From Lachnospiraceae bacterium (GTDB lineage: Bacteria > Bacillota > Clostridia > Lachnospirales > Lachnospiraceae), in assembly GCA_017465475.1 (NCBI GenBank), contig JAFTWC010000038.1, forward strand, positions 1-64,000: DNA of 64,000 nucleotides, read 5' to 3'. The position numbers and the translations under genes are program-made. Under the pieces are notes generated by a model. The model was not told the DNA's origin, made no database searches, and saw only the letters and a program-made list of their open reading frames with translations. Below are positions 1 to 64,000 of this stretch, in pieces (within the stretch, counting starts at the first letter, position 1; each line of letters starts with the position of its first letter).

Positions 1-1567
1 AGCCGTCGAACGCTCCGCCCTCCGGCATCTGCCAATCCCCTAAGTTTCCGAAGCCGCCGAACTCCCCTCCCTCCGGCATCTGCCAATCCCCGAAATTGCC
101 GAAGCCTCTGAACTCCTCTCCCTCCGGCATTTGCCAATCCCCAAAGTTTCCGAAACCGCCAAACCCACCGGCCATGCTTGTCAGATTTTCTCTCCAGCAA
201 GCATATTCCCGCTCGAATTCGGCGCTATAGTTCTCCGTCAATTGCTTTATGGTAGTTTTCATCCGGGCTACTAATCCCGCCTCTCCCATAAATAGTTCTT
301 CATACCGATCCTTTGCCATCTCCCGAAACCAGTCATATTCTCCCAATTTTTTCAGCAGATGATACACATATACCGTATCTTCCGCTTCCGTAAATCCCGT
401 AAAATTTCCGTAAGCCAGGTCGAAGTCCCATGGCGCGCCAAACTGAAGTTTTCCGCCTGCATCTTTATACAGATACATACTGCTGTAGTTATTGTCATAG
501 TCGTTTGCAAGAAGCTGTACCAAATACATATCCACCGCCGACGGTAAATCCACCAGTTCTTCCACCGCCTCTTTTGTCGCTACTTTATACACCGCATCAT
601 ATACCTGTATCATGTAATTTTTTATATATTCCATCTGTTCCCCGGAGCGGGCATCGCTTTTCACCACATAATAGGCCGCCTTTTCATCAAAGGAACGCTC
701 CATCAGCATTTGCATACTGTTATCTTTCTCACTTGCATATCCCGTTACCGCAAACCATGCTTCTCCTTCCGCGCCTTCCTCGGTTCGTCGGCTTAAATCC
801 GCCTCAAGTTCCAACAAATACCCGGTATCCACACAAGCCGGATCCGTAACTCCCGTTTCATCTATTGCAATACGGTGATTATCCACCTGGGTTTGCTCCG
901 CCAGCAAATACACACCGTTATATTCTCCGTTTATATACACCTCAACCAGTGTGCAATCCGTGGCATAAGAAATCCCGGACATACCGCTCGCCAGTTCATA
1001 TGTAACCAGATTCCGGAGAAGGGCAGGATCGTTAAACTCTGCCAAAAGTACCCAGCTTTTATGTGCCCCCTCCGACAACCCTAACACTTGCTGTTTTTCC
1101 TCAAACTTAATCCGATACGGTTTTTTCGCATACATTTGCGTACTGTTCCCCCGAATTCGGATTCCTGCCGTTGCCTTTATAACTTCGTACTCTTTCTCGC
1201 AATTCGTCACCGTCACATTACATCCTGTGTAGACTGTGTCATCTGTTATCTCACTTTCCTGCTCCGTTTCGATAAGTACAAGCGGCATTTTCCCGCAGAT
1301 AATATTCCGAAACATGTCATCCTTCTTTTCTGCCTCTTCCGGCGGATTTTGGTTTTCTTCCTCTTGCTTTTTTTCCGGTTCCTTTGTTTCCTGTGTGATT
1401 TCAGAATTTTCTATCTGTTGCGTTATTTCCTGTGGTTCTGCTTCCCTGGTAATTTCCGGTTCATTCCCCTTCCTTTGCTCTTTTCCACTTCCACACCCGG
1501 TCAACCCCAGTATCATGCCAACAACTCCCACAAAAAACACATTCTTCCACATTCCTCTTCTTTTCAT
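1..1567 (-). CDS. CotH-kinase-family lipoprotein, 3' end outside window
   Basis: The minus frame is open from an ATG at 1567 to the window edge (522 codons visible), so the C-terminus is missing. The start follows GGAAGGGG. The N-terminus is a lipoprotein signal: basic MKRRG, hydrophobic core, lipobox LTGC near residues 23-26. A Glu/Gln-rich linker follows. The body carries CotH-like motifs: RIRGNST with KKPYRIKF, and later DNNYSSMYLY and PWDFDLAYG. CotH proteins of Bacillus are spore-coat kinases, and relatives are often secreted and sometimes linked to cellulosomes. Here the lipobox suggests surface anchoring. The visible end consists of Gly/Phe-rich 17-residue repeats. Downstream neighbours are unknown, and the next upstream gene (xylB) is separated by a terminator. 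Family assignment is confident from the motifs; substrate is unknown. Confidence 0.85.
   Translation of the reverse strand, partial: MKRRGMWKNVFFVGVVGMILGLTGCGSGKEQRKGNEPEITREAEPQEITQQIENSEITQETKEPEKKQEEENQNPPEEAEKKDDMFRNIICGKMPLVLIETEQESEITDDTVYTGCNVTVTNCEKEYEVIKATAGIRIRGNSTQMYAKKPYRIKFEEKQQVLGLSEGAHKSWVLLAEFNDPALLRNLVTYELASGMSGISYATDCTLVEVYINGEYNGVYLLAEQTQVDNHRIAIDETGVTDPACVDTGYLLELEADLSRRTEEGAEGEAWFAVTGYASEKDNSMQMLMERSFDEKAAYYVVKSDARSGEQMEYIKNYMIQVYDAVYKVATKEAVEELVDLPSAVDMYLVQLLANDYDNNYSSMYLYKDAGGKLQFGAPWDFDLAYGNFTGFTEAEDTVYVYHLLKKLGEYDWFREMAKDRYEELFMGEAGLVARMKTTIKQLTENYSAEFEREYACWRENLTSMAGGFGGFGNFGDWQMPEGEEFRGFGNFGDWQMPEGGEFGGFGNLGDWQMPEGGAFDG
2..172 (-). repeat. 51-bp tandem repeat in the CotH-like gene
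   Basis: Three visible copies with an exact 51-bp period (CTCCGGCAT recurs at 20, 71 and 122) encode a 17-residue unit of the form GGFGNFGDWQMPEGGEF with small changes. The array continues past the left edge, so the copy number is unknown. In-frame tandem repeats of this kind are prone to copy-number change. Confidence 0.85.
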
Positions 1568-1647
1568 TCTTTCATTCCCCTTCCTGTGCAAATGGACATT
1601 TTTTCTGCACTATCTATTATGATATACCGAAAATGTGAAAATAATAT

Positions 1648-1680
1648 GAAAAAGGAGAATATCATTAATGATATTCTCCT
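1648..1680 (-). terminator. Rho-independent terminator of xylB
   Basis: A perfect 28-bp palindrome at 1653-1680 (arms AGGAGAATATCATT / AATGATATTCTCCT) is followed on the minus strand by TTTTTC. It lies 38 bases past the xylB stop codon. There is no T-run on the plus side, so it acts for the minus strand. Confidence 0.8.
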
Positions 1681-1717
1681 AATACTCTTCTATTCAACAA
1701 CTCACTTCAACATGAGG

Positions 1718-3193
1718 TTACACCGTAGCTACTGCATCAAAGCTGTCCTTTAATGCCGGATACAACTTCTTGAATACCTGATACTTCGCTTCGTACTTTG
1801 CTACAAGCTCCGGATCCGGCTCCGTGGTATCCACGACAGTAATGAACTTATCTGCTGCCTCTTCTACGGAAGCATACTCACCGCAACCTACTGCTGCAAG
1901 AATTGCACCGCCGTAGCCCGGGCCCTCTTCGCTGTTGATGATGTCTACCTTTACATTCATAATGTTGGCAAGCATCTTTCTCCAAAGCGGGCTCTTTGCG
2001 CCACCGCCGGTTGCACGGATACGATCAATCTTCACGCCGAGACTTCTTGCAATTTCAAGGGAATCACGAAGTGCGTAAGTAACACCCTCAAGCACTGCCT
2101 GCGTCATGTCTGCTCTGGTGGAATCCATGGTCAAACCAATGAAGCAACCTCTTGCGTTCGGGTTGTTGTGCGGAGTTCTTTCACCCATTAAGTACGGCAG
2201 ATAGTACACATGGTTCTCACCTAAGGTGGTGATAGCCTTCTGCTCCTCTGCATAATTCTTGGTTCCGATGATTTCGTCCATCCACCACTTATTGGAGGAT
2301 GCAGCGGAAAGCATGCAGCCCATCAAGTGGAACTTACCGTTTGCATGTGCAAACATATGTAATGCATTCTGATCATCTACTGCAAACTTATCGCATGCGA
2401 TAAATACCGTACCGGAGGTACCGAGAGAAACGATACACATACCATCCTTGGTGGTACCGGTACCGATTGCACCTGCAGCGTTATCACCTGCACCTGCGAT
2501 AATCTTTACATCGGTAGAGAATCCGAGACGCTCTGCCATAGCCGGGGTCAAGGTTCCTACTACTTCAAAGCTGTCATAAATCTTTGCAAGCTGCTCTTCC
2601 TTAATACCGCAAATTTCAAGCATTTCCTTGGACCAGCACTTATGCTCAACGTCCATAAGAAGCATACCGGCAGCATCGGAAGCATCGGTACAATGTACAC
2701 CGGAAAGAAGGTATGCCAGGTAATCCTTCGGAAGCATAATCTTCTTAATCTTTGCAAAGTTATCCGGCTCATTCTTCTTTACCCACAAAATCTTCGGAGC
2801 GGTAAAACCGGTCAAAGCCATGTTTGCGGTGTAAGAAGAAATCTTTTCACGACCGATGGTCTTATTTAAATAATCACACTCTTCCTGGGTTCTTCCGTCA
2901 TTCCAAAGGATCGCCGGACGAATTACCTTATCATTCTCATCTAAGATAACAAGACCGTGCATCTGGCCGCCGAAACTGATACCTGCAAGCTTACTCTTAT
3001 CAAGTCCGTCAAAAATCTCTGCAATACCGCTTTCAAAACCTGCAAACCAATCCTCCGGATTCTGCTCGGACCAGCCCGGCTTCGGGAAGGACAAACCATA
3101 CTCACGGCTTGCGGTCTTTACAATCTTACCGTCGCTTTCCATAAGAACAAGCTTCACGGAAGAAGTACCTAAATCTACGCCTAAATAATACAT
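1718..3193 (-). CDS. xylB: Xylulokinase (FGGY carbohydrate kinase)
   Basis: Phosphorylates D-xylulose to xylulose 5-phosphate with ATP, feeding pentose into the pentose phosphate pathway in the cytoplasm. The 491-residue length is typical. Visible motifs: phosphate-binding DLGTSS (residues 7-12), GGQMHG (75-80), WNDGRT (97-102), GAGDNAAG with the catalytic Asp at 237, SLGTSGTV (256-263), and ATGGGAKSPLW near 400. The ATG at 3193 is chosen because AGAAAGGAG sits 6 bases upstream; a longer frame to 3223 lacks a ribosome site. It is single-gene: own promoter upstream, terminator downstream. No xylose isomerase gene is in the window, but a GH43 enzyme at 38 kb could supply pentose. Other FGGY sugars cannot be strictly excluded. 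Confidence 0.93.
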   Translation of the reverse strand: MYYLGVDLGTSSVKLVLMESDGKIVKTASREYGLSFPKPGWSEQNPEDWFAGFESGIAEIFDGLDKSKLAGISFGGQMHGLVILDENDKVIRPAILWNDGRTQEECDYLNKTIGREKISSYTANMALTGFTAPKILWVKKNEPDNFAKIKKIMLPKDYLAYLLSGVHCTDASDAAGMLLMDVEHKCWSKEMLEICGIKEEQLAKIYDSFEVVGTLTPAMAERLGFSTDVKIIAGAGDNAAGAIGTGTTKDGMCIVSLGTSGTVFIACDKFAVDDQNALHMFAHANGKFHLMGCMLSAASSNKWWMDEIIGTKNYAEEQKAITTLGENHVYYLPYLMGERTPHNNPNARGCFIGLTMDSTRADMTQAVLEGVTYALRDSLEIARSLGVKIDRIRATGGGAKSPLWRKMLANIMNVKVDIINSEEGPGYGGAILAAVGCGEYASVEEAADKFITVVDTTEPDPELVAKYEAKYQVFKKLYPALKDSFDAVATV

Positions 3194-3243
3194 CTCAATC
3201 TCCTTTCTCTGCTCTTGCATCATTCCGTTTCACGCTCTGAAAA

Positions 3244-3261
3244 TTGCGAAAACAAACGCAA
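3244..3261 (-). promoter_or_regulatory. Candidate operator in the xylB leader
   Basis: TTGCGAAAACAAACGCAA is an 18-base inverted repeat (arms TTGCG/CGCAA) just downstream of the predicted xylB -10 box. Position and size fit a LacI- or cre-like repressor site; it only loosely matches the CcpA cre consensus. Inference only. Confidence 0.45.
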
Positions 3262-3276
3262 AGCACCTTAATTTTA

Positions 3277-3305
3277 ATCATATCAATGATGCAAAAAACT
3301 GTCAA
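3277..3305 (-). promoter_or_regulatory. xylB promoter
   Basis: Minus-strand TTGACA (3305-3300), 17-base spacer, TATGAT (3282-3277). Its -35 box overlaps the stop codon of the upstream MutS-family gene. Confidence 0.75.
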
Positions 3306-4900
3306 GCATTTTTATTTAACACTTCTTCAAACAGGTCCAAACCGTAACTGGTCAGTTCCGGCTCCTGCTCCACCATACGGAAGGTTCGGGTACCGTCTTC
3401 TTCTCTCTCTGCGGAAAGGAACAGGGCATGCTCCGGATGTTGTGCATAACAACTCTGGGCAAAGGCCATCAAGTGAGTTACCATCATCACCCGGATTCCT
3501 CTTTCATACAACGCTTTCGTAATATCCGCCGCAATAATGGAACCTTCTTTTTCCGTAGTGGTAGCAAAAGACTCATTCAAGAACAAAACAGAGTCTTTGG
3601 ACAAATTGTCCACAATTCGCTCCATTCTGCCCAACTCCTCGTCCAGACGACCGCTGTTCATGGCACTGTCCTCACGACGGGTAAAGTGGGTAAATACTTT
3701 GCCGTACAATCCGCTGGAAAAACTTTTAGCCGGAACATACAACCCGCACTGCAACATGATTTGCGCAATTCCGATACTTCGGAGATAGGTAGACTTACCG
3801 CCCTGATTTGCACCGGTAATCACAATCAGATGCTTATCATCCGCACATAGAGAATTATCCACCGGACACCGCAGGCTGTTAATGGCAAGACTCAGTTCCA
3901 CAAGCCCTTCAAACCGGATATCCTTTCTGTCCGTCACTTCCGGAAAACAAACATCCACATTCATTCGTTTCATTCTGCGATGCAGATTCGCTGCTCCCAT
4001 TAAAAATGCCGCCTGGGAATACAGTTTCTGGAAAAAGACTTCCTGCTCTTCCAAAAAGCTTTGGAAATGACGCATCACTCCACCCAATGTCGCATTTTTA
4101 ATATCACTGATATCCTGCCACAAATTCTGATTTTCCCCTTCAAACACCAGCTCTTCCACTGTAAACAAGCTTTGGCAAAACTTTCCGAACCGTTTTGCGG
4201 CCTTTTTTAAGAATGTCAGCCGGATTTTATTGGACACCCAAATATTGGTCAATGTCAGGTTGCTCATAAAAAGGCCCGGTCCCAGGGATGCGGACACATC
4301 AATAATACCGTCTAAGGTAGAGGAACGCAGATCCCGTACCACCTTTTCCAAAAGTCCCATAAAATCCGGTGAGTACTCTTCAAAGAATTGATCTTTAAAC
4401 GCCTGCATTTCTTCCGTTACAAAATGCTCTCCCCAGCGGTCTAACGTGGCACTGACCCTGTTCAGATGATATATAAGCCGCTCCAGATATTCGATATTAG
4501 CCACATTCCGTCTGCCAAGGTCACTACCGCTTCCGTATCCCTGCTTCTTTCTTGCCATGGCATACTTATTAATGTCCTCTACCGCAGACTTAATATTCCG
4601 GTAGAACTCTTCCATACGGTCATAATTGGAGATTGCTTCCTTTACCATTTGCTGTCTGTAATGCACTTCTTCCGGTGTTGCTAACGGTGTCAGCATGACA
4701 CGTTTCATCATATCCATAATTTCATTGCTGCGCTCTTGTGCAACCTGCACGGTTTTCCCTGCTTCTGCCTCCTCGTCGTAAAGCGACGCTGCCGCACGAA
4801 ACAAAATATGTAAATTCAAATCTTTGACAATCTCTTCCCTGTCAAAATAGGTTCTGTCTTTTCCCCATTCCCTATCCGGATATAACAACGTTACCTTCAT
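3302..4900 (-). CDS. MutS-family ATPase, second of a pair
   Basis: A 532-residue protein with the ATPase domain of MutS at its C-terminus: P-loop TGANQGGKST (about 362-371), Walker B strand SVLFLNES (NE at 442-443), and switch MMVTH (TH at 475-476). The N-terminal half is helical, resembling MutS core/lever regions; I see no mismatch-recognition domain with the F-x-E motif. The start at 4900 is 1 base after the upstream gene's stop and has GAGGGGGG before it, so the two genes are coupled. The usual MutS Walker B DE is NE here. Function is unknown; it should not be called MutS proper. It may pair with its neighbour as a heterodimer (inference). A longer frame to 4984 runs into the neighbouring gene and is not used. 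Confidence 0.8.
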   Translation of the reverse strand: MKVTLLYPDREWGKDRTYFDREEIVKDLNLHILFRAAASLYDEEAEAGKTVQVAQERSNEIMDMMKRVMLTPLATPEEVHYRQQMVKEAISNYDRMEEFYRNIKSAVEDINKYAMARKKQGYGSGSDLGRRNVANIEYLERLIYHLNRVSATLDRWGEHFVTEEMQAFKDQFFEEYSPDFMGLLEKVVRDLRSSTLDGIIDVSASLGPGLFMSNLTLTNIWVSNKIRLTFLKKAAKRFGKFCQSLFTVEELVFEGENQNLWQDISDIKNATLGGVMRHFQSFLEEQEVFFQKLYSQAAFLMGAANLHRRMKRMNVDVCFPEVTDRKDIRFEGLVELSLAINSLRCPVDNSLCADDKHLIVITGANQGGKSTYLRSIGIAQIMLQCGLYVPAKSFSSGLYGKVFTHFTRREDSAMNSGRLDEELGRMERIVDNLSKDSVLFLNESFATTTEKEGSIIAADITKALYERGIRVMMVTHLMAFAQSCYAQHPEHALFLSAEREEDGTRTFRMVEQEPELTSYGLDLFEEVLNKNA

Positions 4901-4901
4901 C

Positions 4902-6461
4902 TTACAATCCCCCCTCGTCCAAACGCTTGCACAATTCGTCGTAACCCAGGCGATGCTTATCCACAATATCTCCCGCATAGCCAATGCCTTCCGCTTCTTT
5001 TCTTACCACGCGGAAGGTACGTTTTTTATGGTCTTGCTCATCTGCCAGCGCCACGAGACTAACCACATCGTTCCCCGCTTTTGTCAGTTCCGCAATGTGG
5101 GTCACATATACTCCCAGGCATCCCTGATCCGCAAAATGACGAATCACTTTTTGTCCCATAACAAAGGCATCGTAAGTAGCCGCCGTAGTAAACAATTCAT
5201 TTAAAACAACAAAGCTGTTTCCCTCAATTTCCTGCATCATCGGTTTTAAACGCACAAGCTCTTCTTTTAGTTTTCCCCTACCGCTTTCCAAGCTTTCTTC
5301 CACGGAAAAGTGGGTCAACAGGTTGTCAAAAAACGGAAGCACCGCCGATTCTGCCGGCACGGTAAATCCCATCATAGCAAAGTACACTAACTGTCCCAGG
5401 CTTCGTGCAAAGGTGGTTTTTCCGCCCTGATTCGGTCCGGTCACAATAAAGAAACGCTCTCCTTCCCGATACTGTACGGAATTACTGACTACTTCCAAAT
5501 CCGCCCAACGGTTCTTCCGTGCCAATGCCAAATCGTACAGTTCATGAGCCACAAAAGCACTACCGTCTTTTTGCACCTTCGGTTCACTGAACACACAACC
5601 ATGAGCTTCCATATCCTTTTGAAACATGGAAAAGGTCAGATAGTATTGCAGTTCTTCCTCAATCCGGTACACCTCCACCTCAATCATCTTGTCAAACTTT
5701 TTATAAAACTGTTCCAGTGCCTTAAAAAACTCCGGTCTGGATTTCCGATACATTCGGAGAATCTCTGTTTCCAAGTATCCCAACTGTTCATTGTTCACAA
5801 AAGGACTGGCAATCAAATAATCATAGGGAATCCCATCCGCATTGGTACGTTCGGAAAACTTCTGAGGAAACAGTTTTTTCAAATGGTCAAAGTAATACTC
5901 TTCCCTCTGTCTGGCACGGACTTTTAAATTCGTACCGTCCATGCTGAGCTCAAACTGAAGTCCCGATAACATTCCTTTTATTTTTTCTTTCTCCTTGCGG
6001 CACTCTTCCCATACAGAAGTCCCGCAAAGCTCTTCCACAAAGGTCAACAATCCTGCAAGACCTTTGGATTCCGGCTTTGCTTCCACAAGAGTCTCACGTA
6101 ACAAATCCACACCGTCCGTAAATTCACTGACCGCATTGAACCAGTACATCTGATACTGTTGCTTTTGTTCCGCGCCTTTATGACGTTCCAAGTACTGTCT
6201 TGTTTCCCGCATTTTTCTTGAAAACAGGTCAAACTGCTTTTCCAAATGCTTTCCTCTGATTTCCCGATAAATTTCCTGGCGGTAACATACCGTCTCGAAA
6301 TCTTTCGGAAGACGAAAGAACATTTTCCGGATATCATACTCATCTGCGTTATTCTGTAATTCCTTGACAATCTGATTCAGATTAAGATCAAGAAAAAAAT
6401 CCGGCATTCCTATGATTTCCTGCTGTTCCGTAAACTCACGTTCCAATAAACCCGAATACAT
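4902..6461 (-). CDS. MutS-family ATPase, first of a pair
   Basis: A 519-residue protein of the same family as the following gene. P-loop TGPNQGGKTT at about 341-350, Walker B FVVLNELF (NE at 421-422), TH switch at 453-454, and the loop LFTTAATYD where MutS has its GRGTS region. The N-terminal 330 residues are mostly helical with many charged residues and no recognised mismatch-binding domain. The ATG at 6461 follows GGGAGGT; the longer frame to 6533 has no ribosome site. It heads a two-gene operon. Paralogue divergence with conserved ATPase motifs suggests an asymmetric pair. Role in DNA repair, recombination or RNA metabolism cannot be told from sequence. Confidence 0.8.
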   Translation of the reverse strand: MYSGLLEREFTEQQEIIGMPDFFLDLNLNQIVKELQNNADEYDIRKMFFRLPKDFETVCYRQEIYREIRGKHLEKQFDLFSRKMRETRQYLERHKGAEQKQQYQMYWFNAVSEFTDGVDLLRETLVEAKPESKGLAGLLTFVEELCGTSVWEECRKEKEKIKGMLSGLQFELSMDGTNLKVRARQREEYYFDHLKKLFPQKFSERTNADGIPYDYLIASPFVNNEQLGYLETEILRMYRKSRPEFFKALEQFYKKFDKMIEVEVYRIEEELQYYLTFSMFQKDMEAHGCVFSEPKVQKDGSAFVAHELYDLALARKNRWADLEVVSNSVQYREGERFFIVTGPNQGGKTTFARSLGQLVYFAMMGFTVPAESAVLPFFDNLLTHFSVEESLESGRGKLKEELVRLKPMMQEIEGNSFVVLNELFTTAATYDAFVMGQKVIRHFADQGCLGVYVTHIAELTKAGNDVVSLVALADEQDHKKRTFRVVRKEAEGIGYAGDIVDKHRLGYDELCKRLDEGGL

Positions 6462-6607
6462 AAATACCTCCCAAACACACGATTTTCTTACTCTTTTAGT
6501 ATAATTTTTCTTCGTTTCCGTGTCAATAAACATGGCAACATATTAACAATCTATTTAATTTTTAGACATATTTAAATTTTTACACACGATTCCCTGTTTT
6601 CCGGCAA

Positions 6608-9127
6608 TCACTTATCCGATCCTTCCCAGAACTCTTCTAAGGATTGTTTCAACCCGGATAATGTCACCGGCTCATACGGGAACCACTCCTTTGGAAACAA
6701 AGACGTATACTGCGCACCGGCAAACCGGTCATCCAACAAAAGAATGGCGCCTTTATCTTCCGTGGTACGAATCACTCGTCCGGCTGCCTGCTGTACTTTA
6801 TTCATTCCCGGATACAGATATGCGCAGGAAAAACCGTCTGTTCCTTCCTTTTCATCATAATATCTGCGGAACAGTTCCCGTTCCTCGCACACTAACGGCA
6901 ATCCGGTTCCTACAATTACGGCTCCGATTAAACGCTCTCCTTTTAAATCAATCCCTTCACCGAAAATTCCTCCCAACACACAAAGACCGATGTGAGTTTC
7001 TGTGGTATCTTCGGTAAACTGTTGTAAGAACTCTTCCCGCTCCGTTTCCGTCATATTGGTTTTCTGCTTATGCACCCTGTCAAACGGTCCGATTTTTTCC
7101 TCCAGAATGTTCGCCACATCCTGCATCATCCGGTAAGAAGAGAAGAATACAAAATAGTTTCCTTTTTTTGCTGCCGCAAAGGTCAAAATGTACTCTGCTG
7201 CCTTCTCATACATTTTTCTGCCACGATTTACATAACGGAAGTTCACATCATATCCCACATACACCTGCCGTTGTTCCTTGGAAAAAGGGGACGGAATATA
7301 AATGGCATAGTCTTCCTCCGTGCCGCCAAGTTCCTCCATATAGTATCGCACCGGAAGCAATGTAGCAGAAAAGAATACCGCGCTTTTTCCTTTTTTCAAT
7401 TGTTCTCCCAAGGCTCTTGCCGGTTGCATACACTGCACTCTGACATAAAAAGAACCGTCCTCTCCGTAGGAGGCATAGTAACGATAATCCGTATCGGAAA
7501 AATCATACATCGCCAGGAAATGCCGTGCTTCAAAATATAGGTTTAGTACCGTCTCTCGTTCCTCTTTCGAACGTTTTTCATCTTTTAGATACTCTTCACA
7601 TTCTGTCATTAACCGGGTTAACACCAGGGACAAACCACCGAATTCCGTATATTCTTTAAACGAATCGCACTCTCTTTTTAAGCGAAGCAGTTCTTTGTTG
7701 CATGCTTCCAGACGTTTCACAAGCTTCGGCATTTGTTTCCCCAACACTCTCTTTACACTCAAAAACTCTTCCTTCCACAGGGTAGCACTATACATTTCTC
7801 TGGCCCGTTCCGGAAGATTATGTGCTTCATCAATTAAAAATACATAGGGATTTTTCCCATCTCCCGAGAAAAATCGTTTTAGTGCCACCGTCGGATCAAA
7901 CACATAATTGTAATCACAAATCACCGCATCCGCCCACAACGTCAAATCAAGGCAAAATTCAAAAGGACACACCATATGCTTTTCCGCATATCGTTCAATC
8001 AACTCCCGGGTAATGTTAGTTTCACTTGTAAGCATATCATACAGTGCGTCGTTCACTCGGTCAAAATGTCCTTTTGCCCGCGGGCAGGAAAAGGGATTGC
8101 ACTCCGTTTTTTCCAATACACAGATTTTCTCTTTTGCCGTAATGGTTACTGTTTTAAAAAGTAATCCGTGACCGGAAAGAATCGAAAAGGTTTCCTCCGC
8201 TACGGTGCGTACAATGGTCTTTGCCGTAAGATAAAATAGCTTTTCCGTAATTCCCTCTCCTACCGCTTTTACCGCCGGAAATACGGTTGATATGGTCTTT
8301 CCCACACCGGTAGGTGCCATGGCAAACAGCTTTTTCTCTCTTAATATCGAGCGATAAACTCCTGCCGTAAAATCTTTCTGACCTTCCCTGTAGGCGAAAG
8401 GAAATCGGAGTTCTTTTGCAGATGCATTACGTTGTTTCTTCCACCTGCGCTCCCATACCGCCCATTTTGCATACTCTTTTATCAATGCCTCAAACCACCC
8501 GGTCAGTTCCTCGACCGAAAGTTCTTCCTTAAAATGCTTAATACTCTCGTTTTCTATATTACAGTAGGTCAGTTGAATGCCGAAGGTGTCGTTACCTGCT
8601 GTTTGTACTTTCGTTTCATCTGCCGGCTCCGGTTCTGTGCCGTCTTGTTGCAGCATTTCCGTTCCTTCCATGGCACCCAACTTTTCTTCTTTTACGCCAA
8701 GCATATAAGCATAGCATCTCGCCTGAGCCAGATGCACCTGCTCTGCCGTTTCCAGATGCATCACATCACGGTAGGTACATTTAATCTCATCTATCACAAA
8801 GCTGTCGTCGGAATTTCGAATTACACCGTCTGCACGTCCTTCCACCACAAGAAGAAATTTTTCCTCTCCGTCCGCCAACGGAATCTCAATAGAAAGCGGT
8901 ACCTCCGCCGTATAATTGCTTCCCATACTTTTCTGTATTTTCCGGTGCAACCGGCTGCCCGCCTGCATGGCATCTGCATCCATTCGTCCGCTACCGCTTT
9001 CCAAATCTCCGGAACGCATAATAAATTCCACCAGAGTACGTACGGATACCTTTACCTTATCCGACGCCTGCACTTTTTCTTTCTTTTCATCCTCGTCCTG
9101 TTGCTTCTCCTTCTGCTTCTTTGCCAA
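6608..9127 (-). CDS. Fe-S superfamily 2 helicase (DinG/XPD type) with N-terminal nuclease-like domain
   Basis: About 839 residues. After a charged Lys/Glu/Gln N-terminus, residues 35-145 resemble a PD-(D/E)XK nuclease (RADG near 100, then VIDEIKC with E114 and K116). The helicase part starts near 245: Walker A APTGVGKT (about 272-279), a Cys cluster typical of the XPD/DinG 4Fe-4S domain (C336, C343, C348, C387, C392), DEAH at 433-436, and a C-terminal helicase motor ending in QQAAGRVIRT. Such proteins unwind DNA 5'-3'. Start: a GTG at 9136 lies inside the AAAGGAGGTG ribosome site, so the TTG at 9127, 8 bases beyond AAAGGAGG, is the better start. It stands alone. Nuclease activity is inferred from motifs only. 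Confidence 0.88.
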   Translation of the reverse strand: MAKKQKEKQQDEDEKKEKVQASDKVKVSVRTLVEFIMRSGDLESGSGRMDADAMQAGSRLHRKIQKSMGSNYTAEVPLSIEIPLADGEEKFLLVVEGRADGVIRNSDDSFVIDEIKCTYRDVMHLETAEQVHLAQARCYAYMLGVKEEKLGAMEGTEMLQQDGTEPEPADETKVQTAGNDTFGIQLTYCNIENESIKHFKEELSVEELTGWFEALIKEYAKWAVWERRWKKQRNASAKELRFPFAYREGQKDFTAGVYRSILREKKLFAMAPTGVGKTISTVFPAVKAVGEGITEKLFYLTAKTIVRTVAEETFSILSGHGLLFKTVTITAKEKICVLEKTECNPFSCPRAKGHFDRVNDALYDMLTSETNITRELIERYAEKHMVCPFEFCLDLTLWADAVICDYNYVFDPTVALKRFFSGDGKNPYVFLIDEAHNLPERAREMYSATLWKEEFLSVKRVLGKQMPKLVKRLEACNKELLRLKRECDSFKEYTEFGGLSLVLTRLMTECEEYLKDEKRSKEERETVLNLYFEARHFLAMYDFSDTDYRYYASYGEDGSFYVRVQCMQPARALGEQLKKGKSAVFFSATLLPVRYYMEELGGTEEDYAIYIPSPFSKEQRQVYVGYDVNFRYVNRGRKMYEKAAEYILTFAAAKKGNYFVFFSSYRMMQDVANILEEKIGPFDRVHKQKTNMTETEREEFLQQFTEDTTETHIGLCVLGGIFGEGIDLKGERLIGAVIVGTGLPLVCEERELFRRYYDEKEGTDGFSCAYLYPGMNKVQQAAGRVIRTTEDKGAILLLDDRFAGAQYTSLFPKEWFPYEPVTLSGLKQSLEEFWEGSDK

Positions 9128-9188
9128 CCGGTTCACCTCCTTTTTGCTTTGTAGCTATTATACCATAGGATAGTGAAGAACGAAAGCA

Positions 9189-9220
9189 AGAAAAAGGAGC
9201 AGTGCACATGCACCGCTCCT
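9189..9220 (-). terminator. Terminator of the nfeD-flotillin operon
   Basis: Minus strand: AGGAGCGGTGCA / TGCACTGCTCCT hairpin (9195-9220, one G-T pair) followed by TTTTTCTT. It is 81 bases past the flotillin stop codon. Confidence 0.8.
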
Positions 9221-9301
9221 CTTCCCTCCCTTATTCTTTGTCTCATTCCCAACTATCATACGTTACTCTAACGCCCAAACCCGTTTCAATTATTTAATGC
9301 A

Positions 9302-10699
9302 TTACTCTTCAGACTGTACGCCTTCCGCCACAACGCCTTCTTCCTTTTCTTTGCCGAGGAAGGTCGGAAGTTCCATACCCACCTGCTTAAACACTTCGTT
9401 AAGCGGCGGAACTGCCTGCATCATGCCGGACAGGAAACCAGAAGTAGCGGTCTTGCCGTCACTGTTCTTTCCGCCGTCCCAAACGGTAACCTTATCAATC
9501 TTAATGTTCTTAATTGCCTCCACCTGAATCTGAAGAAGCTGTTCCATCTTATCCGCAAGAATTAACTTTACTGCGTTATCGGAATCACCGCCGGCAGCTT
9601 CCACGAGCTTACGCATACCTTCTGCCTGCTTCTCTAAAAGTTCCTGAGTACCGCGAGCTTCTGCTGCCATCTTAGCAAAGATTGCATCTGCCTCACCTTG
9701 TGCCTTACGTCTTGCCACTTCTGCCTCTGCATCTGCAGCAATCTGTGCCTGCTCTTTTGCAATCTGTGCCTTAACGATGACGTCTGCCTGCTGGGTTGCC
9801 ATCTCAAGCTGTGCACGGGTCTGCTCTGCTTCCTGCTGTGCAATATAAGCTTCCTGCTTCGCCTTTGCTGCCTGTACCGCCTCTGCTGCGGTTGCAATAC
9901 GGAGCGCTTCTGCCTCTTTCTCACGACGGTTTGCCTCAGACTGTGCTACTTCAATCTTTGCATCATTTTCACCCTGGATTGCAGATGCGTCTGCTGCAGC
10001 CACCTGGATACGCTGATCCTTTCTTGCAAGAGCCTGACCGATTTCACCATCTCTGTCCTTCTCTGCCACGTTCTTCTTTGCATCATTGATTGCCTTTGCG
10101 GCAGCTTCCTTACCGAGAGCCTCGATGTAACCGGACTCATCGGTAATATCAGTTACATTTACGTTAATCAGACGAAGACCGATTTTCTTAAGTTCGATTT
10201 CCACGTTCTTGGAAACCGCAAGTAAGAACTTATCACGGTCGGTATTGATTTCCTCAATCTCCATGGTTGCAATAACGAGACGCAACTGACCGAAGATAAT
10301 ATCCTTTGCCAACTCCTGAATCTCATTTAACTTAAGTCCAAGCAAACGTTCTGCCGCATTCTGCATAATACCGTCTTCGGTAGAAATACCTACGGTAAAT
10401 CTGGACGGAACGTCTACACGGATATTCTGTTTGGAAAGAGCATTTCTTAAATCTACATTTAACGAAATAGGTGTCAAATCCAAATACTGATACGACTGAA
10501 TTACCGGTACCACGAATGCCGCACCACCGTGGATACACTTTGCGCTTCGCGGCTGACCGTCCTTGTCGGTACCAACCTTACCGTAAATAACCATTACTTT
10601 GTCGGACGGACACTTACGATATCTGGATAAAATACCGGCAAATGCCGCAAACAAAATAAGTACAATAACACTGACTAATACTACTGAATCCATTCCCAT
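9302..10699 (-). CDS. floT: Flotillin-like SPFH-domain membrane scaffold
   Basis: 465 residues. One N-terminal membrane anchor (about residues 5-25, VVLVSVIVLILFAAFAGIL), then an SPFH/Band 7 domain (about 30-210), then a long Ala/Glu/Gln-rich coiled coil with many EA repeats (about 215-400) and a short C-terminal tail. This layout is that of FloT/YuaG of Bacillus, which organises functional membrane microdomains from the cytoplasmic side. The start at 10699 has AAAGGAGG 8 bases upstream. It follows the NfeD gene after a 75-base gap, an arrangement known for NfeD-flotillin pairs, and the operon is probably controlled by the XRE regulator upstream. Symbol by family likeness. Confidence 0.92.
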   Translation of the reverse strand: MGMDSVVLVSVIVLILFAAFAGILSRYRKCPSDKVMVIYGKVGTDKDGQPRSAKCIHGGAAFVVPVIQSYQYLDLTPISLNVDLRNALSKQNIRVDVPSRFTVGISTEDGIMQNAAERLLGLKLNEIQELAKDIIFGQLRLVIATMEIEEINTDRDKFLLAVSKNVEIELKKIGLRLINVNVTDITDESGYIEALGKEAAAKAINDAKKNVAEKDRDGEIGQALARKDQRIQVAAADASAIQGENDAKIEVAQSEANRREKEAEALRIATAAEAVQAAKAKQEAYIAQQEAEQTRAQLEMATQQADVIVKAQIAKEQAQIAADAEAEVARRKAQGEADAIFAKMAAEARGTQELLEKQAEGMRKLVEAAGGDSDNAVKLILADKMEQLLQIQVEAIKNIKIDKVTVWDGGKNSDGKTATSGFLSGMMQAVPPLNEVFKQVGMELPTFLGKEKEEGVVAEGVQSEE

Positions 10700-10774
10700 T
10701 GTTAAATCCTCCTTTAACTTTTAAAAACTCCCTAAAATTTATTTCCTGTTATAGCTGCATCGTCACATTACAGC

Positions 10775-11416
10775 TTACAGATCCTTTTCAACCACAACCA
10801 CATCGCCTCTTACATCTACGATGCGTACTCTGCTTCCGCTGGGAATCGGCTGGGCCCCTTCCGTAATGGCATCTACCTCTGCAAACCGGGAAGTACTGCT
10901 TAAGGTAACCTTTCCTCCGCTTTCTCCCGACGGCAACACCGTCAAATACACCTGTGCAGTTTCACCTACCATGGATTTAATCTTGAATGTACCGTTTTCC
11001 GAAAGCTTCGCCATCAACTGCAAAAGCTTCGCCACTACATACATCATCACACCACCGCACACAAAACCGATAGCCAGTGCTACAATTTCAAGCATCCCTG
11101 CATTTACACATACAATGGACACCCAGGAAAATGTGGCCAAAAATGCAACCGCACCTTGTATGGTAAACAACTTCAAGCTGCCGAAATCTCCGGATATAGC
11201 ATCCGTAATATCGCCGTCTGCCAAATCTCCCGCCGACATATCTCCTTCCAAATCCAAACCGGATGTATCGCTTGGATTAAAGTCAGCCCCACTGGCACCG
11301 TCACCGAATCCCATAATCACAAGTACTGTCTGTAAGATCAATACAAGCGTAGCCGGGATTGCGATGCAATACAAAATCCGCTGTAAAATACCGAGTGATT
11401 CCCACCAAGCATTCAT
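10775..11416 (-). CDS. NfeD-family membrane protein
   Basis: 213 residues. An N-terminal membrane helix (about 12-35), an acidic Asp/Gly/Ser-rich loop (about 37-75), two or three further helices (about 80-145), and a C-terminal OB-fold (about 150-213, from VGETAQVYLT to VVVVEKDL). This is the short NfeD1b-like form without a ClpP-class protease domain. NfeD proteins accompany flotillins and are thought to help place them in membrane domains. The start has AAGGAGGAG upstream. First gene of an operon with flotillin, transcribed from a promoter whose start site carries a palindromic box. Confidence 0.87.
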   Translation of the reverse strand: MNAWWESLGILQRILYCIAIPATLVLILQTVLVIMGFGDGASGADFNPSDTSGLDLEGDMSAGDLADGDITDAISGDFGSLKLFTIQGAVAFLATFSWVSIVCVNAGMLEIVALAIGFVCGGVMMYVVAKLLQLMAKLSENGTFKIKSMVGETAQVYLTVLPSGESGGKVTLSSTSRFAEVDAITEGAQPIPSGSRVRIVDVRGDVVVVEKDL

Positions 11417-11450
11417 AAACTCTCCTCCTTCTCCCCTCTGAAACCGTGAG

Positions 11451-11465
11451 GTAAATTTTATTTAC
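11451..11465. promoter_or_regulatory. Operator box O1 (nfeD side)
   Basis: GTAAATTTTATTTAC: inverted repeat GTAAA-N5-TTTAC. It covers the predicted transcription start of the nfeD operon (about 11463). The same 15-base pattern occurs 138 bases away at 11589-11603. Confidence 0.7.
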
Positions 11466-11469
11466 ATCC

Positions 11470-11498
11470 ATAATAACATGCATTGCTTCCATTGTCAA
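11470..11498 (-). promoter_or_regulatory. Promoter of the nfeD-flotillin operon
   Basis: Minus-strand TTGACA (11498-11493), 17-base spacer, TATTAT (11475-11470). A near-consensus housekeeping promoter. Confidence 0.8.
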
Positions 11499-11556
11499 TG
11501 GGTTTTATCACATTTTTTATATTTACGATGTTTTTCTTGTCAAACAAACATTTTGC

Positions 11557-11584
11557 TTGCTTTTTTCCTGGTTTATGATATAAT
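11557..11584 (+). promoter_or_regulatory. Promoter of the XRE regulator gene
   Basis: TTGCTT (11557-11562), 16-base spacer, TATAAT (11579-11584). The predicted start (about 11591) falls in operator box O2. A 10-base tandem repeat, TATCAGTAAC twice, lies in the leader at about 11648-11667. Confidence 0.7.
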
Positions 11585-11588
11585 AGAT

Positions 11589-11603
11589 GTAAATTTAGTT
11601 TAC
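11589..11603. promoter_or_regulatory. Operator box O2 (regulator side)
   Basis: GTAAATTTAGTTTAC, the same GTAAA-N5-TTTAC inverted repeat as O1, placed over the predicted start of the regulator's own transcript. The outer base context GATGTAAA is also shared with O1 read on the other strand. Confidence 0.7.
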
Positions 11604-11698
11604 GCAAAGGATTGTAACAACAGAATTACATTTACTTTTATATGATTTATCAGTAACTATCAGTAACCCAAAACGCCTTTGTCAAAGGAGGGATATCT

Positions 11699-12265
11699 AT
11701 GGATCCAAAACTTTTAGGGCAACGCATCAAAGAAGCACGTCTCGCAAAAAAAATGACCCAATCCGAAGTGGTTGGTTCCTTTATCACAAGAAACATGCTC
11801 AGTCAGATTGAAAGCGGCAATGCGGTTCCTTCCATGAAAACCTTAAGTTATTTAGCACAAGTCTTGGAACTTCCGCCGACTGTTTTACTTCCGGACGCTG
11901 CAGAAAATGCCTCGGACTCTTCCGATTCAGTCACAACCGGCACTCTTACTTCCGTTCCGCAGGATGCTTCTGCATTCTTTCATGCAAAGGAGGCTTATCT
12001 TGCAGAAGACGATACTGCTGCTTACGAAGCTCTCTCTTCCGTTCCGGAAGATTCCGTATTAAACGACGAAGTCCAGGCATTGTTAGCCAAAGTAGCCTTC
12101 CGAATGGCATCCGCATTCCTTCAGGCAGAAAACTATGCCGATGCTTTAGAATATGCAAAAACGGCCGCTACAGCAGCCACGAAAGGCATCTACGCCTCTC
12201 TTGAAGTCAAATCTCAGGCGTTGCTCCTTCTTTCGGATGCAGCTGCAAAATTGGCACAAATCTAA
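11699..12265 (+). CDS. XRE-family regulator with helical C-terminal domain
   Basis: 188 residues. The N-terminal 65 residues form a Cro/CI-type helix-turn-helix (LGQRIKEARLAKKMTQSEV, then SFITRNMLSQIESG and PSMKTLSYLAQVLELP). A Ser/Thr/Asp-rich linker follows and the last 90 residues are Ala-rich helices resembling TPR hairpins, as in XRE regulators with a sensor domain. The start has AAAGGAGGG 7 bases upstream. It is divergent from nfeD-flotillin, and identical palindromes cover both predicted start sites, so it most likely represses both itself and that operon. No signal is visible. A terminator follows. Confidence 0.87.
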   Translation: MDPKLLGQRIKEARLAKKMTQSEVVGSFITRNMLSQIESGNAVPSMKTLSYLAQVLELPPTVLLPDAAENASDSSDSVTTGTLTSVPQDASAFFHAKEAYLAEDDTAAYEALSSVPEDSVLNDEVQALLAKVAFRMASAFLQAENYADALEYAKTAATAATKGIYASLEVKSQALLLLSDAAAKLAQI

Positions 12266-12303
12266 AGAAACATCCGGTCGTTTCAACCGCAAGTTTTTAC
12301 ACA

Positions 12304-12340
12304 CAAAAAAGGCTGCGCCCTGCGCAGCCTTTTCTTTATT
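12304..12340. terminator. Bidirectional terminator between convergent genes
   Basis: Stem GGCTGCGC / GCGCAGCC (12311-12329) with TTTTCTTTATT on the plus side and a seven-base A-run on the other. It serves the XRE gene and the convergent ABC transporter gene. Confidence 0.9.
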
Positions 12341-12346
12341 CTCCTT

Positions 12347-15292
12347 TTACTCACTTCTCAGAGCAATTACCGGATCCTTCTTTGCTGCCACCTTAGACGG
12401 GAACAAACCTGCAATAAAGGTAAGAAGCATGCTGATACCTACCAAAATCACACCTGCCATCGGCGGAAGCACTGCATTTAAGTTTGCAATACCGGTTACT
12501 TCGTGAAGAATGATATTGATAATCACAATAAATCCTAATGTCACCAAAATACCGATAGCACCGGATACAAAGCCAACAATAATGGTCTCCGCATTAAACA
12601 CACGGGAAATATCCTTCTTGGATGCACCGATTGCACGAAGAATACCGATTTCCTTGGTACGCTCCAATACAGAGATGTAAGTAATAATACCAATCATAAT
12701 GGAAGATACCACAAGGGAAATTGCAACAAATGCAATCAATACATAAGAAATCGCATTGATTACCGTAGTGATAGAGGACATTAAGAGTGCCACATAGTCC
12801 GTGTACTCAATTACATCCTCTTCTGCCGCATTTTCGTTATACTTTGCAATCAAGTCTGCAATCATATCCTTATTTTCAAAGGTCTCCGCATAAATGTTAA
12901 TCGCAGACGGGCTGTCCGGATCAGCATATCCGAGAAGTTTTAAGTTCTCGTCATATGTGGATTCGGAGTATGCCTTCGGCAAATACTCACCGTAAAATGC
13001 CACATATTCATCCGTAGTAAACTGAGCCATATCAAACATTCCGGCAAGCTGGTCCACCGTCATGGTTCCTAAGTTCGCCTGTACGCCCTTTGCGTATTCT
13101 TCGGTTACTTTTGCCGCAAGTACCTGGTATGCATAGTTCTGTACTTCTTCCGCACTCATCTCGGTCACATAGCTCTGCACCTGTTCCGCATCTACCGCCA
13201 TCTGCATTGCAAACGCTTGCACCAACATACTGCGAAGGGTAGCATCATCCATCATTGCCATCTGTGCCCCTACCGCCTCAGTAAGTTCTTTCTCGGACGG
13301 AGTCGCCTTAATGATTCCGTATAACTCTGCCTTCTTTGTACTGTCAAGACCGGCAAAATATTCTTTTACAGCGGCTTCCTTTTCTTCAGGGGAAAGTTCT
13401 TCTTCCTCTCCGGTCTCAAACGGTAATCCGGAAATAGCATCTACCGTCCGGTCTGCAAGCTGTTCTTTTAAAATCTCGGAATTTGCATTCTGCTCCATAA
13501 CGTACTTGGTCAATTCGCTGGTATATGCAATTGCACCTGTCATGGAAGTAGAGGTTGCATCCTCATTCGGACGTAAAATACCCACAACCTTCAAATCAAC
13601 GCCCATCTTATCATATAAATAAGAAAGTCCGGCATCGGAAGCGGATAAATCTGCATAACTTCCGTTATTCTGCTTCTGGTACTTTAATGCGCTCGGAATC
13701 ACCCGGAAGGTCATGTTGCAAATATCCTCATAGGTCCACGGGCCAAGATCCTGGGATACCTGGTTTCCTGCCATAATATCCTGCATGGACTCCATCATCA
13801 CATCCATAGTGGTAAGACCGAGGGCATACAACACCATGTCACTGACTTCGTTGTTTCTGTCTACCAAAATCACAACTTCGTTATAGGCATCCGGCCATTC
13901 ACCGTGAATCAAATCGTACTGATCCTTTACCGTCTGACTGATAAGTTCCCCGTCTTCACCGGTCATCATCTCATTCCAGACATCCATACCCACCATCATG
14001 GAACTCATATTTTCCATCATGGTACTCGCCATACCGAAGGACTCCATCATCATGGCCATCAGCTCGTTGACATCTGCCTTTACCACCTTGCCGTCCACGT
14101 CCTTGGTATAAATACTCAAATCCATGTCATAGGCATACTGCACGGAAGAAATATACTTCTGCATTTCTTCGTCTTCTTCCAAGAACTTTTTAAATGCCTT
14201 TAAGTTATTTTTCTTCGTATCCATGTCCGTAAAAGCATTCATCATATCATACATGGTAGAATTTGCATACACCTTATCCAGTTCATGCTGATCTACCGGT
14301 TTTCCGTCCTTATCCACACCCATCATAGTTGCAAGCAGTGCAGAAGAATCCACAATCTCCGCTTCCATGGTAATCGGATAACTGGAAAGCGTATCCCTCT
14401 GTACGGAATCAATATAATCCTGCACACCGGTGGACACGGATAAAATCAATGCAATACCGATAATACCGATGGAACCCGCAAACGCCGTCATAAAGGTACG
14501 ACCTTTTTTGGTAAGAAGGTTATTAAAGGAAAGAGCCAGCGCAGTAAAGAAAGACATGGACGTCTTCTTTGCTCTTTTTTCCTTTTTCGTTTGCTCCGTC
14601 GCCTGCACTTCTTCCTCGTACGGATCGGAATCGCTGATTATTTTACCGTCCAGCAAACGCACAATACGACTGGAGTACTGTTCCGCAAGCTCCGGGTTAT
14701 GAGTAACCATAATAACAAGCTTATCCTTGGCTACTTCCTTCAAAATTTCCATAATCTGTACGCTGGTTTCACTGTCAAGTGCACCCGTCGGCTCATCCGC
14801 AAGCAAAATATCCGGATTATTTACAAGGGCACGGGCAATGGCCACACGCTGCATCTGACCGCCGGACATTTGATTCGGTTTCTTATTTAACTGGTCTCCC
14901 AGGCCTACCTTTTCCAATGCTTCCTTGGCACGTTTGCGACGCTCTGTCTTAGATACACCGGACAGAGTAAGTGCAAGTTCTACATTAGAAAGTACACTCT
15001 GATGTGGAATCAGGTTATAACTTTGGAACACGAAGCCGATGGAATGATTCCGGTAGCTGTCCCAATCCGAATCCTTAAACTTTTTCGTAGAAACACCGTT
15101 GATAATCAAATCACCCTCGGTATATTGGTCCAAACCGCCTACAATGTTTAACAATGTGGTTTTACCGCAACCGGACTGACCCAACACCGAAACAAACTCA
15201 CTCTTCCGAAACTGGATGCTGACACCTTTCAATGCCGGAATGGTCATATCGCCCACGCGATATTCTTTTTTAATGTCACGTAATGTAAGCAT
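12347..15292 (-). CDS. MacB-like ABC transporter: ATPase fused to FtsX-type permease
   Basis: 981 residues. The ATPase is N-terminal (1-225): Walker A GQSGCGKTT (38-46), signature MSGGQ (about 142-146), Walker B ILLADE (about 162-167), switch His in VTHN. A first membrane helix lies near 265-290, then about 530 residues outside the membrane, then three helices (about 825-970) of the FtsX permease. MacB-type systems export or sense peptides and lipoproteins rather than import. The outer domain is very rich in Met, with runs such as MAMMMESFGMASTMMENMSS. Start by GGAGG upstream of 15292. No partner gene adjoins, so it may act as a homodimer. Substrate unknown. Confidence 0.9.
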   Translation of the reverse strand: MLTLRDIKKEYRVGDMTIPALKGVSIQFRKSEFVSVLGQSGCGKTTLLNIVGGLDQYTEGDLIINGVSTKKFKDSDWDSYRNHSIGFVFQSYNLIPHQSVLSNVELALTLSGVSKTERRKRAKEALEKVGLGDQLNKKPNQMSGGQMQRVAIARALVNNPDILLADEPTGALDSETSVQIMEILKEVAKDKLVIMVTHNPELAEQYSSRIVRLLDGKIISDSDPYEEEVQATEQTKKEKRAKKTSMSFFTALALSFNNLLTKKGRTFMTAFAGSIGIIGIALILSVSTGVQDYIDSVQRDTLSSYPITMEAEIVDSSALLATMMGVDKDGKPVDQHELDKVYANSTMYDMMNAFTDMDTKKNNLKAFKKFLEEDEEMQKYISSVQYAYDMDLSIYTKDVDGKVVKADVNELMAMMMESFGMASTMMENMSSMMVGMDVWNEMMTGEDGELISQTVKDQYDLIHGEWPDAYNEVVILVDRNNEVSDMVLYALGLTTMDVMMESMQDIMAGNQVSQDLGPWTYEDICNMTFRVIPSALKYQKQNNGSYADLSASDAGLSYLYDKMGVDLKVVGILRPNEDATSTSMTGAIAYTSELTKYVMEQNANSEILKEQLADRTVDAISGLPFETGEEEELSPEEKEAAVKEYFAGLDSTKKAELYGIIKATPSEKELTEAVGAQMAMMDDATLRSMLVQAFAMQMAVDAEQVQSYVTEMSAEEVQNYAYQVLAAKVTEEYAKGVQANLGTMTVDQLAGMFDMAQFTTDEYVAFYGEYLPKAYSESTYDENLKLLGYADPDSPSAINIYAETFENKDMIADLIAKYNENAAEEDVIEYTDYVALLMSSITTVINAISYVLIAFVAISLVVSSIMIGIITYISVLERTKEIGILRAIGASKKDISRVFNAETIIVGFVSGAIGILVTLGFIVIINIILHEVTGIANLNAVLPPMAGVILVGISMLLTFIAGLFPSKVAAKKDPVIALRSE

Positions 15293-15494
15293 ATTCGCCT
15301 CCTGCCTTTGTTGCTTTACATCCCCAAATCATCCCCTTAAAGGTTCCTTTTCCCTTTAAGAGCAAAACCCTTCTGCCTATCTTCTATATATATGTACTTT
15401 ATAAAAGAAAAAACAATATTAACTATTATAAAATAACAGATAGATTTTCCTTCGTCAATATATTGTCAAGAATTTAATAAAATCTTTAGGAATA

Positions 15495-15520
15495 CAAAAA
15501 AGGAAGGGAATCCCCCTTCC
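15495..15520 (-). terminator. Terminator of the HTH-ART module
   Basis: Minus strand GGAAGGG-loop-CCCTTCC hairpin (15502-15520) followed by six T, 14 bases past the stop codon at 15534. Confidence 0.8.
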
Positions 15521-15533
15521 TGCCTGTACCGTA

Positions 15534-16049
15534 CTACTTCGTACATTCCGCTTTCTGTTGTTCCTGTGCTGCCTTTCTTGCCCGTATCCGTCTCAGGATT
15601 TCCACACCTCGCCGGATTTCATCCTCTTCCGTCAATCCCTTTGCCTCCTTAATACGCTCAATGGCCTGCTCCGGGTCCAGAGAGTGGTATGGATAATACA
15701 GTTTCTCCAACTCTTCCGGCTTCACGATACGATACAACTGCTTGCTGCTTTTTCCCGAAATATAGGACCAGTACCGGTACAGATATCCCGTCCAGTACAA
15801 TGCTTCTCCGCCGAACTTTATCTGACCATACTCAGAAGGTCCGTACTGTGTCTCTATTTCAATAAAAGCATCCTCCACATCGATAGCTTCAAATAAAAAG
15901 CCGTCTTTATCCATTCGTTCCGCCAAATCCGAAAGCATGAAACGTCTTAAAAACACTTTAGAGCCGCACTTTGTTTTCCGAAGAGACTCTTCGAACAGTT
16001 CTCCTTGAAATTTGCACATCTGCAATCCATAGTGATCCATCTCTCTCAT
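15534..16049 (-). CDS. Unrecognised partner protein of the HTH-ART gene
   Basis: 171 residues; I do not recognise the family. No signal peptide or membrane helix. The middle is rich in aromatic residues (GGEALYWTGYLYRYWSYISGKSS, about 81-103, then YYPYHSLDPEQAIERI), and the end is a charged helix with KAAQEQQKAE. Its ATG overlaps the upstream stop codon as ATGA (4 bases), so translation is coupled. By analogy with two-gene toxin-antitoxin modules it may neutralise or position the ART-like protein, but this is inference from arrangement. A terminator follows 14 bases after the stop, so the module is strictly bicistronic. Confidence 0.7.
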   Translation of the reverse strand: MREMDHYGLQMCKFQGELFEESLRKTKCGSKVFLRRFMLSDLAERMDKDGFLFEAIDVEDAFIEIETQYGPSEYGQIKFGGEALYWTGYLYRYWSYISGKSSKQLYRIVKPEELEKLYYPYHSLDPEQAIERIKEAKGLTEEDEIRRGVEILRRIRARKAAQEQQKAECTK

Positions 16050-16903
16050 TGTAAAATCTCCTCTATATACTTTCCCGCATCTCTGTACTGTCTGCGTGCC
16101 ACCTTTACCTTGTCCCTGTTCATCTCATAACTTGCCTGTCTTGAAAAAAGATAAAACTCTTTCTCTGCCTTCGTCAGATAACACCGTTCTAAAAGTTCTG
16201 CCTGTCGCAATGCCTTATCTGTCACAAATACATACTGCTTTCCCAGATTGGTAGCAGACAGACAGTGCCTGCATTGCTCATCCGTAATCTCCCCGTCTAT
16301 AAATTGGTCAATTATTTCAAACATCCGGTTATCCGCGATGGGGGCTACAATGTAGTCTACTCCTTCCACAGACCGCACAAGCGTCCGAATCACTTCGGAA
16401 TCCGCATAGGTTCCCAATCGTTCTCTGAAATATGCAATCATCAGCATCCAGTCCCGGCTCACACCAAACTCTTTCCCGCAAAGCCCCTCAGGGCAAAATC
16501 GAACCATATATAAAGAAGAAGCAGGATAGGTTGCAACAAACATAGCAGACTGCTCCAAACTTTCGCCGCAATAAAATCCTGCTCCGAAATCATTCCGCCG
16601 CTTGCTGCAATCAGTACGCAGCTCTCCCTCTATCTTCGTCTTTGCTCCATGAAATAAAAGTACCTCCGAAGGACTCTTAAGCTCCTCTCGGTAAAGCTGC
16701 TCCTTTATCAGATTCAGACGTATCCCTCTACTGAAAGTATACTCATAAAAGGTAGCAATATTCTTTTCGCTGATGTCCTTCCTTCCGGAAAGCCAATTGT
16801 TCACCGTCATTCTGGAAACTCCCAATTCCTCCGCAAACGTCTCTACGGAAAGTCCCGTAAGCTCCAATACAATCTCTAAATCCTGCACAAAATTAAACTC
16901 CAT
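16046..16903 (-). CDS. HTH protein fused to DUF3990/ART-like domain
   Basis: 285 residues. Residues 5-45 are a helix-turn-helix (LSVETFAEELGVSRMTVNNWL). From about 80 the sequence matches the DUF3990 pattern, a predicted ADP-ribosyltransferase-like fold: LFHGA (His 85), DFGAGFY (105-111, Tyr 111), QSAMFVA, later VDYIVAPIADNRMF (about 182-195) and GKQYVFVTDKAL (about 221-232). A canonical third catalytic Glu is not obvious; Gln 223 sits where it might be expected. The ATG at 16903 is chosen from GGAGG 5 bases upstream; a GTG at 16915 would precede that site. The palindromes just upstream imply that it represses its own operon. Either a toxin carrying its own repressor or a regulator with an NAD-related sensor. 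Confidence 0.75.
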   Translation of the reverse strand: MEFNFVQDLEIVLELTGLSVETFAEELGVSRMTVNNWLSGRKDISEKNIATFYEYTFSRGIRLNLIKEQLYREELKSPSEVLLFHGAKTKIEGELRTDCSKRRNDFGAGFYCGESLEQSAMFVATYPASSLYMVRFCPEGLCGKEFGVSRDWMLMIAYFRERLGTYADSEVIRTLVRSVEGVDYIVAPIADNRMFEIIDQFIDGEITDEQCRHCLSATNLGKQYVFVTDKALRQAELLERCYLTKAEKEFYLFSRQASYEMNRDKVKVARRQYRDAGKYIEEILQ

Positions 16904-16913
16904 ACCCGCCTCC

Positions 16914-16974
16914 ACAAACTTGTTTGTAAACTATTTTATACTATATTTTTTCGTTTGTCAACAAACTTGTTTGT
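16914..16974 (-). promoter_or_regulatory. Promoter and duplicated operator of the HTH-ART module
   Basis: Two identical boxes ACAAACTTGTTTGT (16914-16927 and 16961-16974), 47 bases apart, with one extra GTTTGT half-site (16953-16958). Between them on the minus strand lies TTGACA (16961-16956), 17 bases, TAAAAT (16938-16933). One box touches the -35 element; the other covers the predicted start and ends just before the ribosome site. This is a textbook autorepression layout. Confidence 0.8.
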
Positions 16975-17045
16975 AAACTTTTATACAAATTAGTTTCGCT
17001 CTATAGAAACTCTATAGAAAATTACAAAATTTTCAACTAAACAAC

Positions 17046-17080
17046 AAAACGACTGCCGCACTCCGTATGCAGCAGTCGTT
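17046..17080 (-). terminator. Terminator of the secreted repeat protein
   Basis: Minus strand hairpin with a stem of about 13 bp (ACGACTGCTGCA paired with TGCGGCAGTCGT, loop TACGGAG) followed by TTTTGTTGTTT. It lies 16 bases past the stop codon. Confidence 0.75.
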
Positions 17081-17095
17081 TCCGTATCTTTTCAA

Positions 17096-19474
17096 CTATC
17101 TTAACATCTCATTTACTTTACTTTGTACTTTTCCGTAATCGTAGCCGGCCTCTGTTAAACGTTCTTTCCGCTCCTTACCGTTTCCCCATTTTCCTTCGAT
17201 TACTTCTCTCGCCAACGCACTCAACGTCTTCTTTTCAGACTCTTCCGGTAATGCCGGTGTTTCCGTACCCGGTACTTCCGGCATAGTGATTGGGATATCC
17301 GGCGTGTCTTTCTCTCCCGGAATCACCCAGCGTTCTGTTTTCAAAACATAATTGGCAAGTCCTGCGGCTTTAAGTTTTTCCGAAACAGCCAGTGCTTCCT
17401 TCCTTGTTTCAAAGACATCCGTTTGTACCTTAAACAACTTTCCGTTTTCGATAAGATACATCCGAATCTCTAAGCCATCTCCCTTTTTAGCCCATACTTC
17501 AGCATTGGATTTCTTTGAAAACGCTCCGATTTGTACGGTATACCCCTTCTTTAACACCGGTTCTTTCTCTTGTTCCTCCGGTGCAGGTGTCGGTTCCGGC
17601 GTTACCATCGGCTCCGGGGTTACCATCGGTTCCGGCGTTACTGTCGGCTCCGGGGTTACCGTCGGTTCAGGCGTTACGACTGGCTCCGGGGTTACAATCG
17701 GCTCCGGCGTTACTGTCGGCTCCGGGGTTACCGTCGGTTCCGGTGTTACCATCGGTTCCGGCGTTACGATTGGCTCCGGGGTTACAATCGGCTCCGGGGT
17801 TACAATCGGCTCCGGGGTTACAATCGGCTCCGGGGTTACAATTGGCTCCGGGGTTACAATCGGCTCCGGCGTCGGAGTCGGTGCCGGCAACCTGTCAACG
17901 ACCTCTGTATAGGTATCTCCGCATGAATTACATGTATAGACGCGTAACCCTTCCTCCGTCACAGTCGGCTCCTTTGTCACTGCACTTGAATAACTGTGTT
18001 GACATTCCAATCTTGTAATCGTAATGGCTACACTTTCATTTTCATAGTTTCCTTTATCTGCACCGACATAAAGCGCCATCGCCTCTTTAGGAACCCCCGC
18101 TTCCAGTGCCGCAGTCCGGTCTGTTTCCTGCCATTCCCAATCAGCCGGCAACGCTACCCTTCCAATAGTACCCGTATTATACGGAACCTCCATGGTACGT
18201 TCCGGCATGTTCGGTGCCGACTCAGCTTTCGCTATCTCAAAGGTTCTTGTTACTGCCACACCATCCGAATAGGTAAATGTACAGGTTGCGGTTCCGGCAT
18301 TGACATTATTGGAATAATCCGTATCTTGCGGTTGCTTTTTCTCTCCCTGCCACTCTTCCGGATAAATCATAACAAACGGAGTCATGGGTTCACCCTTATA
18401 GGACAGTTCTACTCCTTGTTGCATCTGTAATTCGGCAGTCACACAATGAGCACATGTCTCGTTTCTGCAATCTTCCGTAAGCACATTTCCATTTACGCTG
18501 TAATCCGGTGTATGCAGAAGATATTCTCCGTATTCCGCATTACAATACGCACAAATCGGTTTTTGCGTACAAGTTGCTTCTCCCCCGCCACAGTGTCCTG
18601 TTTCAATGTGGGTATTATCACGTGCACATACTCTTTGATGTTCTCCATCTCCCGTCTGTTGCCACTCTCCCCATGCATGCGCCTCTGCATTCAGAGATCC
18701 GACAAAAGAATACTCCTCTGTGATAAATTCCGGCCGCTGTCCATAAACCTTTCCGCAAATACAACTCTTACTGTAAATAGCTCCATCTGTACAATTTCCT
18801 TCTACAACCAGTGCTTCTTCCTTTTCCACACATTCCGTCCAACTATGTAGTTCAAGATATTCCACATCACACCGGCTACATACAATAACATGCTCATCAC
18901 CAGAATCCGTAGCCTCCGTAGCTTCATTGAATATGTGCTCCAGTTCTGCGCAACCGTATCCACACTCATTGCAAACACCGTCCGTATGACTTTCATGCTC
19001 ACACGATCGAATACAATCCCGACAGTAGACCCTCCCCCCATTCTTATCATACACTTCATGAGGACAAACATAGCCACACGTACAAACACTGTATATAAAA
19101 ACATGGTTTGTACAAACCTCAAACAGAATGCTTAACGTAACATCGGAAGCAGGCATGGTAAACTCGTAAACAAGACCACCTTCGCTTACCCCATCAACAC
19201 TAAGCGAATTTCCTTCCCCATCCATCACGTCCAGGCCCCCCTGTACCATACGATATCCGGGGTCATTTTGAACCTGTATCGTAACCGTTTCTCCTTCCGC
19301 TGCTGTGGCCTTATCCACCGCCATCGTGCCGTGTTCAGAAGGTGTTACCGTCACGGTATAATACATTTCTTCCTCTGCACAGGCCCTATAGGCCGGTCCA
19401 TCCATCAAATCCCCCAACAGCAACAGTATCATCGCCAGTGCTGCTATTGTTTTCAAACCCTTCCTCTTTTTCAT
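17096..19474 (-). CDS. Secreted Cys-rich protein with Pro-rich repeats, SPOR and CW_7 domains
   Basis: 792 residues. Signal peptide (MKKRKGLKTIAALAMILLLL, probable cleavage after ACA near 33). Next an InlB-B-like repeat (YYTVTVTPSEHGTM to FTMPASDVTLSI, about 37-110), then a long section of CxxC(G) pairs with conserved His (about 117-360 and near 500), a linker of 15 six-residue units xVTPEP, a SPOR domain (GYTVQIGAFSKKSNAEV to YVLK, about 630-700) that binds denuded peptidoglycan glycans, and a C-terminal CW_7 repeat (LAREVIEGKWGNGKERKERL) that binds cell wall. No enzyme domain is visible. It is probably anchored non-covalently to peptidoglycan. ATG at 19474 follows GGAGG. Monocistronic. Confidence 0.85.
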   Translation of the reverse strand: MKKRKGLKTIAALAMILLLLGDLMDGPAYRACAEEEMYYTVTVTPSEHGTMAVDKATAAEGETVTIQVQNDPGYRMVQGGLDVMDGEGNSLSVDGVSEGGLVYEFTMPASDVTLSILFEVCTNHVFIYSVCTCGYVCPHEVYDKNGGRVYCRDCIRSCEHESHTDGVCNECGYGCAELEHIFNEATEATDSGDEHVIVCSRCDVEYLELHSWTECVEKEEALVVEGNCTDGAIYSKSCICGKVYGQRPEFITEEYSFVGSLNAEAHAWGEWQQTGDGEHQRVCARDNTHIETGHCGGGEATCTQKPICAYCNAEYGEYLLHTPDYSVNGNVLTEDCRNETCAHCVTAELQMQQGVELSYKGEPMTPFVMIYPEEWQGEKKQPQDTDYSNNVNAGTATCTFTYSDGVAVTRTFEIAKAESAPNMPERTMEVPYNTGTIGRVALPADWEWQETDRTAALEAGVPKEAMALYVGADKGNYENESVAITITRLECQHSYSSAVTKEPTVTEEGLRVYTCNSCGDTYTEVVDRLPAPTPTPEPIVTPEPIVTPEPIVTPEPIVTPEPIVTPEPIVTPEPMVTPEPTVTPEPTVTPEPIVTPEPVVTPEPTVTPEPTVTPEPMVTPEPMVTPEPTPAPEEQEKEPVLKKGYTVQIGAFSKKSNAEVWAKKGDGLEIRMYLIENGKLFKVQTDVFETRKEALAVSEKLKAAGLANYVLKTERWVIPGEKDTPDIPITMPEVPGTETPALPEESEKKTLSALAREVIEGKWGNGKERKERLTEAGYDYGKVQSKVNEMLR
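17590..17872 (-). repeat. 18-bp minisatellite coding for xVTPEP units
   Basis: Fifteen tandem 18-bp units encode (I/M/T/V)VTPEP. Units differ by synonymous and first-residue changes, so the array is not freshly expanded. It forms the extended linker between the Cys-rich part and the wall-binding domains of the secreted protein. Confidence 0.92.
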
Positions 19475-19607
19475 AGCAATCCTCCTTATGCTTTTACTCT
19501 GTAACCCTTTTTCCCTCCGGGTTCTTTCTGCTTCCGATTCTTATTTCATCTGTTTTATTATACCTTTTTCATTGACGCTTGTAAAGAACCAAGCGTTTCC
19601 TATCACA

Positions 19608-19645
19608 TCAAAAACCGCCGGGAAGTCATCCTTTCCGACGGTTTT
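19608..19645 (-). terminator. Terminator of asd
   Basis: Minus strand AAAACCGTCGG / CCGGCGGTTTT hairpin (19611-19645, one wobble) with TTTTTG at the end, 24 bases past the stop codon. Confidence 0.8.
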
Positions 19646-19669
19646 ACTCTCTTCCTATTTCATATCATC

Positions 19670-20752
19670 TTACTTTGCTTCGATATATCCCTGTGCCTTT
19701 AACAGCTCTGCGCAAAGTACTGCGCCGCCTGCTGCACCACGAACGGTGTTGTGGGAAAGTCCTACAAACTTCCAATCGTATACGGAATCCTCACGGATTC
19801 TGCCGACAGATACGCCCATGCCGTTCTCGTAATCCACATCCAGCTTAACCTGCGGACGATTGTCTTCCTCAAGGTACTGGATGAACTGCTTCGGTGCACT
19901 CGGAAGCTCAAGCTCCTGCGGAACACCCTTGAAGTTTACTAACTTCTCGATAAGCTGCTCCTTGGTAGCCTTCTTTCTGAACTTTACAAATACCGCAGCG
20001 GTGTGACCGTTTAATACCGGAACACGGATACACTGACAGGTAATTACCGGAGAGGTTGCCGGAACGATAACGCCGTCCTTGATTTCACCCCAGATACGAA
20101 GCGGTTCCTTCTCACTCTTTTCTTCCTCACCACCGATGTACGGTATGATGTTCTCTACCATTTCCGGCCAATCCTTGAAGGTCTTACCTGCACCGGAAAT
20201 TGCCTGATAGGTGGTAGCCACTACTTCGTACGGCTCAAACTCTGCCCAAGCGGTAAGCACCGGAGCGTAGCTCTGAATGGAGCAGTTCGGCTTTACTGCT
20301 ACGAAGCCTCTCTTGGTACCGAGACGCTTCTTCTGGAAATCGATGACCTTCATGTGATCCGGATTAATTTCCGGCACTACCATCGGAACGTCCGGAGTCC
20401 AGCGGTGTGCGCTGTTGTTGGAAACTACCGGAGTCTCGGTCTTAGCATACGCTTCCTCAATTGCCTTAATCTCGTCCTTGGTCATATCTACTGCACTGAA
20501 TACAAAGTCAACGGTTGCAGCAACTGCTTCCACTTCGTTTACGTTCTTTACGATTAACTTCTTTACTGCTTCCGGCATCGGAGTGGTCATCTTCCAACGA
20601 TCACCTACTGCCTCTTCATAGGTCTTACCTGCGCTACGCGGGCTTGCTGCCACAGTAACCACTTCAAACCACGGATGATTCTCAAGAAGTGCGATAAATC
20701 TCTGTCCTACCATACCGGTTGCACCTAAAATTCCGACTCTTAACTTTGCCAT
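19670..20752 (-). CDS. asd: Aspartate-semialdehyde dehydrogenase, archaeal/fungal type
   Basis: Reduces aspartyl phosphate to aspartate semialdehyde with NADPH, the branch step to lysine, diaminopimelate, threonine and methionine. 360 residues, the length of the archaeal/yeast-like class. Visible: NADP-binding GILGATGMVGQRF (7-19), catalytic Cys 157 in KPNCSIQSY, QAISGAGK (183-190), and His 250 in NGHTAAV. Start by GGAGGTAG upstream of 20752. It has its own strong promoter and terminator and no aspartate-pathway neighbours. Confidence 0.95.
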   Translation of the reverse strand: MAKLRVGILGATGMVGQRFIALLENHPWFEVVTVAASPRSAGKTYEEAVGDRWKMTTPMPEAVKKLIVKNVNEVEAVAATVDFVFSAVDMTKDEIKAIEEAYAKTETPVVSNNSAHRWTPDVPMVVPEINPDHMKVIDFQKKRLGTKRGFVAVKPNCSIQSYAPVLTAWAEFEPYEVVATTYQAISGAGKTFKDWPEMVENIIPYIGGEEEKSEKEPLRIWGEIKDGVIVPATSPVITCQCIRVPVLNGHTAAVFVKFRKKATKEQLIEKLVNFKGVPQELELPSAPKQFIQYLEEDNRPQVKLDVDYENGMGVSVGRIREDSVYDWKFVGLSHNTVRGAAGGAVLCAELLKAQGYIEAK

Positions 20753-20812
20753 AATCTTCTACCTCCATCTTCTAACCGAGTGTTTTTCTCTCGCGAACAT
20801 TTGTCTTTCGCT

Positions 20813-20841
20813 ATCATACACTCTTTTCTAAGAATTGTCAA
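20813..20841 (-). promoter_or_regulatory. asd promoter
   Basis: Minus-strand TTGACA (20841-20836), 17-base spacer, TATGAT (20818-20813). Confidence 0.8.
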
Positions 20842-20904
20842 CACCTATTTTTATCTTTTTTTCATCTTTTTTCATTTTTGTCAGTATTGCCTGTTTTTCT
20901 CCCA

Positions 20905-20940
20905 TTTTCTTGTCGCAAATTTCCTATTTTGACAAGAAAA
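20905..20940. repeat. Inverted repeat after the nuclease-like gene
   Basis: TTTTCTTGTC and GACAAGAAAA, 10-bp perfect arms around 16 bases, ending 6 bases past a stop codon at 20947. Neither side has a proper T-run, so a terminator role is uncertain. Confidence 0.5.
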
Positions 20941-20946
20941 TATTTC

Positions 20947-21804
20947 TTAACACACAAAAAACATATCAATTATTTTTTGAATCATCTCCGAATCTAAAGC
21001 TACAAACTCACTTTCATAGGTTGTAATCAAATTATGGAACGGAAAAATCTCGTACTCACCATACAATCGAATTTTTTGTAGCGTTTTCTCCTTATAAACT
21101 TCCTGATGCATCATTCCGAAATGTTCCCAATAATATACTTCCAATGTGCCCGGATGAAGAATCGTAAAATCCGGATACAATGTAACATCTCCCAATACCA
21201 GTTCACATTCATACCGGTACGGAATATGATTCACATAAAGAGCATTTGCAATAATCACTTCTGATTTTGAACGAAGTCGTTCTCCTTTTAATGACTTATG
21301 CTGCAAATGTTCCGAATGTGCGCAATTGGATGGATATTCTTCTTCCTGCCAGGCTTTAATGTAAGTATCATTACCCATACTGCCTACGATTCTTTTTTTC
21401 AACAACTCATAATAGGGGGATTCTTGAGAAATCAGATTTTCTATCTCATTTGAATAAACATTATCTTCTTGAAATAATTCGTACTGCCTTAGAAGTTCCG
21501 ATTCGTGTCGTAATCGGCCCAATTGTATCGTGTAAAGCTTTCGTAACGCCAACCCTTCCGCCAACTCTCGTTCCTTTTTCGGCAAGTATACTCTGCCCTT
21601 TCCTGTACTCACATACCATTTTACATAGTTCTCATCACTCCCATTTGCACGTTTTTCTTTACTTGCTTTCGTGCCGTTCCCTTTACACCCATTCCTTGCA
21701 CACGTCAGCTTTCCCTTTGGAAGCTCTTCCAGTGCTCTTTCCAGATGACTCATTCTGGATTCCAATAACTCTCTTTTTTTACTCGTAGTTCCTTCTCCTC
21801 CCAT
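20947..21804 (-). CDS. PD-(D/E)XK-like hypothetical protein
   Basis: 285 residues. The N-terminal half is helical and charged with a CxxxxC pair (C35, C40). The C-terminal third looks like a restriction-endonuclease-like fold: RSKSEVIIANAL (E182), YRYECELVL, YPDFTI (D212), VYYWEHFG (E227, H228), then helices ending at DMFFVC. This resembles PD-(D/E)XK proteins with a Glu-x-His variant instead of ExK. No signal peptide. The ribosome site before the ATG at 21804 is weak (AAAAGAAA). It stands alone beside a repeat-rich region and could be an accessory gene. Function unknown; nuclease activity is a guess from the motif spacing. Confidence 0.7.
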   Translation of the reverse strand: MGGEGTTSKKRELLESRMSHLERALEELPKGKLTCARNGCKGNGTKASKEKRANGSDENYVKWYVSTGKGRVYLPKKERELAEGLALRKLYTIQLGRLRHESELLRQYELFQEDNVYSNEIENLISQESPYYELLKKRIVGSMGNDTYIKAWQEEEYPSNCAHSEHLQHKSLKGERLRSKSEVIIANALYVNHIPYRYECELVLGDVTLYPDFTILHPGTLEVYYWEHFGMMHQEVYKEKTLQKIRLYGEYEIFPFHNLITTYESEFVALDSEMIQKIIDMFFVC

Positions 21805-21899
21805 AATTTCTTTTTACTCTTCATTTTTGCTTTCTTCATTCGCATTTATACATTTATCCCATGTAGACCACCTCCCATATTACTAAAGTAACACAATTC

Positions 21900-22345
21900 T
21901 TCTCAAATTGCAACCTTTCTTTTGCACCAATCCTCCGACATTTTGCATATTTGGGTCAATAGCATGTTTTCTATTTAGTTTGACCCAAACTCATATTCTT
22001 TTTCTGCAGTTCAAGCAGAATTTAGCTTGTTTTCTACCGGGTATACTCTAGGATTTTCTCAAATTTCCTCTATCACAGTATTTGAGAAAACTTTTTCTCA
22101 TTCCTTGGGTCAAGCCTTCCAAAATGAACTTTTCTGGGAAAATCCTCTGTAAAATATAGTAATGTACCGCTTTATTATGCCTTCTTATTCTCCCTTTTGG
22201 GTCAAAACATCCGTTAGCAGTTCAATTGAGAAAATCTCGCTGCCAACAGCAATAAAATCCATGAAAATCCCATGCTTGAATCAAAAAACATCCAAGTCAT
22301 TAACAATCCCATGCTCAAAGTCAAAAGAATCCGAATCAGCTCCGC
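21900..22345. repeat. Repeat-rich intergenic stretch with a decayed reading frame
   Basis: The 680 bases between 21805 and 22485 hold no sound gene. TTGGGTCAA occurs at 21951, 22105 and 22197 and inverted at 21980. TTTTCTCAAAT (22054-22064) and ATTTGAGAAAA (22080-22090) form an 11-bp inverted repeat. AATCCCATGC recurs with a 39-bp spacing at 22266 and 22305. On the minus strand these last copies read as 13-residue protein repeats (FEHGIVNDLDVF, FKHGIFMDFIAV) separated by a stop codon, as in a dying gene. Most of 22346-22485 shows nothing recognisable. Confidence 0.6.
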
Positions 22346-22485
22346 CCGGGCCACCAAACCGTTCCGAACTCGGACAAAAAAACTGCCGGCAAGTCACAAA
22401 ACTGCAACTCCACCGGCCGGTCATTGAAAACATATTTTACAAAGCATCAACTAGTCCTAAAACAATTCCCTCGAATTCCCCCGGT

Positions 22486-23472
22486 TTACCTCTCTTCTTC
22501 GCACTCTCTCACATACTCTCTCAACAACTCATCCAGCTCTGCCATGGTTTCCACCGCATTCACCTTCACCCGCAATTTTGCGGAATGAGGATACCCCGTG
22601 GTGTACCAAGCCACATGCTTACGCATCTCCCGCATACCGAGATATTCTCCTTTAAACTCCAGTTGTAACTGCGCATGACGCAAAATCGTGTCGATAAGTT
22701 CCGACATAGGAGGTTTCGAAAGCAATTCTCCCGTTTCCAAATAATGATTTACCCGGTGAAACAGCCACGGGTCCCCCTGCACTCCTCTGGCCAACATTAA
22801 CCCGTCACAGCCGGTCTCCGTAAGCATCCGTTTCGCATCCTCCGGAGTAAAGATATCCCCGTTGCCGATTACCGGTATGCTCACCGTTTCTTTTACCTTG
22901 CGAATAATATCCCAGTCTGCCTTACCGCTGTAATACTGTTCTCTGGTTCGGCCGTGCACCGCCACCGCTGCCGCACCGCTTTCTTCGGCAATCCGTGCCA
23001 GTTCCGGTGCATTGGCATCTTCTTTTCCGAACCCTTTCCGAATCTTTACCGTCACCGGCTTTTGTATTGCTTTCGAAATAGCCTCAATAATCCGTCCGGC
23101 TTTTACCGGGTCCTTCATAAGTGCGGAACCTTCTCCGTTGTTTACTACCTTCGGCACCGGACATCCCATATTGATATCCAAAATATCAAAGGGCAACTCT
23201 TCAATTCGTTTTGCCACTTCGCTCATAATTTCCGCATTCTCACCAAACAGCTGCAGTGCCACCGGTCGTTCGCTGTCTGCAGTTTCCAACATAATTTTCG
23301 TATTTTTGTTATTATAAAGGATTCCCTTGGCACTGACCATTTCGGTGTATATGAGGCTTGCTCCCTGCTCCTTACAAAGACAGCGAAAAGGCAGGTCTGT
23401 TACACCTGCCATAGGCCCCAAAGCCAAAATGCCCTTCACTTTTACTGTTCCGATTTGTAAACTACGTTCCAT
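22486..23472 (-). CDS. dusB: tRNA-dihydrouridine synthase
   Basis: Flavoenzyme that reduces uridines in the tRNA D-loop. 328 residues. FMN-barrel motifs: GPMAGVTDLPFR (19-30), QLFGE (74-78), NMGCPVPKV with the catalytic Cys 104, KIRKGF, AVHGRTREQYYSG near 175-187, and IGNGDI near 208. C-terminal helical domain with REMRKHVAWYTTG. Start codon at 23472 after AGGGGA, 3 bases past the coaX stop, so both genes form one transcript. The DusB class is inferred from overall similarity. Confidence 0.93.
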   Translation of the reverse strand: MERSLQIGTVKVKGILALGPMAGVTDLPFRCLCKEQGASLIYTEMVSAKGILYNNKNTKIMLETADSERPVALQLFGENAEIMSEVAKRIEELPFDILDINMGCPVPKVVNNGEGSALMKDPVKAGRIIEAISKAIQKPVTVKIRKGFGKEDANAPELARIAEESGAAAVAVHGRTREQYYSGKADWDIIRKVKETVSIPVIGNGDIFTPEDAKRMLTETGCDGLMLARGVQGDPWLFHRVNHYLETGELLSKPPMSELIDTILRHAQLQLEFKGEYLGMREMRKHVAWYTTGYPHSAKLRVKVNAVETMAELDELLREYVRECEEER

Positions 23473-23475
23473 TTT

Positions 23476-24255
23476 TTATTTCCCCTGTCCTTTGTTTCGA
23501 CGGTAAATCAAATATAAACCTTTCATGGTAAGCATCGGATCATACTCATCGATACAGTCGGTCTCCTCTGCTATAATACGCCCAAGACCTCCTGTTGCCA
23601 CCACTTTTACATCCGTATAACCGGATTCCTCTATCATCTTCTTTACAATATACTCGGTCTGTCCGATGGTGCCGTACACCAGGCCTGCCTGCATACTGGT
23701 CACCGTTTCTTTTGCCAGGATAAATTCCGGTTTTTTAATTTCTATTTTCGGAAGCTTCGCCGCTTCATTCCACAGAGCATTAGCGGAAATGGCAATACCG
23801 GGACTGGTCACTCCGGCCACGAACTCGCCGTCGGCGTTGACCAAATCATAGGTAGTTGCGGTTCCGAAGTCAATGACAAGAACCGGGCCACCGTACAACT
23901 CATACCCCGCCACTGCATCTACCACACGATCCGCACCGATTTCCTTCGGATTTGCAGTCACGATACGAAGTCCCGTCTTTGTACCGGCTCCCACAATCAC
24001 CGGCTTACAATCAAAATATTTCAGAACGGAATTGGTCAGGGAATGCATGACATCCGGCACAACAGACGCGATAATCACATCCGTTATCTGTTCTTTTTTT
24101 ACTCCCTTACTTTCCACAATTCCGCTGAACAAAAAACCGTATTCATCCGAAGTACGTTTTTCCTTCGTCGTCATCCGAAACGTCGTAACCAGTTCTTCCC
24201 CATCAAAAATCCCACAGGTAAAATTGGTATTTCCCACATCTATGGCAAGTAACAT
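23476..24255 (-). CDS. coaX: Type III pantothenate kinase
   Basis: First step of coenzyme A synthesis: phosphorylates pantothenate with ATP in the cytoplasm. 259 residues. ASKHA-fold motifs: [11 protein letters not shown] at the start with the phosphate-binding Asp, [11 protein letters not shown] near 105, [11 protein letters not shown] near 125-135, [12 protein letters not shown] near 150, and VATGGLGR near 220. The ATG at 24255 has AAAGGAG 7 bases before it; a TTG just upstream is less likely. Upstream member of a two-gene unit with dusB. Confidence 0.95.
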
Positions 24256-24349
24256 CAAAACTCTCCTTTCTGTGCGTTCCGTAAAACGCTCTTACAATCA
24301 CAACTGACAGCCATACAATTCCCATCTGTAACAACTCATTAAAATCACG

Positions 24350-24386
24350 AAACGGGACCACCGCACTTCTGCGACAGTCCCTTTAC
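24350..24386 (-). terminator. Possible terminator after the DUF6145-like gene
   Basis: Minus strand AAAGGGACTGTCGC ... GCGGTGGTCCCGTTTC: hairpin with several wobble pairs and only a short T-run. Confidence 0.5.
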
Positions 24387-24390
24387 TTTC

Positions 24391-24744
24391 TTAATATCCC
24401 GGAACAAATAACTTCCCGGCATCTTCTCCCAGAAAAAACACCTTAAAATACAGTTCCAAAGACTCCAGCAACTCTTTTTTGTCTTCCTGCAACTTCTTTA
24501 CCAGGAGTACACTGCCGATTTCATCAAACAGTAAATCCCCTTCATCTGCATTTACATCGAATACAAGCGTACCGTCTTCCTCATATACAAGAGAAAGAAT
24601 ACCGCCCACATCCTCCGTAAACAAGACACACATAATCTTCAGTTCGTCTTGAATCGCTTTCGGAAGCGCTCCAAAATCTTCGTTTAAATAGTACTTTTTC
24701 TCATAGGCATTGCTGACACACAACACTACACGGTCTTCGTACAT
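24391..24744 (-). CDS. Conserved hypothetical, probably DUF6145 family
   Basis: 117 residues, cytoplasmic, acidic. It reads MYEDRVVLCVSNAYEKKYYL at the start and has LFTEDVGGILSLVY, ADEGDLLFDEIGS and LYFKVFFLG later, which I associate with a short Lachnospiraceae family (DUF6145). No catalytic motif is visible. It begins 15 bases after the LiaF-like gene, so they are likely co-transcribed. Function unknown. Confidence 0.75.
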   Translation of the reverse strand: MYEDRVVLCVSNAYEKKYYLNEDFGALPKAIQDELKIMCVLFTEDVGGILSLVYEEDGTLVFDVNADEGDLLFDEIGSVLLVKKLQEDKKELLESLELYFKVFFLGEDAGKLFVPGY

Positions 24745-24759
24745 AAAAGCCTCCGCTTC

Positions 24760-25635
24760 TTATTTTACATCTACACCGCCAAAGACACAGGTACCCTTAA
24801 TGAATACCGTCGGCGTATTTTCATCTGCACCTAACGGTGTTCTCGTACCATTATCCACACCACCGAAAATTGTGGAAACATCTACTACCACACGAACATT
24901 GGACGGCATAATAATATCTACTCCGCCAAAGATCGCCTTCACTTCAATGGTGACATTTCTCTGAATCACGGCATTTTTTAAATTGAGATCGATACCACCG
25001 AACATTGCGGTTAAATCTGCTCCGTTAAACACCGAATTATCCACGCGGATATCTCTTCCCGCAAATACTGCGGAACAAATGAGTTTGTCCATATCTCCTA
25101 CATTCTGATAAGACTGACTTTCACTCTGAAAAGCACGGTTGGATTCCGTTGATACTTCTTGTACACGCTCGGCAGTACCGTCATTTACCACTTCCGCGTC
25201 CACAAACCGCTCCGCTGCGGTTGTTCCTGCTGCCGCACCTGCACCGGCATTTCTATCTTCGCTTCTGTCAAAGCGGTCCGTATGGGACTCCACAGATCCG
25301 CTGTTTTCCCTTTTCTTTTTCGGAAGAATTAAGTTCATACCGATTAATACACAAATCACAGCCAGGAACACTGCCCAAAGCTTATCCCCATCCAACACGC
25401 CTTGTGCCGATAGCAGGAAAAACAAACCGATTGCAATACCGATTAAGTAACCGACTTTGCCGCCATCTTTTCCAATCAATCCGCAAAAGCACGGAACAAT
25501 AATGAACAAGCTCCACCATCCGTCAAAGAAAATTGTAAACTCCGGAATGAAATCCAAGGCCTCTGCCAGATATCCGACACCGATAACCAAAAACAGCAAT
25601 CCTAACACAATGCCGACAAAATTATTTTTCTTCAT
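24760..25635 (-). CDS. LiaF-like membrane protein
   Basis: 291 residues from the ATG at 25635 (AGAGG upstream; the longer frame to 25704 has no ribosome site). Four hydrophobic helices lie in the first 105 residues (GIVLGLLFLVIGVGYL; WWSLFIIVPCFCGLI; VGYLIGIAIGLFFLL; LWAVFLAVICVLIGMNLIL), then a charged linker, then a C-terminal beta-helix-like domain with repeated FGGVD/FGGID strands (about 200-291). This is the fold of LiaF and related cell-envelope stress proteins, which inhibit a partner histidine kinase. No LiaRS genes adjoin, so a signalling role is not established. Confidence 0.85.
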   Translation of the reverse strand: MKKNNFVGIVLGLLFLVIGVGYLAEALDFIPEFTIFFDGWWSLFIIVPCFCGLIGKDGGKVGYLIGIAIGLFFLLSAQGVLDGDKLWAVFLAVICVLIGMNLILPKKKRENSGSVESHTDRFDRSEDRNAGAGAAAGTTAAERFVDAEVVNDGTAERVQEVSTESNRAFQSESQSYQNVGDMDKLICSAVFAGRDIRVDNSVFNGADLTAMFGGIDLNLKNAVIQRNVTIEVKAIFGGVDIIMPSNVRVVVDVSTIFGGVDNGTRTPLGADENTPTVFIKGTCVFGGVDVK

Positions 25636-25737
25636 ACTCTTTACCTCTCTTATGAACGTTTTATTTGTTAATTCCATCATACAAGAGGTTTCATAAAAAA
25701 GCAAATTAGAAAATGATTAGATTTCTTAAAAAATCAC

Positions 25738-26724
25738 TTACAGTGTTGCAGCCATCACTGCCTTGATGGTATGCATACGATTCTCTGCCTCGTCAAACAC
25801 TACGGACTGAGAAGATTCAAACACTTCATCCGTTACTTCCATTTCGGAAATACCGAACTTTTCACTGATTTCCTGACCAATCTTAGTCTTTAAGTCGTGA
25901 AATGCCGGCAAACAATGCATAAAGATAGCCTGCGGACCCGCATTGTCCATAACCGCTTTATTCACCTGATACGGAGAAAGCTCTTTGATTCTTTCCGTCC
26001 AAACACTGTCCGGCTCGCCCATGGATACCCATACGTCGGTGTAAACCACGTCTGCACCTGCGGTACCCGCCTTCACATCCTCGGTAAGTGTAATGGTTGC
26101 ACCGGTCTGTGCCGCAATTTCCTGACAGGTTGCGACCAACGCCTTATCCGGGAAATACTTTGCAGAGGTACAAGCCGTAAAATGCATACCAAGCTTTGCA
26201 CAAACTACCATCAGGGAATTTGCCATATTGTAACGGGCATCTCCCATGTAGGTCAGCTTCACACCTTTGATTTTTCCGAGTTTCTCCTTAATGGTAAGTA
26301 CATCGGCTAACATCTGGGTCGGATGGAACTCGTTAGTTAAACCGTTCCAAACCGGCACTCCTGCGTACTTTGCCAGTTCTTCCACAATTTCCTGTTCAAA
26401 TCCGCGGTACTCAATACCTTCGTACATACTTCCCAACACTCTTGCGGTATCCGCAATGCTTTCTTTCTTTCCGATTTGGGAACTGGTCGGATCCAAATAT
26501 GTGCAGCCCATCCCCAGGTCATAGGCTGCCACTTCAAAAGAACAGCGGGTTCTGGTACTGGTTTTTTCAAAAATCAATGCCACATTCTTACCGGCGTGCA
26601 TATCTTTGGTAAGAATTCCCTTTTTCTTCTTGTCCTTAAGCTCTGCCGCCAAATCCACCAGATATAAAATCTCCTCCGGTGTATAATCCAATAATTTTAA
26701 AAACGAACGTCCCTTTAAATTCAT
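25738..26724 (-). CDS. argF: Ornithine carbamoyltransferase
   Basis: Makes citrulline from ornithine and carbamoyl phosphate in arginine synthesis (or reverse in arginine breakdown). 328 residues. Carbamoyl-phosphate site STRTR (56-60), HPTQ near 132-135, ornithine loop DVWVSMGE near 225-232, and HCLPAFHD near 270-277. The start codon overlaps the upstream stop by one base (TAATG), so translation depends on the foldase lipoprotein gene before it. No other arg genes are close. argF versus arcB cannot be told from sequence alone. Confidence 0.94.
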
Positions 26725-27863
26725 TATTCTTCCCCTTTCTCTACTTCAACCGAACTTTCTAATAAAAATTCCAACGCAGACTCCATTAACATAGACTGAC
26801 GTAAGGATTTCTCATCCTGAACGTCCAAAACCTCCTCTACCGTCACGCCCATGCTGTTTGCGTATTCTGCCAATTTCAAATTATATGCTTCCTCGGACAG
26901 TTCCATATTCTCTGCCTTTGCCACACAGTATAACACCACTCTGTCCTGCTCATAACGACGAATCTGGTGTTCCACCAATTCCCATAACATCTCGCTGGTT
27001 TCCGCGCCGTACACTTCCTCAAACTGAGCAACACTCTCACAACCGTACATCAATGCATAGTACTCTTTTTCCAACTCAAATGCCGCGGTAATATACTCTT
27101 CGTTTAACTTTCCAAAGGTTGCATTCTTTACAAGGAAATCCATAACGGTGGTATATCTTCTTTCCTCAGACAGAAATCCTCTGGAATAATCACGAAAATC
27201 CTTCGTGGTGGTATACTCTCCGGATGTAATCTTAGTTACAAACTCATCATTAAACTCCGGAAGCACCTGTGCCGCCACGGAATTAATCTTTACTACAAAC
27301 ATAACATCCTTACCGGCTTTATCGGTAGCATGATAATTTTCCGGAAACTTCAGATTTAATGTTACGGTATCACCTTTCTTTGCACCAACCAAGCCGGATT
27401 CAAACCCTTCGATAAAGTTAGCGTAACCTACCTCCATCTCAAATCCGATGTCCGAGCCACCCTCAAAGGTAACACCATCCATATATCCGGTGTAGTCGAT
27501 AATAGCAATATCGCCAAGCTCGATAGCGCCGTCTTTCAACTCTCTGTCCTTGTTATTTTCCAACACTTCCTGTACGTAAGCGTCGACATCTTCCTCTGTC
27601 ACCTTTTCCACTTCAATCGCATTATAACCTTCCGGTAAAACAGTGGATTCTACATAATCATCATAATCCGTAACCGGAAGTTCTTCTTCCATTTTCTGAA
27701 TCGCCGACGGTGTTGCGGTTGCTTCCGGAGTTGTTGTCGGAACTTCCGGGCCTGCTACCGGAGTCGGAGTTGCATTGCTTACCGTTTGATTCGCATTGTT
27801 ACACGCACACAGTGCCATACTCATTGCCACGCAAACCGCAGCAGTGTACCATCTTTTTTTCAT
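26724..27863 (-). CDS. Trigger-factor-like FKBP peptidyl-prolyl isomerase lipoprotein
   Basis: 379 residues. Lipoprotein signal ([21 protein letters not shown], lipobox LCAC), then a Thr/Pro-rich linker (about 25-55). An FKBP domain (about 100-195) has [32 protein letters not shown] and [12 protein letters not shown]. The rest is a helical trigger-factor C-terminal arm. It should assist folding of secreted proteins on the outside of the membrane, like PrsA in role. Start follows AAAGAGGA. Its coupling to argF by a TAATG overlap is odd because the functions are unrelated. Confidence 0.88.
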
Positions 27864-27901
27864 ACTTTATTCCTCTTTCCTTTTTTTACTCATATAAAGC
27901 G

Positions 27902-27938
27902 AAAAGCGTGCTCCCGCTTAGAGGAAACACGCTTTATA
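27902..27938 (-). terminator. Terminator of spoVAD-spoVAE
   Basis: Minus strand AAAGCGTG ... CACGCTTT hairpin with inner TCC/GGA pairs, followed by TCGCTTTAT. The T-run is short. Confidence 0.6.
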
Positions 27939-28002
27939 GTATACCATGCCACAGCAAAAAAGGCAAGCAAAACACCGCGAAAAAGCCCAGTTCACCAATT
28001 TT

Positions 28003-28362
28003 TCACGAATCCTTCATTTTTGACTTAAAGAGTAGAGATGCAAAATACCCAAATACAAGTGCACCGCTGATTCCTACGGCCGATGCGGTAAAACCGCCTT
28101 TAAATATTCCTAAAAATCCGCTTTCATCCACTGCTTTTTTCACACCTTCAAACAGTGTATGACCGAATCCCAATAACGGAACGGATGCTCCCGCGCCTGC
28201 CCATTCTTTAAAAGGTGTGTACACCCCGATGGCACTAAGCACCGCCCCACTGCACACCAGCAGAACCATAATTCGTCCCGGTTGCAGTTTCGTCTGATCC
28301 ATCAACACCTGTACCCCTGCGCAAATTGCACCGCCCACTACAAATGCAAGTACATATTCCAT
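28003..28362 (-). CDS. spoVAE: Stage V sporulation protein AE
   Basis: 119 residues with three or four hydrophobic helices (VLAFVVGGAICAGVQVL; IMVLLVCSGAVLSAI; SAVGISGALVFGYFASLLF) and the conserved GAGASVPLLGFGHTL segment shared with SpoVAC. Part of the SpoVA channel in the inner spore membrane that takes up Ca-dipicolinate during sporulation and releases it on germination. It begins 1 base after the spoVAD stop. It corresponds to SpoVAEb of Bacillus. Confidence 0.92.
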   Translation of the reverse strand: MEYVLAFVVGGAICAGVQVLMDQTKLQPGRIMVLLVCSGAVLSAIGVYTPFKEWAGAGASVPLLGFGHTLFEGVKKAVDESGFLGIFKGGFTASAVGISGALVFGYFASLLFKSKMKDS

Positions 28363-28363
28363 C

Positions 28364-29458
28364 TTACGCTACCCCCTCTCTCCGTTCCAAAATAATGGCA
28401 TGGGCCACTCCCGGAATGCTGCTGCCTTCATTGGCACTGACCGGTGAAAGCAATGCTCCCGTGGGCACAAACAAAATCCGCTTCCATTCTCCCTCATAAA
28501 GCTTATCAAGAAGATATCCCGCCAACGTCACAGCACTGCATCCGCAACCGGACCCTCCGGAATGGGTATCCTGCAATTCATTATCGTAAATCAACAACCC
28601 GCAATCATCCTGCACCGGTTCTACCCGGTACCCTTCCTGGCCCATTAAATCCGCAAATATCTTCGCACCGACAGCCCCCAAATCGCCGGTAATGATTTTA
28701 TCATAATCCTCCGGTGTTCTGTGAAAGTCCCGCAAATGGGTGGCAACCACTTTAGAAGCTGCCGGAGCCATGCAAGCCCCCATATTGGCTTTATCTTTCA
28801 CTCCAAAGTCTGTCACTCGCCCCACCGTACCGCCGGCAATCACAACTTCCACACCGGATTTTGCGGAACCGGCATGTGGCCCTGTTTTCTCCTCTCTCTG
28901 AGCTCTGCACCGTTCCAGTGCCGTCCTGTTTCCCACCACCAACGCACCGCTTCCCGTCACAGTCCAGGTTGCCGCAAGAGGTCTCTGGTTTCCGTACCCC
29001 AAAGGAAACCGGAATTCTTTTTCCGCACTGGCAAAATGGCTGGATGTAACCGCTTCCGTACAATCTGCAAATCCCCCCGCCACCATCATAGAAGCCAACA
29101 AAAGACTTTCACCCATAGTCGAACAAGCTCCGTATACACCTAAAAAAGGAATCGGTAATTCCCCTGCGCCAAAGGAACTGGCAAGGAGCTGTCCCAACAA
29201 ATCTCCTGCAAACAACATCCGAATTTGTTTCGGCGTCAAGCCTGCTTTTTTGATTGCCCGGGCCGCAGCCAGTTGCATCATTCTGCTTTCCGCATCATTC
29301 CAGTTTTCCCCGCCGAACATATCCGTATCGTCAATCACATCAAAGAAGGAACGAAGCGGTCCCTCGCCTTCTTTTTTTCCAACAACTGCCGCCCGGCCAA
29401 GCACATATACATCTTCCGTAAAACAAACACTTTGGGCCCCAACTATTTTTTCACTCAT
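28364..29458 (-). CDS. spoVAD: Stage V sporulation protein AD
   Basis: 364 residues with a thiolase-like fold without thiolase function. In Bacillus SpoVAD binds dipicolinic acid directly and sits on the outer face of the inner spore membrane. Typical segments: LPIPFLGVYGACSTMGESL (about 121-139), CTEAVTSSHFASAEKEFRFP, LAATWTVTGSGALVVG, ITGDLGAVG, and DTHSGGSGCGCSAV near 310. Start codon follows AAAGGCGG. It is separated from spoVAC, which lies at 41.5 kb behind sigF. A partial sigma-G-like sequence (GAATA-N18-AATACTG) lies in the leader. Confidence 0.95.
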   Translation of the reverse strand: MSEKIVGAQSVCFTEDVYVLGRAAVVGKKEGEGPLRSFFDVIDDTDMFGGENWNDAESRMMQLAAARAIKKAGLTPKQIRMLFAGDLLGQLLASSFGAGELPIPFLGVYGACSTMGESLLLASMMVAGGFADCTEAVTSSHFASAEKEFRFPLGYGNQRPLAATWTVTGSGALVVGNRTALERCRAQREEKTGPHAGSAKSGVEVVIAGGTVGRVTDFGVKDKANMGACMAPAASKVVATHLRDFHRTPEDYDKIITGDLGAVGAKIFADLMGQEGYRVEPVQDDCGLLIYDNELQDTHSGGSGCGCSAVTLAGYLLDKLYEGEWKRILFVPTGALLSPVSANEGSSIPGVAHAIILERREGVA

Positions 29459-29522
29459 CTTGTTGCCGCCTTTCTTTTTTCCTTTGCCACAGTATTTGCC
29501 CTTTTACGGTTTTTTATTCTTC

Positions 29523-29555
29523 AAAAAAAGGCTTCTCTTGATTCGAGAAGCCTTT
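29523..29555 (-). terminator. Terminator of the pdxK-ECF operon
   Basis: Minus strand AAAGGCTTCTC / GAGAAGCCTTT hairpin (to 29555) with a seven-base T-run. Confidence 0.88.
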
Positions 29556-29564
29556 CCTTACTTA

Positions 29565-30071
29565 TTACAAATATCGTTTTATTTTTATTTTATCCGTTAT
29601 GATGGCTAAAATAACAAATATGACAGCACTGCATACCGACTGCATAATGTTTCCCGGAATTTCAGTAACAGGAGAAGCAAAGCTTCCTGCAAGGAACGCA
29701 CCGTATAAGTAATAGCCGCCCACGCACAGTGCCGCTGCCGGCAGTAAGGCAAGCAGATTACGACCGCTACAGATATGTTTCCCTTTTCTACTGAAACAAA
29801 GTACCATCAGTGCCTTTATCACAGCAGATCCCGGTGCCCAGATCGCATATCCTGTCAGACAATCTGCCAAAAGTGCACCTCCCGCGCCCACAAACAACGC
29901 ATACGGAAGCGGCAGAATACAAGAGGCAAAGCAAATAAACCCATCCCCTAAATGTACATATCCCGTAGCACTGGGTACTTGAAGATACGCCGTGAACACA
30001 AATACCAATGCTGTCAACACCCCGGCAAGACACATATATTTTATTTTTCTGTTTTTTTCATTATTCACCAT
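29565..30071 (-). CDS. ECF transporter S component, probably for a B6 vitamer
   Basis: 168 residues from the ATG at 30071 (AGGA just upstream); the longer frame runs through the kinase gene. Five or six hydrophobic helices with the S-component pattern YVHLGDGFICFASCILPLPYALFVGAGGALLADCLTGY, and a charged C-terminus KIKIKRYL. ECF S components bind a vitamin and dock with a shared energising module encoded elsewhere. Because the gene overlaps the pyridoxal kinase gene by 11 bases and faces a MocR regulator, the substrate is probably pyridoxine or pyridoxal (inference). Confidence 0.82.
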   Translation of the reverse strand: MVNNEKNRKIKYMCLAGVLTALVFVFTAYLQVPSATGYVHLGDGFICFASCILPLPYALFVGAGGALLADCLTGYAIWAPGSAVIKALMVLCFSRKGKHICSGRNLLALLPAAALCVGGYYLYGAFLAGSFASPVTEIPGNIMQSVCSAVIFVILAIITDKIKIKRYL

Positions 30072-30912
30072 TTTCCTGTACATCCTTTCCGATTTCAGAT
30101 AAAAACTCTTCAAAGCATATTCCGTCCGTAGCAGGAATCTCCAGTTCCACTGCCCGGCCCAACACCTTTGCAATAAATACCGCCGCATGGCGCACAGAAG
30201 CAAGAAAATCCACACCGTTTACCGCATCCGCTGCTATAATAGACGAAAACACATCTCCTGTGCCTGCGCGGCACGGTCCGATTTTCGGTCCCGACACCTC
30301 CACCGGTAACTTTCCCTCTTCATACACGAAATTAATCAATCGTCCTTTCCGTTCCAACCCGGAAATTACAATCTTTTTGGGTCCCAAAAGACTCAATTTC
30401 GCACATAAGTCCGTTAATTCCGGTGTATTCATATCCCGCCGATAGGTCGTATTCGTCAAAATACATGCTTCCGTCAGATTCGGTGTCAATATATCCGCAT
30501 AAGGAAGCAATTCTTTCATCTGGTCTGCCAGTTCCGACGAATACGTGGCATAAAGCTTTCCCTCATCCCCCATCACCGGATCCACCACCGTAACCGTATT
30601 TTCCCGTTTGAATTTCGCCAAAAAATTGCGAACAATCCGTGTTTGTTCCGGCGACCCTAAAAAACCCGTCAGAATTCCGTCAAACATCAATCCCAGTTTC
30701 TCCCACTCGTTCATATAGGCTTCCATATGCTTGGTATAGTCCGTAAAAAAGAAACTGTCATATGCGGTATGATTGGAAAAAATCGAAGTCGGTACAGGAC
30801 AACACTGCACCCGGAGTGCTGAAATAATCGGCAAAGATACGGTTAGGGAACAACGTCCGAACCCGCAAAAATCATTGATTACTGCTATTTTTTTCTGCTG
30901 ATTATGTGTCAT
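30061..30912 (-). CDS. pdxK: Pyridoxal/pyridoxine kinase
   Basis: Phosphorylates vitamin B6 vitamers using ATP (salvage to PLP). 283 residues of the ribokinase family. N-terminal VINDFCGFGRCSL (11-23) matches the substrate loop of B6 kinases, VVDPVMGDEG lies near 109-118, LTPNLTEA near 142, and the anion-hole GTGDVFSS near 227-234. Start follows AAGGAGG. First gene of an operon with an ECF S component; the divergent MocR gene 92 bases away is the likely regulator. Confidence 0.9.
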   Translation of the reverse strand: MTHNQQKKIAVINDFCGFGRCSLTVSLPIISALRVQCCPVPTSIFSNHTAYDSFFFTDYTKHMEAYMNEWEKLGLMFDGILTGFLGSPEQTRIVRNFLAKFKRENTVTVVDPVMGDEGKLYATYSSELADQMKELLPYADILTPNLTEACILTNTTYRRDMNTPELTDLCAKLSLLGPKKIVISGLERKGRLINFVYEEGKLPVEVSGPKIGPCRAGTGDVFSSIIAADAVNGVDFLASVRHAAVFIAKVLGRAVELEIPATDGICFEEFLSEIGKDVQENGE

Positions 30913-31004
30913 CTTGTTTTCCTCCTTGCATTTTTACCAAACTCAGTATATACTTATTTTGATAATACAATAATAGTCAGAATAGGAGAATTTTATAATA
31001 CCAG

Positions 31005-32162
31005 ATGAAATACGCAATCAAAAAAACAGACGATGCTCCTGCCTATCTTCAACTTTACAAACAGGTACGGGATGATATTATCCAAGGTGTATATCCCTTT
31101 GGCAAAAAGCTGCCTTCCAAACGACTGATTGCTGCCGAAACCGGTATCAGCACGGTTACGGTAGAGCATTCCTATGCCCTTTTGTGCGAGGAAGGATATA
31201 TCGAATCAAGAGAACGTAGCGGGTACTTTGTTTGTTTCCGTACAGAAGACGGTTTCTCTCCGGCAGAGGATTTCCTTCTTTTGTCTCCTTCTGCTTCCCT
31301 CCGATCCCTTTCGCCTTTCCCGGACACTTCTCATGCTTCTTCCGAACCTGCTCCCTCCGATTTTCTGCACACCGCCTCTCCTTCCGCGGAGTTTCCCTTT
31401 TCCGTCCTTGCAAAAACCATGCGAAGTGTATTAAATGACTATGAAGAGGGAATCCTTGAACGCAGTCCGAATTGCGGTTGTACGGAACTGCGGAATGCAC
31501 TTCGTCGCTACCTCCTGCGCAGTCGAGGCATCCTTGCGGATACATCCCAAATCATTATCGGGTCCGGTTCCGAATACCTGTACAGCTTGATTGTGGAGCT
31601 TCTCGGCAGAGACAAGCTATATGCGCTGGAATCCCCTTCCTACAAAAAAATCGAACAGGTCTATCATGGGGCAGCGGCGCAATATACCATGCTTCCTTTA
31701 GGCACCGACGGTATCGAAAGTTCTGCCCTGCGTGAGTGCGCAGCCGATGTTCTGCACATTTCTCCTTACCGCAGCTTTCCCAGCGGTGTAACCGCTTCCG
31801 CCTCCAAACGTCATGAATACATGCGTTGGGCAGCAAAAAAGCAACGCTATTTGGTAGAGGATGATTTCGAATCCGAGTTTACCGTATCCAAAAAGCCGGA
31901 AGAAACCCTGTTCTCCCATAGTCCGGATGACAATGTGATTTATATGAATACATTTTCCAAAACCATTTCTCCCTCTCTCCGCGTAGGATATATGGTTTTA
32001 CCCAAGCACCTGGTTCCCGTATTTGAAGAAAAGCTTGGCTTTTACTCCTGTACGGTTCCCACCTATATGCAGTACGTATTAGCCAAGCTATTAAACAACG
32101 GGGATTTTGAACGACATATCAACCGGGTGCGCCGTAAAAAAAGAAAAGAACAGCAGGAATAG
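31005..32162 (+). CDS. MocR/PdxR-type regulator, short C-terminus
   Basis: 385 residues. A GntR-type winged helix (about 10-75: APAYLQLYKQVRDDIIQG, KLPSKRLIAAETGISTVTV) is joined by a Ser/Pro-rich linker to an aminotransferase class I-like domain. PLP motifs are present: GSGSEYL, DDFESEF, and NTFSKTISPSLRVGY with the Schiff-base Lys. The protein stops just after ERHINRVRR, where MocR proteins usually continue for about 90 residues. The last ten residues (KKRKEQQE region) are encoded by the T-run and stem of the neighbour's terminator, so the gene seems cut by rearrangement. The ribosome site is poor. Likely controls the divergent B6 genes. Confidence 0.85.
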   Translation: MKYAIKKTDDAPAYLQLYKQVRDDIIQGVYPFGKKLPSKRLIAAETGISTVTVEHSYALLCEEGYIESRERSGYFVCFRTEDGFSPAEDFLLLSPSASLRSLSPFPDTSHASSEPAPSDFLHTASPSAEFPFSVLAKTMRSVLNDYEEGILERSPNCGCTELRNALRRYLLRSRGILADTSQIIIGSGSEYLYSLIVELLGRDKLYALESPSYKKIEQVYHGAAAQYTMLPLGTDGIESSALRECAADVLHISPYRSFPSGVTASASKRHEYMRWAAKKQRYLVEDDFESEFTVSKKPEETLFSHSPDDNVIYMNTFSKTISPSLRVGYMVLPKHLVPVFEEKLGFYSCTVPTYMQYVLAKLLNNGDFERHINRVRRKKRKEQQE

Positions 32163-32184
32163 GGGTTCACCCTTCCTGCTGTTC
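32135..32184 (-). terminator. Terminator of the MATE gene, inside the MocR 3' end
   Basis: Minus strand GAACAGCAGGAA / TTCCTGCTGTTC (12-bp perfect arms, 32148-32184) followed by TTTTCTTTTTTT. The plus strand of this element encodes the final residues and stop codon of the MocR gene. Confidence 0.88.
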
Positions 32185-32205
32185 CCAATATCAGCTTTTC
32201 TTCTG

Positions 32206-33570
32206 TTAGCTGCGCCGTACAATGGCCTTGCCCTTCCACTTTCCGCGACGCCAACGTACAAACATAATAATTCCCCGAAGGCACTCATCCGCAGCAGTTC
32301 CCATGAATACGCCGCCGATACCAAAGGCCAGTGTCACACCAAACGTATGTCCCACAATAACACCGCAGCCCCACATACTGAGAAGCCCCATCAGTACCGG
32401 GAACAAAACATCTCCCGCTGCTTTCATACTTCCGATCACAACCAGGTTTGTAGTACGCCCGATTTCAAGTATAATACCTACTGCCAATACCTGTCTTACA
32501 AGCGGCACCACATCCGGATTTGATGTGAAAATTTTCAATGTCCACGGACAAATCAAAAGATTTAATGTTGCGATTCCTACAGCCACCGGAAGAGATGTCC
32601 AAAGAGTTTTCATAACACGCTTATCTGCCGCATCCTCTCTTCCTGCACCTACCAAATGTCCCGTAACAATCTGTGTTGCCTGGGCAAGGGCATTGGAAAA
32701 CACAACAGAAAATGACATTAATGTATTACTGTACACCTTTGCATTGGCTGCCAGTTCCCCCATGGGATTAATAAAGGAAAGTAACACCAACTGATACATA
32801 GAGTAGGCCAGGTTCTCTCCGGCAGACGGTATTCCGATTTTTAACATACGGAGTAAAATCTGCTTCGGGAACGGATTCAAAGTACGCAAGGATATCTTAC
32901 CGATTTTATATCGGAAGAAAATAAACAATGCCACACTTAATGCAATGGCACGAGCCGTCACGGTAGAAATCGCAACACCGGCCACTCCCAGATTCAGGAA
33001 CTTCAACGGTCCGTATAAGAACAACCAGTTTCCGACTATATTCACCAGATTAACCGTCAAAGAAATAAACATACCTACTCTGGTATACCCGTGACAGCGA
33101 AGAATCTGTACCATAACATTGTAGCCTGCCTGCAAAAACAGAAAACCGCCTACAATGGCCATATAGGTTCCCGCGTCCTCTACCTGCACCGCACTTACTT
33201 TTAATGCCTTTAAAAAGACATCCCGGAACAAAAACACAACAGCAGAAAGAACCAATCCCAAAACCAGATTAAATACCACTGCCAATGTATATATCTGATT
33301 CATATTCTCTGTTTTCTTCGCACCAAGATACTGTGCCACAACAACTCCCGTTGCTCCGGCAATGACGTTAAACATAATAATAAACAGAAACATCATCTGG
33401 TTGGCATTTCCTACCGCACCTACCGAATTTTCAGAGTAACGGCTTAACATCACGGTATCCACATTGCTTAACAGAATATTCAACAACAATTCCACAAAAA
33501 TCGGTCCCGCCAACAATAGCATGGACGTCTTTTCGTTAATTTCCATTGTTCTTTGTTTTCCCGGTTTCAT
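32206..33570 (-). CDS. MATE-family efflux transporter
   Basis: 454 residues with about 12 membrane helices. The N-terminal half begins LLLAGPIFVELLLNILLSNVDTVMLSRYSENSVGAVG, the usual MATE opening, with matching motifs after the middle loop (LRMLKIGIPSAGENLAYSMYQ). MATE proteins export cationic drugs or metabolites using sodium or proton gradients; substrate unknown. Start at 33570 after AAGGAG. Single gene with a terminator that reaches into the convergent MocR gene. Confidence 0.92.
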   Translation of the reverse strand: MKPGKQRTMEINEKTSMLLLAGPIFVELLLNILLSNVDTVMLSRYSENSVGAVGNANQMMFLFIIMFNVIAGATGVVVAQYLGAKKTENMNQIYTLAVVFNLVLGLVLSAVVFLFRDVFLKALKVSAVQVEDAGTYMAIVGGFLFLQAGYNVMVQILRCHGYTRVGMFISLTVNLVNIVGNWLFLYGPLKFLNLGVAGVAISTVTARAIALSVALFIFFRYKIGKISLRTLNPFPKQILLRMLKIGIPSAGENLAYSMYQLVLLSFINPMGELAANAKVYSNTLMSFSVVFSNALAQATQIVTGHLVGAGREDAADKRVMKTLWTSLPVAVGIATLNLLICPWTLKIFTSNPDVVPLVRQVLAVGIILEIGRTTNLVVIGSMKAAGDVLFPVLMGLLSMWGCGVIVGHTFGVTLAFGIGGVFMGTAADECLRGIIMFVRWRRGKWKGKAIVRRS

Positions 33571-33916
33571 CTACAACTCTCCTTATATTATCACATTTGT
33601 GACTGTCCCATTAACATTATGTACCATGTTGTTTCTGTTACAAAACCCAATCCTCAACCTTCATTCACATTACTATACCGCACTTTTTATTAACTTGCAA
33701 GCAAAAATATGCAAATATTTATATTATGTTCCTTTGTTCATTTTGTTATATCCAGTCTTTTTAAGACTATTTGTACTTTCATTAATAACAAAAACCCGTG
33801 TTAAAAATTCATTTTCTTACACATTATCAATATCTCAAAACAATACATTTCCTCCGTTTTATTATAATATTTCTATATTATCCATACCATATCACGCTCA
33901 TTTTCCCTATTATCTT
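33571..33916. other. AT-rich gap without a gene
   Basis: 346 AT-rich bases between the araC-like gene and the MATE gene. It should hold the MATE promoter, but no clear consensus box was found. A short dyad AGTCTT-TTT-AAGACT lies near 33757-33771 without a T-run. No protein-like frame was found. Confidence 0.5.
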
Positions 33917-34756
33917 CTATTGCATATAGTCTTGTATGGATTGTTCATAGAACGCCTTCTTTCTCCACTCCGTCGGAGAAACACGAAACTGCTTACGAAA
34001 CTGTTTTGAGAATTCCAGCGGGTCCTCATACCCTACACATAATGCTGTTTCTTTGACCGTAGTCTCCTCCTTTTTCAGATATTGCGCCACCGCTTCCATT
34101 TTTAACTTCAATATATACTGCTGCGGACTAAGCCCTTTATGCTCTTTGAATAACCGGCTTAAATAACTCCTGTCTATTCCGGCATACTCAGCCAGTTCCG
34201 CTACACGAAGCTTTTTATGCAGATTCATTCGTATATAGGTCTCACACTTGCGTACATAGTCTTCACCCCGAACTTCCGCCGAAAATCCTCCTCCGTTTTC
34301 TGTCATGGCATGTAGTATTTCCCAGGTTTTTCCCAATAGTGCGGAAAAAGGAGCCTCTTCCGATCTTATGAGCGCAAGCACTGCATTTCCCACCCGCTTT
34401 TCTTTATCACAAATCACAGGACAGTTTCCCGAAAATCCCGATTGCTTCATCAGCCTTTTACACAGTGCGCCTGAGATTTCAAACCAGCGATACTCCCACG
34501 GGTCTTCTTTATCCGCTTCGTAATATGCCATCTGTCCCGGACAAATTAAAAAATATTGTCCGGCCTCAATATCAAAGCGTTTTCCTTCTATAATAAGGTG
34601 CCCTTTCCCTCGATATACATAGTGAATAAAATAGAAATTTCTGATACAAGGCCCGTACCCATATCCGCTGTCACATTCCTGCTCTCCGTACTGCAAAAGA
34701 CAAATATCCTGTAACATCACATCTGTATGGGCATACCACACATGAAAAAGTCCCAT
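33917..34756 (-). CDS. AraC-family regulator
   Basis: 279 residues. The N-terminal cupin-like sensor (about 15-120: FYFIHYVYRGKGHLIIEG, YFLICPGQMAYYEAD, WEYRWFEISG) is followed by two helix-turn-helix motifs (about 185-275: VAELAEYAGIDRSYLSRLFKEHKGLSPQQYIL and VKETALCVGYEDPLEFSKQFRKQFRVSPTEWR). The ATG at 34756 has GGAGGA 8 bases before it; the ATG at 34765 is too close to that site. It is divergent from the alpha-galactosidase gene, so it probably activates it in response to a galactoside. Confidence 0.9.
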   Translation of the reverse strand: MGLFHVWYAHTDVMLQDICLLQYGEQECDSGYGYGPCIRNFYFIHYVYRGKGHLIIEGKRFDIEAGQYFLICPGQMAYYEADKEDPWEYRWFEISGALCKRLMKQSGFSGNCPVICDKEKRVGNAVLALIRSEEAPFSALLGKTWEILHAMTENGGGFSAEVRGEDYVRKCETYIRMNLHKKLRVAELAEYAGIDRSYLSRLFKEHKGLSPQQYILKLKMEAVAQYLKKEETTVKETALCVGYEDPLEFSKQFRKQFRVSPTEWRKKAFYEQSIQDYMQ

Positions 34757-34778
34757 TCTGCACATCCTCCTTTCTTTT

Positions 34779-34808
34779 CATATATCACATTTTCCCATGT
34801 CATGTCAA
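34779..34808 (-). promoter_or_regulatory. Promoter of the araC-like gene
   Basis: Minus-strand TTGACA (34808-34803), 18-base spacer, TATATG (34784-34779). Confidence 0.55.
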
Positions 34809-34878
34809 CATTATGCCATGGCAAATCAAGAGAAAAAGTCTTAGACTTATGATAACAAAACAAACCAGGAGGTTTCTT

Positions 34879-36144
34879 ATGATAGCACAAACACCGCCTA
34901 TGGGCTGGAACAGTTGGGATTGTTACGGAGCTGCCGTAACCGAAGACATTGTAAGAGCAAATGCCGATTTTATGGCAAAAAATTTAAAGCAATACGGATG
35001 GGAATACGTAGTGGTGGACATCCAGTGGTATGAACCTACCGCAAAGAATCACTATTATCACAATTTCACCGAACTTTGCATGGATGAATACTCCCGTCTT
35101 ATGCCGGCGGTTAACCGTTTTCCTTCCGCTGCCAACGGTGCAGGGTTTGCACCGCTTGCAGAGTATGTTCATTCTTTGGGTCTGAAATTCGGCATTCACA
35201 TTATGCGTGGTATTCCGCGTCAGGCAGTACATCAGAACACACCGATTAAAGGCAGCACCATGACTGCAAGACAAATTTCCGCACAGAGCAGTATCTGTGA
35301 CTGGAACACGGATATGTACGGTGTCAACTGCACTACCGAAGGCGGCCAGGCCTATTACAACAGTTTACTTGAGTTGTACGCCTCCTGGGGTGTTGACTTT
35401 ATTAAGGTAGACGATATCTGTCGCGGCTATCCGGTAGCAGAAGTGGAAGCCATCGCAAACGCTATCAAACACTGTGGCAGAGACATTGTCCTTTCCCTTT
35501 CCCCGGGACCGGCTCGTCTTGACATGGCAGAGCATATGAAGCAGCATGCCAACATGTGGCGTATTACCGATGACTTTTGGGACAGATGGGACCTTCTTTA
35601 CAATATGTTCGAACGTGCGGAAAAGTGGTGCATCCACTCCGGTGTCACCAAAACCCACGGTTACTGGCCGGATGCGGATATGCTTCCGATCGGACCGATC
35701 AATCAGGTATACGGCAAAGAAAACCGAACAAAGTTCACAAAGGACGAGCAGATTACCATGTTGACGCTGTGGTGTATCATGCGTTCTCCGCTGATGATCG
35801 GAGGAGACATGACCGGCTTTGACGACTTCACCATGAGTCTGTTAAATAATCCGGAGTTAATCGAAGTGTTACAACACTCCCACTCTGCCCATCCGCTCTT
35901 CCGCAAAAAAACAGAAGCTGCAGAGACCTGTGCCTGGATGTGCACCTATGAAAACGGTGATTTCTGTATTGCTCTCTTTAATCTGGGCGAAACAGAAGCA
36001 GAAGTCAGTGCGGTACTACCGTTTGGCACGAATTATTCTTGCTATGATATTTGGAACAAAACCGAATTTACCGTCACCGACGGCTGTATCAGCCAAAAAC
36101 TTCCTGCTCACGGAGCTGCAATGTATCGCGTAACCAAACTGTAA
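34879..36144 (+). CDS. GH27 alpha-galactosidase-like enzyme
   Basis: 421 residues from the ATG at 34879 (AGGAGG upstream; no signal peptide, so cytoplasmic). The start TPPMGWNSWDCYG is the GH27 signature. VVVDIQWYEP follows near 46-55, then DFIKVDDICRG with the nucleophile Asp (about 175) and WRITDDFWDRW with the acid/base Asp (about 230). The C-terminal 80 residues form the antiparallel beta domain. It probably removes alpha-galactosyl units from imported oligosaccharides such as raffinose or galactomannan pieces. GH27 also includes N-acetylgalactosaminidases and arabinopyranosidases, so the sugar is not certain. Divergent AraC gene is the likely regulator. Confidence 0.9.
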   Translation: MIAQTPPMGWNSWDCYGAAVTEDIVRANADFMAKNLKQYGWEYVVVDIQWYEPTAKNHYYHNFTELCMDEYSRLMPAVNRFPSAANGAGFAPLAEYVHSLGLKFGIHIMRGIPRQAVHQNTPIKGSTMTARQISAQSSICDWNTDMYGVNCTTEGGQAYYNSLLELYASWGVDFIKVDDICRGYPVAEVEAIANAIKHCGRDIVLSLSPGPARLDMAEHMKQHANMWRITDDFWDRWDLLYNMFERAEKWCIHSGVTKTHGYWPDADMLPIGPINQVYGKENRTKFTKDEQITMLTLWCIMRSPLMIGGDMTGFDDFTMSLLNNPELIEVLQHSHSAHPLFRKKTEAAETCAWMCTYENGDFCIALFNLGETEAEVSAVLPFGTNYSCYDIWNKTEFTVTDGCISQKLPAHGAAMYRVTKL

Positions 36145-36162
36145 TATAGTTCCCGCAACAAA

Positions 36163-36216
36163 AGGAGGGTATCGAATGCAAGCCAATGTCTTGCAGGATA
36201 CCCTCCCTTATTTTTC
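36163..36216. terminator. Bidirectional terminator
   Basis: AGGAGGGTATC ... GATACCCTCCCT with inner TGCAAG/CTTGCA stem, then TATTTTT on the plus side. Sits between the convergent GH27 and pyrophosphatase genes. Confidence 0.85.
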
Positions 36217-36218
36217 TG

Positions 36219-37871
36219 TTATATCTGCTGCACCGCCTGAATCAGCGACGGCACCAACTGTTTCTTACGGGAAACCACTCCTTGAAGCTCAATACAGCTT
36301 TCCCCATCGCTGTGACCGTATAATACCTCTAACAAAGCTGCCGCATCCTCTCCTTCATACAGCAAGATGGTAGACTCTTTTGCAATATCTGTCAGCATAA
36401 AGAATACCATATCTACCTTTTGATTTTGGCGGAACTGCTCCAAACACGGTTTAATTCGTTCTCCAATCATCTTTAATTCCTCTGCATTTAAAGATGTAAT
36501 CTGACTGATGCCGAATGTCACATCCTCTGTAGAAAATTTCTTAAAATCCTGGAAGAAAATCTCTTCTTCGGATTTATTACACATATTACTTGCTGCCAAA
36601 AACATTTCATTGGCATAGGATTCCACCGTAATCCCGGCAATCTCTGCCAAAGTCTCTGCTGCTGCCTTGTCCGCCGGTGTACAGGTCGGAGAACGGAACA
36701 TTAACGTATCGGAAAGAATTGCCGAGCATAACAGTCCTGCAATCTTTTGAGAGATTTCCACCCGGTTTTCCTGATACATCTGATAAATGATCGTGGCGGT
36801 ACATCCCAGGGGTTGATTGCGGAAAAATACCGGAGCCATGGTTTCCATGGTTCCCAGACGATGATGGTCAATAATTTCCAAAATCTCCGTATTTTCCACA
36901 CCGTCTGCCGCCTGGCTCTTTTCATTATGATCCACAAGAATGACCTGTTTTTTCTTCATATCCAACAAATTTCTGCGTGAAATCATACCGCGGTATTTCC
37001 CCTTGGTATCTAAAATCGGGAAGTCACGGGTTCGCTTCTTTGTCATAACCTCTCTGATTTCATCCACAAAATCCGTGGTCCGGAAAATATCGATTCTTTC
37101 TTTAATCATGAAATACTCAATCGGCATACTTTGGTTAATCAGACGAGCTACCGTATAGGTATCGTGAGGTGTGGACAGTACGGTACATCCCTTTGCTTCC
37201 GCCAGCTTACGAATTGTCAGGGACACAGTCGCACCTTCACATATCACAATACATGCCGCATTCATCTCAATGGCACACAACTGGGTTTCATACCGATTTC
37301 CGGTAATAACCAAATCGTGTTCCGCAATATACCCTTCCATCAAATCCGGGTTCGCCGCTGCCACCAGTACCTTCCCGGCGTCAAAAATCGCTGTCTCATC
37401 TCCTACCAAAAGCTCTGCATCCAACGTTTCCACAATGTTACGGTAAGAGGTTTTTGCCTTGGATAAAATGCTGCTGTCATACACATCCATGTAGGATGTG
37501 GCAATATCACCAATGGTAATCAGCCCTTCCAAATATCCTTCCTTGGTAATCGGTAAGGTGACTACATTTTTCTCTTTCATCAGAGTATACGCATTTTTAA
37601 GAGAAATACTGCCTGCCACCCCGGCAATTTCACGAATTTCGATATCCTTCACCTGAGTACCTACATCCTCCACCAACTCCGGCACATCCACATTAAAATG
37701 TTTTAATACAAAACGGGTTTCGGCATTAATGTCACCGGCACGACGGGGTACATACAAATCGGAATTTGTTAAACGATTTTTCAGTTCCGCATAGGCTATC
37801 GCAGAACAAACCGAATCGGTATCCGGATTTTTATGACCGATAACAGTGATTTTTCTTTTATGTGTTGTCAT
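36219..37871 (-). CDS. CBS-domain Mn-dependent inorganic pyrophosphatase
   Basis: Hydrolyses pyrophosphate to two phosphates, pulling biosynthesis forward. 550 residues, longer than the 310-residue plain form because a regulatory insert (about 70-310) holds two CBS halves and a DRTGG domain. DHH motifs: GHKNPDTDSVCSAIAYAEL (12-30), VDHNE (about 317-321), EIIDHHRLG (about 334-342), and the DHHA2 signature SRKKQLVP near the end. The CBS domains of such enzymes bind adenine nucleotides that inhibit or activate the enzyme. Monocistronic. Confidence 0.94.
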   Translation of the reverse strand: MTTHKRKITVIGHKNPDTDSVCSAIAYAELKNRLTNSDLYVPRRAGDINAETRFVLKHFNVDVPELVEDVGTQVKDIEIREIAGVAGSISLKNAYTLMKEKNVVTLPITKEGYLEGLITIGDIATSYMDVYDSSILSKAKTSYRNIVETLDAELLVGDETAIFDAGKVLVAAANPDLMEGYIAEHDLVITGNRYETQLCAIEMNAACIVICEGATVSLTIRKLAEAKGCTVLSTPHDTYTVARLINQSMPIEYFMIKERIDIFRTTDFVDEIREVMTKKRTRDFPILDTKGKYRGMISRRNLLDMKKKQVILVDHNEKSQAADGVENTEILEIIDHHRLGTMETMAPVFFRNQPLGCTATIIYQMYQENRVEISQKIAGLLCSAILSDTLMFRSPTCTPADKAAAETLAEIAGITVESYANEMFLAASNMCNKSEEEIFFQDFKKFSTEDVTFGISQITSLNAEELKMIGERIKPCLEQFRQNQKVDMVFFMLTDIAKESTILLYEGEDAAALLEVLYGHSDGESCIELQGVVSRKKQLVPSLIQAVQQI

Positions 37872-38027
37872 AATAACGCCTCCCTCTTTTCCTCTTTCTT
37901 TTTATTATAGCTTCGGAACAAGGCCTCGTCAAGTCAGACAAGGACACCAAAGCAAGTCATTCCGCTCGTATCCGGATTCTGTAATACACCCGACAAAATA
38001 ACCTTTTATATAAAAATCCTTGCATTG

Positions 38028-38069
38028 ATTAGCTTGCTAATTGACTTTCTAATTAAGTTGTTTTATCAT
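38028..38069 (+). promoter_or_regulatory. Promoter and operator-like palindrome of the GH43 gene
   Basis: TTGACT (38041-38046), 17-base spacer, TATCAT (38064-38069). ATTAGCTTGCTAAT (38028-38041), a 14-base inverted repeat, abuts the -35 box, which would suit a repressor or activator site. Confidence 0.65.
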
Positions 38070-38144
38070 GGAATCAATGGGGATTTTTTATTTTCTTAAT
38101 TCCCCCACTATTTCAATTTATGAATTTTGAGCGGAGGTATTTTT

Positions 38145-39551
38145 ATGGCAACAAAAGCATTAGGTTTGAATCCGTATCTTCCGTCCTGGGAGTACATTCC
38201 GGACGGTGAGCCGTACGTATTCGGTGACCGTGTTTACGTATACGGTTCCCACGATTTGTACAACGGACATGTATTCTGTCTCGGCGACTATGTATGTTGG
38301 TCTGCCCCGGTGGATGATTTGGGCAATTGGCGTTATGAGGGTGTGATTTACCCGAAAACATCTGACCCGCTGAACCGCGAAGGGAAGATGTGTCTCTATG
38401 CACCGGACGTTACCGTAGGACCGGACGGCAGATATTATCTTTACTATTGTCTTGACCACGCTCCGGTAGTGTCCGTTGCAGTATGTGATACTCCGGCAGG
38501 TCAGTATGAGTTCTATGGCTATGTTCACTACGCAGACGGCACCCGTCTTGGGGAAAAGCAGGGCGACGAACCGCAGTTTGATCCGGGTGTGTTAACCGAA
38601 GATAACAAGACTTACCTCTACACCGGTTTCTGCGGCAGAGGCGACAAGAGCCGTACCGGTTCTTTAGTCACCGTTCTCGACTCCGACATGATTACGATTT
38701 TAGAGGCACCGAAGTTAGTGGTTCCGGGTTGTATGTACTGTGAAGGCAGCGGTTTTGAAGGTCACTCCTTCTTTGAAGCCTCTTCCATCCGCAAAATCGG
38801 CGACACCTACTACTTCATCTATTCTTCCGAAGTAATGCACGAGCTTTGCTATGCTACCGCTAAGAGTCCGACGGATAAGTTCACCTACGGCGGTGTCATT
38901 GTCAGCAACTGTGATTTACATATCGACACCTACAAACCGGCAGATATGCCTGCGGCTTACGGCGCAAACAACCACGGCAGCATCGTGGAGATTAACGGCG
39001 AATGGTACATCTTCTATCACCGTCAGACCAACGGTACCTGGTACTCTCGTCAGGGTTGTGCGGAAAAGATTACTATAGAAGCAGACGGTTCCATTAAGCA
39101 GGTAGAGCTTACCTCCTGCGGTTTAAACGGCGGCCCTCTTCCGGGAGAAGGCGAATATGCAGGTTACCTTGCATGTAACTTATTTACCGACAAGCCGCAT
39201 CCGTTTGTCGGCGGCGAAGGCTTCCCGAAGGTAATGCAGGATGGCAGAGACGGGGATGAAAATCCGGGTTACATCGGCAACATGACCAACAGTGCTACTG
39301 CCGGCTTCAAATACTTCGACTGTAAGGGCGTCAAACGATTTGCAGTCAACACCCGGGGCTATGGCAACGGTACCTTTGAAGTCAAGACCGCCTGGGACGG
39401 TGAAGTTCTCGGTTCCGTTACCTTAGAGTATACCAATGTTTGGGAACGCTACGAAGGCGAGGCTAACATTCCGGACGGTGTTAACGCAATCTATCTTACT
39501 TACCGCGGTGGCGGAAATGTAAGCCTCAAATCTTTTGAACTGTTGAAGTAG
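38145..39551 (+). CDS. GH43-family glycosidase with C-terminal beta-sandwich
   Basis: 468 residues from the ATG at 38145 (GGAGG 7 bases upstream; no signal peptide). The five-bladed propeller of GH43 is suggested by NPYLPSWEYIPDGEPYVFGDRVYVYGSHD near the start, YAPDVTVGPDGRYYLYY (Asp near 90-95), DPGVLTEDNKTYLYTG, FEASSIRKIGDTYYFIYS (Glu, likely acid) and NNHGSIVEINGEWYIFYHR. The last 130 residues look like a CBM6-type sandwich (GFKYFDCKGVKRFAVNTRG). Substrate probably beta-xyloside or alpha-arabinoside. Likely acts on imported oligosaccharides; xylulokinase at the other end of the window may serve the same pentose. Confidence 0.87.
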   Translation: MATKALGLNPYLPSWEYIPDGEPYVFGDRVYVYGSHDLYNGHVFCLGDYVCWSAPVDDLGNWRYEGVIYPKTSDPLNREGKMCLYAPDVTVGPDGRYYLYYCLDHAPVVSVAVCDTPAGQYEFYGYVHYADGTRLGEKQGDEPQFDPGVLTEDNKTYLYTGFCGRGDKSRTGSLVTVLDSDMITILEAPKLVVPGCMYCEGSGFEGHSFFEASSIRKIGDTYYFIYSSEVMHELCYATAKSPTDKFTYGGVIVSNCDLHIDTYKPADMPAAYGANNHGSIVEINGEWYIFYHRQTNGTWYSRQGCAEKITIEADGSIKQVELTSCGLNGGPLPGEGEYAGYLACNLFTDKPHPFVGGEGFPKVMQDGRDGDENPGYIGNMTNSATAGFKYFDCKGVKRFAVNTRGYGNGTFEVKTAWDGEVLGSVTLEYTNVWERYEGEANIPDGVNAIYLTYRGGGNVSLKSFELLK

Positions 39552-39565
39552 CTATTGTTTTTTCT

Positions 39566-39848
39566 CGGCACGCGGCTACGGGCGTGGCGATTCTTACGAT
39601 TTGATTGGATGTATAGCAGACGGTTCGCTTGCTGCTGAAACATTCCATTTCTTGCATTCCCGAAGGGTCGCGTCCTTAGCGCAGTCGAAATCACCTCTTA
39701 GATAAGACTGGGCGCGAGGCCACACCCGAGCGTCCTAGTCGTTCTTAGAGGAAGTTTGACGGAGCGTTGCGACAAGCAAGAAAGGAATGGATTCCGCAGG
39801 ACCGAACCGTTACAAGACTTCCCTCAAATCGTAAGAAGGGGCGTGCCG
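39566..39848. repeat. 283-nt nested hairpin, possible structured RNA or MITE-like element
   Basis: The 323-base gap between GH43 and esterase genes holds a GC-rich long palindrome. Paired arms from outside in: CGGCACGC (39566) / GCGTGCCG (39841); TTCTTACGATTTGA (39591) / TCAAATCGTAAGAA (39824), 14 bp perfect; ACGGTTCG (39620) / CGAACCGT (39803); CATTCC-A-TTTCTTGC (39641) / GCAAGAAA-GGAATG (39776); GTCGC (39667) / GCGAC (39769); CCTCT / AGAGG further in. All pairs are collinear and nested. It ends before the ribosome site of the esterase gene. Unlike a terminator it has no T-run. Base composition differs from the flanks. I do not recognise it. Confidence 0.8.
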
Positions 39849-39874
39849 ACAACCAAAAAGGAGGATGTTTATTT

Positions 39875-41410
39875 ATGATTCGTAAGGCAAAAACAGAAAA
39901 CGGTATTGTTAAAGGGTTACCGGCAGCAGATCCTCGAGTTACCGCATTTAAGGGAATTCCGTTTGCAGCTCCGCCGGTAGGAGAAAACAGATGGCGCGCA
40001 CCGCAGCCGTGTCCGGATTGGGAAGGCGAACTGGAGGCATATGAATTTGCTCCGATTTCCGTCCAGAACACACCGGGACTGGGGACCGACATCTACTGTA
40101 AGGAGTGGCATGTGGACCCGGAAATTCCGATGGGCGAAGACTGTCTCTACTTGAACGTATGGACCAATGCAAAAAGCACGGAAGATAAACTTCCGGTTCT
40201 TGTTTGGATTTTCGGCGGCGGTTTTAACTGGGGTTACACCGCAGAGATGGAATTTGACGGAGAACGTTTTGCAAGACGCGGTGTCGTTGTTGTAACCGTA
40301 AACTATCGTTTGAACTTGTTCGGTTTCTTAGCACATCCGGAGCTGGCAAAGGAACAGCCGGACGCTCCGGCAAACTTTGGTCTTCTTGACCAGCAGGCCG
40401 GCATTAAGTGGGTCAAGAGAAATATTGCTGCTTTCGGCGGCGACCCGGATAATATCACCATTGCAGGACAATCCGCAGGTGGCGGCAGTGTTATGCAGCA
40501 GCTTACTTCCCCACAGAATGAAGGATTATTCCAAAAGGCAGTTATCATGAGCGGTGCTATTCGCAGTCCGTATATGGTACAGAGTCCGGTCACTTCTCCT
40601 ATGACCTTTGAGAAGGCCCAAGAACAAGGAAAAGGCTTCTTTGATTTCATCGGTGCCAAGTCTTTAGCAGAAGCAAGAGCAATGGATGCCACATGGCTTC
40701 TTTCCAAATACGACGAATATGTTGTTACTCATGGTCGCATGTTCCAGATTCAGGACGGTGTATTCTCTGTGGGGGATCCGATGAAACTGATTGCAGCGGG
40801 CAAAGGTTTAAATGTACCACTGATGGCAGGCAACACCGCTGACGAGTTCTTAAACTCCATCCCGGCAAAGGATGAAGCGGAATTACGAGAAAAAGCAAAA
40901 GAGTTCTTTGGTGACAAGGCTGAAGAGTTTCTTGCCTTCGCTGAAAGCAAGAAGCAGATTTCCTTTATGGGCAACACCGCCTTTGCTCCGGTCAGCGGTA
41001 TCGAATGTTCCGTTAAGAGTCTGTTCCTCGACAGTCAGGAAAGCGGCAACACAAAGGATTGCTACTACTATCGTTTCGATGCGGATATTCCGGGACCGGA
41101 CGCTCCGGGTACCTTCCATTCCGTTGATTTATGGTTCTTCTTTGAAACCTTGGCAAAGTGTTGGAGGCCGTTTACCGGAAAGCATTACGATGTGTCCCGT
41201 CAGATGTGTAACTACATGACCAACTTTATCAAAACCGGTAATCCGAACGGTGTTGATATTGACGGCACTCCGCTTCCGGAGTGGAAAACTTACACCAAGG
41301 AACACAACTCCGGTATTGTATTCGGCAAGGAAAACTGCTACGGGGAAGAAAATTCCGACAGTAAGTTTGTAGATTTCCTGATTGAAGAAATCCGCGGACA
41401 GTTAAAGTAA
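39875..41410 (+). CDS. Type B carboxylesterase
   Basis: 511 residues from the ATG at 39875 (AAGGAGG upstream; the longer frame starts in the hairpin). Alpha/beta-hydrolase of the para-nitrobenzyl-esterase family: FKGIPFAAPPVGENRW near 20-36, EDCLYLNVW, oxyanion loop FGGGFNWG, nucleophile GQSAGGGS (Ser near 197), acid near AGNTADEF, and the His probably in GTFHSVDLWF. Cytoplasmic. Next to GH43, it may remove acetyl or other esters from plant-sugar fragments (inference). Confidence 0.9.
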   Translation: MIRKAKTENGIVKGLPAADPRVTAFKGIPFAAPPVGENRWRAPQPCPDWEGELEAYEFAPISVQNTPGLGTDIYCKEWHVDPEIPMGEDCLYLNVWTNAKSTEDKLPVLVWIFGGGFNWGYTAEMEFDGERFARRGVVVVTVNYRLNLFGFLAHPELAKEQPDAPANFGLLDQQAGIKWVKRNIAAFGGDPDNITIAGQSAGGGSVMQQLTSPQNEGLFQKAVIMSGAIRSPYMVQSPVTSPMTFEKAQEQGKGFFDFIGAKSLAEARAMDATWLLSKYDEYVVTHGRMFQIQDGVFSVGDPMKLIAAGKGLNVPLMAGNTADEFLNSIPAKDEAELREKAKEFFGDKAEEFLAFAESKKQISFMGNTAFAPVSGIECSVKSLFLDSQESGNTKDCYYYRFDADIPGPDAPGTFHSVDLWFFFETLAKCWRPFTGKHYDVSRQMCNYMTNFIKTGNPNGVDIDGTPLPEWKTYTKEHNSGIVFGKENCYGEENSDSKFVDFLIEEIRGQLK

Positions 41411-41444
41411 ATCCTCTTATTTTATAGCAACGCAATACGCAAAT

Positions 41445-41495
41445 CGAAAGGAACCTTTATCATCGAAAACTTACGATAATAAAGGTTCCTCTTCT
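41445..41495. terminator. Bidirectional terminator
   Basis: AGGAACCTTTATCATCG ... CGATAATAAAGGTTCCT (41449-41490) between convergent esterase and spoVAC genes, with CTTCTTTTCC on the plus side. Confidence 0.85.
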
Positions 41496-41501
41496 TTTCC
41501 T

Positions 41502-42008
41502 CTACACTAATCCCAACAATTTTACAATCCAATAGATTACTCCCAGTCCCCAGCTGGTCAATATCCCGTACAAAATTACCGGCCCGGCGATGGTAAAGAT
41601 CTTACATCCGATACCAAATACCTGACCCTCTTTCTTATACTCAATGGCAGATGCGGCTACGGAATTAGCAAACCCGGTAATCGGCACCACACTTCCGGCT
41701 CCCGCAATCTTTGTCAGCTTCTGATACAAATTCAACCCGGTGGTTAACGCAGATAAGAAAATCAGTGTGAGTGTTACATACAATGCCGCATCCTCTTTTG
41801 ATGCTCCCAAGTTTTGATACAATGTTATCAGAACCTGTCCCAATGTGCAGATGGCACCGCCCACCAAAAAGGCCCAAAGAATATTGATCCACGGATTATG
41901 CTTGGGCGTTACCTGTTCTACATAGGCATTATATTTTTTATCCCGTTTTTCCGGATCATTTTCCTTTATCACTTCATATATCATACGTTTTCTTTGTTTT
42001 TCATCCAT
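41502..42008 (-). CDS. spoVAC: Stage V sporulation protein AC
   Basis: 168 residues from the ATG at 42008 (AAAGGAG upstream); the longer frame to 42296 is inside spoVAB. Cytoplasmic N-terminus of about 50 residues, then four helices (INILWAFLVGGAICTLGQVLI; AALYVTLTLIFLSALTTG; GAGSVVPITGFANSVAASAIEY; FTIAGPVILYGILTSWGLGVIYWIV). SpoVAC is a mechanosensitive channel component for Ca-dipicolinate movement. Last gene of the sigF-spoVA run, with no spoVAD after it. Confidence 0.93.
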   Translation of the reverse strand: MDEKQRKRMIYEVIKENDPEKRDKKYNAYVEQVTPKHNPWINILWAFLVGGAICTLGQVLITLYQNLGASKEDAALYVTLTLIFLSALTTGLNLYQKLTKIAGAGSVVPITGFANSVAASAIEYKKEGQVFGIGCKIFTIAGPVILYGILTSWGLGVIYWIVKLLGLV

Positions 42009-42073
42009 TACTTTCAGACTCCTTTCCAACCACAGCTGCAACTGCCGACATTCAAACGTAGCACTTTCTTTTT

Positions 42074-42502
42074 TTACTTGCCCGCGCCGAGAATCAGGTG
42101 ATACCATGCGCCAAACCCTTTTCCCAGAGCAAATGCCAGCACCAGATAAGGCATTCCTGCCTTTAGCTTTATTCTTCGCGTCATTACAGGAAATACATTT
42201 ACCACTTCCGCCAATGCTGCTGCAAGGCATCCGATAAACACACCAAAGAAAAGTCCGCACAGGCATCTTACAATCACGCCGCCGAAAATTTCCCACTGAA
42301 ACAAATCAATGCCGTTTGCCAATGTCACCCCAAATATAGCCACCGTCTCATACAGCTTAATATACTTTGCCGTTTTTGTTCCGGCTGCCAACCGCGTTAC
42401 CACTCCTACAGTGGTGATAAATGCAAATAAACCCGCCGCCACTGCAGCCCCAAAGGAGAGTCCCGCAAGAGCATACACCACTGATAATACCGTATCAGAC
42501 AT
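42074..42502 (-). CDS. spoVAB: Stage V sporulation protein AB
   Basis: 142 residues, four membrane helices (VVYALAGLSFGAAVAAGLFAFITTVGVV; ETVAIFGVTLANGI; VRCLCGLFFGVFIGCLAAALAEV; MPYLVLAFALGKGFGAWYHL). The ATG at 42502 overlaps the spoVAA stop by 8 bases. SpoVAB is an accessory part of the SpoVA channel present in Bacillus and some Clostridia. Confidence 0.9.
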   Translation of the reverse strand: MSDTVLSVVYALAGLSFGAAVAAGLFAFITTVGVVTRLAAGTKTAKYIKLYETVAIFGVTLANGIDLFQWEIFGGVIVRCLCGLFFGVFIGCLAAALAEVVNVFPVMTRRIKLKAGMPYLVLAFALGKGFGAWYHLILGAGK

Positions 42503-43130
42503 CTTCCTTCTTCCCCTCTCTGGATGCATTTTCAATAATGGTTGCGTTCACATCCTTCTCGTACTGGCGCATCTGCACCTGCAACGGCGTCGGGTCACTG
42601 TCAATCTTTTTCCGCAGAAAATGATTAAAAAACAAGATAATTCCAAGCGGAAGTCCTAAACTATACGCGATTTCCAGTTCTCCCGGGCCTCCTCGTTCCG
42701 CACCTTCTGTCAGCCGGTAAATCATTGGAAATATTTCTTCGATGGATGAGTCTTTATTAAAGGTGATAATGGTAAATGCGGAGCCGAAAAACACTGCCAA
42801 AGCCACAAATCCGGTTTTCCCCCACTCCAAAAGCTTCGTAAGCGGTCCGTTCTTCTCCGGTTTATATTCCACAATAAAATCCGCTTCTCCTACCGTAGTC
42901 AGTTCCACTTCCGGATAAGTACGTTCCACCAGTTCAATAACCTTCATCACAGAAAATACTTTTTTCTCTTTTTTTCCTTCCGGGAAACAATACAACTCTA
43001 ACTTTCCTATATTCTGTTTTACCTTTGGGTCTGTAGAAAAAACAGAAGCAACCTCTTCCAATCGCACGCTTCTTTTCTTAACCAACACGCACTGGTCAAA
43101 ATGAAGATATACCGTTACTTGTTGTGACAT
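42495..43130 (-). CDS. spoVAA: Stage V sporulation protein AA
   Basis: 211 residues from the ATG at 43130 (GGGAG 7 bases upstream). N-terminal soluble domain of about 90 residues (VTVYLHFDQCVLVKKRSVRL; DFIVEYKP), then two membrane helices (GFVALAVFFGSAFTIITF; LGLPLGIILFFNHFL) and a charged tail. Belongs to the SpoVA operon expressed in the forespore. Its 5' end overlaps the preceding small membrane-protein gene by 16 bases. Confidence 0.92.
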   Translation of the reverse strand: MSQQVTVYLHFDQCVLVKKRSVRLEEVASVFSTDPKVKQNIGKLELYCFPEGKKEKKVFSVMKVIELVERTYPEVELTTVGEADFIVEYKPEKNGPLTKLLEWGKTGFVALAVFFGSAFTIITFNKDSSIEEIFPMIYRLTEGAERGGPGELEIAYSLGLPLGIILFFNHFLRKKIDSDPTPLQVQMRQYEKDVNATIIENASREGKKEDV

Positions 43131-43300
43131 AAACGTTCTCCCTGCCAAGGACGGTCTGCAATCCGCATATACGCTTCTCTATATACCAAAATACCCTTTG
43201 GAGATTCTTCCGGTTTGCGAAAAATCCACAAAAATAAAATAACCGTCATTAAAAGAGCCACTGCCACAATGGCCAGGATGATTCTTTGTTTCACCGTCAT
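43115..43300 (-). CDS. Small single-pass membrane protein before spoVAA
   Basis: 61 residues: one hydrophobic helix (IILAIVAVALLMTVILFLWIF, about 7-27) and a basic tail ending KILV..ERLCHNK-like residues on the outside or inside. The ATG at 43300 has AGGCGGTG 8 bases before it. Its stop lies 16 bases inside spoVAA, so the two are coupled. It is the first gene behind the sigma-G-like promoter. I do not know a named homologue; it may be an extra forespore factor for SpoVA assembly. Confidence 0.65.
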   Translation of the reverse strand: MTVKQRIILAIVAVALLMTVILFLWIFRKPEESPKGILVYREAYMRIADRPWQGERLCHNK

Positions 43301-43331
43301 TGTTATTCACCGCCTTTTTTGTTATTGACGG

Positions 43332-43361
43332 AAGTATGTGCCGATTTTGCATATACTATAC
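43332..43361 (-). promoter_or_regulatory. Sigma-G-like promoter of the spoVA genes
   Basis: Minus strand GTATA (43361-43357), 18 bases, CATACTT (43338-43332), matching the forespore sigma-G pattern GHATR-N18-CATnnTA at all but the last base. It overlaps the sigF stop codon and would let spoVA be expressed after the sigF operon. Confidence 0.7.
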
Positions 43362-44069
43362 AAGAAAACTTCTCATTCGTTGTAATATTTTCTTTTCCAT
43401 TCTGCTGACTTGTACTTGGCTGACTCCAAAAATTCCTGCAATCTCTGCCTGGGTTTTATTTTGAAAATATCTTAATTCAATCAACTGACGTTCCTCTGTT
43501 TTTAATAAATCCAGCACCTGCTTCATTACCAGATGATTCACAATCTGCTCTGTTGCATCTTCTTCTCCCGGAATTCGTTCCGCCAACGTGCTTTCCGTTC
43601 CATCCGGTCGATTCACCGGTTTTGACAGGGATTCCACCTCCGTACATGCTTCCATGGCCAGGACGATTTCTTCCATACTAAGTCCCGTATCCAGCGCAAT
43701 TTCCTCCAACGTAGCATCTCGTCCCAACGTTGTCGACAGCCGCTCCCCTGCTGCCCGCAATTTCATATTATTTTCCTTCAGCGTTCTGCTTACCTTTATC
43801 ATTCCGTCATCTCTGAGGAAGCGTTTTATTTCCCCACTAATCATCGGTACCGCATAGGTTGAGAATTTCACATCAAAACTCACATCAAATTTATCAATTG
43901 CTTTGATTAAGCCGATGGTTCCGATTTGGAACAAATCCTCTGCTTCACAGCCTCTTCCGAGAAAACGGCGCACCATACTCCACACAAGTCCTACGTTTTC
44001 GTTAATCAGCTGCTCCCTAGCCTGTCTGTCTCCTGCCTGCGAAAGACGTATCAGTCCGATTGTATCCAA
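43356..44069 (-). CDS. sigF: RNA polymerase sigma-F factor
   Basis: Forespore-specific sigma factor that starts compartment-specific transcription in sporulation. 237 residues. Region 2 (EQLINENVGLVWSMVRRFLGRGCEAEDLFQIGTIGLIKAIDKFD), region 3 and region 4 (QLIELRYFQNKTQAEIAGIFGVSQVQVSRMEKKIL). The start has GGAGGAGC upstream. Placed after spoIIAA-spoIIAB as in Bacillus, which separates it from the homologous sigma-G and sigma-B. Confidence 0.96.
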   Translation of the reverse strand: MDTIGLIRLSQAGDRQAREQLINENVGLVWSMVRRFLGRGCEAEDLFQIGTIGLIKAIDKFDVSFDVKFSTYAVPMISGEIKRFLRDDGMIKVSRTLKENNMKLRAAGERLSTTLGRDATLEEIALDTGLSMEEIVLAMEACTEVESLSKPVNRPDGTESTLAERIPGEEDATEQIVNHLVMKQVLDLLKTEERQLIELRYFQNKTQAEIAGIFGVSQVQVSRMEKKILQRMRSFLV

Positions 44070-44084
44070 ACATGCTCCTCCTGT

Positions 44085-44510
44085 TTACCCCATTACTTTT
44101 TTCATTTTCACAAGGGTTCCTTCTCCCACTGCCGACTCCACAATCAGTTCGTCTGTAAATGCCTCCATAAACGAAAAACCCATTCCGGAACGCTCCTGCT
44201 CCGGTTTCGTTGTGTACATCGGTTCCATAGCCGCTTTAATATCCGCAATTCCGTTTCCGGTATCCTTCACATGAAACCACACTTCCCTTCCGCGTCTTGC
44301 ACACCACAGCTCTACTGTCCCCTCCGTCTCACCATATCCGTGAATGATTGCATTGGTCACCGCTTCCGATACTGCAGTTTTAGTATCCGCCAACTCCTCC
44401 AGAGTGGGATTTAACGGTGTCAAAAAAGCAGCCACCGTCATTCGCGCCAATGCTTCATTACAGGATTTTGCCTGAAACGTTAACCTCATCTCATTATCAA
44501 AATTTTCCAC
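44085..44510 (-). CDS. spoIIAB: Anti-sigma-F factor and serine kinase
   Basis: 141 residues. GHKL kinase motifs: N-box EAVTNAIIHGY (about 49-59), VKDTGNGIAD (about 81-90), and SGMGFSFME near 108-116. It holds SigF inactive and phosphorylates SpoIIAA. The start codon is GTG at 44510, placed 7 bases after GGAGG; no closer ATG fits. Middle gene of the spoIIA operon, with 21 bases to the spoIIAA stop. Confidence 0.96.
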   Translation of the reverse strand: MENFDNEMRLTFQAKSCNEALARMTVAAFLTPLNPTLEELADTKTAVSEAVTNAIIHGYGETEGTVELWCARRGREVWFHVKDTGNGIADIKAAMEPMYTTKPEQERSGMGFSFMEAFTDELIVESAVGEGTLVKMKKVMG

Positions 44511-44531
44511 TATCCTGCCTCCGTTTTCTTA

Positions 44532-44897
44532 TCAATTTTCTGTTGCTAATCGTTCATATGCAGGGCATGTAAATGCCTCTTCCGCCTTTTGGTAATTCTC
44601 TACAATTTTATAAAGGCCTGAAATCCGAAAAATCCTGTCTACATTTGCTCCCACACCGGTCACTCCCACGCGTCCCCCATGGAATATCACCTGCCGATAG
44701 CGTCCCATAATAACTCCGATTCCGGAGCTATCCATAAAATCCACCCCGGTAAAATCAAACAGAATGTGTTTCGCATGACTTCTTGCCAATAAAGAATCGG
44801 CTGCCTCCCGCACAGACAGTGCGGTATGATGATCCAAATCCGCTTTCAGCCGAATCACCAGAACCTCTCCCTTTACTTCATATTCCGCTGCTTGCAT
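44532..44897 (-). CDS. spoIIAA: Anti-anti-sigma-F factor
   Basis: 121 residues, STAS domain. The phosphorylation site DFMDSSGIGV has the expected Ser 58. Unphosphorylated SpoIIAA displaces SigF from SpoIIAB; SpoIIE dephosphorylates it in the forespore. Start after AAAGGAG. Only about 27 bases separate it from the upstream terminator, so the sigma-H promoter expected here must lie in or near that terminator; I found no convincing match. Confidence 0.96.
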   Translation of the reverse strand: MQAAEYEVKGEVLVIRLKADLDHHTALSVREAADSLLARSHAKHILFDFTGVDFMDSSGIGVIMGRYRQVIFHGGRVGVTGVGANVDRIFRISGLYKIVENYQKAEEAFTCPAYERLATEN

Positions 44898-44923
44898 ATT
44901 GTCTCCTTTCCCGAACCTTCACG

Positions 44924-44962
44924 TAAAAAAGAGGACCGGCACATTCGCCTGGTCCTCTTTTG
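44924..44962 (-). terminator. Terminator of the TPR-protein operon
   Basis: Minus strand AAAAGAGGACC ... GGTCCTCTTTTTT: 11-bp stem and six T. Confidence 0.9.
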
Positions 44963-44984
44963 TAATCGGTTCGTATTCCTTTTA

Positions 44985-46430
44985 TCAATTTAATCCATCC
45001 ATAACCTGATGTGCCATATCGGCCCGGTCTCCGTCCGGATATTGACTTACCAACTCTGTAAAATAAAGTCTTGCATTTACCTCGTCCCCGCTACGCTGAT
45101 AGGAACGGCCAAGGAAATACAGTGTATCCTCATCGTTGCCTCCCATCTGGTATGCTGCCAGCAAGTACGGGATTGCTTCATCATACTTCTTTTTATTGTA
45201 TAATTCGTGACCGTAATCATAACCATACTTCTTCATTTTCACAGCCACTGTATTATACACCTTTTCATAAATCTCAGCGGTTTTCTTCCGTAGCATGGCT
45301 CCGTTTTCATTGACGCGAAGCTTTTCCGCATACGTAACCAAATCGTCAATCACTTCGTAAGGGTCTTCTTCCTCTTCCGCCTTCTCTATCTTCTCTTCCA
45401 ATTCCGCATACTCAAGCAATACCAATACAGCCTGCTCATAGCCGGCAGAATCAAACTTATCTTCGGAAACAGAATCCAATTCCCATTTCAAATCATCAAT
45501 CTCATTTTCTGCCTGTGCCAGCTTGTCCGCCAAATTCGCTTTTTCACTTTCCAAAACGGAAATGGTGGTAGTATAGCCGGAAATTTCTACACCGTAGGTT
45601 CGTTCCTTGTCCACATACTCCGCCTTAATATCAGACCGTACCGTCGGCACCACCAACCAGTACAGCACTGCGATTCCGATAATAATACCGGCAAAGAACG
45701 TAATAAATGCAATATAATTCGGCTTGTCCTCCTGAAGGGAAACAGAAGGTGCTACCGGCTGATAGGAAATCCCTTCGTCGTTTTTCTCGGTATGTACCGC
45801 ACGTCCCTCCGGACTTAACACAGCCTCGATTTCCGCCAAATAAGAAAGTGTGGTTGTATTGGCCACATCCGTCTTCTGAGCCCTCAAAAGACAACGTTTT
45901 GCCTTCTCATACTCGCCGTTTTTCATATACAACAATGCCAGCAACTGCAACGCCCGCACGTACCGCGGACAGATACCGATGACCTTACGAAGCTGAAGCA
46001 TGGCCAAATCATCGCTTCCCTGCTTTGCATAAGCCAAAGCCTGGTTATATTTTTTCACGGTTTGGTTCACTGCATCTAACTTTGCCGGATTGGACTGAAC
46101 TTTCTCCATAAAATAATCCGCAAGATTATTCTCCGGAACAAAGTGTTTACTGATAATCCACTCGCTCAGCGCCGCCACCGGTTCTCCCAACTCAAAATAA
46201 ACCAATCCAAGCAAATTACGTGCCTGGATGTTTCTCTTATTATTCTCCAAGCTTTTCTTAAGCATAATAACGGCACCGGACAAATCCCGTACCTTTGCTC
46301 TGGCTAAGCCTTCATTATAATAACGGTTCGAAAGTCGGTACAAGCGCATGGCTACTGCCATATCTGCACCACACTGGTCACAATACCGACGATTTCGTCC
46401 CGTTTCATAACCGCATTTCGGACAATTCAT
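44985..46430 (-). CDS. Zinc-ribbon, TPR and coiled-coil membrane protein
   Basis: 481 residues. Zinc ribbon CPKCG/CDQCG (3-22), TPR repeats (about 33-210: NEGLARAKVRDLSGAVIMLKKSLENN, ARNLLGLVYFELGEPVAAL, ALQLLALLYMKNGEYEKAKRCL), one membrane helix (IAFITFFAGIIIGIAVLYWLVVP, about 243-265), coiled coil (about 290-325) and further TPRs outside (about 400-478: LYNKKKYDEAIPYLLAAYQMG). TPR on both sides of a membrane anchor suggests a scaffold. It begins 9 bases after a 47-residue gene. No precise function known. Confidence 0.82.
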   Translation of the reverse strand: MNCPKCGYETGRNRRYCDQCGADMAVAMRLYRLSNRYYNEGLARAKVRDLSGAVIMLKKSLENNKRNIQARNLLGLVYFELGEPVAALSEWIISKHFVPENNLADYFMEKVQSNPAKLDAVNQTVKKYNQALAYAKQGSDDLAMLQLRKVIGICPRYVRALQLLALLYMKNGEYEKAKRCLLRAQKTDVANTTTLSYLAEIEAVLSPEGRAVHTEKNDEGISYQPVAPSVSLQEDKPNYIAFITFFAGIIIGIAVLYWLVVPTVRSDIKAEYVDKERTYGVEISGYTTTISVLESEKANLADKLAQAENEIDDLKWELDSVSEDKFDSAGYEQAVLVLLEYAELEEKIEKAEEEEDPYEVIDDLVTYAEKLRVNENGAMLRKKTAEIYEKVYNTVAVKMKKYGYDYGHELYNKKKYDEAIPYLLAAYQMGGNDEDTLYFLGRSYQRSGDEVNARLYFTELVSQYPDGDRADMAHQVMDGLN

Positions 46431-46439
46431 CGTATCTCC

Positions 46440-46583
46440 CTACCTTTTCTCTTTTCTTCCCGTAACTACCTGCTCCAATAAATCAGATAAATCTGTTAAG
46501 TCATTGTTCATAATCGCTTCTTCTGCTTCATCGATTTCCAGACTCGGCTGGAACTTTGCCAATTCTTCCTCGTAATTTAACAT
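46440..46583 (-). CDS. Small acidic hypothetical protein, 47 residues
   Basis: Starts at the ATG at 46583 with GGGAGG 7 bases upstream; the longer frame to 46661 has no ribosome site. Acidic and helical (EIDEAEEAIMNNDLTDLSDLLEQV), no membrane helix. Ends 9 bases before the TPR gene, so co-transcribed and probably a partner. Family unknown. Confidence 0.65.
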   Translation of the reverse strand: MLNYEEELAKFQPSLEIDEAEEAIMNNDLTDLSDLLEQVVTGRKEKR

Positions 46584-46748
46584 TCCGTTTCCTCCCGTCT
46601 TGTATCGTTTTATTAAGAAATTCAACATTCTGTTTCTTTCTGAAATCCCTTTCTTTCCCATCCGTTCAAAACCTGACTCTACTATCTATCATATAGACAA
46701 ACACTTAAAAAATCAATAGTTTCCCTTTATTTTTTAATATTTCTTAAA

Positions 46749-46797
46749 CAAAAAAGGACGATATTATCACCTTTTTAGTGTAATATCGACCTTTTTT
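46749..46797. terminator. Terminator of valS, symmetrical
   Basis: AAAAAAGG-CGATATTA ... TAATATCG-CCTTTTTT with an inner CAC/GTG stem; T-runs on both strands. It serves valS on the minus strand. Confidence 0.9.
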
Positions 46798-46846
46798 CGT
46801 CTTTTTTCCGGAATCCGACAGTAATTCCGCCGGGTTCTCATATCTT

Positions 46847-49537
46847 TTACTTACTAAAATGTGCCAAACGTTCTTCTACCTGTGCCATCATAGCAGTATA
46901 CTTTTCAAGCTTTGCCCGCTCTTCCGCAAGTTTTGCTTCCGGTGCCTTATTTACAAAGTTCGGATTGGAAAGCATACCGTTTACACGCTTAAGCTCCCCT
47001 TCAAGTCTTGCCTTTTCCTTCTGCAGACGCTCGATTTCCTTGTCAATATCTACCAAATCCGCAAACGGAATGTAAATGGTAGCATTCGGAATCACAGCGG
47101 ATACCGCATCGGCATCGATTCCGTCCTTATCCTGCTGAATCTTAACTTCGCTTGCACCACCGAGAGAAGCAAAGAATACTTTACTGTTCTCGAAAATCGT
47201 GCGAACCTTTTCCTGCTCGGATACAACAAATACCTGAGCCTTTCTGCTCGGCGGAACGTTCATTTCGCTACGCAGGTTACGGATTCCCTTTACCGCTTCC
47301 TTAATAAGTTCCACTGCTTCTTCCTCAGCCGCAAAAGAGAAGGCTTCGGAATACTCCGGCCATGCAGAAATCATAATGGACTCATCTGCAGTATTGTCTT
47401 CCATTTCCTTTAAGGTGCAGAAAATCTCTTCCGTTACAAACGGCATATACGGATGAAGAAGCTTTAATGCATCGGTCAGTACATGACGTAAGGTCCAGAT
47501 AGCCGCTGCTTTACTCTTCTCGTCATCGCCGTAAAGACGCGGTTTTACCATCTCAATGTACCAGTCACAGAACTCTTCCCAAATGAAATCATAAATCTTC
47601 TGTGCCGCAATACCCATCTCGAACTTATCAAGGTTTTCTGTTACTTCCTTGCAAAGAGTGTTTGCCTTGGAAAGAATCCACTTATCCGCATCAGCGAGGC
47701 TACTCATATCCGGCGTAGCTGCCTTTGCCGCAGCACCGTTTCCGGCCGCCTCCATCTGCTGCATATTCATCATAATGAAACGGCTTGCGTTCCATACCTT
47801 ATTTGCAAAGTTTCTGCTTGCCTCCACACGTTCCATGTAGAAACGCATATCATTCCCCGGTGCATTACCGGTAATGAGGGTGAAACGAAGTGCATCCGCA
47901 CCGTACTGATCAATAATTTCCAGCGGATCAATACCGTTTCCTAAGGACTTACTCATCTTACGTCCCTGGGAGTCACGTACCAGACCATGGAACAGTACCG
48001 TCTTAAACGGCTTTTCCTTCATCTGCTCGTAACCGGAGAAAATCATACGGATTACCCAGAAGAAGATAATATCATAACCGGTTACAAGTACATCCGTCGG
48101 ATAGAAGTACTTCAAATCCTCCGTCATTTCCGGCCAGCCAAGTGTAGAGAACGGCCACAATGCAGAGGAGAACCAGGTATCCAAAGTATCCGGGTCCTGC
48201 TCCAAATGGTCATGTCCGCACTTTGGACAAACCTTCGGCGCATCCGCAGTCTTTGCTACAGTAATCTCGCCGCACTTGTCACAATAATAAGCCGGGATAC
48301 GATGTCCCCACCAAAGCTGTCTGGAAATACACCAGTCGCGGATATTGTCGGTCCAGTTAAAGTAGGTCTTTTCCATACGCTCCGGAACAAGGGTAATTTC
48401 CTTATTCTTCACAGCCTCAACCGCCGGCTTAATGAGCTCATCCATCTTTACAAACCACTGCTGCTTAATAAGCGGCTCAACCGTAGTCTTACAACGGTCA
48501 TGAGTACCTACATTATGAGAATAATCCTCAATGCGAACGAGGAGTCCCATCTCATCTAACTCTTTTACAATCTGCTTTCTTGCTTCGTAACGATCCATAC
48601 CTGCAAACTTTCCGCCTGCCGCATTAATCGTTGCATCATCGTTCATAATGTTGATTTCCGGTAAGTTGTGACGCTTTCCTACCTCGAAGTCATTCGGGTC
48701 ATGAGCCGGGGTAATCTTAACTACACCGGTACCGAAATCCATCTCTACATAGTCATCCGCAATAATCGGAATCTCACGCTCTACAAACGGAACCTTTACC
48801 GTCTTACCGATAAGGTGCGTGTAACGCTCATCATTCGGGTTTACTGCCACAGCGGTATCGCCAAGCATGGTCTCCGGACGGGTGGTAGCAAACTCCAAGA
48901 ACTCGTCGGTACCCATTACCGGATACTTAATGTGCCAGAAATGACCTGCCTGCTCCTCATACTCAACTTCCGCATCAGAAATAGAAGTCTTACAAATCGG
49001 ACACCAGTTAACAATACGGGAGCCCTTGTAAATCATCTTCTTCTCATAGAGTTTTACAAATACTTCCTCTACTGCCTTATTACAGCCCTCGTCCATGGTG
49101 AAACGCTCTCTGTCCCAGTCACAGGAAGAACCCAACTTCTTAAGCTGGCTGATAATGCGTCCGCCGTACTCTTTCTTCCACTCCCATGCACGTTCAAGGA
49201 AGCCTTCACGACCCAGGTCTCTCTTATCGATACCTTCCTTTTTCATCTGCTCGATAATCTTAACCTCGGTAGCGATACTCGCATGGTCCGTACCCGGCTG
49301 CCATAATGCATTATAGCCCTGCATTCTCTTATAGCGAATTAAAATATCCTGCATGGTATTATCCAATGCATGTCCCATGTGAAGCTGACCGGTAATATTT
49401 GGCGGCGGAATCACAATGGTAAACGGTTTTTTGGTTTCATCCGGCTCGGCATGAAAATACTTCTTATCCAGCCACTTTGCATACAATCTGTCTTCTATGT
49501 CCTTCGGATCATAGGTCTTTGCTAATTCTTTCTGCAT
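46847..49537 (-). CDS. valS: Valyl-tRNA synthetase
   Basis: Charges tRNA-Val. 896 residues from the ATG at 49537 (GGAGG upstream). Class I motifs: [16 protein letters not shown] (HIGH-type, about 42-57), editing domain in the middle ([15 protein letters not shown]), KMSKS in [14 protein letters not shown] (about 530), anticodon-binding domain, and a C-terminal coiled-coil arm ([20 protein letters not shown]). A zinc-binding CDKCGE...CPKCGH knuckle is inserted near 425-455. Controlled by the T-box upstream. Confidence 0.97.
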
Positions 49538-49550
49538 AGTTTTCCTCCTT

Positions 49551-49825
49551 AAAAAATGAAAGGTCAATCCATCCTATAAGGACGAATTGACCGTGGTACC
49601 ACCTTACTTCACAGCAAACACTGCTGCCTCTTGGTCTGTAACGGGACTTCCCGGTAATCTCTACTGCAAATCCTCTCCTGCCATCACAAGAGCCCGATTC
49701 CTTCAAAACCACTGCTCCAAAGCTACCTTCCATAAGCAAGCCTTTACAGGACCTTTCAGCCGGTGAGTCCCGCTCTCTTTCAAGATGACTTATGTACTCC
49801 TCTTTTTCTGCGCATTTTTCGATAT
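49551..49825 (-). ncRNA. T-box riboswitch of valS
   Basis: The minus transcript has the T-box antiterminator sequence GGTGGTACCACGG (49603-49591), followed by a terminator GGTCAATTC... GATTGACC (49592-49562) and TTTCATTTTTT. Upstream stem I has an AGUA-type element near its base. A GUA valine codon at 49726-49724, in GAAGGTAGC, sits about 100 nt from the predicted start and is the likely specifier. Uncharged tRNA-Val should favour readthrough. Confidence 0.9.
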
Positions 49826-49831
49826 GTGTTT

Positions 49832-49860
49832 ATCTTAATCGAACCGTGATAAAAAGTCAA
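49832..49860 (-). promoter_or_regulatory. valS promoter
   Basis: Minus-strand TTGACT (49860-49855), 17-base spacer, TAAGAT (49837-49832). Confidence 0.7.
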
Positions 49861-49912
49861 GCAGATTTTTTTCTTGTAAACAAGTCAGTTTTCCGTCAAT
49901 TCTAAAAAGTGG

Positions 49913-49941
49913 TTGAATGTCAGGTAAATTTATGCTATACT
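49913..49941 (+). promoter_or_regulatory. Promoter of the EAL-protein gene
   Basis: TTGAAT (49913-49918), 17-base spacer, TATACT (49936-49941). Confidence 0.65.
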
Positions 49942-50013
49942 TAAAATGGTATGATGCCGTTGTTGTAACAATAGTGTTTATCTTTAGATTTTTTCAACAG
50001 AAGGGATTACTTT

Positions 50014-52131
50014 ATGGAGCATGTAAATGAAATGCCGCCGACAGGCAAAATTCATCTTGATGAATTAACAGGAATTTACAACCAACAAAGTTTTTTTGAT
50101 TTCACAGAACAACTGCTTACAGAACATCCGCAGGAATCTTTTTGCCTGATTTATTGGAACATCCGTAAGTTCCGTACCACCAATGATTTATTCGGTTGGG
50201 ATGCCGGCAACAAAATATTGGTACACTGGGCCAACACGCTGCGGGAAATGTTACGTGATGAGTTAGCTGTTTACGGCCGTTTGGACCATGATAACTTTGT
50301 CTGCTGTGTTACGGAAGAATTCCTTTCCCGGGATGACTGGACTAAGCTTGGAGAAATCAGCTACTTCACTGAGAAAACCGAGTATCACTTCTATTCCTGT
50401 TGCGGCTTGTATAAAATCACCGACCGTACCCTTCCGCTGTCCAATATGATTGATAAAGCAAAGGCCGCTATGGAGACCATAAAAAATAACTATATGACTT
50501 TGTACGCCTGGTACGATGAAAGCATGTGGAGCAAGCTTTTAGAAGAACAGCGCATGAATACCGAATTTAAAACTGCAATTACGGAAAAACAGTTTAAAGT
50601 ATATTATCAACCGATTTGTCGTTCCAGTGACGGACTTATCACCAGCGCAGAGGCCTTAATCCGCTGGCAGCATCCTACCAAAGGAATGATTTCTCCGGGT
50701 ACCTTTATTCCTTTATTTGAAAAGAACGGTTTTATCAGCGTTTTAGACCGCTATGTTTGGAACGAAGTCTGTGCCATGCAGCAATCCCGATTAGACCAAG
50801 GGCTTGCGACGGTTCCGGTGTCCGTCAACGTTTCCAGAGTGGAGTTTTACAACCCGTCTCTTTGTGACGACATCCGAAACATTGCAAAGAATCACAATAT
50901 TTCTCCGGATTTACTTAAAATTGAAATTACGGAAAGTGCCTATGCCGACAACCCTGTTCAGGTTCTTGAGGCAGTGAAAAAGCTTCATGCCTACGGTTTC
51001 TCCGTTTTAATGGATGACTTCGGAAGCGGCTACTCTTCCCTAAATATGCTGAAAGATTTGCCGATTGACGTATTAAAAATCGACATGCGTTTTTTGGATG
51101 ACTTGGAAAAAAGCCAGAAGGCTTCTATTGTATTAGAATCCATTATCCGTCTGGCAAAATGGATGAAGTTAAGTGTTGTTTCCGAAGGAGTGGAAACCCA
51201 GAAAGAATGGGAATACCTCCGCAGCGTGGAATGCGATGCGGTACAGGGATACTATTTTTACCGCCCGATGCCTCAGGAAGATTTCATTGCCTTATTGGAC
51301 AAAACTGCTGCCAACAGTACAAATCTTCTGTTCCATGCTACACAGGAAATAGACGAGTCTATCTTAAACCTTTTCAATCAAACCAATACCATGGAAAGTA
51401 TTTTGTTTTACAGTATGCTTGGCGGTATGGGATTAATGGAGGTCAGCGGAAACACGGTAGAACTTCTTCGGGTAAATAAAAGCTTCTACGAGGTACTCTA
51501 CGGTTCCACTTCTTTCGAACATAAGATACTGAACATGAAGTTTCCGGCGGAAGAAGAGCGCATTCTTTTGGAACAGTGCCTTATCGCAAAGGAAGAGTCT
51601 AAAATCCAACAGTTCCAGTTACATCACCATCTGGATACCGGTGCTTATGTATGGCTTAGTGTAAAAATACGTTATCTGGGCGGCAACTCTCCGCGTGCAC
51701 TGTTTTTAATTGCAGTCGAGAATATCGAAGAGTTAAAACAGGCGGAGCACAATCATTTTGTTTCTAATTACAGTAATGTTTTGCTGAAATTATTTGACCG
51801 CGTATACCGCTTTGATTATCCTACGGATACCATTGAATTATTGCACTCCCGTGGTGACGACTTTATCGAACCACAGGTTCAATATTCCTTTGCCTCCTTC
51901 TTCCGGCACTTGGCCACGGTTACTTCGGCCAATGAACTGGATAAATTGAACATCATAAAAGATCGGTTCGCTTTGGACGAGACTCTCCGCCAAATTCACG
52001 AGAATTGTCTTACCATCCGATACGAACTTACATCCAATGAAACAGTCACAGACACCACCGCCTATTTCTTCAAAGTCGATTTACCGGATGGCGGACACCA
52101 GTACCTGTGTTGTGTAAAGAAACTATATTAG
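50014..52131 (+). CDS. c-di-GMP phosphodiesterase: degenerate GGDEF plus EAL
   Basis: 705 residues, no membrane helix. The GGDEF-like domain (about 13-165) reads GRLDHDNF at 88-95 where an active site needs GGDEF, so it should not make c-di-GMP. The EAL domain (about 185-430) looks intact: SAEALIRW (EAL 213-215), VNVSR, KIEITESAY, MDDFGSGYSSL, KIDMRFL, SEGVETQ, QGYYFYRPMP. The last 270 residues include a PAS-like segment and an unassigned end. It likely hydrolyses c-di-GMP, with the first domain as a regulatory module. Single gene with own promoter and terminator. Confidence 0.9.
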   Translation: MEHVNEMPPTGKIHLDELTGIYNQQSFFDFTEQLLTEHPQESFCLIYWNIRKFRTTNDLFGWDAGNKILVHWANTLREMLRDELAVYGRLDHDNFVCCVTEEFLSRDDWTKLGEISYFTEKTEYHFYSCCGLYKITDRTLPLSNMIDKAKAAMETIKNNYMTLYAWYDESMWSKLLEEQRMNTEFKTAITEKQFKVYYQPICRSSDGLITSAEALIRWQHPTKGMISPGTFIPLFEKNGFISVLDRYVWNEVCAMQQSRLDQGLATVPVSVNVSRVEFYNPSLCDDIRNIAKNHNISPDLLKIEITESAYADNPVQVLEAVKKLHAYGFSVLMDDFGSGYSSLNMLKDLPIDVLKIDMRFLDDLEKSQKASIVLESIIRLAKWMKLSVVSEGVETQKEWEYLRSVECDAVQGYYFYRPMPQEDFIALLDKTAANSTNLLFHATQEIDESILNLFNQTNTMESILFYSMLGGMGLMEVSGNTVELLRVNKSFYEVLYGSTSFEHKILNMKFPAEEERILLEQCLIAKEESKIQQFQLHHHLDTGAYVWLSVKIRYLGGNSPRALFLIAVENIEELKQAEHNHFVSNYSNVLLKLFDRVYRFDYPTDTIELLHSRGDDFIEPQVQYSFASFFRHLATVTSANELDKLNIIKDRFALDETLRQIHENCLTIRYELTSNETVTDTTAYFFKVDLPDGGHQYLCCVKKLY

Positions 52132-52146
52132 GTTTCTATCTTTCTT

Positions 52147-52185
52147 TAAAAAAAGAGTATCAGTTTCAGACTGATACTCTTTTTG
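52147..52185. terminator. Bidirectional terminator
   Basis: AAAAAGAGTATCAGT / ACTGATACTCTTTTT hairpin between the convergent EAL and Crp/Fnr genes. Confidence 0.92.
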
Positions 52186-52863
52186 TTAATTCCTATGATA
52201 TTCTTTCAAAAGCGTAAACTGATTTTTCCGACATTCTAACACTCCCGCTTTACGCAACTTGCTGATTTCCGCAGACAGCCCGCTTCGGTCCACCTCCAGA
52301 TAATCCGCCAACTCCTGACGGTCAAATTGTACCGTTATACGGTTACTGTTCTGCCTTTTCGCCTGCATCATCAAAAAGGTCATCAGTTTTTCTCTTGTGG
52401 AACGTTTTGAAATAACTTCCAGCTTTTGATGAACCATCAGATTCTTAGTCGCCACCACCTTCATCAAATTATAAATAAGTTGATTGTGAAATCCACACGC
52501 ATTTCCGCACACATGTAAAATGTGCTTCGCATCTAAAAACAACACTTCACACTGTTCCGCGGCCACCACATCCACCGGCATCTTCTGTATATCCGTACAA
52601 GCAAAGGACTCACCAAACATCTGGGACGATTGCAATTCCGTCAGAATACTGCGATTGCCGTAGTAGTCTACACGAAGCACCTGCACAGCTCCGGAAAGTA
52701 CCACTCCGATTCGGCCCACCTTATCTCCTTCAGATAAAATAACTTGATTTTTACCATACCCTCGCACTGTCGCCCCCAAACAGGAAAGCATCGTTAGCAA
52801 CTGTTTCCCGTCAATTCCGGCAAACAGCCCGCATGTTTGCAATATCGATAAATATTTCTCCAT
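52186..52863 (-). CDS. Crp/Fnr-family regulator
   Basis: 225 residues from the ATG at 52863 (TGGAG 6 bases upstream). Cyclic-nucleotide-type beta barrel (about 10-125: LLTMLSCLGATVRGYGKNQVILSEGD, GVVLSGAVQVLRVDYYGNRSIL) and a C-terminal winged helix (about 145-215: FDRQELADYLEVDRSGLSAEISKLRKAG). A few Cys residues are present (C10, C28, C101 region, C137 region), but no clear Fnr Fe-S cluster pattern. It is divergent from a ferredoxin gene whose promoter carries a Crp/Fnr-type palindrome, so it probably activates that gene. Confidence 0.9.
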   Translation of the reverse strand: MEKYLSILQTCGLFAGIDGKQLLTMLSCLGATVRGYGKNQVILSEGDKVGRIGVVLSGAVQVLRVDYYGNRSILTELQSSQMFGESFACTDIQKMPVDVVAAEQCEVLFLDAKHILHVCGNACGFHNQLIYNLMKVVATKNLMVHQKLEVISKRSTREKLMTFLMMQAKRQNSNRITVQFDRQELADYLEVDRSGLSAEISKLRKAGVLECRKNQFTLLKEYHRN

Positions 52864-52876
52864 AAAAATCTCCATT

Positions 52877-52919
52877 TGTTGAATTTTCAACATACTAATC
52901 ACCTTTAGGGTACTATAAT
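52877..52919 (+). promoter_or_regulatory. Crp/Fnr box and promoter of the ferredoxin gene
   Basis: Palindrome TGTTGAATTTTCAACA (52877-52892) and -10 TATAAT (52914-52919) with no good -35 hexamer. With a start predicted at 52926 the palindrome centre is at -41.5, the class II activation position. The box also lies in the leader of the divergent regulator gene, allowing autoregulation. Confidence 0.7.
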
Positions 52920-52958
52920 AAGCTCAAGAAGTCAAGATACAACACAAGGAGGATATAT

Positions 52959-53726
52959 ATGTTACGAAAAATCATAAAAATCGACGAAGAAAAATGCAAC
53001 GGCTGCGGTCAATGTGCTGCTGCCTGCCACGAAGGTGCCATCGGTATGGTAGATGGAAAGGCAAAGCTTTTACGGGAAGATTATTGCGACGGATTAGGTG
53101 ACTGTCTTCCTGCTTGTCCCGTAGACGCCATTTCCTTTGAGGTACGAGAAGCCGCGGCCTATGACGAAGCCGCCGTACAAAAGGCAATGGAACAAAAGCG
53201 GAAGCTTCCGCACCACCCAACGGTTCCGAACAATACAGGAACCGCTTCTTCCGCCGGACATCCGCTCCCATGCGGTTGTCCGGGAATGAATTCCAAGCGG
53301 ATTGTGCGACCAAACCTACCGGAAGAACCTTGCAGTGATACCACGCAAACCGCTCCATCCGTCAGCCGCTTGTCCCAGTGGCCGGTACAGATTAAGCTGG
53401 TTCCGGTAAACGCCCCTTACTTTGACGGCGCAAATCTTTTAATTGCAGCAGACTGTACTGCTTATGCTTACGGACGTTTTCACGAGGATTTTATTAAAAA
53501 CCGCATTACCCTCATCGGCTGCCCGAAATTGGATGAGGGAGATTATACCGACAAACTGACTGCCATTATTGCAAACAATAACATTAAAAGCGTCACCATT
53601 GTCCGCATGGAAGTTCCGTGCTGCGGCGGAATCGAACAAGCTGCAAAACGGGCTCTACAAGCCAGCGGGAAGTTTATCCCGTGGCGGGTGGTAGTGGTTA
53701 CCACGGATGGAAGGCTGTTGGAATAG
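52959..53726 (+). CDS. 2[4Fe-4S] ferredoxin-domain protein
   Basis: 255 residues. The N-terminal ferredoxin domain (about 4-62) binds two clusters: CNGCGQCAAAC and CDGLGDCLPAC with a following P; the second motif has GLG where C-x-x-C is usual, so it may hold fewer ligands. A Pro/Cys linker (CGCPGM near 107) leads to a C-terminal domain (about 135-255) with LLIAADCTAYAYG, ITLIGCPKLDEGDY and VPCCGGIEQA, as in a widespread anaerobe ferredoxin family. Probably electron transfer or redox sensing. SD AAGGAGG. Divergent Crp/Fnr gene is the likely activator. Confidence 0.88.
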   Translation: MLRKIIKIDEEKCNGCGQCAAACHEGAIGMVDGKAKLLREDYCDGLGDCLPACPVDAISFEVREAAAYDEAAVQKAMEQKRKLPHHPTVPNNTGTASSAGHPLPCGCPGMNSKRIVRPNLPEEPCSDTTQTAPSVSRLSQWPVQIKLVPVNAPYFDGANLLIAADCTAYAYGRFHEDFIKNRITLIGCPKLDEGDYTDKLTAIIANNNIKSVTIVRMEVPCCGGIEQAAKRALQASGKFIPWRVVVVTTDGRLLE

Positions 53727-53735
53727 ACCTTATTC

Positions 53736-55361
53736 TTACACCGTCGTATACACACCGATCATGAGAGACAGTTCATCCTCCGGCTTTAAGAAACCGCTTT
53801 TTAATAATCCTTCTACCACCATACCTCGAAGAAACGGTACAGAATGCATACAGAAGTTAAACTGACTCATGAGACGCTTCGGTACTTCCCCACGCATTAC
53901 CGTCTCACAGTATGCTAGATACTCGTCCGCCAGAGCAAGCATTTTTTCGTGAATCGGAAGAAGCATTTCATTATACTTCTCCATCGGCACACCGTAGCGT
54001 AAGGTATCGCTGTCATGTGCCTTAGAATACACACCGAAGGTCACCTCGTACTTGCCCTCCGGGGTCTTACGAACAAAATCCGCCAGCTCCTCCAGTTCGC
54101 GTTCTGAAACCTTATCCGACTCACCCTTCAGTATCTGGTGTAATACCTTTACATTATCCCGCATAACAGCAAAGGTTCGGTCATCCCCCTTTTCAACCTG
54201 CTTATCGGTAACAAACATGTCGATTCTGCCGCCTCCCGGCTCTTCACCGCAAGAATGTCCGACACCGTAAAAGCTCGGTCCGTGATACTCCTGTACTCCC
54301 ATCACATCCCAGCTTCCGCCCCCCGGACGTACCGTATCGTAGTTGAACTGCAGATTTCGTCTATCATAAATCGTCCACTGAACATCATCCGCAAGGCGAA
54401 GTGCCAGTGTCCACTTTTGCTCCTCGTAATCCTGATACTGCCCTAAGATATGGTTGCCTGCCGCAAGTTGCAGCTCTCTGGCAGTCTTTAAGTACTCTTC
54501 CGCAAGCGGTACAAACGCTCCCTGAATCTGTGCCAGCTTGTCCACCATCTTGCGCTTTGCTTCCGCACTGATAATGACAAAATTGGTCTCATAGGTAGCG
54601 GTATCTGCCTTGGTTCCGTTCTTACTGAGCAACGTATCTTCCGCCATTGCTTCCACAAAGCCCTCTAAGTAGGGCATTGCGATACCCAGCTCAATGGACA
54701 GTTCCTGCAAAGTAGACGGATTACGATACGCCTCAATTAAAATGTTCTTACAAATTTTATCGTACATCGGCTCGTCCAAATAACAGTCCGGTGCCCAGTT
54801 TTCGCTTCTGCCTCCGCTCTGACTAAACTCGATTTCCTCCGGTGCATAGCTTAATTTTCCAAATGTTCTTGCCATTTGCATTCCCTCCTTTAACATTTCC
54901 CTTGCTTTTGCAAGTCTCGTTTTAATGGTTCCTTCCGGAACCGAAAGGGTTTGCGCAATGGTGGCTATCCTTTGATTTTCCACATAGTAGGCAACCAAAA
55001 GCTCTCTGTACTCCTTTGTCAGTAAAGACAGCTCCCGACGCAGTTCCTGAATCTCTTCCGGCTGTAATACCTCATCTTCTACGTTGTCCTCTGTGGCGAT
55101 TTGTGCCATTGCTTCTTCATCAAAGATTTCCGCACCGTTTATTTTTTTCTGTTTGACCCACCGGGCAAAACGATTTCTGGCAATCTGCCATACCCAGGCT
55201 TCCATATGCTCCGGCAATGCGCCTTTATGGAGCGCACTTAGGATTTCCGTGGAAATCTCACTGCTTAAATCCTCCGCCGACAGCACATCCCCGGTCTTTT
55301 TCAAACAGAAATAATAAATTTTCTCCAAGAATTCATTGCAATAATATTCTTCCCGTGTCAT
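53736..55361 (-). CDS. ECF-type sigma factor fused to a long C-terminal region
   Basis: 541 residues. Residues 1-165 are a sigma factor: region 2 (YYFCLKKTGDVLSAEDLSSEISTEIL, AWVWQIARNRFARWVKQKK) and region 4 (LSLLTKEYRELLVAYYVENQRIATIAQTLSVPEGTIKTRLAKAREML). Then about 370 residues not found in a normal sigma factor: a winged-helix-like stretch (about 205-260) and an unrecognised domain with a Gly-rich segment (RPGGGSWDVMG ... HSCGEEPGGGRIDMF, about 345-385) and a helical end. It follows a membrane-protein gene after 77 bases. No anti-sigma factor is recognised; the fused region may act as its own control or sensor domain. Confidence 0.85.
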   Translation of the reverse strand: MTREEYYCNEFLEKIYYFCLKKTGDVLSAEDLSSEISTEILSALHKGALPEHMEAWVWQIARNRFARWVKQKKINGAEIFDEEAMAQIATEDNVEDEVLQPEEIQELRRELSLLTKEYRELLVAYYVENQRIATIAQTLSVPEGTIKTRLAKAREMLKEGMQMARTFGKLSYAPEEIEFSQSGGRSENWAPDCYLDEPMYDKICKNILIEAYRNPSTLQELSIELGIAMPYLEGFVEAMAEDTLLSKNGTKADTATYETNFVIISAEAKRKMVDKLAQIQGAFVPLAEEYLKTARELQLAAGNHILGQYQDYEEQKWTLALRLADDVQWTIYDRRNLQFNYDTVRPGGGSWDVMGVQEYHGPSFYGVGHSCGEEPGGGRIDMFVTDKQVEKGDDRTFAVMRDNVKVLHQILKGESDKVSERELEELADFVRKTPEGKYEVTFGVYSKAHDSDTLRYGVPMEKYNEMLLPIHEKMLALADEYLAYCETVMRGEVPKRLMSQFNFCMHSVPFLRGMVVEGLLKSGFLKPEDELSLMIGVYTTV

Positions 55362-55438
55362 GAAATACTTCCTTTCTTAACCCTTTCACTCATATAGTGT
55401 CGGGAACTAAGAAACGGTTTTATTTTTTCAGAAAAATT

Positions 55439-56269
55439 TTAATTTGCTTCCAACAGCTCCGGCAAACGCATTCCTTCCTTCACAGAAAAGCGTGACCAAT
55501 GCAACCCGGTAAAACGGTCTCTGTCGGTATTATATTCCTTGATCTCATCCGCATAGTAAAGCGTCCCGTCCTCTGTTATTAATAAAAGTGCCACCGTCCT
55601 GTGCCGGCTCTCGTCATCCAAAGAAAAACTGTACAATACCTTTCCCTGAACAGTAAGCGGTATCTTGGCCTGTACATAATAGTCCTGATACAGCCCGGCA
55701 AGTTCCTCACTATCCGGTGTAGTTTTCTTTAATTTCACCCGCCAAAACTCATCCACTGTTCCAAGCAAAAAACCAACCTGCATCTTATCATAGTCCACAA
55801 ATATGGTATCGGTAGTAAACTCCTCAAGCCCTAAAATGCCGTCACAGGAAATATCATTTTCGTTAAAGGAAATCTGTTCCTCCGCCACCTTACTCATTCG
55901 TTTTGCCGAACCTTTTTGATAAACCCGTTCGATTTCATAACGGAATACATGCAGCAGCACTGCAATGGCTACCACTGCACACACCACTCCGACGGTTATG
56001 TAAAACTTCTTCGCCGGTACTTTTTTTACCACCGTCACCTTGTTGCGCACGATGTAGCAAATCTCATACACAAGACACACCGGAAGTATGGGAACCAGCG
56101 TCATACCGAGCAAAGCCCCCAACACACCAAGCAAAAAGCCGTCCCATCCGTAGCAGGTATTAAAGAAAAATCCCACTCCGAAAACAGCTCCTAAAATACC
56201 GTTTACCGGCACAAAAAGCCATGGAAGAAAGGAAATCAAAAATAATATTTTTGCAACTTTTGTTTTCAT
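55439..56269 (-). CDS. Membrane protein upstream of the sigma-fusion gene
   Basis: 276 residues from the ATG at 56269 (AGGGGGC upstream). Three N-terminal helices (ILFLISFLPWLFVPVNGILGAVFGVGFFF; FLLGVLGALLGMTLVPILPVCLVYEI; FYITVGVVCAVVAIAVLLHVF) and a soluble C-terminal domain of about 150 residues with alternating beta strands, probably outside. No known family recognised. Position before an ECF-type sigma gene makes an anti-sigma or signal-input role possible, but it has no zinc-binding anti-sigma motif. Confidence 0.75.
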   Translation of the reverse strand: MKTKVAKILFLISFLPWLFVPVNGILGAVFGVGFFFNTCYGWDGFLLGVLGALLGMTLVPILPVCLVYEICYIVRNKVTVVKKVPAKKFYITVGVVCAVVAIAVLLHVFRYEIERVYQKGSAKRMSKVAEEQISFNENDISCDGILGLEEFTTDTIFVDYDKMQVGFLLGTVDEFWRVKLKKTTPDSEELAGLYQDYYVQAKIPLTVQGKVLYSFSLDDESRHRTVALLLITEDGTLYYADEIKEYNTDRDRFTGLHWSRFSVKEGMRLPELLEAN

Positions 56270-56352
56270 ATGTAGCCCCCTAGAACATACCAACTTTCAA
56301 TTACATGCTCATTTTATCATATGAAACATTAGCCGTCAAATAACTCACTCGC

Positions 56353-56604
56353 TTATGCCCTCTCTACCTTTTCCCAAAAAGTCACCGGTACGCTTTGCTT
56401 TTTATGGCTACATCCTTTACAACTTTTGCATCCACCTCCACACTGCGAAGAAGTATCCATTACGGTTTTCTTCACAAATCCAAGCTGTTCATAGCGTTCC
56501 AACTGAGCCGTAACCATTTCACAGGAACTACCGATTTTCTCCGCCATCATTGCAGTGGAACAGATTTCCTTCGTATCAAGTGCATCCAATAATGATAGTT
56601 TCAT
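56353..56604 (-). CDS. FeoC-like winged-helix protein with Cys cluster
   Basis: 83 residues from the ATG at 56604 (GAGGGG upstream), overlapping nothing but beginning 7 bases past the feoB stop. A winged-helix-like fold (LLDALDTKEICSTAMMAEKIG, VTAQLERYEQLGFVKK) followed by CGGGCKSCKGC near 55-65, a probable Fe-S or metal site. FeoC proteins regulate FeoB levels or act as oxygen/Fe-S sensors. Named by context and the Cys pattern. Confidence 0.78.
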   Translation of the reverse strand: MKLSLLDALDTKEICSTAMMAEKIGSSCEMVTAQLERYEQLGFVKKTVMDTSSQCGGGCKSCKGCSHKKQSVPVTFWEKVERA

Positions 56605-56611
56605 AGTCCCC

Positions 56612-58612
56612 TCACATGAAAATGTTTGTAATGTGGTATGTAACACCGGAAAGAATCAACGCTGATACGATATAATATAATGCGATTTTCAGAGTCCATT
56701 TTAAGGAATGGGTTTCATTATAGGTAGACGCAACCGCCATCATACAAGGCACATTGAAGGTCACCGCAACAATCAGGGCCAGTCCCTCCGGCTTTGAAAT
56801 TGTTGCTGCCATTATTTCCGTAATTGCAGCATCTGCGGAAGTCACATTCGTTGCCATGTCAATTATGGAACCTTCTCCTGTAAACACTACGCTGAATACA
56901 CCAAGCACCCCTTCCTTTGAAATTGCGGATGCAATAAACGCCATAAATGACTGCCAGCTCAGGCCGAACAGTTTTGTTACAGGTTCAATGGCTTCTCCGA
57001 TTTTCTGAAGCAACGATGTCTCCCCCTCGTGAAAGGAATAAGATATCACCCAGAATACCGTAGCTATCACAAACACTACAATAAATGCCTTCTTGAATGT
57101 CCCCCACACGTTATTTAACGTGGTTCTGATAATATCCTTCCAACGTGGTTTGTGATAAGGCGGAAGCTCCATAATCAGTCCTGCACGATTTTCCACCGGG
57201 CTTAATTTTCTTCCAAAAATTTTAGCAGTTACAAACATATGCAAAAACATTAAGGCAAACAAAAAGATTACAACCAAAACACTTCCCCAACCGAAAAATG
57301 CAGTTGTAAGGGTTGGAATGACAGAAAAAATCGCGCCGCACGGCACTGCCCACGCCAATGCAATAGTAAGGAGCTTTTGTCCCCAATTATCAAGCACTCT
57401 TGCTCCTGATGCTCCCCCCATTGTACAGCCGAAGCTCATAAGAAGCGGCATCACCGATTTTCCCTGTAACCCCAGCTTATTCATTACATTATCAAACACA
57501 TAGGAAACACGAGCCATATAGCCCACCTGCTCAATGTAGCCAAATACCAAATTAACCCCAAACACAAAGCCTACCATCGCAACCACCCATCCGACAGACA
57601 TGCAAACCGATGTATTAATCAGGTCAGAAAGCCAAATAGGACCGCCCACCAAAGATATCAATGTAGTTACGAATGAGGATAACGGCGGTATAAGTGCAAA
57701 GCCCAACCCCATAAACGGCGAAGCAATCAACATGGAACCGCACAATGCAGCAAGAACGATTCCGATTGCAATCCATTTTCCTTTTTTCTTATCGATTGCC
57801 GCGCGATCAAATTTCGTTAGAATTTCAGAAGTTGACTTCTGTCTTATGACAGCCCCGTCAAGCAATTCCTCTATCCAAGCAAACTTACAGTCACTTGTAA
57901 TAAGACTGCCGTTCTTCGCCTTTTGCATAAAGGCGTTTACAGCTTCCTTGTCAGCAAGCATATCAGCAACTACCTTATCACCATCCATAAGCTTTGCCGC
58001 AATCCATTCTACCGAATAATGTTTCATACCGTTTTTCGGAGTTAACGCTAATGCTTCATTATAAAGCTCCGTTTGCCGATACCCTGCAAATAAGGTGTCT
58101 GCATTCAAATACCTCGGACTTTTCAATGCTTTTTCAAATGACCTATGTAACTTGTCATACTCCCTGCGCTCGGTGGCGTTCATAGCGATAACCGGAATCC
58201 CTAACTTTTCTTCCAATACCGAAATATTAATTGTTTTCCCCTTCTGTACGGCAACATCCGTCATGGTAAGCACCAGCATAGTCGGCGTATGAATCCCGGC
58301 ATAGTCAGCAAGCATAAAAAGACTTCGCTCCAATTGTGAGGCATCGGCCAACACACATACCAACTCCGCTTCTCCCGATGCAATATAATCGCGAGTCACA
58401 ATTTCCTCGTCAGAATTAGCGGAAAGGCTGTAAGAGCCAGGAAGATCAGCAACTGTATAAGTTGTATCGTTATATACAAACGTTCCTTCTTTTTTCTCTA
58501 CCGTTTTTCCGGGCCAATTTCCCACATGCTGCCGCGCCCCCGTAAGATTATTAAAAACAGTTGACTTTCCTGAGTTCGGTTGTCCCAGAAGCACAATTTT
58601 ACGTTCTTTCAT
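56612..58612 (-). CDS. feoB: Ferrous iron transporter FeoB
   Basis: 666 residues. N-terminal G domain: G1 GQPNSGKS (10-17), DLPGSYSL (about 58-65), TMTD (about 115-118). A GDI helix follows, then a membrane part of about 8-11 helices with the two Gate motifs (about 340-610), including FGVNLVFGYIEQVGYMARVSYVFD and SFGCTMGGASGARVL. It imports Fe2+ across the membrane under anoxic conditions. Its ATG directly follows the feoA stop with no gap, so the two are coupled. Somewhat shorter than the Gram-negative form. Confidence 0.96.
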   Translation of the reverse strand: MKERKIVLLGQPNSGKSTVFNNLTGARQHVGNWPGKTVEKKEGTFVYNDTTYTVADLPGSYSLSANSDEEIVTRDYIASGEAELVCVLADASQLERSLFMLADYAGIHTPTMLVLTMTDVAVQKGKTINISVLEEKLGIPVIAMNATERREYDKLHRSFEKALKSPRYLNADTLFAGYRQTELYNEALALTPKNGMKHYSVEWIAAKLMDGDKVVADMLADKEAVNAFMQKAKNGSLITSDCKFAWIEELLDGAVIRQKSTSEILTKFDRAAIDKKKGKWIAIGIVLAALCGSMLIASPFMGLGFALIPPLSSFVTTLISLVGGPIWLSDLINTSVCMSVGWVVAMVGFVFGVNLVFGYIEQVGYMARVSYVFDNVMNKLGLQGKSVMPLLMSFGCTMGGASGARVLDNWGQKLLTIALAWAVPCGAIFSVIPTLTTAFFGWGSVLVVIFLFALMFLHMFVTAKIFGRKLSPVENRAGLIMELPPYHKPRWKDIIRTTLNNVWGTFKKAFIVVFVIATVFWVISYSFHEGETSLLQKIGEAIEPVTKLFGLSWQSFMAFIASAISKEGVLGVFSVVFTGEGSIIDMATNVTSADAAITEIMAATISKPEGLALIVAVTFNVPCMMAVASTYNETHSLKWTLKIALYYIVSALILSGVTYHITNIFM

Positions 58613-58837
58613 TTACATTACCTCCACTACGATTTGCTCACTTTCCTCTCTGTTGAGGGCAATCATTGTATCCCTGCCGTAAACAAGAAGAGGGGTTGGC
58701 TTAACATTTTGAAGCATCTCCACAACACAGCCAATGTTCAACCCGATTGCTGTAATCCGCGTAAGATACCGCTTATCGCCTTTTATGGCGATGATTTTCG
58801 CTTTCTGTCCACCAGAAAGCTCGGTCAATTTTTTCAT
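58613..58837 (-). CDS. feoA: Ferrous iron transport protein A
   Basis: 74 residues, SH3-like FeoA domain (AKIIAIKGDKRYLTRITAIGLNIGCVVEML, ending EQIVVEVM). FeoA assists FeoB on the cytoplasmic side. ATG at 58837 after AAAGGAG. First gene of feoA-feoB-feoC; a strong palindrome lies 30 bases upstream. Confidence 0.95.
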   Translation of the reverse strand: MKKLTELSGGQKAKIIAIKGDKRYLTRITAIGLNIGCVVEMLQNVKPTPLLVYGRDTMIALNREESEQIVVEVM

Positions 58838-58866
58838 AATATTACTCCTTTAGTTAATTTTTTCAA

Positions 58867-58882
58867 GTTAGCATTAGCTAAC
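58867..58882. promoter_or_regulatory. Candidate iron operator of feoAB
   Basis: GTTAGC-ATTA-GCTAAC, followed by CTTA. The extended site resembles DtxR/IdeR boxes (TTAG...CTAACCTAA). A TATAAG sequence on the minus strand just upstream could be the -10 box, so the site would overlap the transcription start. The TetR regulator next door is an alternative binder. Confidence 0.55.
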
Positions 58883-58892
58883 CTTATAAAAT

Positions 58893-58925
58893 AGAAAAAT
58901 TTCAGAGCTTTCCCCTGAAATTTTC
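58893..58925 (-). terminator. Terminator of the tetR-like gene
   Basis: Minus strand AAATTTCAG ... CTGAAATTT hairpin, then TTCTATTTTATAA. It lies between the TetR stop and feoA. Confidence 0.75.
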
Positions 58926-58932
58926 TTATTTC

Positions 58933-59544
58933 CTATCTCATTTCCAACGCAGACTTCCATGCGCCATCATAAAACTCATAAATAAACCGGATGCATTCGA
59001 TTGCCTTTTCTTTCGGCATATCATGACGAATAATTTCATATAAGCCTGTAATATACATCGTTGCAGTAATATGAATCTGTTCCTCGGTGAAAGACTTTTT
59101 CACAAATCCTTCCCGCTTCAATAGTTGAATCAAATGCGCGGATGACTTTTCTTCCATCGTTACCAATGTATCCAAAAAGCCTTCGTATTTTGTCCCTTTC
59201 GAGCATACGATAAGCAACTTAAATTCATCAAAATGCCGGTATATGTAGTCAATCCAGCCTTCTTCAAACGTCGAATAACCATTACCTACATGCTCTCTTA
59301 TCACATCCGTGTCTATCTTTCGCATTTGTTCTTCACAAATACAATAAAACTCTTCTGCCACAGCTGCTACAAGCGACTCAAACATGGCCTCCTTACTTGC
59401 ATAATGCCGATACACTCCGGCAGGAGTTATCCCTGCCTGCTTTGCAATATGATTGAGGGATGCTTTTTCAAACCCTTTTTCAAGAAATTCACGTCGCATA
59501 CATTCTTGTAATCGTTTGTTTGTAGCTGTTTTATCCTTTGGCAT
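58933..59544 (-). CDS. TetR-family regulator
   Basis: 203 residues from the ATG at 59544 (GAGG 5 bases before; the frame's GTG two codons upstream is too close to that site). N-terminal helix-turn-helix (LNHIAKQAGITPAGVYRHYASKEAMFESL, about 30-58) and a helical ligand domain. It precedes feoAB in the same direction, separated by a terminator. GCTAAC-like half-sites occur in its own leader as well as in the feoA operator, so a link to the iron genes is possible but unproven. Confidence 0.88.
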   Translation of the reverse strand: MPKDKTATNKRLQECMRREFLEKGFEKASLNHIAKQAGITPAGVYRHYASKEAMFESLVAAVAEEFYCICEEQMRKIDTDVIREHVGNGYSTFEEGWIDYIYRHFDEFKLLIVCSKGTKYEGFLDTLVTMEEKSSAHLIQLLKREGFVKKSFTEEQIHITATMYITGLYEIIRHDMPKEKAIECIRFIYEFYDGAWKSALEMR

Positions 59545-59607
59545 AGACACCTCATAAGTAAATACTATTAACTCTCCCAGTTAGCATAGCACAACTCCAT
59601 TCATTTG

Positions 59608-59745
59608 TCAATTATTTCTTTTCCGAATTCTGACATAATATTTCGTCTCATCCTCGTGATGAATCTTACCGCCGTTTTTAAGCATTACCTTTAGGGATGC
59701 CGGATTATCCTTGTTTACTCTAAGATAAATTTCCTCCTCCGGCAC
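59608..59745 (-). pseudogene. C-terminal remnant of a GNAT acetyltransferase
   Basis: The minus frame reads LRVNKDNPASLKVMLKNGGK then HHEDETKYYVRIRK, the usual last 40 residues of a GNAT acetyltransferase. The acetyl-CoA-binding part is absent: upstream the frame runs into the 3' end of asnS. Hence a truncated relic, probably left by a deletion that brought it next to asnS. Confidence 0.75.
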
Positions 59746-59779
59746 ATTTTCGTCCCAACAGCCCTTAACCGCCGTCCCT

Positions 59780-61111
59780 TTAAAAGAGAATCGTGCCCGG
59801 TGTCCTCGGATAGGCAATGACATCACGGATGTTCTCCATACCGGTAATGTAGCGCATCATTCGCTCCACACCCAATCCGAAGCCGCTGTGTACACAGCTT
59901 CCGTACCGTCTGAGATCACAATACCAAGCATAATCCTCTTCTTTAAGACCGCATTCTTCGATACGTTTTTGTAACTTTTCCAAGCGATGCTCTCTTTGGC
60001 TGGCTCCTACGATTTCTCCTAACTTCGGAAACAAAAGGTCGGTGGCGGCTACCGTTTCTCCATCGTCGTTCTGGTACATGTAAAAGGCTTTCTGTCCCTT
60101 CGGATAATCGGTTACAAATACAGGACGTTTAAATACTTCTCCCGCCAAATACCGTTCATGCTCCGTCTGAATCGGAGTGTCCATGGACGCCGGAATCTGA
60201 AACTGTTCACCGGATTCCATTAAAATCTTTACTGCTTCCTTGTACGGAACTCTTGCAAACTCGGTAGTCACCACTTGCTCCAGTTTTTCTACAACTCCCG
60301 GTTCTACAAAGCGGTCAAAAAATTCCAGTTCTTCTCTTGCCTCCGTAAGCACTGCCCGGATGATGTATTTGCACATCGCTTCGATGGTGTCCATCAGCTC
60401 CGACAGATCGCAGAACGCCATCTCCGGCTCCACCTGCCAGAACTCCGCCACATGGCGCGGGGTGTTGGAATCCTCTGCCCGGAAGCTTGGTCCGAAGGTA
60501 TAGACTCGTCTCAGCGCCTGGGCAAACGGTTCTACATGAAGCTGTCCGGTTACGGTAAGGCAGGTTTCTTTTCCAAAGAACTCTTCTGTCTTTAACCGGA
60601 ACACCTCACCTGCACCTTCTCCGTCACAGGAAGTCATACAAGGACTTTGTACATAGGTAAACCCTTCTTTGTACAAAAACTCCAGGATAGCGTGAGTCAA
60701 TACGGAACGTACCCGAAACACTGCGGAAAACAAGTTCGTTCTCGGTCTAAGATGGGGAATGGTGCGCAAATATTCGTTACTGTGACGCTTCTTCTGAAGC
60801 GGATAGTCGGCATCCGAATCTCCCATCACCGTGATTTCTTCTGCCAGCACTTCAAAAGGCTGTTTCGCTTCCGGCGTAAGTTTCAATGTGCCTGTTGCCA
60901 ACACACATGCACCGAGACTAAACCCAGTCTCAACGGCCTTTGACAAATCTACTACCACCTGAATGCTTTGCATGCAAGTGCCGTCACCTACTTCCACAAA
61001 ACCTACTTCTTTGCCGAGACGTTTTGTCTTTACCCATCCGCTGACCGTCACTGTCTGACCGGCAAGTTCCTCGTACTGTCCCATAAATTGTTTCACTGAT
61101 AAAAGTTTCAT
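59780..61111 (-). CDS. asnS: Asparaginyl-tRNA synthetase
   Basis: Charges tRNA-Asn. 443 residues from the ATG at 61111 (GGAGG upstream). N-terminal OB-fold anticodon domain (about 15-105: TVTVSGWVKTKRLGKEVGFVEVGDG), then a class II core: motif 2 FRAEDSNTPRHVAEFWQVEPEMAF (about 210-233) and motif 3 SGFGLGVERMMRYITG (about 412-427). The NTPRH and FW.VEPE sequences fit AsnRS rather than AspRS. Preceded by an Asn-codon leader and terminator. Confidence 0.95.
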   Translation of the reverse strand: MKLLSVKQFMGQYEELAGQTVTVSGWVKTKRLGKEVGFVEVGDGTCMQSIQVVVDLSKAVETGFSLGACVLATGTLKLTPEAKQPFEVLAEEITVMGDSDADYPLQKKRHSNEYLRTIPHLRPRTNLFSAVFRVRSVLTHAILEFLYKEGFTYVQSPCMTSCDGEGAGEVFRLKTEEFFGKETCLTVTGQLHVEPFAQALRRVYTFGPSFRAEDSNTPRHVAEFWQVEPEMAFCDLSELMDTIEAMCKYIIRAVLTEAREELEFFDRFVEPGVVEKLEQVVTTEFARVPYKEAVKILMESGEQFQIPASMDTPIQTEHERYLAGEVFKRPVFVTDYPKGQKAFYMYQNDDGETVAATDLLFPKLGEIVGASQREHRLEKLQKRIEECGLKEEDYAWYCDLRRYGSCVHSGFGLGVERMMRYITGMENIRDVIAYPRTPGTILF

Positions 61112-61136
61112 AAGATGTCCTCCTTTTCTTTGGGAA

Positions 61137-61185
61137 CGAAAAAGGACCACCTTCCTTGAATTTGAGTTCAAAAAAAGTGGTCCTT
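61137..61185 (-). terminator. Attenuator terminator before asnS
   Basis: Minus strand AAGGACCAC ... GTGGTCCTT with inner TTGAA/TTCAA, then TTTTTCG, lying upstream of the asnS start. The 5' arm can alternatively pair with GTGGTTTTT at 61214-61206 (9 pairs with wobble), so terminator and antiterminator exclude each other. Confidence 0.85.
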
Positions 61186-61262
61186 ATATTCTTTATTTCA
61201 GAATTAAAAACCACAGTCCAAAAGGCATCTGCCAATCGGACTGCAGTCACGATTGACGATGC

Positions 61263-61310
61263 CTAAATATTATTATTATTGTTCATAGCAACGATAACGT
61301 AAGTTTTCAT
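61263..61310 (-). CDS. asnS leader peptide with five Asn codons
   Basis: A 15-residue frame, MKTYVIVAMNNNNNI, starting 10 bases after AAGGGG and 28 bases or so into the predicted transcript. Codons 10-14 are AAC AAT AAT AAT AAT. Its stop codon overlaps the 5' arm of a hairpin (GATGCCT / AGGCATC, 61258-61264 with 61223-61229). An alternative pairing, CAGTCC (61243-61238) with GGACTG (61219-61214), competes with it. This is the architecture of ribosome-mediated attenuation, in which slow reading of Asn codons alters folding. I cannot decide from the sequence which fold is favoured by stalling. Confidence 0.85.
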   Translation of the reverse strand: MKTYVIVAMNNNNNI

Positions 61311-61344
61311 TCTGAAACATCCCCTTGTTTTATGTTTGAGACAG

Positions 61345-61374
61345 AGTTTAGCACATAATATGTGAAGTTGTCAA
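61345..61374 (-). promoter_or_regulatory. asnS promoter with a palindrome in the spacer
   Basis: Minus-strand TTGACA (61374-61369), 18-base spacer, TAAACT (61350-61345). The spacer holds CACATAATATGTG (61352-61364), a perfect 13-base dyad of unknown purpose. Confidence 0.65.
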
Positions 61375-61382
61375 GCAGTTTT

Positions 61383-62135
61383 TTATTTTCTCGCCACTAC
61401 CGTAAACTCTCCCGGTACTTTGTCATTCTCCCATGCCGGATGCTCATCGAATCGCTGCATAATAAATCCACACCCAATCACGCCATTGATAATTTCGCTG
61501 ATGGTATATTTCCGAAGGCTGCATTTCGGCATCTGTCTTCTTATCTCTTCCGGATAAAATCTGGCGTGAGCCATCTCTCCCTCGTAAATGTCGGTGGAAA
61601 AATAACCCATGGTCGGACTCTCCAAATGTAAAGTATCCTGTATTTTCGTAAATGGATGAAAATCACTGCAAATCATTTTTCCGCCCGGCGTAAGTATGGA
61701 ATACATTACCTGCATGAATTCATCAATGTCATGGAAATAATGCAGGATTCCGCCTTCCATAAATACCACATCAAAGTATGCTCCGTAGGTGTTCAAATCA
61801 ATTTCCAGCACATCTCCTACCACATAATTAAGCTCCGTCTTTGCAGCCGCTGCCGTTTCCGTTGCATAACGCTTGTTATCCTCAGAAATGTCAAACACCG
61901 TCACCTCTGCCCCCAGTAAAGAAAGCGGAATCGCTTTCTTTCCGCAGGAACCGCAAATATTTGCCACCTTGATTCCTTCGTATGTGTCAAAGTATGGCGC
62001 ATATTTTCGTAACATCTTAACCGGATTTTCAACATCCTGCTTCGCCCGTTCCTCCGGTGTTCCGCTTTGCTTCACCCAAAATTCATAAGCATCATACTCC
62101 CAAGCTGCCTTGTTCTTCTTACTGTACTCTCTCAT
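61383..62135 (-). CDS. Class I SAM-dependent methyltransferase
   Basis: 250 residues from the ATG at 62135 (GGAGGA 8 bases upstream). Rossmann motif I VANICGSCGKKAIPLSLLGAEVTVFDIS (about 57-84) with GSCGKK in place of ExGxGxG, motif II-like DVLEID, MEGGILHYFHDIDEF near 120-135, and the C-terminal EFTVVARK. Substrate not identifiable. It lies 30 bases after the ABC exporter genes, so perhaps co-transcribed. Confidence 0.87.
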   Translation of the reverse strand: MREYSKKNKAAWEYDAYEFWVKQSGTPEERAKQDVENPVKMLRKYAPYFDTYEGIKVANICGSCGKKAIPLSLLGAEVTVFDISEDNKRYATETAAAAKTELNYVVGDVLEIDLNTYGAYFDVVFMEGGILHYFHDIDEFMQVMYSILTPGGKMICSDFHPFTKIQDTLHLESPTMGYFSTDIYEGEMAHARFYPEEIRRQMPKCSLRKYTISEIINGVIGCGFIMQRFDEHPAWENDKVPGEFTVVARK

Positions 62136-62164
62136 GTAACCATTCCTCCTTCTTTCTCTTCTTA

Positions 62165-62959
62165 TCACGACCCACAGGATTTATAGTTTCTTACCCCCGC
62201 ACACCATACGCCGTAGCAAATCGCCAGAAACACCACCACCCCTACCGGATACAGTCCCAGTACCCGGTTCGTACTTCTTCCCAACAGAAACTGTAACGGA
62301 TAGTACTGCACCAGCGTATAAGGAATCACAAAGGTACAAAACCGCAGTACCCCTCTCCCGTACACATCAATAGGGTACTTGCCGTGTTCTTTTGCGCCGT
62401 AGGTTAACGCATTCAAGATGGACGTATCCTCAATGGTAAAGAAACAGAAGCTGGCTCCCAACATATACAGCCCGATAAACAAAAAGGTTGCGCCCACTAT
62501 CATAAGGGCCAGAGTAAGTGCCGTCAGCAAATTCCAACTCACTTTACTTTCTGCAATTCCGATACAAAGAGTAATGGTGGATGTAATTAGAGGCCCGGTT
62601 CTGCCGATTTCAAACCGGGTGCCCATAATCTGCAAAATCGGACTGCAAGGGCGTAAAAGCATCCGGTCAAATTCACCGCTTTTCACGATTCCCGAAAACA
62701 CCTTAAAGCCGTTGCCGAACAACTCTGCCAAGGTAAAGGCCATATGCATGACGGAAAAACAAAGCAGCACGTCCCCATAGGTATAGCCTTTGATTTCCGT
62801 CAGACCGTCAAACAAAAAGCGAATGGCTAAAAACTCGGTAAAGGCAATCATACACCGTCCGAATATCATAAGCCCGAAGGAAAGCTTATACTCCATAATA
62901 CTTCTGACACAAATAGCCGCATAGCGGATATACAAGGAAATACTTTTTCTCAGACTCAT
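62165..62959 (-). CDS. ABC-2 type exporter permease, second
   Basis: 264 residues from the ATG at 62959 (GGGAGGT 7 bases upstream). Six hydrophobic helices; the segment FSGIVKSGEFDRMLLRPCSPILQ (about 90-112) is typical of the ABC-2/DUF990 permease group. It begins 4 bases after the preceding permease stop and would form a heterodimer with it. Substrate unknown. Confidence 0.87.
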   Translation of the reverse strand: MSLRKSISLYIRYAAICVRSIMEYKLSFGLMIFGRCMIAFTEFLAIRFLFDGLTEIKGYTYGDVLLCFSVMHMAFTLAELFGNGFKVFSGIVKSGEFDRMLLRPCSPILQIMGTRFEIGRTGPLITSTITLCIGIAESKVSWNLLTALTLALMIVGATFLFIGLYMLGASFCFFTIEDTSILNALTYGAKEHGKYPIDVYGRGVLRFCTFVIPYTLVQYYPLQFLLGRSTNRVLGLYPVGVVVFLAICYGVWCAGVRNYKSCGS

Positions 62960-62963
62960 CTCA

Positions 62964-63767
62964 TCAACCTCCCTGTACCACAATCTTTTTTTCAACAAAC
63001 TTCCATGTACACAGGCCCGCTGCCACCAAAATCACCAGCCAAAGTACCTGCTTTGCCATCACCGGTCCTAAATCTGCCACAGGCAAATCCCCGCTGTATA
63101 CACGGAACGGAACATTCTGCATATAAGGAAAAGGCAACCATTCCACCACCTTCCGAAATCGCTCCGGAAAGAAGGGAAGTGGAATCACATTTCCCATGAA
63201 AAAGTCCGCAGAACCAAGCAACACCATACGCCATCCTTGGGGAGAAATGGTGAAAAAGCAAAGCATATTCACAAACATGCAAAGAGCCACCGCAACGCCC
63301 ACTGCAAGCACTAACGTAACAAGAAACAGTACAAAGGCTTCTATACTCACCGGTAAACTCATCCGTAAGGTTCCCGGAAGCAAAAACGCGCAAATAAGCA
63401 CCGGAATACACCGAAGCAGGGCCTCCGAACCACGACCTCCCACAATGCGGGCAAACCACATGGAATACACGGAAACCGGTCTGCATAGTTCATAAGAAAC
63501 TCCGCCGTTTTGGATCAAAGAAAAGATATCCTTATCGCCGGTCCATGTCGAAAACAATGCCAAAAACGCTTCCTTCAACCATATGTATGTCACGATGGAG
63601 GAATACTCCATAGGAAGCCCCGTTCCCATGGCTTCCGCTATGGCCTTAAAGGCAAAACACTCCATGATACCCCAAATGAGCTGGGTAGTCAGAGCTGTTA
63701 TCGATGCCATTCGGTACTGTAGTCCTGATGCAAAGCGAACCTTGAAAAACATATAATACTTTCTCAT
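62964..63767 (-). CDS. ABC-2 type exporter permease, first
   Basis: 267 residues, start after GGAGGG. Six helices with the related segment DIFSLIQNGGVSYELCRPVSVYSMWF (about 80-105) at the same place as its partner. Encoded 9 bases after the ATPase gene, so the three genes form one ABC exporter. Confidence 0.88.
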   Translation of the reverse strand: MRKYYMFFKVRFASGLQYRMASITALTTQLIWGIMECFAFKAIAEAMGTGLPMEYSSIVTYIWLKEAFLALFSTWTGDKDIFSLIQNGGVSYELCRPVSVYSMWFARIVGGRGSEALLRCIPVLICAFLLPGTLRMSLPVSIEAFVLFLVTLVLAVGVAVALCMFVNMLCFFTISPQGWRMVLLGSADFFMGNVIPLPFFPERFRKVVEWLPFPYMQNVPFRVYSGDLPVADLGPVMAKQVLWLVILVAAGLCTWKFVEKKIVVQGG

Positions 63768-63776
63768 AGCACCCTC

Positions 63777-64000
63777 CTACATAATGTCCAGCTTTTTGTA
63801 GAGAGCCGCCATGACATGGTCCAGGTTTATACCGGACTGCGCACCTAAAGATTCCTCATCCGATACTCCGGCACCAATCGTAATATTCCCGGCATTTTCC
63901 GGTGCATCTGCCGTCTCACCGATGGCAGCATTTCGAAGGTCTTGCAGGGTTCCGTCAAGCAGAATCTGTCCTTTTCCGATGAGAATGACACGTTCCGCAA
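63777..64000 (-). CDS. ABC transporter ATP-binding protein, C-terminal part only
   Basis: The frame is open from the right window edge to a stop at 63777-63779 (74 codons visible). It reads AERVILIGKGQILLDGTLQDL, the usual end of an ABC-2 ATPase nucleotide domain, then a short acidic/Gly tail ending KKLDIM. Walker A, signature and Walker B lie outside the window. It precedes the two permease genes. Confidence 0.85.
   Translation of the reverse strand, partial: AERVILIGKGQILLDGTLQDLRNAAIGETADAPENAGNITIGAGVSDEESLGAQSGINLDHVMAALYKKLDIM

Follow-up and report, generated by a model that had tools for sequence, protein, structure and literature searches.

Introduction

Aminoacyl-tRNA synthetase genes of the Firmicutes are usually controlled by T-boxes. 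In the leader attenuators of the enterobacterial trp and his type, transcription is decided, through rival hairpins, by whether a ribosome stalls within a short leader frame or reaches its stop codon, and the leader of the asnS gene described here appears to follow the same logic. It differs from the enterobacterial type in that its hairpin A would be the permissive one and its hairpin B an anti-antiterminator, and in a possible additional pairing between the leader start region and the antiterminator.

Among the systems closest to this leader, a His-codon leader has been predicted from sequence upstream of hisS* and hisZ of Bacillus (Naville and Gautheret 2010, PMC2965389). The hisS* leader resembles the asnS leader in its occurrence in the Firmicutes, in the combination of a stretch of cognate codons with a predicted terminator and in its position before a duplicated gene of a synthetase family. 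It differs from it in its codons (His there, Asn here) and in its host (Bacillus there, Lachnospiraceae here), and the ordinary hisS of Bacillus has a T-box whereas the ordinary asnS of the present genome is without a T-box match. His-leader attenuators of his operons are described for the B. cereus group, the Eubacteriales and the Erysipelotrichales (PMC9413887); these leaders, also of Firmicutes, present three to five consecutive His codons right before the attenuator, with its antiterminator and terminator, but they precede biosynthetic operons and carry His codons. Likewise, the uORFC-8-2 motif before cysS of the Rhodobacterales (PMC8632094) places an aminoacyl-tRNA synthetase gene behind a leader attenuator with cognate codons, although it belongs to Alphaproteobacteria and has two Cys codons. 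Precedents exist for the mechanism, for the phylum and even for the setting of a duplicated synthetase. In the literature searched, with subscription papers and preprints outside its scope, we found no Asn-specific leader attenuator, no such leader before asnS and no case from the Lachnospiraceae, and the word asnS is absent from the searched passages of PMC8632094, PMC2965389, PMC11109978, PMC6429828 and PMC4833913.

Organization of the asnS leader

The window, that is, the whole stretch of 64,000 nucleotides that was analysed, contains on its minus strand an asnS gene for a putative asparagine--tRNA ligase of 443 aa (59780-61111), the gene under the proposed control. In the leader upstream of it, a short frame is followed by hairpin A, by hairpin B as its rival, and then by an antiterminator and by an intrinsic terminator, which lies last before asnS. 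From its sequence and from modelled foldings, we consider it very probable that this leader is a ribosome-mediated transcription attenuator for a second AsnRS, itself probably acquired, with charged tRNA-Asn as the signal sensed.

The initial annotation had described a 15-codon frame with a ribosome site of its own and five consecutive Asn residues, and precisely such a frame is found at 61310-61263 of the minus strand. It encodes MKTYVIVAMNNNNNI* in 15 codons (ATG AAA ACT TAC GTT ATC GTT GCT ATG AAC AAT AAT AAT AAT ATT TAG), with the five Asn codons at 61283-61269 and a Shine-Dalgarno-like AAGGGG (61321-61326, minus strand) placed 10 nt 5' of the leader ATG. A pattern count finds five consecutive AAY codons only once in the 64 kb, at 61283-61269 of the minus strand, against a mean of 0.02 in 100 shuffles, two of which contained a match. 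A frame starting from the ATG at 61320 (MFQNENLRYRCYEQ) was also considered and rejected, as it is without a regulatory codon run; the equivalent ATG is present in five of the six leaders compared below and is TTA in the sixth (L037). Further upstream, a promoter-like site (61345-61374, minus strand) is formed by TTGACA (61374-61369), 18 nt and TAAACT (61350-61345), the second hexamer being preceded by TG. By eye, a similar site lies 5' of the leader frame in all six species, and AAGGGG, GAGG or AGAGG serves as the Shine-Dalgarno-like sequence across the six leaders. Since the 701-base region contains three promoter-like sites against 1.3 in shuffles, the promoter-like site alone proves little.

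The helices, all on the minus strand, overlap one another. Segment c, around the leader start (61309-61319), can pair with c' (61194-61204), which lies in the upper part of the antiterminator, and this c:c' helix has 8-11 bp in all six leaders. The 5' arm of hairpin A (61250-61264) begins inside the leader stop codon and its 3' arm (61223-61238) has one bulged A. The 5' arm of hairpin B (61236-61248) overlaps the loop and upper stem of A, and its 3' arm, b' (61209-61221), overlaps the 5' arm of the antiterminator, GUGGUUUUUA (61205-61214). The 3' arm of the antiterminator (61177-61186) is in turn held in common with the 5' arm of the intrinsic terminator (61142-61185), a 19-bp stem followed by T's. 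The GUGG of the antiterminator lies in the 3' arm of B, and B is therefore taken to be an anti-antiterminator. The mutually exclusive pairings that had been noted earlier, namely AGGCATC with GATGCCT, CAGTCC with GGACTG (within a 13-bp helix) and GTGGTTTTT with AAGGACCAC, are all present, and the strong terminator claimed before asnS is found between the leader frame and the gene. The leader has a folding energy of -77.2 kcal/mol, and its shuffles average -47.3 (z -6.8), none of 200 folding as well.

Identity and origin of the second asnS

The product of the gene scores over the equivalog cut-offs of TIGR00457 (560 bits; cut-off 342.6) and NF003037 (574; cut-off 414). In the six species that carry the leader, the window (W) and the loci L031, L032, L033, L034 and L037, this second copy keeps 99 of the 103 positions that are invariant in 61 other AsnRS. 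All six second copies are without about 17 residues after residue 175, which none of the 61 other enzymes lacks; in motif 2, residue 214 is D in all six and N in 60 of the 61 others, none of which has D. The genome of the window holds its ordinary asnS at C29:6258-7637, 54% identical to the asnS of the window. Likewise, two asnS matches occur in each of the six carrier genomes, those of L034 and L037 included, and the ordinary copy has no leader; in fact, the leader model gave no match on the six ordinary loci (L119-L122, L130 and L131). The genomes of L035, L036, L038 and L044, with AsnRS 61-66% identical, have one asnS match each. In the five other carriers, which are metagenome-assembled genomes, there is a slight chance that the second asnS comes from mixed bins.

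A tree was built from 57 AsnRS, hand-chosen among the fetched sequences with none dropped for length. The six second copies form one group (100/100) and belong to a larger group of 19 rows (100/100), whose other members are Oscillospiraceae-type and further clostridial enzymes; the family and ordinary enzymes make up a separate group of 25 rows (100/98). As the second copies group with Oscillospiraceae-type and not with Lachnospiraceae enzymes, the gene was probably acquired horizontally; this is the plain reading of a tree in which the long branches of L044, L054, L056, L057, L061, L066, L099 and L101 leave the deep forks unsure. Within the flanks compared, L034 and L037 share no other gene with positions 48001-64000 of the window, so that the pair of leader and asnS is found at more than one genomic location.

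Downstream of the second asnS, the window keeps a C-terminal remnant of a GNAT acetyltransferase gene (59620-59745, minus strand; 42 aa, 90% identical). This gene is whole in L031 and L033 and reduced to 15 residues in L032. The GNAT found downstream in L037 is another one, 34.5% identical to that of L031 over 55 residues only, and none was found within 900 nt downstream in L034. A GNAT gene as fixed partner of asnS was rejected, given that the one of L037 differs and none was found in L034.

On the other side, upstream of the leader, 61383-63998 holds a methyltransferase gene, an ABC-2 permease gene (PF06182) and another permease-like gene; all three are common to L033, the two permeases to L032, and none is in the compared flank of L031.

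The lack of about 17 residues and the D214 of the six second copies, together with the GNAT gene or remnant downstream in four, allow a further reading, in which leader and gene would make up a stress or immunity module: inhibition of the ordinary AsnRS would be the sole condition under which a foreign, altered AsnRS is made, and the leader would serve as the sensor of the inhibitor. We regard this reading as unlikely, though worth keeping in mind.

Distribution and conservation of the leader

A protein scan of genome contigs returned 179 relatives, of which the best 80 were taken and five were close. A covariance model (R1), built from the six leaders, matches five of these best 80 of 179 loci, all of them carriers at 78-94% AsnRS identity; the upstream flank of L035 among the 80 has only 81 nt and those of L045, L075, L089 and L091 are also short. 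In a set of 50 asnS loci, searched on both strands, R1 matches six, all from carriers, and it matches one place per carrier genome. In samples of more than 40 genomes, which were scored with stricter filters, the genome of the window is the sole match among 397 genomes of the family and among 392 of the order, the other known carriers evidently lying outside these two samples. At genus level, R1 matches one of six genomes in the genus of G405, one of 101 in the genus of G406 and four of ten in the genus of the window, the latter being exactly the four with a window-like asnS. The leader pattern was found in one of 391 genomes of the class and, in one scan, in no viral contig.

The five other carriers are hind-gut Lachnospiraceae of water buffalo, water deer, sheep and roe deer, and in the protein scan their AsnRS are 94% (L031, L032 and L033), 80% (L034) and 78% (L037) identical to that of the window. 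The comparison comprises six sequences, four of them close to one another. The leader peptides are MKTYVIVAMNNNNNI in W and L031, MKTYVMTTMNNNNNI in L032, MKTYVIVAMNNNNNS in L033, MRTYAIIITVNNNR in L034 and MKTYIAVVMNNNNI in L037, with five Asn codons in W, L031, L032 and L033, three in L034 and four in L037. In all six the Asn run stops one codon short of TAG, whose AG opens hairpin A, and the leaders of L034 and L037 differ by an in-frame gap of 3 nt. The use of AAC and AAT differs within the runs, L032 having AAC as its second Asn codon and its three close relatives AAT. Where nucleotides are conserved at the start of the frame, they coincide with segment c, which is able to pair with the antiterminator.

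Across the six leaders the middle of the peptide is variable and the Asn run is kept, which argues against a leader that responds to a general slowdown of translation or to a ribosome-targeting antibiotic, the Asn run merely slowing the ribosome. Leaders that have such a role do occur, as upstream of BmrC/BmrD in B. subtilis (PMC4191407) and, in the Firmicutes, as the uORFC-6-1 motif before hflX (PMC8632094); the gene controlled here is, however, the cognate synthetase, and we hold this explanation to be improbable.

The same order of helices is found in the six leaders. Compared species by species, the lower stem of hairpin A is an identical 7 bp in all six, extended to 8 in L034 by one extra pair. 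Hairpin B has 13 bp in W, L031, L032 and L033, and in L034 and L037 it has 9 bp of different sequence, ACCACAGC with GCUGUGGU. The main antiterminator stem has 8-11 bp, and the core of the terminator pairs in all six, with different letters in L031. On a MAFFT alignment, hairpin A comprises 15 pairs, 12 of them invariant and one with a double change, with all 90 cells paired, and hairpin B comprises 13 pairs, one with a double change, with 86.7% of 75 cells paired. In L034 and L037 the register of B is shifted, and the alignment count therefore scores parts of it as broken there. Both hairpins exceed their slid controls in cells paired and in covariation score, although one slid control of B has two pairs with double changes. 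Covariation beyond shuffles was found neither for A (72 of 500) nor for B (204 of 500) in these six sequences, a number which gives the test little power, and covariation as a proof was dropped. Of the alignment proposed by the initial annotation, then, the conservation of Asn codons and paired segments is borne out in six of six leaders and covariation beyond shuffles is not; the case named there as contrary, related genomes that keep the hairpins but lack the Asn run, was not encountered, since both are present in each of the six carriers.

The absence of covariation beyond shuffles is what might be expected from a constitutive terminator preceded by a chance AAT repeat, with a weakly expressed asnS behind it, and AAT tracts can grow by slippage. 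Against this stand the AAC codons within the Asn run and the maintenance of run, frame and helices across six species, at AsnRS identities of 78-94% between the window and the other five; together with the folding contrast reported below, which is rare among shuffles in four of the six, they make this explanation extremely improbable.

In hairpin A, the bulged A and the ten pairs of the lower part are identical in the six species although other parts change, and more than base pairing may be selected there. Ten consecutive invariant pairs are also what the binding site of an RNA switch might look like, one that binds tRNA directly or another ligand and in which the short frame is incidental. 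In contrast to this, conservation extends to the Asn run, the stop codon and an in-frame 3-nt gap, the overlap of the invariant arm with the stop codon is what a ribosome-timed switch requires, and no Rfam family matches the leader at the gathering score, where the highest match below that score is a plastid family on the other strand. Such a switch therefore seems to us very improbable, and a T-box or other known RNA was rejected for the leader on the same Rfam result. The only match at gathering score in the window is a T-box at 49575-49819, before the gene called valS in the initial annotation, which had placed valS under a T-box and seen none before asnS: the RF00230 model has 19 matches in the genome, 13 of them over the cut-off, and none at the second or at the ordinary asnS.

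In L031, L034 and L032, the stretch between terminator and asnS is long (157 nt at 4844-5000, 120 nt and 107 nt, respectively), and by eye a further hairpin-like repeat lies in it in L031 and L032.

Folding with a ribosome on the leader

Starting from the observed parts of the leader, their conservation, the computed alternative foldings, the identity of the gene and its status as a second copy, we infer stalling, read-through, what happens in untranslated leaders, and a response to asparagine or to failure of AsnRS, in the following manner. When charged tRNA-Asn is short, the ribosome would stall early in the Asn run, hairpin A would form ahead of it, the GUGG in b' would stay free, and the antiterminator GUGGUUUUUAAUUCU...AGAAUAUAAGGACCAC could then form and let RNA polymerase read into asnS. 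When charged tRNA-Asn is ample, the ribosome would reach TAG and cover the 5' arm of A, hairpin B would form and take GUGG from the antiterminator, and the terminator would follow. In an untranslated leader, the start region may pair with the upper arm of the antiterminator, which would also favour termination.

The probability of the antiterminator was computed in partial transcripts ending before the 3' arm of the terminator, with a ribosome mask of 29 nt. With the A site on the first Asn codon it is 0.99, 1.00, 0.18, 0.89, 0.77 and 1.00 in W, L031, L032, L033, L034 and L037, respectively, and with the ribosome at the stop codon, where B occupies the arm of the antiterminator in all six, it is 0.20, 0.03, 0.00, 0.15, 0.00 and 0.01. 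When hairpin A is held, the values on the first Asn codon become 1.00, 1.00, 0.99, 0.89, 0.77 and 1.00. In these computations a stall on the first Asn codon thus favours the antiterminator in five of six species at equilibrium and in six of six with A held. The exception, L032, fails at equilibrium because its B is too stable; hairpin A is finished earlier than b', and with A held L032 reaches 0.99.

According to the model, the stall must fall early in the run, the last Asn codon behaving like the stop codon except in L037. On the fourth Asn codon the antiterminator is still at 0.91 in W, 0.96 in L031 and 0.87 in L033, and on the last one it is at 0.24 in W, 0.32 in L031, 0.00 in L032, 0.18 in L033 and 0.03 in L034, being high only in L037 (0.95), which keeps the antiterminator for a stall on any of its four Asn codons. 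L034 keeps it on the first only (0.77, 0.37 and 0.03 along its run). The contrast between stall and stop was matched by 8, 0, 77, 26, 0 and 2 of 300 shuffled spacers, in the same order of species; it is clear in four species, weak in L033 and absent in L032. With these exceptions, the masked foldings, with predicted read-through for a ribosome on the first Asn codon and predicted termination once it is at the stop codon, support the ribosome-mediated attenuation by charged tRNA-Asn that the initial annotation had suggested.

At equilibrium, the terminator prevails in complete transcripts whatever the state, and the choice must therefore fall while transcription proceeds, as it does in other attenuators. 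When c' has just been made and no ribosome is present, c:c' pairing is at 1.00 in all six. About 20 nt later, equilibrium favours the antiterminator in four species (0.94 in W, 0.99 in L031, 0.60 in L033 and 1.00 in L037), so that termination of untranslated leaders is something that we infer. When a second ribosome is placed on the leader start in the stop state, the antiterminator reaches 0.68 in W, 0.68 in L033 and 0.83 in L034, and 0.25 in L031, 0.20 in L032 and 0.06 in L037. The stop state thus blocks the antiterminator poorly in W, L033 and L034, where c:c' seems to be needed for tight termination.

Discussion

The presence of an ordinary asnS elsewhere in the genome, of which the initial annotation was unaware, changes what an attenuator at the second copy would be for. 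We hypothesize that the leader serves a back-up AsnRS, called upon when charging of tRNA-Asn by the ordinary enzyme falls short. A spare synthetase under a leader-peptide switch is proposed here and predicted for hisS*, which suggests that acquired or duplicated copies gain ribosome-timed control repeatedly. The question which follows is why a gut bacterium with an ordinary asnS keeps a foreign, differently built copy that would be switched on only when the charging of tRNA-Asn fails, and a possible answer is that AsnRS is naturally inhibited in the gut of herbivores.
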